Assembly (NCBI GenBank): GCA_023954815.1
Contig: JAGSHB010000052.1
Span: 1-35,646, forward strand
Length of the DNA: 35,646 bases
DNA from: Myxococcales bacterium
Lineage (GTDB): Bacteria; Myxococcota_A; UBA9042
Direction of reading: 5' to 3'
In this document: positions 1 through 35,646 of the stretch, piece after piece
How positions within the stretch are numbered: the first letter of the stretch is position 1
Layout: each line of letters starts with the position of its first letter
The notes under the pieces: generated by a model
Told to the model about the DNA's origin: nothing
What the model saw: the letters and a program-made list of their open reading frames with translations, nothing else
Database searches by the model: none
Made by a program: the position numbers and the translations under genes

Positions 1-2
1 AC

Positions 3-2513
3 TGGCCCACCAACCATCGACCGACCGAAACTTGGCCCAAGGTAGAGCGCGCCATGCATGTGCTCACCGGCCACTACGGCCTCGCCATGAACGAGGCGAC
101 CGGGGCGCTGGAGCGCCTGGGCTGGCTCGACGACGCGCTCGATGTGGAGGCGGCGCTGAAGCGCTCAAACGCGGTGATTGCGGGCTTTCCCACGGCGAAG
201 CTCTCCTTTGAAGGCGGCGCCGGCACGGGCAGCGCCGTCGCTACGAGCTTCCTTGGCACCAAGGGCGCGACGGTGGATCGGGCGCAGATGCTCGATGGCG
301 GCCGCATCATGAATCGGCTGCAGTTTGAGACGGTCGGTTTCGCAAGTAACAGCAAGCTCAAGGGCCGCGTGACGTTGGCTGCCATGCCGCGCCACTTCAC
401 CCTGACGCAGACCCTGACAGGGCACGCCGCTGCCAAGGTCGCGCGCATTCGGATCGGCGGCGCTGCTTTGGCGGCGCTGCCCAAGAGCGAGTGGCTGGTG
501 CCGGGTCGAGTCCTCCGTCGCACCAATGGTGCGGGCAAGGGGTGGGTCTTCTTGGTCGCAGACGTGCCAGGGCAATCCCTCGCGACCAACGTGAGCGGCG
601 AGGTGGTGGCGCAACGCAGCGTGAGTCAGCTGGCCAAAGCGGGCACGACAGTGGCGCTGACGGTCCTCGCCGCGCAGGCCGTAAGTGCCGCCGAGCTGAG
701 CATGTTCATGACACCCAACAAGGCGGTGCAGGTGTCGTATCAGCTGCTGAACCTGGCCGGCAAACCAGTGGGTGCCCCTGTGGTCGCGCCGTGGAATGCG
801 GAGCTTGGGGCCTACAAGGTCCCCCTCGGCACGCTCAAGAGCGCGGGTGCGCCCGGCAAGCCGAACTGGGAGCAGGCGGTCTATCACAACTGGTATGGCC
901 GGCATCGCTTGACGGTCACCCGTGTCAGCAAGGCCCCAATGGCTGTTCCGCTGGCCCTGTTCGGCAGCGGCGGTCTGTCTTGGTACATCACCGGCGGCGC
1001 GCCCCTGTGGCGGGACAGCAAAGGGCGCCCGACGGGCACGCCCATCCAGGTCTCCAAGAACTGGCACGGGCAGGTCTGGTACCACCTCTACAGCCAACCC
1101 ACGTTCCGCGGCCCGGGCGCCGATACGCTGGAGTTGACCATGGCTTCATCGCGCTGGGGCCCCGTATTTGCGGCCTCCCACGCGCAGTTAAGCCTCGTCG
1201 GCTGGTCGCAGGCGGGCGGGCATTGGGACGAATCGGCGCTGGGCTGCTTCGGCGAGAGCATCACCTACGACCCCGATGTCACCCTCAATCGCGCCATGGT
1301 CGATGATGTGCGCCCCTTCCAGGTGCTGTCGAAGACCAAGTGGAGCTGGACCGGCAACGTCGGTGGCGCCGACTTCCTCCGCTACGCTACGACCGCCAAG
1401 CCCTATTGGGAGCGACGTCTCGGTCGGGTTCGCTCGCACTACGCCGCGCCTGGGCCAAATCTCACGGATGTGGTCTACGCTGGCGTCTCGTCTGACGGGG
1501 CTATCCGCGCGACGATTCGTACGCAGCTGGTCGGCACCGATGACGTGGTGCGCGCCTACTATCACCTCGACTACGAGTTCCTCAAAGACGTCGACTACAG
1601 CCGGCTCGCCTTCTTCCAAGTCGCTGCTGACAACTATGCCGACAACCTCTTTGCCAAGTACGCCTATGGCAATGCGTCCGGTGCCATCAAAGTTGCGCAG
1701 TCGACCAACCACAAGAGCAAGGGGTACGCGTCGAACGCCCATCGTGGGATTGCGCTGCCGGGCAAGTCGCCCTGGGTGCTGCTCTACAACAACCAGCGCA
1801 CGGGAGATTCGCTGCCTGAGCGCTTTGCCAACGTCGGCTTTGTTGTGCGTTCGTTCGAGGCAAAGATTGGCCAGGCGACGCTGACCACCCCCCACATCAA
1901 CCTGACGCGCACCTACAACGGCAAGATGAGCCAGATGGCCTTCCAGCTCGGGCTGCCGCACACCCCGGGATCGACCTGGTGTGGTGCGCCGTGCCTGGGC
2001 AAGCAGCGGTTTGTGCCCAAGGGCAGTCGTGTGCGCGCGACGGTGGAGTACCTCGTGCTGCCGGCCAACAAGAGTCGCTACTACGGCGAGAGCGCTTGGT
2101 TGAAAGCGCTGGCCCCCTCGCTCTTCGACCATCCCGAGCAGATCCGGCAGGTCGCGGCCAACAACCAGCTGGTGGTGCAGGCGACCGTGGGCAAGGTGCT
2201 GCGAGCGCAGCCAGTGGTGGTGGATGCGGAGGCGACCCAAGCAAAAATGGGGATGATCGGGCCCGGGGCTGTGGTCGCCGACCTGACGATGAGCGGCGGG
2301 CTGGGCTTTGTGCCCGTGACCATCGCCGGACTGCCGCGCCATGGCGGCTGGCGTCTGCAACGCTTGCTGAATGGGACCTGGGTTACCTACGATCCCGCCG
2401 TGCACGGCAATGATCACTGGCAGGCTGAGTTTACGGCGCTGTCGCAGGATTGGCGGCTGACGTTTAGCTTGCCGGGTGTGACGAAGCAGCGGGTTCGATT
2501 GGTTTCGGAGTAG
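3..2513 (+). CDS. Large unrecognised protein, 5' end outside window
   Basis: The reading frame is already open at base 3 and has no stop before the first ATG at 54. The protein from that ATG lacks a signal peptide, so the true start is probably upstream and this is the C-terminal ~835 residues. I do not recognise a named domain. The sequence is rich in Trp, Tyr, Gly and beta-type segments. A central region (about bases 960-1400) with motifs such as GGAPLWRD, QVSKNWHG, ASHAQLSLVGW and NVGGADFLRY resembles, from memory, uncharacterised large exported proteins of Planctomycetes and related bacteria with a presumed carbohydrate-related role; that link is weak. The last ~100 residues look like a beta-sandwich. 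It is convergent with the 2656-3495 gene. Usage and GC content resemble the neighbours. Confidence 0.8.
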   Translation, partial: WPTNHRPTETWPKVERAMHVLTGHYGLAMNEATGALERLGWLDDALDVEAALKRSNAVIAGFPTAKLSFEGGAGTGSAVATSFLGTKGATVDRAQMLDGGRIMNRLQFETVGFASNSKLKGRVTLAAMPRHFTLTQTLTGHAAAKVARIRIGGAALAALPKSEWLVPGRVLRRTNGAGKGWVFLVADVPGQSLATNVSGEVVAQRSVSQLAKAGTTVALTVLAAQAVSAAELSMFMTPNKAVQVSYQLLNLAGKPVGAPVVAPWNAELGAYKVPLGTLKSAGAPGKPNWEQAVYHNWYGRHRLTVTRVSKAPMAVPLALFGSGGLSWYITGGAPLWRDSKGRPTGTPIQVSKNWHGQVWYHLYSQPTFRGPGADTLELTMASSRWGPVFAASHAQLSLVGWSQAGGHWDESALGCFGESITYDPDVTLNRAMVDDVRPFQVLSKTKWSWTGNVGGADFLRYATTAKPYWERRLGRVRSHYAAPGPNLTDVVYAGVSSDGAIRATIRTQLVGTDDVVRAYYHLDYEFLKDVDYSRLAFFQVAADNYADNLFAKYAYGNASGAIKVAQSTNHKSKGYASNAHRGIALPGKSPWVLLYNNQRTGDSLPERFANVGFVVRSFEAKIGQATLTTPHINLTRTYNGKMSQMAFQLGLPHTPGSTWCGAPCLGKQRFVPKGSRVRATVEYLVLPANKSRYYGESAWLKALAPSLFDHPEQIRQVAANNQLVVQATVGKVLRAQPVVVDAEATQAKMGMIGPGAVVADLTMSGGLGFVPVTIAGLPRHGGWRLQRLLNGTWVTYDPAVHGNDHWQAEFTALSQDWRLTFSLPGVTKQRVRLVSE

Positions 2514-2655
2514 GGGAGTGGACAGTCTGCCGGCCTGAAGAGGCTCGATGACCGCCAGTGGCACAGCCATCGTCACCCAAAGCTCCTATGGGGCGCGCCG
2601 AAGGGCCAGGCTGCCGCTACGCGCGAGTTCCAATGCTAGCCGGAAGCTGGATTGC

Positions 2656-3495
2656 TCAACGCTTAGCGTTCCGGCTGCTGATGGCGATGTCGACCAGAAC
2701 GGGTTTGGAGGCGGGCCCGGCGCGACCGGCGAGGTCAATGCGCTGCAGGGTCACCCGGTTCATGCCCGGCTCCCATCCACGAAACAGTCCCCGACACATA
2801 CCGTGACCGATGGACAGCCCGGGGCTCATGGTCTGATGACGCTTGCCCGTCTTGGTGTGGGTCAAGGTAACGAGGTAGCGCATGTGGGCTGGATCTTTGC
2901 CAGGCAGCGAGAGCGTCAAATGGCGGGATGGACCGCAGCCCATCGCCCGCGAGGTGAAGGTCGCTTGCTTGATCCGTGGGGCGACGCGTGTCGAAGGTCG
3001 GAGGTCTCGCTTTCCCGTCGTGAACTCAAGCTCTTCAAGCTGCTGGACTGCGCGCATGAAGTCCTTGCGATAATGCGCGGTCGCGATCGCCTTGGCGGCT
3101 TTCTGCACGCGGGGGGTGTCGAGTTTGAGGGTATAGCGCGTATTCGAGCGCAGCCTTCCTTTGGGCGAGAGCACCCAGAGTTGAACGCCAGATGACACCT
3201 TCTGGCCGAGGCCAGGCTTCACCGTGGCAGCCACGCGATGCCCCGGCGCAACAAATCGCGCGCCACGCAAGGCGGCGGCGATGGGCTCACTCGCCGCCCC
3301 CCCGACGCCGACCCACACGACGAGGTTGCGGGGGAGCGCTGTCGCCCCACTCTTCGGCGCCGTCCACACGCTGGTGCCATCTCCACACTTGGCGCTAGCC
3401 ATCGACGGCAGCACGAGCATGAGGGACAAGACCAAACTCGTCAGCCCGGATCGAGCGACTCGTGGGTGCAAATGGCGGACATGGAACGCTGGCAT
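2656..3495 (-). CDS. Secreted protein with Ig-like domain features
   Basis: This 279-residue protein has an N-terminal signal peptide: a basic n-region, the hydrophobic stretch SLVLSLMLVLPSMASA, then mature KCGDG. The segment that follows (APKSGATALPRNLVVWVGV) has the look of bacterial Ig-like domains (Big_5 type), where 'P..G......' precedes a beta strand, and LRSNTRYTLKL fits a late strand of the same fold. The C-terminal half is a second beta-rich segment containing two Cys (CGPSRH and GMCRGL), possibly disulfide-bonded. No catalytic motif is visible. It stands alone on the minus strand, convergent with the large protein ending at 2513 and divergent from the 4084 gene. Exported location is well supported; function is unknown. 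Confidence 0.7.
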   Translation of the reverse strand: MPAFHVRHLHPRVARSGLTSLVLSLMLVLPSMASAKCGDGTSVWTAPKSGATALPRNLVVWVGVGGAASEPIAAALRGARFVAPGHRVAATVKPGLGQKVSSGVQLWVLSPKGRLRSNTRYTLKLDTPRVQKAAKAIATAHYRKDFMRAVQQLEELEFTTGKRDLRPSTRVAPRIKQATFTSRAMGCGPSRHLTLSLPGKDPAHMRYLVTLTHTKTGKRHQTMSPGLSIGHGMCRGLFRGWEPGMNRVTLQRIDLAGRAGPASKPVLVDIAISSRNAKR

Positions 3496-4083
3496 CAGAA
3501 CCTCCCAGGCACGGTAACCCTATCAGATGGACGCACGACATTGTCAGGCGATCTCTGCCGTCGACACCAAGGTGTTCAGGCGCAAAAGAGGTAGCGTGCC
3601 GCGCGGAGATCGACGGCGCACCGGCCAGCGGAGCTCGTGCATCCCCTATGCGCGGTCTGCGGTGCGACTCCTCGACATCGCGCCCTGCGCCAAGGGCTAC
3701 GCGACCTGTCTGTGCCCCCCCCTCCCCCTGCCGGTCTCATCAAGCGCTCCGGATCTTGGGGAGCCGCATTGTGGGCGCTAGAGTCAACAAGAGATCCCCA
3801 GACAGAAGGCTCAAACACCGGAAGATTGCTCGCGGCCCCCCGCACACGGCGACCACGACCGGAGCCAGAAGGGAGGACCGACGCCTCTACTTCTCCTCAT
3901 TCGTTGGAGGTCAGACGGCCAATAGGCAATCGGACTGAATCGGCAATCGCTAGTTCGGCTACGCGACCGTCTGAACCGTGATAGAAAAGGCTGACCGATA
4001 TTCTCAGTGACTCGTTTGAGTCCATCGATGGTCGGTCGGAGGTACAGTAACCCTCCCGCGCTCATCGAGGAGACGACAAAGAT
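3496..4083. other. 588-bp intergenic region between divergent genes
   Basis: Short frames exist on both strands, but none has a convincing ribosome site, family motif or conserved-looking protein. The region must hold the promoters of the minus-strand gene starting at 3495 and of the plus-strand repeat-protein gene at 4084. For the latter a good Shine-Dalgarno (GAGGAG, 4067-4072) lies 11 nt before the ATG. I see no convincing sigma-70 box pair, RNA gene or long inverted repeat. Confidence 0.5.
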
Positions 4084-4578
4084 ATGACATCCAGGAATCT
4101 AGTTACAGCGCTCCTCGCAATCTCCCTCGTCGCCGGCGGGGCGACGTCCGCACTCGCCGGGCCGAGCAAGCGTTCGAAGAACACAAAGAAGAAGGTGCGA
4201 AGTCCTGACCGAACCGTAAAGAAGGGTACCAAACACACGACTCCGAGCGGCAAGACCGTCAAACGTGGCAAGGTCGAGAAGGCTGGCGGTGCCGTCAAGC
4301 GTGGCGCCGTCATCGAGGGCAAACACGGTCGAGCGATCAAGCGTCGCAAGGTTCAGGACGCCGACGGCACCACAAAACGCGGCGTGGCGGTCAAAGGTAA
4401 GGATGGGCGGTCTCTCAAACATGGCAAGGTCAAGACCGCCGGCGGCGCCGTGAAACACGGTGCGACCGCAAAAGGCAAGTACGGCCGATCCGCCAAGCAC
4501 GGAAAGGTCAAAAGGGCCGACGGCACCGTGAAACGCAGATCCGCGACGAAGGGCAGGGGGGCCGGCGCCAAGAAATAG
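4084..4578 (+). CDS. Secreted polybasic tandem-repeat protein
   Basis: A 164-residue protein starting after GAGGAG (4067-4072). Residues 1-25 form a signal peptide (LVTALLAISLVAGGATSALA, then GPSKRS). A Lys/Arg-rich stretch follows, then four consecutive 26-residue repeats at residues 56-81, 82-107, 108-133 and 134-159, and a short AGAKK tail. Each repeat is two 13-residue halves: the first like GRSLKHGKVKTAG, the second like GAVKHGATAKGKY. The mature protein has almost no hydrophobic core, few acidic residues and no Cys, so it is probably extended. Such composition suits binding of polyanions (extracellular DNA, LPS, acidic polysaccharide) or a mineral, but this is inference from charge only. 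A histone-H1-like or AlgP-like nucleoid role is disfavoured by the signal peptide. Confidence 0.8.
   Translation: MTSRNLVTALLAISLVAGGATSALAGPSKRSKNTKKKVRSPDRTVKKGTKHTTPSGKTVKRGKVEKAGGAVKRGAVIEGKHGRAIKRRKVQDADGTTKRGVAVKGKDGRSLKHGKVKTAGGAVKHGATAKGKYGRSAKHGKVKRADGTVKRRSATKGRGAGAKK
4249..4560 (+). repeat. Four 78-bp in-frame tandem repeats
   Basis: The repeat unit is 78 bp (26 codons) with no indels between copies: 4249-4326, 4327-4404, 4405-4482 and 4483-4560. Each copy divides into two 39-bp halves whose proteins align with each other (G-x-x-hydrophobic-K-R/H pattern), so the array looks like an ancestral 13-codon unit duplicated, diverged and then duplicated again as a pair. Third codon positions have drifted, which argues for an old array kept in register by selection on the protein. 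Confidence 0.9.
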
Positions 4579-4720
4579 AGACCACAATCGAGACTCGGGC
4601 GAGTTTGGGGGGGCAGGACGGCGATTGACCCAGCGATTGGTCGCACAGGCACGTCGCTCCAGGGTCTGATTAACCAAGAGCGTCACTATCACCCTCAGCG
4701 GAGTTCCAAAGTGCGGTCAT

Positions 4721-4736
4721 GCGGCCTGACGGCCGC
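4721..4736. terminator. Short GC hairpin, possible terminator
   Basis: A perfect 6-bp stem (GCGGCC/GGCCGC) with loop TGAC, followed by only three T, lies in the 288-bp gap between the repeat-protein gene and the OvoA-like operon. It could end transcription of the former, but the T-tract is poor. Nothing else is evident in this gap. Confidence 0.25.
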
Positions 4737-4866
4737 TTTGGACCCGCGTCGCGCACCGACAAAAAACAACCACAGGAATGATCCGAGCGGCTATTGTACT
4801 GGTGCGGCCTTGGATTGAGCCCCCGACGATGCGGTCTGGCCAACGCGCTCCGGAGTCGACAAAGAG

Positions 4867-6261
4867 ATGACAGCTTTGACCCGCGCTACGAAGTCTACAG
4901 GCGGTCGCGGCCTCGCTCCTCACGGGAGTGCCAGCGCTCAGCCGCCCCACCCTCCGCCCCAGTTGCAGTCGCCCACGAGTGCCGAGTTGCTCGCATACTT
5001 CGGCGAGACTTGGCACCTCTACGATTGGCTCTTCAGCGGCGTGGCGCCTGAGGCCATCGCCATGCAGCCCGACCCGCTGCGGCATCCGTTGGTGTTCTAT
5101 GTCGGTCACACCGCTGCATTTTACGTCAACAAGCTGCGTCTCGCAGGGCTCTGGCAGGATGGCGTCGACGCCCATCTCGACCAACTCTTCGCTCGTGGGG
5201 TTGATCCCGCAACGGCCAACGACCTGCAGACCCTAGCGTGGCCAACGCTAGCTGAGGCACTGCGCTATCGCGGGACGGTCTTTGACAGGGTCCGGCTGTT
5301 CATCGAAGGCTTAGATGTTTGTGGTGCCATCACCCCATCTGATCCGCTCTGGTCTCTCGCGATGAGTTTAGAGCACGACCGCATTCACTTTGAAACCAGC
5401 TCCGTTCTCATTCGACAGCTGCCGTTAGATGTGGTCACGCGTCCTCCTGGCTGGGTCTATGCTGACACCGCCGGCGAGCCACCGCCGCTCGCCTGGATCG
5501 CTGTTCCGCCACGCAGCGTTGAGTTGGGGCGTCCCGCGTCTGGGGCCACCTTTGGCTGGGACAATGAGTACGGCCAACTCGCCGCCGACGTGTCTGCCTT
5601 CGTCGCAACTCAGAATCTGATCTCCAATCGCGACTACTTTGGGTTCGTCTCTGACGAGGGCTACGCGCGGCGTGATCTGTGGAGTGAGGCTGGCTGGCGC
5701 TGGCGGTCGAGACAGGCCGTCGAACGGCCGCGTTTCTGGACGGGATCGGTGTCAAACCCACGCTATCGGGCGATGTTCGATGAGCTGGAGATGCCTTGGT
5801 CGTGGCCGGTGGAGGTCTGCGCACATGAGGCCGAGGCCTTCTGTCGCTGGCTGGGTGGAGGTGCCCGGCTCCTGCGAGAGGTCGAACATGCTGCCCTTGC
5901 CCTGGACGCCCCCCGAGACAGCACCGGCGATTCGATCGCGCACCCCGGCTACAACCTCAACTTACGCTATGGATCGCCGTGCCCAGTCGCTAGCCTCCCA
6001 TCCGGTCGTACGCCGTTGGGGTTTAACGACGTGTTCGGCAATGTATGGCAGTGGTTTGGCGATGATTTTCAACCGCTTCCAGGTTTTGTGCCGCACCCCT
6101 ATTACCCGGAGTTTTCACAGCCTTACTTCGATAGGGACCATGCGGCGCTCGGTGGTGGCGCTTGGGCCTCCACGGGCGCGAGCGCGAGCCGATTGTACCG
6201 ACTGTGGTTTCGCCGCCACTTCTTCCAACACGCCGGGTTTCGGGTAGCGCGCGATGTGTGA
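4867..6261 (+). CDS. OvoA-type 5-histidylcysteine sulfoxide synthase, no methyltransferase domain
   Basis: Predicted non-haem iron enzyme that uses O2 to join the Cys sulfur to the His imidazole ring, the first step of ovothiol synthesis. The N-terminal DinB-like part carries RHPLVFYVGHTAAFYVNKL and SLEHDRIHFETSSVLIRQ, very close to OvoA. The likely iron ligands are His81 and the HX3HXE motif His170/His174 (Glu176). The C-terminal FGE-sulfatase-like half contains GFNDVFGNVWQWF and ends with WFRRHFFQHAGFR, again OvoA-like rather than EgtB-like. At 464 residues it stops where canonical OvoA (about 700 residues) continues into its SAM methyltransferase domain. Start chosen at ATG 4867 after GGAG (4852-4855). 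Its stop overlaps the next start by 8 nt (ATGTGTGA). Family membership is strong; the exact Cys-type acceptor substrate is not known. Confidence 0.9.
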   Translation: MTALTRATKSTGGRGLAPHGSASAQPPHPPPQLQSPTSAELLAYFGETWHLYDWLFSGVAPEAIAMQPDPLRHPLVFYVGHTAAFYVNKLRLAGLWQDGVDAHLDQLFARGVDPATANDLQTLAWPTLAEALRYRGTVFDRVRLFIEGLDVCGAITPSDPLWSLAMSLEHDRIHFETSSVLIRQLPLDVVTRPPGWVYADTAGEPPPLAWIAVPPRSVELGRPASGATFGWDNEYGQLAADVSAFVATQNLISNRDYFGFVSDEGYARRDLWSEAGWRWRSRQAVERPRFWTGSVSNPRYRAMFDELEMPWSWPVEVCAHEAEAFCRWLGGGARLLREVEHAALALDAPRDSTGDSIAHPGYNLNLRYGSPCPVASLPSGRTPLGFNDVFGNVWQWFGDDFQPLPGFVPHPYYPEFSQPYFDRDHAALGGGAWASTGASASRLYRLWFRRHFFQHAGFRVARDV

Positions 6262-7438
6262 GCGGGCGAGAAATCGACTCAGCGAGGGGCGATCGGGCAC
6301 CACACGAGCGCGTCGCTTGCGTCCCGAGGGCGCGCCGCATCCTCGGGATGAAGCCAGTCAGGCACCAGCGTCGTCGCACAGTTCTGCGGCGCGCTCGCCG
6401 GCAACGTGGGTCCCTCAATCCCGCCCAGATCCCGACTCGGTAGGGGAGGGTGCAGATGCACGGCGCGACAAGGCTCCCGAACGAGACCCTCACCAACGCG
6501 CCCTCATAGAGGCCGCCGGGCGCTTGGGTGTGCGCTGCGAAGATCTGCTCGAGAGTTGGGGGGTCGACGTCGTTCGCTACTCGAAGGCCGGTCGCAGCGC
6601 GCTGGTCCTGGATGGCTGTACCACCACCGCGCTCGGGCACGTAGCTGAGGTGATCTGCGCCAACAAGCGGGCGACCTGCGCGCTCCTGAGTGAGCTCGCA
6701 TTGCCTGTGCCGAACGCGGTCGTCGTCGAGCCCGGACAGAGCCGCGCGGCGATCCTCCGCGACCTCCCCAGCGACCGTCCCCTGGTGTGCAAACCCCTTG
6801 AAGGGACCAACGGCGAAGGCGTAGTGATGGGGCTGGTTGACGACGCCGCGATTGTGGAGGCCGTCGAAGCGTGTTGGCGTCGGGGCCCCGCGCTGGTGGA
6901 GGCACAGATCCCGGGAGCCGACCTTCGTATTCACGTCATCGGTCGCCGTGTGGTCGCTGCCTGTGAACGTCGTCCGGCGGCGGTCACGGGAGACGGTCGC
7001 TCCACTGTGGCCGAGCTAGTTGCCGCCCGAGACGCCGAAGTGCAGGCGCACAACCCGCAGAATCGGCTGCAGCTGGACGCGGCCTCCCATGCGCTCTTGG
7101 CGGCGGCCGGCTGCACGCTCAGTGACGTGTTGGCCAAGGGGCGCGTGCTGCCACTGAAGACCGTCGCAAATATCGCTCAGGGGGCAACCCCTGTGGACAT
7201 CACCCACCTGCTGCATCCTCGCTATCAGGCATGGGTGGCGCGTATCGGGGCATCGCTGTCGCTGGATATCTTCGCCCTAGACGTCCTCGCGCTAGATCCG
7301 ATGGCAGACCCTGCCCAAGGGGGCGCGGTAATTCTCGAGGTCAACGCCCGACCTCAGTGGCTTCATCACACGTTCTCGCAGGGCCAAACACATGATGTCG
7401 CGGCGATGCTGCTTACCGCGCTGTTGGAGGATCGATGA
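6254..7438 (+). CDS. Cyanophycin-synthetase-type ATP-grasp ligase
   Basis: Predicted carboxylate-amine ligase making an amide bond through an acyl-phosphate. ICANKRATCALLSELALPVP starts the ATP-grasp fold. RPLVCKPLEGTNGEGVV supplies the nucleotide-binding Lys180 and Gly-rich loop, and VTGDGRSTVAELV plus KTVANIAQGATPVDITHLLHP are typical of the ATP-grasp part of cyanophycin synthetase (CphA). ILEVNARPQWLHH supplies Mg ligands Glu362/Asn364. It lacks both the CphA N-terminal domain and the C-terminal Mur-ligase domain, so it should add one residue rather than polymerise. Residues 1 to about 78 are Arg/Pro/Ser/Ala-rich and look disordered; the ATG is supported by the 8-nt overlap with the sulfoxide synthase gene, but a later non-ATG start is possible. 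It overlaps the next gene by 4 nt. Confidence 0.88.
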   Translation: MCERARNRLSEGRSGTTRARRLRPEGAPHPRDEASQAPASSHSSAARSPATWVPQSRPDPDSVGEGADARRDKAPERDPHQRALIEAAGRLGVRCEDLLESWGVDVVRYSKAGRSALVLDGCTTTALGHVAEVICANKRATCALLSELALPVPNAVVVEPGQSRAAILRDLPSDRPLVCKPLEGTNGEGVVMGLVDDAAIVEAVEACWRRGPALVEAQIPGADLRIHVIGRRVVAACERRPAAVTGDGRSTVAELVAARDAEVQAHNPQNRLQLDAASHALLAAAGCTLSDVLAKGRVLPLKTVANIAQGATPVDITHLLHPRYQAWVARIGASLSLDIFALDVLALDPMADPAQGGAVILEVNARPQWLHHTFSQGQTHDVAAMLLTALLEDR

Positions 7439-8427
7439 GTGAGCCGCTTCGCGTGGGAGTCTGCGTCCCGCCTCGTCCGCGTCCCCATGACCCTGGCTTC
7501 GACAAACCCTGGACCTGGGGCTGTCTCAAACCCGATATCCAGGCGTCCTTGGTGTCCGAACTCGAGCGGGTCGAACACCTGACCATTGAGCCAGCCGACT
7601 TTCGTCTGGCGTGGGTGGACGGGGGCAAGGTCTGGCTCGCTGGTCGCTGCTTGAATGAGCTGGATGCGCTCTTTTGGTATTGCGAGGTCGACAGGCAGCC
7701 AGGGGCGTTTGCGCTGACCATCCTGAAGATCCTTGCGGCCGACATTCCGGTCTATCCAGATCCGAACAGCTGGGAGATCGCTGTCGACAAGTTCACGGCC
7801 CACGTGGCGCTGGCACGAGCGGGGCTGCCGGTGCCAGAGTTCATGCTCGTCGACCTCAATAACCTCGCCCCAGCGGAGACGGCTCTCTCGCGGTGGGGAG
7901 GCGCGATGCTTAAGCCGCGCCGGGGTGCCTGGGGCAAGGGGGTCACATTCATCGAACACCCTTCGACCTTGCGAGATCTCGCGGGCTACATCCGCTCGAC
8001 CACAGGTGGCTCACCGGATGGCGGCCTGCTTCTCGAGCGCTACTACAACAACGACATCTCACGGTGGAGCAGCGTCACGGTGCTCGGTGGTGAGGTCATG
8101 TACGGCTACCGAAAACAGGCCAGTCGCCGCGCGTCGCTGCCGGGCGGCCGTCAGAAGGTCTACGACCCCGACGAGCAGGGGGGCGCTGTGGTGCGTTGTG
8201 ATCTCACCGAGGCTCACGTTCAACTCGCCAAGGCAGCGGCGGCCGCCCTCCGTTGCCCCATCATCGGCTTTGACATGATCTGGGTCGACAACGCACCGCT
8301 CATCATCGATGAAAACACCTCGCCGGGGAATTACCCGGCGCTCTATGCCGAGGTCGGGATCGATCCGGCCAGTGCCTTCGCCAATTTGATTGTCTCGCTG
8401 GTGACTTCGCGCCGCCCAGCACAGTAG
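7435..8427 (+). CDS. RimK/glutathione-synthetase-type ATP-grasp ligase
   Basis: A second predicted amide-forming ligase, 330 residues. AVDKFTAHVALARAGLPVPE begins the ATP-grasp domain. GGAMLKPRRGAWGKGVTFIE gives ATP-binding Lys160 and the Gly-rich loop, and GFDMIWVDNAPLIIDENTSP gives the Mg-binding acid and Asn (Asp292/Asn294). The N-terminal ~95 residues form the usual pre-ATP-grasp domain. The start ATG lies inside the ATGA overlap with the preceding gene, with GGAGG at 7426-7430 just upstream, so translation is probably coupled. It is the last gene of the 4867-8427 operon and is convergent with the giant lipoprotein gene. The two ligases are clearly different subfamilies, so they probably act on different bonds rather than being a recent duplication. 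Substrates cannot be read from sequence. Confidence 0.88.
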   Translation: MSEPLRVGVCVPPRPRPHDPGFDKPWTWGCLKPDIQASLVSELERVEHLTIEPADFRLAWVDGGKVWLAGRCLNELDALFWYCEVDRQPGAFALTILKILAADIPVYPDPNSWEIAVDKFTAHVALARAGLPVPEFMLVDLNNLAPAETALSRWGGAMLKPRRGAWGKGVTFIEHPSTLRDLAGYIRSTTGGSPDGGLLLERYYNNDISRWSSVTVLGGEVMYGYRKQASRRASLPGGRQKVYDPDEQGGAVVRCDLTEAHVQLAKAAAAALRCPIIGFDMIWVDNAPLIIDENTSPGNYPALYAEVGIDPASAFANLIVSLVTSRRPAQ

Positions 8428-8461
8428 GCAGCACCCGGGCGCTGATCATTGCTCGCTCGTG

Positions 8462-8489
8462 TCCCGGCCATCTTGCGCAAGCTGCGGGA
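8462..8489. terminator. Possible bidirectional hairpin between convergent genes
   Basis: TCCCG (8462-8466) and CGGGA (8485-8489) flank a 10-bp palindrome (CTTGCGCAAG, 8472-8481) in the 71-bp gap between the ATP-grasp operon and the giant lipoprotein gene. There is no clear T-tract, so the terminator role is a guess from position. Confidence 0.2.
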
Positions 8490-8498
8490 GTCGATCCG

Positions 8499-10970
8499 CT
8501 ACTTCACACACTTGTTGAACACGCACAGGTTGCTGCTGCAGTGCTTGTTCTCCTTGCACTCGACGCAGGTCACGAAGCAGTGCCCGCTCTTGCAGGCGTT
8601 GTCGACTGCGCAGAACACGCCCAGGTCGACCTTGCCGTAGCAGGTTCCTGCGTAGCAGTAGTTGCCACTGCCACAGTGGCCGTCGTTGAGGCACGAGGCG
8701 CACACCGTGCTGCAATGCCCGCCGATACACTGACTCCCCTTTCCGCACGGAACCCCGTTGCCCAGCTTGCTCACGCAGCTCCCCAAGGCGTTGCAGAACA
8801 GCGTCGGGCCACAGGGCGCATCGCTGCCGTTGCAGCCGCAGGTGCCGAGCGCTAGACATTGGCCCGTGGTGCACTCCGCGTGGACTTTGCAGGTCTTGCC
8901 GTAGATTTTCGAGTTCGCCGTGTAGCAGTACTGGCTGCAGGTGCCGCTCTGGCAGTGCTCAGGGACGCCGCAGCCGACGCCGTCCGCCACCTTGGGCAAG
9001 CACCAGCCGAGGCCGCCGCAGTATTGGGTCTTGCCACAGTTGGCGTGGGTGCCATTGCACCCGCATGTGTTGTCGGACAAACACTGGAGGGTGTTGCACT
9101 CAGCGTGCACCTTGCACGACTGACCATAGCTCTTCGATTTCGGCTTGTAGCAGTACAGGTTGCACGCGCCGCCGGCACAGTTCTCCGCCTTTGTGCAAGC
9201 GGCCCCGTCGGGCAGCTTCTGACACTTGTAGCTCAGGCACAGGTTGCCGCCGGTGCACTTGCTCGACGACTTGCACTCCACGCACGTGCCAGCGCACTGG
9301 CCACTCGTGCAGGCGTTATCTACTGCGCAGTACTGACCCAACCCAACTTTGGTGTAGCAGGTGTTCTTGTAGCAGTAGTTGCCCGCGCCGCAGTGGCTAT
9401 CTTCCTTGCAGCTGACACAGATCCCGGCGCAGTGCCCGCTCTTACAGGCGTTGTCGACTGCGCAGAATGACTTAAGCCCCACCTTCGCGTAGCACGCGCC
9501 GCCATAGCAGTAGTTGCCGTCGCCGCAGTGGCTGTCGGCGGTGCACGCCACGCACACTGTGCTGCAGTGCCCACTGGTGCATTGGTTGGGCTTTTTGCAC
9601 AGCAACCCGTTGCCGAGCGTGGTTGCGCAGCCCCCCAACAGGTTGCAGAACTGCCCCGCGCCGCAGTTGGCGTCGGTGCCGTTGCAGCCGCAGGTGTTCG
9701 TGGCCAAGCACTGCAGCGTCTTGCACTCGGCGTGCACCTTGCAGCTTTGGCCGTAGTTCTTCGACGCCTTGGTGTAGCAATACCCGTCGCACACCCCGCT
9801 CGCACACACAGCCGCCTCGGAGCAGAGCGTGCCGTCCTTGAGCTTGGCGACACAGCTCCCCAACTTGTCGCAGAACTGCCCGCTGGGGCAGTTGGCGTGG
9901 GTGCCATTGCATCCGCACTTGTTGGACGCAAGACACTGCTTAGTGTTGCACTCCGCGTGGACCTTACAGCTCTCGCCGTAGCTCTTTGCGGCCTTGGTGT
10001 AGCAGTACAAGTCACAGAGCCCGCTCTTGCAGTGGCTCGGCGAGGAACAGGACACACCGTCGCCCAACTTTACGACGCACTTGCCGAGCGCGTCGCAGAA
10101 CTGGCCGGTCGAGCAGTTTGTGTCCTTGCCGTTACACCCGCACGTACCGGCGGCGAGGCACTGCCCGGTCGTGCACGCCGCGTGGACCTTGCATGCGCCA
10201 CCGTAAGCCGTCGCGCCCTTTGTGTAGCAGTACAGGTCGCACAGTCCACTGACGCACTCGATGGGCGCCCCGCAGCCGGCGCCGTCGGCCAGTTTGGGCT
10301 TGCAGTAGTTGCCCGCCTTGTAGCACCAGCTCGTTGTGGGACAGGTCTTGCCGTTGACATTGCAGTCACGGCAGGTCCATGTCGGGTCGCCGCAGTCGGA
10401 GCTCTTGCAGCGGCGGTGGATCCCGGTGGAGATCTCCGTCGAGAAGCAACTTTCCCCGCCCCCGAGTCGCGCCTGACAGGCGCCGTTGTCCGCACAGAAT
10501 TTATCGGCTGTGCAGGTGTCCCCGCTTGCCTTGAAGCCAGGGTGGCCGGGCGGAAAGCACGCCACACAGGTGGTGTCGCACTTGCCCGATGCACACCATG
10601 CGTGCTCCATTCCCTTGTTGACCCCGACACACGCAGCGCCGAACGGGAGCTTGGTCTCGCAGGCCCCGGTATTGTTGCAGAACTCGCCATTCTTGCAGCC
10701 GTTTTTCTTGGCCGGGGAGCACGCGCGGCAGAAGCCACCCCAGCAGTTGCCCGAGGCGCAGTTGGTGTCCTTGGTGCACACCGCGTCGATACCCTTCTTG
10801 TCCGCGCAGACGCCCAGGTAGCAGGTCTTGTCGCTGGCGCACATCTCGTCCGCTAAGCAGTGCGTGCCGCAACCGAACTTAGGCGTGAATCCGCCCGCGT
10901 GAAAGCACACGCCGATGGCGCAGTCGAAGGTTTCGGCGAACTCGTCGCTCTTTTGCTGCTTGTAGTTGCC
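8499..10970 (-). repeat. C-terminal Cys-rich repeat region of the giant lipoprotein
   Basis: Five copies of a module with the core YGxSCKVHAECxTxQCL then CGCNGTxANC occur at about 10206-10133, 9982-9907, 9756-9683, 9129-9061 and 8909-8830. Adjacent copies are ~225-230 bp (75 residues) apart. Between the third and fourth, and again after the fifth, lie CSTVCxxC / HCGxGNYCY / FCAVDNACKSGHC modules. All repeats stay in frame. Confidence 0.85.
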
Positions 10971-13900
10971 TGTGCCGCAGAGGCTCTTTTCGGCGAAGTC
11001 GAGCTTGAGCTGCAGGCTGATGCTCCCGAGTGTGATCTTTACGAGGTCCAGGAAGGTCCACTCACCGAGGTTAACGCTCGCGGTGAGAGAGACCTCCTTG
11101 CTGGTCAGCTTCACCTTGTTGGCGAGCAGGTCCCAGCCGTGGGCCGCGAGCTTGCCGTCGATGATCATGCCGGGGATCAGCGAGTCGTAGACCACCTTCC
11201 CGAACAGGCCGACGTTGCCAAAGCCGCCCAGGGGAGCGGCCAGGGCCAGGACAGCGCTGACATAGATCCGGTAGTCAGCGAAGGTCTTGCAGGTCTTGCC
11301 GGGCGGGCAGCCGATGAGCAAGTCTGCGCCCGCGAAGTCGATTCGCTTTTCGGGGTCGAGCACGTCCTGGTTCTTGGCGTCCTTTGGCGTAAAGCGCAGC
11401 ACGCTTGACCCAGACAGCTTGAAGTCGATGAGATCGATGGCGCCATAGACCCCGTCATCCGCATCGCTGGGCCGTAGGTTGGGCCCGTTACCTGTGCTGC
11501 TGAACTTACCCCAAAAGGGCACGGTCAACAGGGGCCGGGGTCGCGAGAAGTAATTCCCCGCCGCCTTGCCATCGCCGACCGACGCCCAGACACGCATGCC
11601 CCACTCTTCTCCGATGACCGGGATCACCATCTTGGCGCCCATCCGAAGCTGTAGCCCGAGTTTGGGCACCTCGAGCTTCTTCGGCATGGGCAAAGTCATG
11701 TGCACCTCGATGCCGTTGTCCTCCACCGTCACCCGTGGGGTCGCCTGACCATTGAGAACGCCGTGCATCTGGCTGACCGCGACGTCCTTGATTGGTGGGT
11801 ACACCCGCGTGTTGTAGGCCGTGGCACCTGGCTTGTTGGCCTGATCCCAGTCGAATGACCAACGACCGACAAGATCCGGGTGGCCGTGGATGTCCTGAGG
11901 CAGCTGCGTCTGCCAACTGGCGATATCGGCCGGCGTGCGCTGGCTCTTCCAGATGCGCACGTCGTCGAACGCCTGCAGCCCCTTGCCAGCCCACAACGCG
12001 GCGCTGGCGTCGCCTGGCGCCACGAACGTGCCCACAGCCGTCGACTCCTGGAGCTCGCCGTTGACGTAGATGCCGGCGCGGCCGTCGCCGAAGCTCACGG
12101 CGAGATGACTCCAGGTCCCCGGCGGCACCACCGCTTTGGTCGTCGTCAGCTTGTAGACCTTGCCGCTGCTGCGGAGCTCGAGCGTGACCCGCGTCTTGCC
12201 GAGCGCGTTTGCCGAGCCGAGCCGCAACGCATAGCCATTGTTGGTGTCAATATGGGAGAGCAGCGTCGCCTGCCAGCCGGCTGGCGGCACCTTGGGTGGC
12301 TTGGCCCTCAGCTCCAGGCTGCCCTGGCTCACCCCGAGGCGCGGGTCATCGGAGACGATGAGCCAGCCATCCTTGTTCTCGACGTATTGGCTGTAGGGAT
12401 CGCCGACGATGTAGACACCAAACTCCTTCAGGTTGAACAGGTCGATGGGGCTCATGTGGCCATGCAGCTTGATGCCGCCGCCCATCATCTCGCCCTTCAA
12501 GCGCAGCTCCTTGCCTGCAGCGGTCGCGTCGATGTCGACCCGATATCCGCGCGGGAACCAGCGGCCGAAGCGCTCGGCGCTGTGGGTCGACGAGTACACC
12601 TCAAAGTTCTTCACTTTGAGGTCGAACGGCTTGAAGTCCGGTAGCTGGACCGTCTCGGTCGGCAAGGCAGAGTCGAAGCGAGCGACGCTGTTCGACTGCA
12701 CATTGCGGAGCACGGTGAGAAGGTCGTCCGAGTCGACGTTCTTCGCTGCAAGACGTAGTAGGAACGGCGGTGTGGGCGGGCACAGGTGCTTGGTCTTGAC
12801 CTTCAGCGTGATGCAATAGCCGAGCGGCAGTGGCGTCGGAGACGTGAAGTACGTCGCCCCGAGCATCAGCACGTTGGTGATCTTTGGGTCCGATAGCTTC
12901 AAGGTCGGCGCGGGCCAGGCCCCCGACTTTTTGATGAAGATATTGCCGTTCATGCCCCAGCCACCAAAGCTCAGCAACGTCTTGGCGCCGGCTGCTGCCG
13001 ACTCCTTCTGCGCGTGGAGGCCCAGGGCGAGACCGAGGTCCTCGATGGCTAGGTTCTTCAGGCCAAAGGGCTCCATCCAGCGCCCTGTGAGCGCCAACTC
13101 GCCGAGCAGGTCAAAGGTTGACTTCTTGTCCGCCTTGTAGATGAACGTGCCGGTGAGCGAGGCCTGCAGCGCCAGCGGGTTCGTGGCGTCGGCCGGCAGG
13201 ATTTTTGCGACTCCTTTGATCCCTAACTTCACGGTGTTCGGCGGGCTGATGGTCCCGACCAGCTTCAGCTGCTCCATCTTCATGCTGGAGATGCCTGGGA
13301 CCTTTTGTTCAGGCTTGACGAAGACCCACGACGACGGCAGCACGTCGACTAGTCCAATGTCGTAGGACAGCAGGCTGCGCATGTTGACGAAGAGCAGGAG
13401 CTTGTCTCCGATGCCGAAGTCGATGGGCAGACCGTGCAGCCCGATCATCGTCACGCCCTTGCTGACCGAGTGCAACTTGTTCCACTTATCGCCGCCCGCG
13501 GCCGCGAGCGTCTTGCCAGACATCGGCACGGACGCGACCGCCAGGCTGAACGCCTTCAGGACGCCAAAGAAGGGTACCTTGATGTCGGGCATATCGCCGA
13601 CCCAATAGGCTCCCTTGGGGCTCACGAAGTTCAGCACGCCGTTGACTGTGAAGTAGTTCGCCGCGCAGTTGCTGTGCAGGCAGATGTTGGCCCGATGGCT
13701 TGAGGTGAACCGCTCAACCCCGCTGGCAGAGGTCATCAAATTGACGCTGGTCTGGTCGAGCACAAAGGACGCGGCGCCGCTCGTCTTGGGCATGGGCTTG
13801 ACCTTGCCCGGGACGCTCCCACTGAGGTCGAGCGTGTTCGCCTTGCTCAGGGTCCCCTTCCATACCGGGTCGAAGGTCGTCGACCCCATCTTGAACGACC

Positions 13901-16900
13901 CCTTCGCGGCCCCCGCGCTTCCGACGGTCAACGCCGTGTGGCCCACACCCAGCTTGAGGTCCAGCCCCGAGAGCTCCGTCCCATGGCCCAGCTTCAACTG
14001 GGTCGCGATCTTGAGCGTGACCACCGACTTGGCGCCGAGGGTGAGCGTGCCGCTGACCGCTAGACTCTGCTTGTACAAGGCCAGGGCTGCCGACAGGACG
14101 GTGCCGGTGAGCGCCCCGTCCTTGTCCTTGCAGACCCGCAACTTGGCGTTGGTCAGCGTGAGGTGCAGCAGCGGCAAGCTCGCCACCGTCTTGTCGACAC
14201 ACCAGATCACCGGTCCCGAGGTCACGCGTGTGACCTTGGCTGTCGCCTTGTGCTTGCCGAGCACGCCAAAATCAAAGGTGCCCGCAACGTCGGTGCTGAG
14301 GTTGGGCGCCAGGACCGACGCGGTCCACACGGCTTCCGCCATCAAGCCGTTGAACGTGCCCTCGCAGACCTTGTCTGCGATTTCGTCTGTCTGGGCGTCG
14401 CAGTCGTCGTCGATCCCATTGCAGATCTCGAGCGCGTTCGGGTCGCCCTTGCACAGGTATTCGCAGCCGTTGTCGCTCTTGCCGTCGATGTCGTAGCTGC
14501 CAGCCGCGCAGGTCTTGACCGCACATGTCCCGGCGCTGCACGCACCGACCGCCGACCCGCCGAGAGGGCAGCTCTTGCTGTTGGGCTTGGGCGCACACCC
14601 CTTCTGGCTGTCACAGTTGTCGTCGGTGCAGACGTTGCCGTCGTCACAGACCTTGGCGGGCCCTCCCTGGCAGCTACCCGCCTTGCAAGCGTCCTTCGTC
14701 GTGCAGACATCGCCGTCCGTGCAGGCGGCGGTGTTGGCCTTGTGTTGGCATCCCTTGGTCGGGTCGCAGCTGTCATCGGTGCAGACGTCCCCGTCATCGC
14801 ATCCCGGCTGGCCGATCCGTAGGGCGTCGAGTTCGCACGCCGGCAGCGCTCGACTGAACACCAAGAGTTCGTCGACACGCAGTGTCGATCGGGTGGGCGA
14901 CGCGCTCGGCCCATAGGCGCCGACCCACAGCCGCTGTTTGTCGGAGACCACTGGGGCTGGCCCAAACCCTGTCGCCTCCAACTTTCCGTCGACACGCAGG
15001 CGTAGCGCGGCGCCATCGTGGGTCGCCGAGATGTGGTGCCAAGCGTTGTCTCGTACATCTCGGGAGCCATTGAGGTACAGCCCGGTGCCGCCGATGTGGA
15101 CGACGCCGTTCTCCGGGCGCACGAAGACCGAGAAGTTGCGGTTATTCCACGGATCGTTGCGACCGTGGTCCTCTTTGGCTACCGCCGCCTCCCATCGGCT
15201 GGTCCCCGGGGGCAGCTTCAGCCAAAGGCTGATGGTGTACGTCTTGAGGTGGAGCGACTTGTCGGCCTCGAACGAGATGAGGCTCTTACCGCCGAACGCC
15301 ATGGCCTTGTCGATCACGCCGCTGACATAGCCGGCCGGCGTGCCAGTCGCACTCAGCTTACTAGCCGTCTCGGCGCCGGTGCCGTCACCCGCCATACGGA
15401 CGAGGAGGTCAACTGGCAGCGACCCATTCGCGCCGGATCCGCTGGCAAAGGCCGCGCCGATGCACTTGCCTCCCGAGCAAATGTCCCGTGTCGTGCAGAG
15501 GCTGTCGTCGCAGCAGGGCAGGGTGTTGTTCGTGAACACGCACCCCGCAGCCCCACTGGACGGCTTCGGATTGCAACTGTCGGTTGTGCACGGGTTGTTG
15601 TCGTCGCATGTCTTGGCTGCGGCCGCGGCGCACGCGCCCTTGCCGTCGCAGGTCGCCGCCAGTGTGCAGGCCTTCGCGCCCGCGCAAACCACGCCGCTCT
15701 TTGCGAAGCCATGAACGCAGCCGCTCGCCTTGGCGCATCCGTCGGTTGTGCAGGGGTTGCCGTCGTCGCATTTCAGGGCGCCGCCGCCCTTGCAGCTACC
15801 GCTCGCGCACTTATCTCCGACCGTACATGCGTCGCCGTCCGAGCACGCCATGGTTCCTGGCACCGCCACACAGCCGCCTTTGACCTTGGGATCGCAGCTG
15901 TCGACCGTGCACGCGTTGCCATCGTCGCATCCCTTGGGGGTCCCGGCCACGCAGGCGCCCTTTGCGCAGGTGTCAGAGAGCGTGCACGGGTTGCTGTCAT
16001 CACACTTCAACGCGTTGTGCGCGTGGTGGCACCCCGCCTTGAGGCTCCCGCTGGCCTTGGGTTTACAGCCGTCGGTTGTACAGGGGTTGCTGTCGTCGCA
16101 CGACACGACCGCCATTGCTTTGCACGCAGCTTGGTTGCACGTGTCCTTCGTGGTGCAGGCGTCTCCGTCATCGCAGGGCAGGGCGTTGGGCTGCGCTACA
16201 CACCCCTTCTTTGCGTCGCACGCATCGGTGGTGCAAGGGTTGTTGTCGTTGCACACCACGGGTTTGCCCGGGGAGCACTTTCCCTTTGCGCAGGTGTCGC
16301 CCTGCGTGCAGACGTTGCCGTCGTCGCACTTGGCGCTCGTTGTCGTGACGATGCATCCCTTGAGCTTGTCGCATGACTCCGCTGTGCACGGGTTGCCATC
16401 GCTGCACGAGTTGACAACGCCCGGCTTGCAACTGCCCTTTTGGCAGGTGTCGCCCACAGTGCACGCGTCACCGTCACTGCATGGGGCGGTGTTGTGCTGC
16501 GGTTTACACCCCCCGCTCGGGTCGCAGAACTCGGTCGTGCAGGGGTTGTTGTCATCGCAGACCGTCTTGGCACCTGGCACGCACTGGCCGTTCTTGCAGC
16601 TGTCTTCACCCGTGCACTTACTGCCGTCGTCGCAGGTGATCTTGGTGTTGGCGCCTGTGGTCAACGCCAGGTGCACGCAGCCCTTTGCCTTGTCGCAGGT
16701 GTCGCTCGTGCACGGGTTCTTGTCGTCGCAGAGTTGCGCCTTGCCGGGGACGCAGGCGCCCTTCGAACAGGTGTCGCCGACCGTGCAGACCGAGCTGTCA
16801 GAGCACGGACCGTCGGTGGCGGTCGAGGTGCATCCCTTCGTCGGGTCGCAGGTGTCGGCGGTGCATGGCTTTCCGTCGTCACAGGCGACCAGACCGCTGA

Positions 16901-19088
16901 TGACACACTTTCCCTTGCTACAGGCGGTGAACGTACAGGCGTTGCTGTCGTTGCAGCTGACCTTCCCACCTCCGCTTGCGGTCTTTGCCGCATACACGCA
17001 TCCGCTCGCCTTGTCGCACAGATCGGTCGTGCACGGGTTGTTGTCCTGACAGACCAGCGGTTTTCCAGAGAGACAGACGCCACTCTTGCAGACGCTGGAC
17101 TGCGTACACGCGTTCCCATCGTCACAGCCGATGGCCTTGCCGTCGGATGCGACGATGAACTGGTGCACGCACTTGCCGGTTTTGGTGTCACAGCTGTCGA
17201 GCGTGCACGGCGACTTGTCGGAGCAGTCGACAGCCGCGCCGCTCTTACAGCCGCCACCCTTGCACACATCGGGCTGGGTGCACGCGTTTCCGTCGTCACA
17301 CGCAGCGCTCTTGTGGGCAAACACGCAGCCTGCACCTGGACTGCAGGCGTCCGCGGTGCAGGGGTTGTTGTCATCGCAGGTGACCTGCGCGCCGCCGACA
17401 CAGGCACCGCTCTTACAGCTCTCGCCCTGGGTGCACAGGTCGCCGTCATCACAGGATTTGCCTCCAGGTACGCTGACACAACCCACTCCTGGCTTGCAGC
17501 TGTCGATGGAGCACGCGTTGTTGTCGTCGCACGCGCTCACTGCGCCTGGCAGGCAGACCGTGCCCTTGCAGGTATCGCCCTTCGTGCAGCCATTGCCGTC
17601 ATCACAGGCCGCCCCATTGGCTGCATGCACGCAGCTCGCCTTGCCGCCGATCACCGAGCAACCGTCAGCCGTACACGGATTGTCGTCATTGCAGTCCGCC
17701 GCCAGGCCCCCTTTGCAGCCTTTATCGCCACACTTGTCCTGATGGGTGCATGGGTCTCCATCATCGCATGGTCCTGCGTTGGGCTTGTTGGTGCATCCTG
17801 TCTTTGCGTCACAGTGAGCAGTCGTGCAGGGGTTGCCGTCACCGCACGGCGCTTGCTTGCCGCCCGTGCATACCCCGGCCTTACAGCTGTCCTTGCCGGT
17901 GCACGCGCTGCCGTCGTCGCAGGGAGCCGGCGTGGACTTGCTGTCCGTCAGCTTGGTGTGAACGCAGGCGGGTGTGTTCTTCGCGGCCTTGGCGTTGCAA
18001 CTGTCCTTCGTGCATGGATTGTCGTCGTCGCAGTCCAGCTGCTGCGCGCCTTTGCACTTGCCGTCGGTGCATGTGTCCTTCTTCGTGCAAGGGTCTCCGT
18101 CGCTGCATGCGATGGTCGTGACGCCCTTGGTCGGTGTGTGAACGCATCCCAGTTTGATGTCGCAAGCGTCGATCGTGCAGGGGTCGTTGTCCTTGCACGC
18201 CACCGCCGCTCCAGGCTGGCAAGCTCCGTCGCTACAAGCGTCGCCCTTGGTGCAGACGTTGCCGTCATCGCAGTCGGCACCAGACTCATCCGTCTCTCCG
18301 TCGCAGTCATCGTCTTGGCCGTTGCACGTCTCCGGGCTGCTGGACGACGAGCACGCTGCGAGACCTTGTGTCGTACAGCCGCGCTTTCCAACGCACAGCT
18401 TCGCTGGCTGGTTGCCCAGACTCGCAGGCCAGCAGTCGGTCTTGTTGCCGGACTGGACCGCGGCGGTCGAACACTCGCAGATCCCGAGAGCGCCATCAGC
18501 CTGCAGGCGCACACAGCCGGCGGCTTGGTTCGCAGCGCCTGCCGTCGGCGATTCGACCGGCAGGGGCTGGCAGCCATAGCCCTTGGGGCAGCCCGCAGAA
18601 CAGGGCCCCGCACAAAATGCACCGACGGGTCCATAGCGCAGGCAGACCGAGCCCGCATCGCAGTCCGAAGACGTCGCGCAGGGCGCGCAGAGCAGGGTTG
18701 GCACGGCCGCCGATGCGCCGCTGTCGCCTTGCGGAGCATCGGCCGCCACAGCGTCGCTCACCGAGGCGTCACCAGCTTCGGCGGCGTCGGCTTTGCCCTC
18801 ATCGATCGCCGTATCTGCCACTGACGCGTCTGCCGCCAAGCTGTCGTCGAGCGGGGTGTCGATCTGGTGCGCATCGTCCGGCCCAGCGTCCTCAGGTTGT
18901 GCGTCCACCTGGCTGGCAGGCGTGTCGACGAGCGCGGCGCTGTCTTTGGGTTCCACGTCAGCGTGCGCGGCGTCTGTCTTCGTAGACGGCCCCGCGCCGT
19001 CCCCGCAACCTGCCAGCGCGACTAGGGCCGAAAGGAAGACGTGAGCAGCGCGCCAGCGAGTTCGAGTTTCCAGCGTTAACATCGCCAT
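8499..19088 (-). CDS. Giant cysteine-rich multidomain lipoprotein
   Basis: About 3,530 residues in one uninterrupted frame. I chose ATG 19088 because GGAG (19096-19099) lies 7 nt upstream; an in-frame ATG at 19148 would add 20 residues before the signal peptide. In order: a signal peptide ending in lipobox LAGC; an Asp/Ala-rich linker (DNA ~19030-18700); a MopE-like motif CNGQDDDCDGETDE (~18300); about 18 alternating CDDG/NPCTTD Cys modules (~18280-15450); a LamG/concanavalin-like domain (~15410-14815); more CDDG modules; a second CNGIDDDCDAQTDE motif (~14400); ~1,100 Cys-poor beta-rich residues (14330-10970) with a second LamG-like domain (~12330-11840); and ~820 residues of Cys-rich repeats to the C-terminus. 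Likely outer-surface, perhaps adhesin or structural; the ligand is unknown. By rough count it has on the order of 300 Cys. The triple DsbA-like gene lies just upstream on the same strand. Confidence 0.9.
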   Translation of the reverse strand: MAMLTLETRTRWRAAHVFLSALVALAGCGDGAGPSTKTDAAHADVEPKDSAALVDTPASQVDAQPEDAGPDDAHQIDTPLDDSLAADASVADTAIDEGKADAAEAGDASVSDAVAADAPQGDSGASAAVPTLLCAPCATSSDCDAGSVCLRYGPVGAFCAGPCSAGCPKGYGCQPLPVESPTAGAANQAAGCVRLQADGALGICECSTAAVQSGNKTDCWPASLGNQPAKLCVGKRGCTTQGLAACSSSSSPETCNGQDDDCDGETDESGADCDDGNVCTKGDACSDGACQPGAAVACKDNDPCTIDACDIKLGCVHTPTKGVTTIACSDGDPCTKKDTCTDGKCKGAQQLDCDDDNPCTKDSCNAKAAKNTPACVHTKLTDSKSTPAPCDDGSACTGKDSCKAGVCTGGKQAPCGDGNPCTTAHCDAKTGCTNKPNAGPCDDGDPCTHQDKCGDKGCKGGLAADCNDDNPCTADGCSVIGGKASCVHAANGAACDDGNGCTKGDTCKGTVCLPGAVSACDDNNACSIDSCKPGVGCVSVPGGKSCDDGDLCTQGESCKSGACVGGAQVTCDDNNPCTADACSPGAGCVFAHKSAACDDGNACTQPDVCKGGGCKSGAAVDCSDKSPCTLDSCDTKTGKCVHQFIVASDGKAIGCDDGNACTQSSVCKSGVCLSGKPLVCQDNNPCTTDLCDKASGCVYAAKTASGGGKVSCNDSNACTFTACSKGKCVISGLVACDDGKPCTADTCDPTKGCTSTATDGPCSDSSVCTVGDTCSKGACVPGKAQLCDDKNPCTSDTCDKAKGCVHLALTTGANTKITCDDGSKCTGEDSCKNGQCVPGAKTVCDDNNPCTTEFCDPSGGCKPQHNTAPCSDGDACTVGDTCQKGSCKPGVVNSCSDGNPCTAESCDKLKGCIVTTTSAKCDDGNVCTQGDTCAKGKCSPGKPVVCNDNNPCTTDACDAKKGCVAQPNALPCDDGDACTTKDTCNQAACKAMAVVSCDDSNPCTTDGCKPKASGSLKAGCHHAHNALKCDDSNPCTLSDTCAKGACVAGTPKGCDDGNACTVDSCDPKVKGGCVAVPGTMACSDGDACTVGDKCASGSCKGGGALKCDDGNPCTTDGCAKASGCVHGFAKSGVVCAGAKACTLAATCDGKGACAAAAAKTCDDNNPCTTDSCNPKPSSGAAGCVFTNNTLPCCDDSLCTTRDICSGGKCIGAAFASGSGANGSLPVDLLVRMAGDGTGAETASKLSATGTPAGYVSGVIDKAMAFGGKSLISFEADKSLHLKTYTISLWLKLPPGTSRWEAAVAKEDHGRNDPWNNRNFSVFVRPENGVVHIGGTGLYLNGSRDVRDNAWHHISATHDGAALRLRVDGKLEATGFGPAPVVSDKQRLWVGAYGPSASPTRSTLRVDELLVFSRALPACELDALRIGQPGCDDGDVCTDDSCDPTKGCQHKANTAACTDGDVCTTKDACKAGSCQGGPAKVCDDGNVCTDDNCDSQKGCAPKPNSKSCPLGGSAVGACSAGTCAVKTCAAGSYDIDGKSDNGCEYLCKGDPNALEICNGIDDDCDAQTDEIADKVCEGTFNGLMAEAVWTASVLAPNLSTDVAGTFDFGVLGKHKATAKVTRVTSGPVIWCVDKTVASLPLLHLTLTNAKLRVCKDKDGALTGTVLSAALALYKQSLAVSGTLTLGAKSVVTLKIATQLKLGHGTELSGLDLKLGVGHTALTVGSAGAAKGSFKMGSTTFDPVWKGTLSKANTLDLSGSVPGKVKPMPKTSGAASFVLDQTSVNLMTSASGVERFTSSHRANICLHSNCAANYFTVNGVLNFVSPKGAYWVGDMPDIKVPFFGVLKAFSLAVASVPMSGKTLAAAGGDKWNKLHSVSKGVTMIGLHGLPIDFGIGDKLLLFVNMRSLLSYDIGLVDVLPSSWVFVKPEQKVPGISSMKMEQLKLVGTISPPNTVKLGIKGVAKILPADATNPLALQASLTGTFIYKADKKSTFDLLGELALTGRWMEPFGLKNLAIEDLGLALGLHAQKESAAAGAKTLLSFGGWGMNGNIFIKKSGAWPAPTLKLSDPKITNVLMLGATYFTSPTPLPLGYCITLKVKTKHLCPPTPPFLLRLAAKNVDSDDLLTVLRNVQSNSVARFDSALPTETVQLPDFKPFDLKVKNFEVYSSTHSAERFGRWFPRGYRVDIDATAAGKELRLKGEMMGGGIKLHGHMSPIDLFNLKEFGVYIVGDPYSQYVENKDGWLIVSDDPRLGVSQGSLELRAKPPKVPPAGWQATLLSHIDTNNGYALRLGSANALGKTRVTLELRSSGKVYKLTTTKAVVPPGTWSHLAVSFGDGRAGIYVNGELQESTAVGTFVAPGDASAALWAGKGLQAFDDVRIWKSQRTPADIASWQTQLPQDIHGHPDLVGRWSFDWDQANKPGATAYNTRVYPPIKDVAVSQMHGVLNGQATPRVTVEDNGIEVHMTLPMPKKLEVPKLGLQLRMGAKMVIPVIGEEWGMRVWASVGDGKAAGNYFSRPRPLLTVPFWGKFSSTGNGPNLRPSDADDGVYGAIDLIDFKLSGSSVLRFTPKDAKNQDVLDPEKRIDFAGADLLIGCPPGKTCKTFADYRIYVSAVLALAAPLGGFGNVGLFGKVVYDSLIPGMIIDGKLAAHGWDLLANKVKLTSKEVSLTASVNLGEWTFLDLVKITLGSISLQLKLDFAEKSLCGTGNYKQQKSDEFAETFDCAIGVCFHAGGFTPKFGCGTHCLADEMCASDKTCYLGVCADKKGIDAVCTKDTNCASGNCWGGFCRACSPAKKNGCKNGEFCNNTGACETKLPFGAACVGVNKGMEHAWCASGKCDTTCVACFPPGHPGFKASGDTCTADKFCADNGACQARLGGGESCFSTEISTGIHRRCKSSDCGDPTWTCRDCNVNGKTCPTTSWCYKAGNYCKPKLADGAGCGAPIECVSGLCDLYCYTKGATAYGGACKVHAACTTGQCLAAGTCGCNGKDTNCSTGQFCDALGKCVVKLGDGVSCSSPSHCKSGLCDLYCYTKAAKSYGESCKVHAECNTKQCLASNKCGCNGTHANCPSGQFCDKLGSCVAKLKDGTLCSEAAVCASGVCDGYCYTKASKNYGQSCKVHAECKTLQCLATNTCGCNGTDANCGAGQFCNLLGGCATTLGNGLLCKKPNQCTSGHCSTVCVACTADSHCGDGNYCYGGACYAKVGLKSFCAVDNACKSGHCAGICVSCKEDSHCGAGNYCYKNTCYTKVGLGQYCAVDNACTSGQCAGTCVECKSSSKCTGGNLCLSYKCQKLPDGAACTKAENCAGGACNLYCYKPKSKSYGQSCKVHAECNTLQCLSDNTCGCNGTHANCGKTQYCGGLGWCLPKVADGVGCGVPEHCQSGTCSQYCYTANSKIYGKTCKVHAECTTGQCLALGTCGCNGSDAPCGPTLFCNALGSCVSKLGNGVPCGKGSQCIGGHCSTVCASCLNDGHCGSGNYCYAGTCYGKVDLGVFCAVDNACKSGHCFVTCVECKENKHCSSNLCVFNKCVK
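15450..18280 (-). repeat. Array of about 18 paired CDDG/NPCTTD cysteine modules
   Basis: Within the giant lipoprotein two half-modules alternate. Type A follows CDDGxxCTxxDxCxxGxC; type B follows CDDNNPCTTDxCDxxxGC. Each pair spans ~45 residues with eight Cys. The DNA is visibly repetitive but diverged at third positions. Two more modules follow the first LamG-like domain (about 14800-14560). Asp-rich, Cys-rich repeats of this kind are frequent in Myxococcota surface proteins; metal binding is plausible but not shown here. Confidence 0.88.
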
Positions 19089-19365
19089 GGAGATTCTCCA
19101 GAACTGGGCGCGGCCTGATAGCGCAACACGAGTGCGCGGTCTGGCCACCTCACGAAATTGGACCGGTTTGGTAGCACATAGGCGATCAGACCCGGAGATA
19201 TATCGTTAGTCAGTACGAACCGTTGTCTACGGCCGTGCACTACCCCGAATATTCGTATTTCGTCAGGATTTCGCCGTTAAATCGACGCTCGTATCGGGCG
19301 CGGTAGCCGCCCCATCCTTTGAGTCAGATCGCGGGGCTTCATTGTCCCCGTAGTCGGCCGGTCGC
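19089..19365 (-). promoter_or_regulatory. Spacer upstream of the giant lipoprotein gene, probable promoter region
   Basis: This 277-bp gap separates the triple-DsbA gene (stop 19366) from the giant gene on the same strand. It is more AT-rich than its surroundings between ~19190 and 19290. On the minus strand TAGACA and GATATA, about 19 nt apart near 19230-19195, could be a weak promoter. A CGGGG/CCCCG stem (19332-19350) lies just after the DsbA stop but lacks a T-run. Whether the two genes share a transcript is undecided. Confidence 0.3.
19096..19099 (-). promoter_or_regulatory. Ribosome binding site fixing the giant gene start
   Basis: GGAG on the minus strand sits 7 nt before ATG 19088, which leads directly into a normal-length lipoprotein signal peptide. 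The upstream in-frame ATG at 19148 has no comparable site and would place 20 extra residues ahead of it. Confidence 0.7.
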
Positions 19366-21324
19366 TCAGGGCTTGGCCGCCGTGCCAGCAGCACCCTTGC
19401 CAACACGCTTCACGAGCGAGCGCAGCGTCCGCTGCAGGGCATCGTTCCGGTACCCACCAGACGGCCGGTAGCGACGCCCTTGGATAAACACAGTCGGCGT
19501 ACCGCGCACGCCAGCCTTATTCGCCTGCGCCATACTCTTGGCGATCAGCGCCTCATACCTGGGCCGGTTGGCCGCCACGTCCTTGATGGACAAGCCAGAC
19601 TCCTGCGCAATTTCAGACAGCTTCGCAAAGGACAGCTGGCGACTCGCCGCGAAGAGCTTGGCGTGCACCTTGGCGAACAGCGCCTGCCCTCCCTGCTCGT
19701 ACGCGTGCTGCGCGAGATGTGCTGCGGGCCTCGCCATCTTGTGAAAAGGAAGTGGATAGTGGGCCATCACCACCCGAACCTGGCCGCCAAACTGTTTCGC
19801 CAAAGGCCCAAGCGCACGATGCGCGCGCACGCAGAAGGGGCATTGGTAGTCCACAGCCACCCACACGGTGATCTTGGCGTCTTTCGGGCCCAACATCGGC
19901 AGGCCAATCTCCGGAAAGTTGTGCACGCGCTGCTGCAAGGGCTCGAATACTTTGCCCTTGGCCACGAGGCTTTCGTAGTAGGCGGGGCCATGCTTGCCCT
20001 TGGCGGTCGCGAGCTCGTCGTCGATGACCGCTTTGAACTTGGCCAGTGGCTGGGCGCCCATGAGCTTGCGACCGTTGACGAAAAAATTCGGTGTGCCGCG
20101 CACGCTGATGCCCTTGGCCAGCTTCATGTCCTCATCGATCTGTTGGTCGGCAGCGGCGCTCGTCATGTCCCGCTTGAAGCGCGGCATGTTCAGCTTGAGC
20201 TGCTTCGCCCAGGAGATGAGGTTGCCGGTGCTCAGCCTGCGTTGGTTGGCGAAGAGCAGGTCATGGTACGGCCAGAACTTGCCTTGCTTGCCCGCTGCAA
20301 TCGCCGCTTTGTGGGCGCCGCGCGCGTTGACGTGAAAGGACAGCGGGTGGTGCTTGAACACGATGCGCACCTTGTCGCCGTACGCGGCCTTCACCTGCTT
20401 GAGGGTGTTGTTGCCGCGTGAACAGTAAGGGCACTGGAAGTCTGAAAACGCAACGATGGTGACCACGGCCTTGGCGCTGTTGCCGGCGATGGTGTCTTTT
20501 TTTGAGTCAACCGGCACCTTCCATACGGTGTCGCTGTCCTGGCGACGCATGACGCCCCCGCGGAGACGCCCAGCCGGTGGTGCGCGCGGCGGGATTTTGG
20601 CGCCACCGAAGAAGTAGGCCAGCACCTTTGGGCCCACCTTTGGCGCACGCAGGCGAAAGCTCTCCGCCATCAGCGCCGCGCCGCGTTTGCCCGTCTTGCG
20701 CAGCGCCTTCGCCTGTACCAGCGCCGCATCGATCTCCTTCTGAAACTTCGGAAAGGGGTGCGCGCCACTGAGCAGCTTGCCGTTGATGAAGAACCCAGGC
20801 GTGCCCCGGGCACCCAGCGCCACCGCGGCCCGCTGCTCTCGGTCGATTTGCTGGCTCAGCTTGGGATCGTTGAGGTCCTTCTCGAACGTCTCAACGTCCA
20901 AGCCAATCTGTACGGCCCACAGCAGGAGGTTCTCGTCCGTGAGGGCGTGCTGATTCGCGAAGATGGTCTTGTGCATCTGCCAGAACTTGCCCTGCCGATG
21001 GGCAGCCAGCGCCGCAATCGCCGCCGGTCTCGCGCGTTTGTGAAAGTACAGCGGGTTGTTCGCCCACACCCGACGCACTTGCGGGTAGGTGCGCATAATC
21101 CGCGCCATGGTGGGCCCAGCACGGGTGCAGAAGGGGCACTGAAAGTCCGACACCTCGATGATGGTGACCAGCGCATCGGCCGGCCCCTCTGAGGGCATGG
21201 TGCTGGGTACCATCGCAGCCGCAGACGTGGTCGCAAAGGTCGCGGCAGCCGCAAAGAGCAGCGCCACAGCCGAGGCCACGGCGCCATTGCTCGTGGGTGT
21301 AGAGCGCCAAGGTGATGAGAGCAT
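19366..21324 (-). CDS. Exported protein with three tandem DsbA-like thioredoxin folds
   Basis: About 650 residues. ATG 21324 is preferred: GAGGAA (21331-21336) is 6 nt upstream and a signal peptide follows (AVALLFAAAATFATTSAAA); an in-frame ATG at 21384 would add 20 residues. Three Thioredoxin_4/DsbA-like domains follow, each with a CPxC active site and a cis-Pro loop: CPFC at 63-66 with RGTPGFF, CPYC at 298-301 with RGTPNFF, CPFC at 495-498 with RGTPTVF. Each also has the 'FH..A..AA.AA..QG.FW..H..LF' helical insert typical of DsbA-like proteins. All three catalytic pairs are intact, so each domain could be redox-active in the periplasm. Role inferred: forming or shuffling disulfides, most obviously in the adjacent giant Cys-rich lipoprotein. 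Divergent from the radical SAM gene. Confidence 0.92.
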   Translation of the reverse strand: MLSSPWRSTPTSNGAVASAVALLFAAAATFATTSAAAMVPSTMPSEGPADALVTIIEVSDFQCPFCTRAGPTMARIMRTYPQVRRVWANNPLYFHKRARPAAIAALAAHRQGKFWQMHKTIFANQHALTDENLLLWAVQIGLDVETFEKDLNDPKLSQQIDREQRAAVALGARGTPGFFINGKLLSGAHPFPKFQKEIDAALVQAKALRKTGKRGAALMAESFRLRAPKVGPKVLAYFFGGAKIPPRAPPAGRLRGGVMRRQDSDTVWKVPVDSKKDTIAGNSAKAVVTIVAFSDFQCPYCSRGNNTLKQVKAAYGDKVRIVFKHHPLSFHVNARGAHKAAIAAGKQGKFWPYHDLLFANQRRLSTGNLISWAKQLKLNMPRFKRDMTSAAADQQIDEDMKLAKGISVRGTPNFFVNGRKLMGAQPLAKFKAVIDDELATAKGKHGPAYYESLVAKGKVFEPLQQRVHNFPEIGLPMLGPKDAKITVWVAVDYQCPFCVRAHRALGPLAKQFGGQVRVVMAHYPLPFHKMARPAAHLAQHAYEQGGQALFAKVHAKLFAASRQLSFAKLSEIAQESGLSIKDVAANRPRYEALIAKSMAQANKAGVRGTPTVFIQGRRYRPSGGYRNDALQRTLRSLVKRVGKGAAGTAAKP

Positions 21325-21330
21325 GGTGGA

Positions 21331-21336
21331 TTCCTC
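21331..21336 (-). promoter_or_regulatory. Ribosome binding site fixing the triple-DsbA start
   Basis: GAGGAA on the minus strand lies 6 nt before ATG 21324, the codon that opens the signal peptide. This favours 21324 over the in-frame ATG at 21384. Confidence 0.65.
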
Positions 21337-21470
21337 AAGATGCTGCGCCTGCGATGCGCCACGGATGCGGGCAGCAGACCTCAAGCGCCCCTCGAATTCA
21401 ATCGAAGCGTCGTCACCAGCAGGCGCTCCTGTGACCCTTGCCGCCTGAGAGATTGTGCTAGCTTGCGCCC

Positions 21471-22958
21471 ATGGCTTACCTCGACCGCGCAGTCATCGCC
21501 CTCTCCTCCAAGTCGCTGCCTCGGTTTGAGACCTTTGTTTCCGAGCTCCTACGGCCGGCAGAGCTGCACCCTGGCTCGCGCCTTGGCCGGGTGACGGTGG
21601 GGAATTGGGAGCACTCCGGCGACCACGCCCACATGTCGTGGAGCTACGATGGCGAGCCGCGCACTGCGCTGATCACATTGCGGCCACGGGATGAGGCCGA
21701 CGGCGCCTACCTGCGCACCCCGCGGTGGAACGTGGGCTATCTCGGCGAGGGCTTCGATGACGTGCTGCAGGCGTTGCTGCGTGAGGTGGCTCATCGCGTA
21801 GAATCTGTCTGTGCGGCGCGCGAGTGGTCGGCTGAAGAGCTGCACGAGCGCTGGTTTCGTCGGCCGACAAGCGATGAGTATCTGGAGATCACCCCGGGCA
21901 AGAAGCTCTACCTGCGGGTCACGGACTACTGCGACGAGAACTGCGTGTTCTGTAACGCGACAGAGGGCAACGCCAACATCGTCGACTCCAAGATGGCGCT
22001 GCGGCAGATCTTGGCTGGCCTGCCGGCTGGGGGGCTGAGCCAGGTCATCTTTTCCGGCGGGGAGCCGACGTTGGTGCGGGCGCTGCCAGACTACGTCGCT
22101 CTCGCGGCTGAAGCGGGCGCGAGAGAGATTATCCTGCAGACCAATGGCGTGGGCCTTGCCGCGCCGGGCGAGTTGGAGCGCTACCTGCCATGGCGTGATC
22201 GGGTGGGCATCGGCTTCTCGCTCCATGCGGCCGATGTTGGTCTGTCTGACCTGCTCACCGGCATCGCTCACGTGCCGTCATTGCCCCTGGCCGAGCGCTT
22301 TCGGCGCGGGCTGGACGTCGACGCGATCGAACTCGAAAAGTCTGCCAAATCATCCGTTCAAGCTTCCCCACCTGCGACACAACCGAGCCGGTACGACGCC
22401 AAGATTACGGCCATCGACCGCGCCGTTGCCCTGGGCTTTCGCGTCAAAATCACCTGCGTCGTTGTGAAGCCCAACCTCGCCCAGGTGCCCGCGTTTACCC
22501 GTTGGTGCTGGGAGCGTTGGGGTGAGCGGCTCGACCGGATGCAGTTCAGCTATGCCATGCCAAGAGGCAACGCGTGGCTGAACCCCCGGTGGAGCTTGAA
22601 GTTCTCCGACTGTATCGCCCCCTTTGCCGAGGCCTTCGAGATCGGTCGCGAGACCGGCATGTGGGTGGAAACTTCTCAGACCTCGTGCGTACCGCCGTGC
22701 GTCATGCCGGACTACCTCGATCACTACGACCTCTACGGAGACCATGGCGGCGGGGGCACAGCCGACGCTGAGCGGATCAAGCCACCTGAGGTCTGTACGG
22801 GTTGCAACTTCGACCGGGTGTGCGCTGGCGTGTGGCGCCGCTACATCGACACCTTCGGCACGGACGAACTCAAGGCCGTCACCCACCTCCCCGAGCCAGA
22901 CGTGGTCATCGACGATTTCACCGACTCACAGGTATTTGACCTCGGTGAGGACGCGTAA
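21471..22958 (+). CDS. Radical SAM protein with C-terminal Cys cluster
   Basis: A 495-residue protein. The radical SAM motif CDENCVFC (Cys154, Cys158, Cys161) binds the [4Fe-4S] cluster that cleaves S-adenosylmethionine, and FSGGEPTLV is the SAM-contacting GGE motif. About 150 residues precede the barrel and have no motif I recognise. A low-complexity insert (about bases 22310-22390; Ser/Ala/Pro/Gln-rich) interrupts the barrel before ITAIDRAVALGFRVKITCVV. The C-terminus has five Cys (CVPPC, then CTGC and DRVC), suggesting a SPASM/Twitch-like auxiliary cluster, as in peptide- or small-molecule-modifying enzymes. No precursor peptide is evident nearby. It is divergent from the triple-DsbA gene across 146 bp. 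The Shine-Dalgarno is weak. Substrate unknown. Confidence 0.9.
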   Translation: MAYLDRAVIALSSKSLPRFETFVSELLRPAELHPGSRLGRVTVGNWEHSGDHAHMSWSYDGEPRTALITLRPRDEADGAYLRTPRWNVGYLGEGFDDVLQALLREVAHRVESVCAAREWSAEELHERWFRRPTSDEYLEITPGKKLYLRVTDYCDENCVFCNATEGNANIVDSKMALRQILAGLPAGGLSQVIFSGGEPTLVRALPDYVALAAEAGAREIILQTNGVGLAAPGELERYLPWRDRVGIGFSLHAADVGLSDLLTGIAHVPSLPLAERFRRGLDVDAIELEKSAKSSVQASPPATQPSRYDAKITAIDRAVALGFRVKITCVVVKPNLAQVPAFTRWCWERWGERLDRMQFSYAMPRGNAWLNPRWSLKFSDCIAPFAEAFEIGRETGMWVETSQTSCVPPCVMPDYLDHYDLYGDHGGGGTADAERIKPPEVCTGCNFDRVCAGVWRRYIDTFGTDELKAVTHLPEPDVVIDDFTDSQVFDLGEDA

Positions 22959-23226
22959 GAAGGCTCAGTCGGGCGAACGAGCCCAGGAGACGGTTTTACG
23001 CGGCGGGCCCAGGCGGGCCTAGGACGGCCGTTCAGGGTGCCTCCCCACTAATATGCCTTCGGCCCGCAACAACGTCACCACGGGCCTTCCAGGGGCATAG
23101 GCGGGCATTTTGGCTGTAGGAATGACTCGTTTTTCGGCTCGTGGCGGCAACTTGCGTCACGTTTCAGGGCTTTGTCACCATGGCCCCGCGTCGCAAGGCG
23201 TGCCCGTCGCCAACTGGAGCCCGCCC

Positions 23227-24510
23227 ATGCACCGCCTGTTCATCCGCGCACGGCCCTGGCCGACGCTCAGCCTGACCCGCTGGCTCTCCGTGCTAGCCGT
23301 CCTCGCGACCCTTGCAGCATCCATGGGCACCAGCCCCGCCCATGCAGCCAGCCCCCACAAGGCGCTCTTCGTTGGCAACAGCTACACGTTCTACAACGCA
23401 CCATCCGAGCTGAAGGCTTGCTACAAGGCGCTCATGACTGAGCTCGGCACGACGGGCGGCGTGGAGGTTCATGGGGTGACAGCGGGCGGCTACAAGCTGG
23501 TCCAACATGCCGCCGACGCAAAGCAAGGCGGCACAGAGCTCAACCAAGCGCTGGCCAAGCCGTGGCAGGTTGTGGTCTTGCAGGAGCAGAGCCAGATCCC
23601 CGCATTCAAGGCGGCTGGGTCACCCATGTACGCTCAGTCCTTACAGGCCTTTGTGGCCCTGGATGACCTCGCCGAGAAGAGCGGCGCTGTGACCATCGCG
23701 CTGATGACTTGGGGCAGGCGCGACGGCGACAAGCAAAACGCCTGGCTGTCACCCTTCAAGACCATGCAGAAGCACCTCGCCGCAGGGTATGCGCACTACG
23801 CGAAACAGGCCTCCACGCCCACGCGGCAGGTGTACGTGGCACCAGCTGGGTTCGCCTTTCAGAAGATTCACGACGACATCGTCAGTGCAGGTGGCAAACC
23901 GCTCGCTGCCGGCAGTGATTTTGTCGCGCTATATGACGGCGACGGCTCGCATCCCAGCCCGCAGGGGAGCTACCTAGCTGCCCTGACGGTGGTTCGTACG
24001 GTGACGGGCGCGGACCTCACGAAGCTGTCCTGGGCGCCGCCGGGCATGGCAAAGTCGGTGGCCCAAAAACTCCGCGCAGCGGCGCAGAGCGTGGTGCAGG
24101 ACGGCCCCTGGAAGGGCGCTACCGGGAGCCCAGATGCAGGTGGCACGGACGGCGGGGGCTCTGATGGTGGCAGCGCAACTGAGGATGCTGGCAGTACCGA
24201 TGCTGACACTGGAACGAGCGACGTTGGCGTGATCGAAGATACCTCAGCCGATGATGCAGGCACTGGATCCGATACAGACATGGCAGTTGGCTCGGATGCA
24301 GCCGCGAACGCGGGTGACGCAGGTAGCGGAGCGGACAGCGAGCCAGATGTCGCAGATGAAGCTGGCCCTGTTGGCGGCAAGAAACAGGCTTCGAGTGGTT
24401 GTTCAGTGGCTGCTTGGGGCACAGCTACAGAAGAGTCCACGGGGTGGCCACTTTTTGCGCTGCTATCGGCCACGCTCTGGCTCATCGTTCGTCGCCGCGA
24501 CGCCTACTGA
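23227..24510 (+). CDS. SGNH hydrolase with MYXO-CTERM-like surface anchor
   Basis: ATG 23227 is preferred because GGAG lies just upstream and a signal peptide follows (LSVLAVLATLAASMGTSPAHA); an earlier in-frame ATG at 23110 adds 39 unlikely residues. The SGNH/GDSL-type hydrolase domain starts with ALFVGNSYTFYN, giving nucleophile Ser52 in GNSY, and ends with DGSHPSPQGSYLAA, giving the Asp239/His242 pair. It resembles the DUF4886 group. Residues ~295-390 are a Gly/Asp/Ala/Ser/Thr linker. The tail has a Cys in SSGCS, a hydrophobic helix and terminal RRRDAY, matching the MYXO-CTERM layout that is cleaved and surface-anchored in Myxococcota. Probable esterase or deacetylase acting on an external polymer; substrate unknown. 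Its end overlaps the convergent MmcQ-like gene by 7 bp. Confidence 0.87.
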   Translation: MHRLFIRARPWPTLSLTRWLSVLAVLATLAASMGTSPAHAASPHKALFVGNSYTFYNAPSELKACYKALMTELGTTGGVEVHGVTAGGYKLVQHAADAKQGGTELNQALAKPWQVVVLQEQSQIPAFKAAGSPMYAQSLQAFVALDDLAEKSGAVTIALMTWGRRDGDKQNAWLSPFKTMQKHLAAGYAHYAKQASTPTRQVYVAPAGFAFQKIHDDIVSAGGKPLAAGSDFVALYDGDGSHPSPQGSYLAALTVVRTVTGADLTKLSWAPPGMAKSVAQKLRAAAQSVVQDGPWKGATGSPDAGGTDGGGSDGGSATEDAGSTDADTGTSDVGVIEDTSADDAGTGSDTDMAVGSDAAANAGDAGSGADSEPDVADEAGPVGGKKQASSGCSVAAWGTATEESTGWPLFALLSATLWLIVRRRDAY

Positions 24511-24863
24511 TTGAGCCCCAACTGTCGCTGTAGCTTCTTTGTCAGCCCCAAAGAGACCAGCTTGTGCGATGCCAGCAGCTGCTCCTTCAGCAGCGCGTCG
24601 GGCAAGCCCGGCTCGGCGTAGTGCTGCACCCACGAAAAACCGCGCGAGGCCAGGTACGGGGCAGGGCGCAGGCCAGGAATTTGGCAGAGCACCTCAAAGT
24701 CGCCGCGTGTGGTCTTGAACGTAAACGCTGGCTGGCCCGCGACGTTGCCAGCGATGGCGAACACCTTGCCCCCGACCTTCCACACATGGGATTCGCCCCA
24801 CTGCACGACGTAGGAAGTCGCCGGGAGAGAGCCGCAGAACTCGTTATAGGCGTCCAGGTTCAA
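24504..24863 (-). CDS. MmcQ/YjbR family protein
   Basis: Small cytoplasmic protein of the MmcQ/YjbR (CyaY-like fold) family. The diagnostic order is visible: an N-terminal helix with NEFCGSLPATSY, then VQWGESHVWKVGGKVFAIAG, FEVLCQIPG and a C-terminal helical SHKLVSLGLTKKLQRQL. Family start conservation and a GGGAG site (24869-24873) support initiation at TTG 24863, giving about 119 residues; an in-frame ATG at 24926 would add 21 residues of unlikely sequence. The molecular role of the family is unsettled, although it is often labelled a DNA-binding protein. Convergent with the SGNH gene and divergent from the CotH-like gene. Confidence 0.85.
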   Translation of the reverse strand: MNLDAYNEFCGSLPATSYVVQWGESHVWKVGGKVFAIAGNVAGQPAFTFKTTRGDFEVLCQIPGLRPAPYLASRGFSWVQHYAEPGLPDALLKEQLLASHKLVSLGLTKKLQRQLGLNQ

Positions 24864-24971
24864 GGCTGCTCCCGTGGTTGCTGGTTCCGACCAACGCCCG
24901 TGCTGGTTGGCACATCGCGACCGCAAGTGCGATTGGTATCACAGGAGCCGAAACCGGTCTGCGCTACTTAA

Positions 24972-24998
24972 GTGCCCGTCGATTACACATACGGGCAC
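24972..24998. promoter_or_regulatory. 8-bp perfect inverted repeat between divergent genes
   Basis: GTGCCCGT (24972-24979) and ACGGGCAC (24991-24998) are separated by 11 nt, in the spacer between the MmcQ-like gene (-) and the CotH-like gene (+). Centre-to-centre spacing of about 19 bp would suit a dimeric repressor on one face of the helix. It could equally form an RNA hairpin in the 5' leader of the CotH-like gene. No T-tract follows. Confidence 0.35.
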
Positions 24999-25110
24999 AC
25001 GCTGTCTGCCGCTGTGCGCTACACTGACCATCAGTCGGTCACAGGCCGGCTGTTTGGCGTTCTCGTCGCCGACGCGCACCGAGACGCCGCTGCCCCCTGG
25101 AGAGTGACTT

Positions 25111-27003
25111 ATGGCACCCACACGTCCCAACGACCCACATGCCGCTCTGCGCAACGTGTTGAGACCGCTGCTCCTCGGTGTCGTCATCGCGCTGATGGCC
25201 AGCTGTAGCAGTGAGCCCGAACCGGAGGACAGCCCGCCCGACGAGACAGCGGCGCTCTACGATCCGGCGACGCTTCTGCAGGTCGACATCACCATGGCCG
25301 TGGAAGATTGGGCTTTCGTTCGGCAAGACAAGCGGGACTTCACCGGCGTCAACATGAGCTGCCCCAAGGCGCCCTTCCCGAACACCTACCAGTGGCGTCC
25401 TGCCAGCACCGTGACCATCAACGGCCGCAGTGTCAGCAATGTGCACATTCGCAAGAAGGGCTTCATCGGCTCCGTCAACAGCGTCAAGCCATCCATCAAG
25501 CTCAAGTTCGACGCTGCGGTCGATGGCCAGCAACTTTTTGGCACCACCCGGATGACCCTTAACAACAGCGTCCAAGATCCGAGCCTGATGGTGCAGTGCT
25601 TGACCTACGACCTGACCCGAAAGTCCGGTCTCCCCGCGCCGCGCTGCAATTTTGCCGAGGTGACGGTCAACGGCGAAGCGCTCGGTATCTACGCCAATAT
25701 CGAGCCCATGAAGAAGCCTTTTCTTCGTCGCAGCTTCGGCAATGACAAGGGCCATCTCTACGAAGGCACGCTCAGTGATTTTCGCGACGACTCGATGGTC
25801 ACGTTCGAGGCCAAGACTGGGGACACCGACCCGACCCTGGGACCCATCAAGGCCATCACGGCAGCGCTCAAGCTGCCTGACGAAAAGCTCATGGCCGCCC
25901 TGGAGCCGTTGGTCGACATCGACGCGTTTTGCACCTTCTGGGCGACGTCGATTCTGATTGGCAATGCCGATAGTTACTTCACCAAGGGCAATAATTACTT
26001 CATCTACTTCGACCCCGAGCAAGCGGGGCGCGGGCACTTCATTCCGTGGGGGGCAGACGCCACATTTGGCTCTGCCCACAAGGGCGCCGAGGTGATGGGG
26101 CCCCAGGCCAGACCCATGCTGGCGCGGCGGCTGTACATGTCGCCAGCGGGGCAGAAGCGGTTTCTGGCTGCGATGAGCAAGCTGCTCGCTGGCCCATGGA
26201 ATGAGTCTGCGGTGTCCGCTGAGGTGACGCGCATCGAAGCGCTCATCGGTGCCGCGGCGCTCAAGACGCCGTACCTGCCTGCGGCCAAGGGAGGCAAAGG
26301 CGGAGCGACTAGCAAGCCCTACGATTTCAAGACCGCAGTGGCCACGGTTCAGAGCTTCATTGCGGGCCGCCGAGCCATGGCGAAGTTGCTGCTCGACAAC
26401 CCACCGGAGTGGACGCGGAAGCTCTCGACCAAAAACTGCAGCGACGACCCCAAGACAGCGTTCACAGCGAAGACCAGCGGAACATTCGTCACGACGTACG
26501 GCACGACCACAGCGAAGGACCCGTTTGCGGTGGGCAGCGGCTCGTTGGTGATGGACACCGCCGGCAAAGCGCAGACTGCGAGCACCGTGGGCGCCGTGGC
26601 AGGCCAGGATACCAAGCGCACGGATCGCTTCGTCGTTGAACTGAACGCCGAAGTGACATCCACCAAGTCAGCTGTGCGCTATCGCCTGTGGATTGTCGTT
26701 CCGAAGACGCAGGCCACGCCGGGCGCCACGATCCAGGTGTCCAAGGACGGAGGGGGACTCGCGGGCGCCATCGCCATCGTGGATGCCAAGACCGGCAAGG
26801 CCACGCCAGCGGCTGAGCTAAGGGTTGGCTCACTAACGCTATCGAAGGTCGGGTTGCAGCCTGATAGCGCTGTTGCGGGCAGCTTCGACCTCACCTGGGG
26901 GCAAGTTTCGGCAGGTGAAGCCTTCAAGGCCTGCTTCGGCGAGTGCTTCAAGAAGTCGAAGGATGCAGCGGCGTGCAAAAAACTATGCATGGGCGGCAAG
27001 TAG
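25111..27003 (+). CDS. CotH-kinase-like lipoprotein
   Basis: A 630-residue lipoprotein with lipobox LMASC (Cys32) followed by a Glu/Pro/Asp linker. Residues ~55-440 match the CotH protein kinase-like family: VNVHIRKKG-type strand, SIKLKF, LNNSVQDPSLM, VTVNGEALGIYANIEPMKKPFLRRSFG, GHLYEG and HFIPWGADATFG. CotH proteins are atypical secreted or surface kinases first described for spore coat phosphorylation. In this copy the usual PWDxD element reads PWGAD, so the first acid is Gly while the second Asp is kept, and activity is uncertain. The last ~190 residues form a separate Thr/Ala/Val-rich beta segment ending in a Cys-rich tail (CFGECFKK, CKKLC). GGAG precedes ATG 25111. It is divergent from the MmcQ-like gene and convergent with the gene ending at 27015. 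Confidence 0.87.
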   Translation: MAPTRPNDPHAALRNVLRPLLLGVVIALMASCSSEPEPEDSPPDETAALYDPATLLQVDITMAVEDWAFVRQDKRDFTGVNMSCPKAPFPNTYQWRPASTVTINGRSVSNVHIRKKGFIGSVNSVKPSIKLKFDAAVDGQQLFGTTRMTLNNSVQDPSLMVQCLTYDLTRKSGLPAPRCNFAEVTVNGEALGIYANIEPMKKPFLRRSFGNDKGHLYEGTLSDFRDDSMVTFEAKTGDTDPTLGPIKAITAALKLPDEKLMAALEPLVDIDAFCTFWATSILIGNADSYFTKGNNYFIYFDPEQAGRGHFIPWGADATFGSAHKGAEVMGPQARPMLARRLYMSPAGQKRFLAAMSKLLAGPWNESAVSAEVTRIEALIGAAALKTPYLPAAKGGKGGATSKPYDFKTAVATVQSFIAGRRAMAKLLLDNPPEWTRKLSTKNCSDDPKTAFTAKTSGTFVTTYGTTTAKDPFAVGSGSLVMDTAGKAQTASTVGAVAGQDTKRTDRFVVELNAEVTSTKSAVRYRLWIVVPKTQATPGATIQVSKDGGGLAGAIAIVDAKTGKATPAAELRVGSLTLSKVGLQPDSAVAGSFDLTWGQVSAGEAFKACFGECFKKSKDAAACKKLCMGGK

Positions 27004-27014
27004 GCCACGGCGCG

Positions 27015-27698
27015 CTAACGAATCTCCAGCATCTTGAACTTCAGCGTTGGCCGGTCGACCAACGCCGTGCCCACGCCACCGCGGCTCAATCCTACGGTGG
27101 TGATACGGGTCGCCTGGCACCGCGCGGCGTAGAAGTTGTAGCTGGCGCGCATGGTCACCTGATACCCGCGCACATAGCTGAAGAGCGACGAGCGCATCCC
27201 CCAGACCTGGACCACGCGCAGTGTGTGGTTGCCCGCTAAAATGGGGCCGTTGTGCAGCGCGCGATGGCGCCCCTTGGTCGCCTGCCCCTTGGCGAGCACG
27301 ACACCGTCGAGCTCGTAGCGTTCCGTGAGCAGCACGAATGGCGACGGCAGGTCCCCGTTACGCATGAGCACGACCCGGGTCGCACGCTGCGGTGGCATGC
27401 ACAGGGCACGGTCGAGATTGCGCAGGCGCATCTTGCTCTGCCAGACCCGGTCTTTGATCTGGCTAATCGCCTTCATGATGCGACCCGCCCTTCGTGACGT
27501 AGCGGTCGGCTTTGTGCGGGCCGGCGTGACGATCGGGCGCACCGCCTGGGCAGGCGAGGTCCGTACAGCCGTAGGTGCAGGTGGCGGTGGCGACGCGTCC
27601 GGGGCGGCGTTGGCTGACGTAGCAAGTGCGCTCGCTGACGTTGCGATGAAAGTAAACGCCAGCACGGCGACCAACTGAGTTGCTCGATAGGTAGTCAT
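27015..27698 (-). CDS. Secreted protein of unknown function
   Basis: ATG 27698 is chosen because GGAG (27705-27708) lies 6 nt upstream and it opens a signal peptide (LVAVLAFTFIATSASALA); an in-frame ATG at 27788 would add 30 residues. A Pro/Ala/Thr linker and a short basic helix (RRAGRIMKAISQIKDRVWQSK) precede a compact C-terminal beta domain with motifs RNLDRALCMPPQRATRVVL, ERYELDGVVLAKG and NHTLRVVQVWG, and two Cys. From memory similar proteins occur in other Myxococcota without assigned function. No enzyme motif is seen. Divergent from the TLDc-like gene across 221 bp in which I found no clear promoter boxes. Confidence 0.72.
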   Translation of the reverse strand: MTTYRATQLVAVLAFTFIATSASALATSANAAPDASPPPPAPTAVRTSPAQAVRPIVTPARTKPTATSRRAGRIMKAISQIKDRVWQSKMRLRNLDRALCMPPQRATRVVLMRNGDLPSPFVLLTERYELDGVVLAKGQATKGRHRALHNGPILAGNHTLRVVQVWGMRSSLFSYVRGYQVTMRASYNFYAARCQATRITTVGLSRGGVGTALVDRPTLKFKMLEIR

Positions 27699-27919
27699 GG
27701 GTCTCTCCAATGTCTGGGGCGCGACCGGTTGAGCATACCCGTCAGGGCCTCGTGATGTGTTTGAATAAGTGTGGTGTGGCTTACACAAGTTCGCACTCTC
27801 AAGAACTCGTACTGTTGGTGGCGCTCGTTCAAGCTGGGGCCATTGAACACCTCAATTGAGACAGTCGACACAAACCGTTACTCTCCCGGTCCCAACACGG
27901 TCCCCGAAGGAGCACGACC

Positions 27920-30052
27920 ATGCGGCAATACTCAGCAACAACGACCCTCGGCCGGCCCCAACGCATCTCATCGCGCATGGCATTTGCCGCGGCAGCGATG
28001 GTCATGACGGCGACCGTAGCGGCGAGCACACCGGCGTTTGCAGCCAGCAATACGATGTTGTTTGAGGGCGTGCTGCGTGCCAGCGGCGGCACCCCTGCGA
28101 CCGATGGCACGTACGGGCTGACGTTTGCGCTCTATGCGACCAACAGCGCAAAAACGGCCCTCTGGACGGAGAAGGCGACCATCAAGATCAGCGGCGGCCA
28201 ATTCGCGCATGCGCTCGGTAGCGTGACCCCCATCGCGCCGGCTATTTTGGCTGGCAAGAGTCAGATGTGGGTTGGGATTCGCGTCGGCGTGGAGCCGGAG
28301 TTGCCCCGCCAAGCTCTCCATGCGGCGATTTGGGCGATGTCCGCGCAGACGGCCGCCGGCCTGTCCTGCACGGGATGTGTTCCCGTGTCGGCGCTGAAGA
28401 TCAACGACAACATCGACCTGGGCGCCTACGCCCTCAAGGCCAAGAGCGTGGCCGCGCAGACCGTGCTGGCGCAGACCGTGACTGCGAGTTCGTTCGTTGG
28501 TGATGGCAGCAAGCTCACTGGCGTGTCCCAAGCTTCGGGCGACTGTAAGCCTGGCACTGTGGTCGTGGGCATCGCAGCGGACGGCAAGCTCAAGTGCGCA
28601 TCGACGGCAGGGAGCCTGCCAAGCGACGGACTCGACGAGGTGAGTAACAAGCTGCTGACGACGCAGTTCGCCGAGACGTTCACCATTCCATCGGGCGACG
28701 TGAACAAGGCCATCCCCGACAACACCGGTCTCGAGCTGGTGTCGACCATCAAGGTCGGGGACGTGGGGCAGGCCGAGGGTGCGATTGAGGTCGACGTGAG
28801 CCTCGTGAACTCCGATCTGTCCAAGGTGTCCCTGGTCTTGTTGCCGCCAAATGACAAGAAGACCGGCATGCTGCTCTGCGATCCTTGCGGCAAGACCTAC
28901 GCGAAGGTGCTCAAGACGACCTATCCGAAACCATCGGCCCCGAAGAACGGCGATTTGACGGCTTGGAAGGGCAAGAGCCCCAAAGGAACGTGGAACTTGC
29001 GGATCAAAGATACGGCCTACTGCATCCCGCAGCTCGACAAGGTCAACTGCGACACCAAGGCCGGCACGGACGGCAAACTGCTGTACTGGGCGCTCCGCTT
29101 TGGGGTGCAGTCCAGCAAGCTCGTGGGCGTTCAGGGCACGCTCGTTGTGGGCAGCGCTGGCAGCCCGCACACAAAGGCGACGGCGCTGACGAGCGCACAG
29201 GCCGACCAGGCGGCGTTGGTCGCTGGCTTTCCTGCCCTGTGGACGCTGGTCGTACCGAGCTGGACGGCGCAGAAGTCGGTCGCCACACCGGGCCAGATTG
29301 TGTATCGCACCGATCTGAAGAAGACCTTCGTGATGCAGGGGGCTGAGTGGCGCGAGCTCCAGACCTCGCCCATGTGCGGCGATGGCGTGCGTGCGAGCAC
29401 CGAGACCTGCGACTCCGCCGATCTGAACAAGAAGACCTGCGCCAGTGTGTTGGGCGCCGGCGCAGGCGGCACGCTCGGCTGCAAGACCGACTGCAAGGGC
29501 TTTGACACGAGCAAGTGCACCACACCGCCCATCTTTCAGGGCTCCACCATCCTCAACTTCACCTCCGCACTGAAGATCAACAACTGGTACGGCAAATCGA
29601 CCCAACAGTGGGTGCTCTGCTATCGCCGCAGCGTCCATGGCGCGAGCTCGAGCACCTTCCACAGCAGGTGCAACAACAAGGGCCCGACCATGACCATCAT
29701 CAAGAACAACCTGGGCTACATTTACGGCGGCTACGCACCGGTCAGCTGGAAGTCCAAGGGCAGCTACGTGGCGACGACCCAGTCCTTCCTGTTCTCCGTG
29801 ACGAGCAACAACAAGTACGCGTACTACAAGAGCTCTGGCAACGCGATGTACGACCGGTCCAACTATGGTCCGACGTGGGGCGGCAACCACGATCTCTACG
29901 TCAACGGCAACATGACGACCGGCTACGCCAACCCAGGGTATTCACACAAGTGTCCGATGTGTTCCAGCAGCTGCACCGCCTGCCAGAAGTCGGTCGCAGG
30001 CCACTACAGCTCATGGCAAATCACCGAGCTCGAGGTCTGGTATCGCAAGTAG
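27920..30052 (+). CDS. Secreted protein with P/homoB-like and TLDc-like domains
   Basis: A 710-residue protein; AAGGAG (27907-27912) lies 7 nt before the ATG and a signal peptide ends near TPAFAAS. Residues ~45-165 form a beta domain (FEGVLRASGGTPATDGTYGL) of a type common in Myxococcota exported proteins. SSFVGDGSKLTGV (~190-205) resembles a tail-fibre or adhesin linker. Residues ~250-393 look like a P/homoB domain (IPDNTGLELVSTIKV, VSLVLLPP, GKSPKGTWNLRIKD) but no attached subtilase is present. Residues ~486-534 are a Cys-rich CGDGV...ETCD module. Residues ~537-709 resemble TLDc: INNWYGKSTQQWVLCYRRS, STFHSRCNNKGPTMTIIK, GYIYGGYAPVSW and YGPTWGGNHDLYV, ending with added Cys (CPMCSSSCTAC). 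TLDc is best known from eukaryotic oxidation-resistance proteins. Function here is unknown. Confidence 0.88.
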   Translation: MRQYSATTTLGRPQRISSRMAFAAAAMVMTATVAASTPAFAASNTMLFEGVLRASGGTPATDGTYGLTFALYATNSAKTALWTEKATIKISGGQFAHALGSVTPIAPAILAGKSQMWVGIRVGVEPELPRQALHAAIWAMSAQTAAGLSCTGCVPVSALKINDNIDLGAYALKAKSVAAQTVLAQTVTASSFVGDGSKLTGVSQASGDCKPGTVVVGIAADGKLKCASTAGSLPSDGLDEVSNKLLTTQFAETFTIPSGDVNKAIPDNTGLELVSTIKVGDVGQAEGAIEVDVSLVNSDLSKVSLVLLPPNDKKTGMLLCDPCGKTYAKVLKTTYPKPSAPKNGDLTAWKGKSPKGTWNLRIKDTAYCIPQLDKVNCDTKAGTDGKLLYWALRFGVQSSKLVGVQGTLVVGSAGSPHTKATALTSAQADQAALVAGFPALWTLVVPSWTAQKSVATPGQIVYRTDLKKTFVMQGAEWRELQTSPMCGDGVRASTETCDSADLNKKTCASVLGAGAGGTLGCKTDCKGFDTSKCTTPPIFQGSTILNFTSALKINNWYGKSTQQWVLCYRRSVHGASSSTFHSRCNNKGPTMTIIKNNLGYIYGGYAPVSWKSKGSYVATTQSFLFSVTSNNKYAYYKSSGNAMYDRSNYGPTWGGNHDLYVNGNMTTGYANPGYSHKCPMCSSSCTACQKSVAGHYSSWQITELEVWYRK

Positions 30053-30097
30053 CTTCGGCTCAGCGCCGTCGTACTTGAGCGCCGCGGGACCAGTCCC

Positions 30098-31300
30098 CTA
30101 GTCGGTACACGTTCGGGGTCCAAAGGGCAGCGTCTGGTCGGTCGCAATCCCCAGCTTCATGGTGGAGAGGTGCCCGGTGCGCAGATAGAAGTGCGTCTCT
30201 TCGGGGGTGCCGCCGATATGCTTGAGGTTGCCTGGCCCAGTCTCGTGTCCAGCGCTCACCACCACCGCCCTGCTCGTACCAGGCAGTCGCACAATCATCC
30301 GAGTGCCGCGCGGCGGTCTGTCGGCCTTGGTCCAATACATGTTGACGTACCAGCCCTCATCAATGACGGGTAGAAACTTCGGCGAACCGATTCCGGCGCC
30401 GTAGAAGCTGCCCCCCTCAAGCGGCGCCCAGTTCTGTTTTCGGTACATCACAAGGCCGGTCTTGGTCTGGCTCAGCGCGTAGTGGGCCTTGAGCTTGTCT
30501 GTCTTGGTCGCAGGGTAGGGCGGCGGCTCTTCTGCCGTGACCAGATGCGCTTCGAGCACAATCGGCCCCGTCGCCGGCATCTTCAGGGTGTTGCCGCCGT
30601 CTTTGACCCGACTCATGGTCCCAGTCTTCATCCCACACGGCCCTTTGGTTGGCACCATGAAGCCAATATCGACCGAATACGCACCGCTGAAGCTGCCTTT
30701 GCTATCCGTGAACGTATCGACCACCACGTACCAAGTGCCCGCCTTGAGATCCGCGTTGGCGTCGTGGTGCCCCCGGGAGATGCAGGCCTTGCCATCGACC
30801 GCACTGAGGATGTGCGCATCCACGTCGACCCCAGCCCCATCGGTCACTGCCACGCTGAGAAAGCCAGGCTCGGTCAGCGTCACGCGATAGACCTGCTCTG
30901 AGCCCGACTCATTGGCGGACGGCTTGCAGCTATAGGTGTCGATAGCGCTAGGCGGTAGCTTGCTGGTGTCGCCTTTGTGGGTGAAGGGGAAGGTCGACAC
31001 ACAGATTTGACCCATGGGGCAGGTCGGCTGCGACGTGGCGTCGTTGCCGCCGCCGCTATCGGCGCTCATGCCGCCATCGGCGACACTCGCGGCGTCTTCG
31101 CTGGTGCCCGCATCCGCCCCGCCGGCGTCCAGACCTGCATCGGCGGGGTTGGCGCCGGCATCAAGGGCGGCCTCAGCACCATCTGCACCGACAGAATCCA
31201 CAGACACGTCTTTCGCAGAGGGGGCGGCTGGCTCAGTCGAACAAGCGCATGCCATCACGCCGAGCACCAGCACCGTCGCTACACGCGTCAAATCCATCAT
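30098..31300 (-). CDS. Lipoprotein with PPC-like beta domain
   Basis: A 400-residue lipoprotein (lipobox MACAC) with a ~65-residue Asp/Ala/Gly linker. Two ATG codons lie side by side at 31300 and 31297; GGAG is 3 nt before the first and 6 nt before the second, so 31297 may be used. Residues ~130-220 look like a bacterial pre-peptidase C-terminal (PPC) beta domain: VYRVTLTEPGFLSVAVTD, VDAHIL and LKAGTWYVVVDTF. The remaining ~180 residues are an unrecognised alpha/beta segment (GSFYGAGIGSPKFLPVIDEG, VVVSAGHETGPGN). No catalytic set is certain. It is the last gene of the three-gene minus-strand operon with the clostripain-like protease, 15 nt after the preceding stop. A substrate-binding or accessory role on the outer membrane is inferred. 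Confidence 0.78.
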   Translation of the reverse strand: MMDLTRVATVLVLGVMACACSTEPAAPSAKDVSVDSVGADGAEAALDAGANPADAGLDAGGADAGTSEDAASVADGGMSADSGGGNDATSQPTCPMGQICVSTFPFTHKGDTSKLPPSAIDTYSCKPSANESGSEQVYRVTLTEPGFLSVAVTDGAGVDVDAHILSAVDGKACISRGHHDANADLKAGTWYVVVDTFTDSKGSFSGAYSVDIGFMVPTKGPCGMKTGTMSRVKDGGNTLKMPATGPIVLEAHLVTAEEPPPYPATKTDKLKAHYALSQTKTGLVMYRKQNWAPLEGGSFYGAGIGSPKFLPVIDEGWYVNMYWTKADRPPRGTRMIVRLPGTSRAVVVSAGHETGPGNLKHIGGTPEETHFYLRTGHLSTMKLGIATDQTLPFGPRTCTD

Positions 31301-31315
31301 GCGCTCCCCGTCCGA

Positions 31316-32023
31316 CTACGGCGTCTTGTTGGCTGCCTGCTTCCGCACGCCGCGGCCGACTCGCTCGAGCACGCGCCGCAACCGCGCGCGACGCTCGGGC
31401 GACAGCCGATTTTTCGGCAGGACGTCGGCAGGCGTCGCGCCGCCCCCAGCCTGCCTTTCCAGCCATGCGACCGTCTCCGCCCGGAGCCGCAGATCTTTGG
31501 GGAACCGGGTGCGAATAAACGCCAACAGCTCTTCCTCGGTCGCGCCAGCGCGTTTGCGCTTGAGCAGCTGCCACACGATCGGAGGAGCCGGCTTGCCCAG
31601 CCGCTTGCCAAGATGGGACAGCAACCCCAGGTCTTTGTCGGCGACCTGCGCGCGGATCGCGCCGACCATTCCGCCTGCCGGGAGACGCTTGCCGCGCGGC
31701 AGCCCAACCGTCGCTTTGTCGTCGGCTCGCGGGGCTTTTTGCGGTGACGGCGCACGGGTGATTGTGGTCGATTTGGGTAGCGATTTGGGCGGCCGCCCAG
31801 AGTCCGCCGAGGCGAAAGGGCGGTGGCCCCTCGAATCAACGCTGGTCGGAAGAGGCTTCACGTTTTTCGAGGGCCTCGGCAGCTCATGCCACGTCTCTAC
31901 CGATGCGCCCGGTTGAGCGGAGTCGGCCCCCCAGGGTGACACGCCCCAAAACAACGCACCGCCTGCGAGCAGTACTGCGGCCGCAGCGCCAATGAGCGTC
32001 TGACGAGATGGCTTAGTCGACAT
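31316..32023 (-). CDS. Single-pass membrane protein, helical, unknown function
   Basis: A 235-residue protein with an N-terminal membrane segment (LIGAAAAVLLAGGALFWGV), a Pro/Ser/Lys-rich spacer (~35-105) and a C-terminal, Leu/Arg-rich helical region. The hydrophobic segment could be an uncleaved anchor; no cleavage site or lipobox is convincing. Its ATG lies inside the last codons of the clostripain-like gene (11-bp overlap, AGATGTCGACTAA), so translation is probably coupled, and it ends 15 nt before the PPC lipoprotein start. No family recognised. Position suggests a partner or anchor for the protease system. Confidence 0.7.
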   Translation of the reverse strand: MSTKPSRQTLIGAAAAVLLAGGALFWGVSPWGADSAQPGASVETWHELPRPSKNVKPLPTSVDSRGHRPFASADSGRPPKSLPKSTTITRAPSPQKAPRADDKATVGLPRGKRLPAGGMVGAIRAQVADKDLGLLSHLGKRLGKPAPPIVWQLLKRKRAGATEEELLAFIRTRFPKDLRLRAETVAWLERQAGGGATPADVLPKNRLSPERRARLRRVLERVGRGVRKQAANKTP

Positions 32024-34148
32024 CTGGAAGTGTAATTGCGGCGTTGGCGTAGCCGGCGTTGCCGAAGACGTCCGTCACCTTGATCATCACGGTGTAGTTG
32101 CCACTTGGTGCATCGATGACGTCGAGCTTGAACGCGCCACTAGCAGGGATCAGGCTACCTTTGGACGCCGCCTTGAGCCCCGTCTGGCCCGTCGTGGCGT
32201 TGACCGTCATCAGCGTCGGGGTCACCGTCGCCTTGGGAGCGGCTTTACGTAGCGCTGCGAGGGTCATGACCGATGCGTTGGAGCCTTGGCCAATCGCAAC
32301 TTTCGAGACGGTCTCAGAGTTGCCGTCGAAGATGAACGTGCACGCCATCTTCTCGCCGGTGGCGGGATCGGAAATCTGCCCAGAGAAGGCCAGCAAAGCC
32401 GCATCAAACTCGCCGGATTTGGTGCCAACCACGAGCCATGGCAAGAGCGTGATGGGCAGAAACTCATCAGAAGCATCGCGGATACCGGCAATTCCCATGT
32501 CCCAACCGAATGTGTAGGTGCCCGGATCGATGGGGCCCATGCCGAGACTGCCGAAGACGTAGACGAGGTTCGCTTGATTGGGGTCCGTCATGAGTAGCGT
32601 GCCGTCGACGATGGCGACGTCCTTGTCGGCCACACTGAAGCTCACTTTGGGCGGGTTATTCTCCGTTGGCGCAGCGGGAACTTCCGCCGAGGCGCTCAGC
32701 GTCGGAGCTTTGTTGTCGTTGGCGGCGACGATGGTGTCGAGCAGCCCTTTCCAGCCGGAGACCTTGTTCCACGCATCCGCCTTCTTGCCGTAGGCTGTCA
32801 TCTCCTCAGCAACCAGCTCGTTGGCGAGGCCGATCTGCACGTGCACGCCCTTTTGCGCCTGCCGCAGCGTCCCCACAGACGTATCGATAATCATCGCCGC
32901 CAATGCCTTGCGCGCCTTGTCGGCCTCCGTAGCCAGGGCATCATCTCCGCCGACTGCCCAGGCTTGGTCGAGAAATTGGCCCAAGTCACGCAGACGTGAC
33001 GGCTCCGTCGGGTCGCCGACCACAGCTGAATACACCGGCAGACTCATCACTGTGCCGAGCCCAACGCCCAGCATGTCCACCGATTTACTGGTGGCAAACA
33101 GCGTCGCGAAGCCCTTCACCGCAGTGAGGAACGCGTCGGTCTTGCTCATGTCCAGCGCGACGTGACTGCGGATGAGCTTATCGTCCAAACCCGCAGCGAG
33201 GTGGTGCTTATCCCACGCGGCGACCTCTGCCTTGGCAAACTCGATGGCCGACACGCCCGGGTTCTTGTCGAGGTAGTTGAGCACCGCGGTGTAGTCCCAG
33301 CCGTCGCCGTAGTCGATCTCTGCGTTGGCGATGAAGACCTTGGCGATGTCGCGGAACGGTACTGCCACCTCAGCGCCAGCCATCAGGCAGGTGTCGAAAG
33401 AGAGAAAGTCCAACGGGCGCGTGCCGCTGATACCAGCGTCCGCCAAGCCGCCGCCGATGGCCGTCACCAAGTCGTTGATCCCGATGCCCTGGCCTGCCTC
33501 ACCACTCTTGCCGCCGTCAGCGCCGTCGTGACCAAAGCCGCCATTCCAGGCACCACCGTGGTCCCACAGGATGAGTCCATAGTGCTTGGCGGGGTTGGCC
33601 TTGAACGCCTTGGCGATCGAAGCGCGCAAGACCTTCGGATCATCCAGGTTCTGCTCCGCCGTCGTCTCGTAAGGGATCAGGTCCTTGTCGGAGCCCAGGA
33701 CGCGGTACCACTCCGTACCCGTCGCATAGTTTTCGCCGGTGCCGGTGTCCGCGGAGGCGTCCCAGTCGGCCATCACGATCATTCGGATGTGGTCGCCGAA
33801 CACGGCCTTGTTCATCTCGACCATGTCACGCACCAACGAGGGCGAGAGGTTGTGGTCTGCGTGGCCATAGACAAAGATCGTCCAGGCTGCCTTGCCGTCC
33901 GTCGTTCCCGCGTCCGTTCCGCCGGTCGTCGTGTCCCCACCACCGGCAGTCGTATCCCCACCACCGGCAGTGCTGTCCTGCGAGCCACCAACGGTATCGG
34001 TTTCAGTTCCGCCGCCGGGGCCATCATCGAAGTCGCCCTCTTCGCAAGCAAATGTGCCCAATGCGAGCGCTAACGCCAGTGTCAACCTGCCAAGCATATG
34101 AAAGAAACGACGCGCTTGTCGTGATTGGTGATGAGGGCGGATGAACAT
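32013..34148 (-). CDS. Clostripain-family (C11) cysteine protease lipoprotein
   Basis: About 711 residues from ATG 34148. The frame also has an upstream ATG at 34283, but only 34148 puts the signal peptide at the N-terminus (LTLALALALGTFAC lipobox). A Gly/Thr/Asp linker follows, with two in-frame copies of a TAGGGDT unit. The peptidase C11 domain starts at WTIFVYGHADHNLS. The catalytic dyad is His197 in LILWDHGGAWNG and Cys254 in LDFLSFDTCLMAG, 57 residues apart, close to the 55 of clostripain. Clostripain cuts after Arg and is often Ca-dependent and self-processed; specificity here is not readable. The last ~150 residues look like a beta-sandwich (VTPTLMTVNATTGQTGL, NYTVMIKVTDVFGNAGYANA). 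First gene of a three-gene operon; divergent from the S1 gene. Confidence 0.92.
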   Translation of the reverse strand: MFIRPHHQSRQARRFFHMLGRLTLALALALGTFACEEGDFDDGPGGGTETDTVGGSQDSTAGGGDTTAGGGDTTTGGTDAGTTDGKAAWTIFVYGHADHNLSPSLVRDMVEMNKAVFGDHIRMIVMADWDASADTGTGENYATGTEWYRVLGSDKDLIPYETTAEQNLDDPKVLRASIAKAFKANPAKHYGLILWDHGGAWNGGFGHDGADGGKSGEAGQGIGINDLVTAIGGGLADAGISGTRPLDFLSFDTCLMAGAEVAVPFRDIAKVFIANAEIDYGDGWDYTAVLNYLDKNPGVSAIEFAKAEVAAWDKHHLAAGLDDKLIRSHVALDMSKTDAFLTAVKGFATLFATSKSVDMLGVGLGTVMSLPVYSAVVGDPTEPSRLRDLGQFLDQAWAVGGDDALATEADKARKALAAMIIDTSVGTLRQAQKGVHVQIGLANELVAEEMTAYGKKADAWNKVSGWKGLLDTIVAANDNKAPTLSASAEVPAAPTENNPPKVSFSVADKDVAIVDGTLLMTDPNQANLVYVFGSLGMGPIDPGTYTFGWDMGIAGIRDASDEFLPITLLPWLVVGTKSGEFDAALLAFSGQISDPATGEKMACTFIFDGNSETVSKVAIGQGSNASVMTLAALRKAAPKATVTPTLMTVNATTGQTGLKAASKGSLIPASGAFKLDVIDAPSGNYTVMIKVTDVFGNAGYANAAITLPDVD
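33929..33975 (-). repeat. Two 21-bp tandem copies in the protease linker
   Basis: The segment CCCCACCACCGGCAGT recurs with a 21-bp period, encoding two TAGGGDT units in the Gly/Thr/Asp linker after the lipobox of the C11 protease. It is a short in-frame repeat, the type that can vary in copy number. Confidence 0.7.
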
Positions 34149-34297
34149 GGTGAACTCTGGGTGAAGGGACGAGGGTGGGCGCACGATAGCGTTAGGCGCC
34201 TCAAGACAAAAGCCGAAATCCGCTGTGACACAGGCGTTGCAATACAACTCAATTGCATTAGCCTCCGCGCCCGTGTCGAGCACGAAGGAGCCGGACC

Positions 34298-35646
34298 ATG
34301 AGCAGTAGTAGCAGCAACGATTGGATGCAGGACGAGGCCGATTTTGAGGCCATGTTTGCCGAGACAGAGACGGATCGTCCCTTCTTTGGCCCTGGCGACG
34401 AAGTGGTGGGCAAGGTCCTGCACGTCGGTGAGAAGTTCGTGCAACTCGATCTCGGCAGCGGTGTCGACGGCCTGCTCGATGTGGGCTTTCTCAGCGGCGA
34501 CAAGCCCGAGATCGGCCAGGAAATCAAGGGCTACGTGGTCAAGTACAGAAACCGCACTGTCGAGGTAGCTACGGGCATGCCCCGCGGCAAGGTCGACCTG
34601 AGCGCGCTGTACACGGCACTCGAGAGCGGCATGCCTGTCGAGGGCAAGGTCACAGAGACGAACAAGGGGGGCTACGTCGTCGAGCTCAACGGCGATGTGC
34701 GCGGCTTCTGCCCGCTGGGCCAGATGGACATCCGTCGCATCGAAGATCCAAACGAACTCGTCGGCTCCAAGCTGGTCTTCAAGGTGCTGGAGATGCGCGA
34801 GGGCCGCGATCCCGTGCTGTCACGCAAGGCGGTCTTGCTCGCTGAGCGCGCCGCCCAGGCTGAGGAGACCCGCAAGTCCCTCGTCGTCGGCGCGACGATG
34901 AAAGGGCGCATCACGCGCGTGACGGACTTCGGCGCGTTCGTGGATCTCGGCGGGTTGGAAGGCTTGGTACACGTCTCGGAGATGGGCTACGGCCGTCGCC
35001 GCGCGAACGAGTTGGTCAAGCCCGATCAGACTGTCGAGGTTGAGGTGCTCCGCATCGAGCCCGCCCAAGGTGAGCGTCGTGAGCGCATCGGCCTGAGCAT
35101 GCGTTCGCTAACGGTCGACCCCTTCGACACCGCGATGGACGACCTGTCCTCCGGCGTCATCTGCCGCGGCGTGGTCACACGCATTCAGCCCTACGGAGCA
35201 TTCGTCGAGCTGGCCAACGGCATCGAGGGCCTGCTGCACGTCAGCGCCTTCGGCAAGCGCGTCGGCTCGCCCAAAGATATGTGCGCCGTCGATGACAAGA
35301 TCCTCGTTCGTATCAAGTCCCTCGACCCGGCGCTACGCCGTATCGCCCTGGCGTGGGTCGAAGAAGAGAAGCTGTCCGAGATCTTGGACCCCACACTTGT
35401 CATTCCAAAGACGTCTTTGAACGTCGACATCGTCGGGATGAGCGTCGCCTTGGGTGACGAAGGTGGCCGCGGTGAGGCCAGTGATGGCGCCCGCGAAGCG
35501 AAGAAGCTGGCTCCGCCCCCCAAGGTCGGCACCATCCTCAACGTCAGCATCGACCGCCACGCCCGCTTCGGCGTCTTCTGCAGCTGGCCCGACGGTGAGG
35601 GCCTCGTGCCGTTCGCCGAGCTAGGTGTTCCCCACGGCACCGACCT
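34298..35646 (+). CDS. S1-domain RNA-binding protein, 3' end outside window
   Basis: GAAGGAG (34284-34290) lies 7 nt before ATG 34298, and the frame stays open to the window edge (449 complete codons). An acidic Ser/Asp/Glu leader of ~30 residues is followed by S1 (OB-fold) domains near residues 33-93, 108-178, 200-270 and 286-355, and a fifth beginning near 410. The third and fourth are the most canonical (RITRVTDFGAFVDLGGLEGLVHVSEM and GVVTRIQPYGAFVELANGIEGLLHVS). A low-complexity acidic/Ala linker separates the fourth and fifth. This layout resembles the ribosomal-protein-S1-like proteins of Myxococcota, which bind mRNA; whether it is the true ribosomal S1 or a paralogue cannot be decided here. 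Divergent from the clostripain gene across 149 bp. The only clearly housekeeping-type gene in the window. Confidence 0.92.
   Translation, partial: MSSSSSNDWMQDEADFEAMFAETETDRPFFGPGDEVVGKVLHVGEKFVQLDLGSGVDGLLDVGFLSGDKPEIGQEIKGYVVKYRNRTVEVATGMPRGKVDLSALYTALESGMPVEGKVTETNKGGYVVELNGDVRGFCPLGQMDIRRIEDPNELVGSKLVFKVLEMREGRDPVLSRKAVLLAERAAQAEETRKSLVVGATMKGRITRVTDFGAFVDLGGLEGLVHVSEMGYGRRRANELVKPDQTVEVEVLRIEPAQGERRERIGLSMRSLTVDPFDTAMDDLSSGVICRGVVTRIQPYGAFVELANGIEGLLHVSAFGKRVGSPKDMCAVDDKILVRIKSLDPALRRIALAWVEEEKLSEILDPTLVIPKTSLNVDIVGMSVALGDEGGRGEASDGAREAKKLAPPPKVGTILNVSIDRHARFGVFCSWPDGEGLVPFAELGVPHGTD

Follow-up and report, generated by a model that had tools for sequence, protein, structure and literature searches.

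A stand-alone sulfoxide synthase and an ATP-grasp ligase suggest a two-gene route to a peptide-like histidine thiol in Myxococcota

What is made by a sulfoxide synthase that lacks a methyltransferase domain and is followed by two ATP-grasp ligases? The question is raised by three genes in the window, a 35,646-nucleotide stretch of contig JAGSHB010000052.1 from a Myxococcales bacterium (GCA_023954815.1). All three reading frames are intact and lie on the plus strand (Table 1), as the first-pass annotation had proposed, and its assignment of the two ligases to different ATP-grasp subfamilies was confirmed, gene 2 being related to cyanophycin synthetase and gene 3 being RimK-like. The annotation had also described overlaps of 8 and 4 nucleotides. 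The shorter one, an ATGA at 7435-7438 between genes 2 and 3, stands, whereas the 8-nucleotide overlap of genes 1 and 2 is counted from ATG 6254 and depends on an uncertain gene 2 start. A convergent reading frame (8499-19148, minus strand) lies about 70 bases beyond the end of the operon, which contains no C-S lyase gene.

Table 1. Positions of the three genes and of their diagnostic residues in the window.
Feature	Positions	Strand	Details
Gene 1, stand-alone non-haem iron sulfoxide synthase, possible third clade beside EgtB-IV and OvoA	4867-6261	+	TIGR04344, 469 bits; 8vih/8vig; tree
Iron-ligand His81 of gene 1	5107-5109	+	aligns with His of the GHxAxFxxNK motif conserved in EgtB-IV/OvoA
Iron-ligand His170 and His174 of gene 1 (HDRIH)	5374-5388	+	aligned with EHxRIH of EgtB-IV/OvoA
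Tyr413 of gene 1, in the place of catalytic Tyr377 of MthEgtB	6103-6105	+	4x8b alignment; conserved in EgtB-IV/OvoA
Leu446-Trp447 of gene 1, within YRLW	6202-6207	+	motif alignment
Gene 2 ORF, single-domain ATP-grasp ligase related to cyanophycin synthetase	6254-7438	+	394 aa; conserved part 6473-7435
Gene 2 family signature E[VI]NxxxxW[LV]HHxFxxxxxHD	7337-7396	+	replaces cyanophycin synthetase EVNAAPGFRMHVxPxEGxPRD
Gene 3, RimK-like ATP-grasp ligase, not kept in relatives	7435-8427	+	330 aa; resembles RimK, MptN, LysX

Gene 1 encodes 464 residues with FGE-sulfatase and DinB_2 domains, and the domain search found no methyltransferase domain in it, as had been noted before. Its N-terminal synthase domain passes the curated cut-off of the NCBIfam ovoA_Nterm model (400 bits), while the C-terminal methyltransferase of OvoA (TIGR04345) is missing; scores against the EgtB and selenoneine synthase models are far under their cut-offs. 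The earlier label "OvoA-type" is thus correct by this cut-off, but the best solved relatives are EgtB-IV structures (8vih and 8vig, 388 and 374 bits), which outscore OvoA (8khq, 305 bits). In a tree of 28 synthases, EgtB-IV and OvoA form clades with supports of 100/99 and 99/98, and gene 1 lies outside OvoA. It groups with its homologues in two other Myxococcota genomes (G023 and G448) and with a broken copy in G025 (89/92), and the next nearest group by tree path is EgtB-IV, although the order of the three clades carries no firm support. Gene 1 may therefore belong to a clade of its own apart from EgtB-IV, with moderate to weak support. The G025 copy is related but frame-broken, and no ligase lies beside it. 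We also considered gene 1 as a truncated OvoA and rejected this, since the intact relatives from two other families stop at the same point and have kept the ligase.

The iron-site histidines named by the first-pass annotation, His81 and the H-x3-H-x-E pair, are present and align with those of EgtB-IV and OvoA. From these intact residues, gene 1 is predicted to be active. It is, like EgtB-IV, a stand-alone synthase with an OvoA-like fold, the iron histidines, the tyrosine and a YNLN loop. It differs in a C-terminal-region motif, which reads YRLW in all three intact ligase-paired synthases but YRNW in EgtB-IV and the broken G025 copy, and also in its ligase partner and in its occurrence in genomes without the histidine methyltransferase EgtD. 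In the alignment with the EgtB chain of Mycobacterium thermoresistibile (4x8b), the Asn-Trp of YRNW falls on an Asn-Trp that we take to be residues 414-415 of the active site; this is a lead only. OvoA, the 5-histidylcysteine sulfoxide synthase, belongs to the same superfamily but carries SRYA at this motif (seven of eight rows). A synthase of this superfamily without a methyltransferase is already known in EgtB-IV, so that this feature alone is not new: a small cyanobacterial group recruited such an enzyme for ergothioneine (PMC9516567), and EgtB-IV is the cyanobacterial ergothioneine route of Liao and Seebeck (2017), as cited in PMC9516567.

Gene 2 resembles only one part of cyanophycin synthetase. 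Residues 116-391 match model positions 192-471, the first ATP-grasp region, at 171 bits against a curated cut-off of 850, and the protein is a single ATP-grasp stretch rather than a full-length synthetase. It aligns with the first ATP-grasp domain of CphA across about 275-310 residues at about 30-35% identity, with WLHHxF...HD in place of GFRMHV...PRD. Asp270, Glu289 and Asn291 (alignment numbering), the presumed metal-site residues of the ATP-grasp fold, are conserved in an alignment of four sequences. An AlphaFold model built from the four sequences has a mean pLDDT of 49, too poor for reading the substrate pocket, so its Foldseek match to cyanophycin synthetases adds nothing to the sequence comparison. 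Where gene 2 truly starts is uncertain, because homology begins at about 6473 and codon-position GC is non-coding-like in 6254-6472; the only in-frame start codons upstream of the homology are ATG 6254 and TTG 6317. PADLOC returned no match for genes 2 and 3, leaving a defence-system reading unsupported. The plasmid-borne matches listed for gene 2 are annotated as cyanophycin synthetase or N-acetylglutaminylglutamine synthetase. As for plasmid-borne synthase matches of at least 40% identity, the annotated ones are OvoA, and the four that were read out are long, methyltransferase-sized frames.

We then surveyed 379 Myxococcota genomes with a gene 2 profile and the OvoA N-terminal model. The profile gave three matches at 341-530 bits (G000, G023 and G448), the next best match scoring 184 bits. 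Most of these lower matches lie in ORFs of about 950 residues, the size of full cyanophycin synthetases. With the OvoA model, five genomes yielded ORFs of 714-775 residues at 666-693 bits, the bifunctional OvoA of the phylum. Intact stand-alone synthases of the gene 1 type (465-469 bits, ORFs of 480-502 residues) occur in exactly the three genomes with gene 2, a coincidence with a chance probability of about 1e-7. In all three, which represent three families, the two genes are adjacent and co-directional, and in G448 a single base separates the synthase stop from the ligase ATG, which suggests translational coupling. EgtD (PF10017), which would supply trimethylhistidine to an EgtB-IV enzyme, is found in 177 of the 379 genomes but in none of these three; within Myxococcota alone, this absence falls short of significance (p about 0.15). 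EgtD does occur in two further members of the window's genus, in one of them with EgtB adjoining (G050, contig 655).

The linkage of the synthase to two ligases, as originally read, thus holds for gene 2 in three of three genomes and fails for gene 3. Gene 3 has an ATP-grasp fold and metal-site motif by sequence but scores far under every curated cut-off for RimK, MptN and LysX, and it has no close homologue in the 379 genomes or in the genome contig collection. The conserved unit is therefore the pair, and gene 3 is an optional local addition, at most an elaboration in this genome. The broader alternative, in which all three genes form one pathway whose two ligations give a tripeptide-like product, is a real but lesser possibility: it is in keeping with the ATGA overlap of genes 2 and 3, and the nearest gene 3 homologue (29% identical, in G451) adjoins an NRPS-like reading frame, but gene 3 is not next to the pair in G023 or G448.

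Further evidence on the ligase comes from a second phylum. Scanning a genome collection with exact peptide patterns of gene 2 recovered the G023 record itself and two Calditrichota contigs (L046 and L047; 36-39% identity); the WVHHTF variant of G448 was beyond the reach of these patterns, so that the rarity of the family is overstated. Both Calditrichota ligase genes lie directly downstream of a gene for an 1132-residue protein in which a molybdopterin enzyme is fused to a cysteine desulfurase. This fusion is a homologue of MES of Caldithrix abyssi, the metallopterin-dependent ergothioneine synthase, whose own desulfurase supplies it with sulfur taken from free cysteine (PMC9516567). Every residue named as important or conserved for MES is kept, namely the four Fe-S cysteines, the cysteine ligand, the PLP lysine and the two relay cysteines (Cys14, 17, 21, 48 and 154, Lys948, Cys1070 and 1131 in G053, against the list in PMC9516567). 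MES and the gene 1 synthase are unrelated; both modify a histidine compound by adding sulfur to its imidazole, and they have no other chemistry in common.

MES has been described as co-encoded with EgtD (PMC9516567), whereas the ligase-linked MES clade (G053, G054 and, on a truncated contig, G122) has no EgtD above the cut-off. A second Calditrichota MES clade, 55-57% identical to the first, has EgtD in all six genomes in which it was found and no gene 2 homologue beside MES. The contrast, 0 of 2 against 6 of 6, gives p 0.036 for complete contigs and p 0.012 with the truncated one. EgtD is consequently missing from all five ligase-bearing genomes (three Myxococcota and two Calditrichota), which are the only ones from which the ligase is known and several of which are metagenome assemblies.

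On balance, we lean towards reading genes 1 and 2 as a two-step module for a histidine-derived thiol without alpha-amine methylation, in which ligation takes the place of N-trimethylation. With iron and O2, gene 1 would attach cysteine to a histidine compound at its imidazole ring, a chemistry established for its superfamily, and gene 2 would form an ATP-driven amide bond on the histidine side, joining it to an amino acid or another acid instead of the trimethylation by EgtD. The ligase most likely works on the histidine side rather than on the sulfur donor. As MES draws its sulfur from free cysteine, a ligase that serves both systems would find its substrate on the histidine side, either ahead of sulfur insertion or following it. 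Taken with the lack of EgtD, this suggests ligation as a substitute for trimethylation. We favour acylation of the histidine alpha-amine over ligation at the carboxylate. Because C2 is the site at which EgtB-IV and MES act, sulfur would be placed there, as in ergothioneine, rather than at C5, as in ovothiol. Release of the thiol would fall to a C-S lyase encoded outside the operon, and in this genome alone gene 3 might attach one more residue. In the anaerobic Calditrichota, the ligase and the MES-type enzyme would arrive at a product of the same kind with no need of O2.

It is much less probable that gene 1 encodes an ordinary EgtB-IV that forms ergothioneine from imported hercynine (trimethylhistidine), with gene 2 joining the ergothioneine carboxylate to an amino acid. 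EgtB-IV is nearest to gene 1 both by score and by tree path, and recombinant E. coli imports trimethylhistidine efficiently (PMC9516567). However, dependence on imported hercynine would be needed in both phyla, EgtD is missing from all five ligase-bearing genomes, and the Asn of the EgtB-IV motif is replaced by Leu in every ligase-paired synthase. We consider it slightly less probable still that gene 2 makes a cysteine-containing sulfur donor for gene 1, resembling gamma-glutamylcysteine, a variant of the first-pass suggestion that the ligases build the Cys-containing acceptor first. The ATP-grasp domain of gene 2 has a relative in the glutathione-synthetase half of GshAB, and some EgtB enzymes do use gamma-glutamylcysteine. 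The same ligase nevertheless follows a MES homologue in Calditrichota, where such a peptide donor is not needed, since MES takes free cysteine; moreover, Phe448 of gene 1 replaces the Asp of the gamma-glutamylcysteine-using MthEgtB, a position at which EgtB-IV and OvoA have Phe as well. An ovothiol product, with the ligases acting on something unrelated, is very improbable, as the first-pass annotation had anticipated for free ovothiol: NCBIfam names gene 1 OvoA, but the pairing of genes 1 and 2 is strict and the genome lacks an OvoA methyltransferase domain (best TIGR04345 score 30 bits against a cut-off of 170, and against 326-336 in true OvoA genomes).

Under the favoured reading of genes 1 and 2 as a ligation-based thiol module, the new element appears to be a ligase family that replaces EgtD and is common to two unrelated sulfur-insertion systems, rather than an OvoA without a methyltransferase. 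The wider proposal is more finely balanced: one ATP-grasp family may have replaced the histidine methyltransferase and paired independently with the O2-dependent iron synthase in Myxococcota and with the O2-independent MES in Calditrichota, both combinations yielding undescribed, peptide-linked, non-methylated thiohistidines. The literature searched by title gave no account of an ATP-grasp enzyme with OvoA, EgtB, ergothioneine or ovothiol; most subscription papers lay outside its scope, so an earlier description is possible.

If the proposal is correct, a ligase branch working with two unrelated C-S bond-forming enzymes would define a new class of low-molecular-weight thiols and an independent case of convergence. 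It would also caution that stand-alone proteins named ovoA by NCBIfam may not make ovothiol, and that ergothioneine may not be the product of MES homologues where the genome lacks EgtD. For the bacteria that carry it, the gene set suggests an undescribed peptide-like histidine antioxidant.

Genome G025 carries a sulfoxide synthase related to that of the operon (locus L041, 2563-3900), whose reading frame is disrupted. In the alignment this copy has the motif YRNW, like EgtB-IV, and in the neighbourhood at this locus no ligase of the gene-2 ATP-grasp type adjoins it. The disruptions may represent either real decay or an assembly error.

In genome G078, the metallopterin-dependent ergothioneine synthase (MES) occupies two overlapping reading frames (L085, 5864-9246), with a frameshift near its middle; the histidine methyltransferase EgtD is retained in this genome. 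The nearest homologue of the RimK-like ligase encoded by gene 3 (29%) is found in genome G451 (L146, 6843-7790), where it adjoins an NRPS-like reading frame.

Among the other genes of the window (Table), a family search gave no closer family for the Radical SAM protein. The Cys-rich repeat protein lies immediately downstream of the operon, on the opposite strand.

Table. Further protein-coding genes in the window
Feature	Position	Strand	Basis
Cys-rich repeat protein, 3549 aa	8499-19148	-	repeats CDDGxxCT and KVHAEC-type
672-aa protein, three tandem DsbA/thioredoxin-like domains	19366-21384	-	Pfam
Radical SAM protein, 495 aa	21471-22958	+	family search
Clostripain-family (C11) peptidase	32013-34283	-	family match
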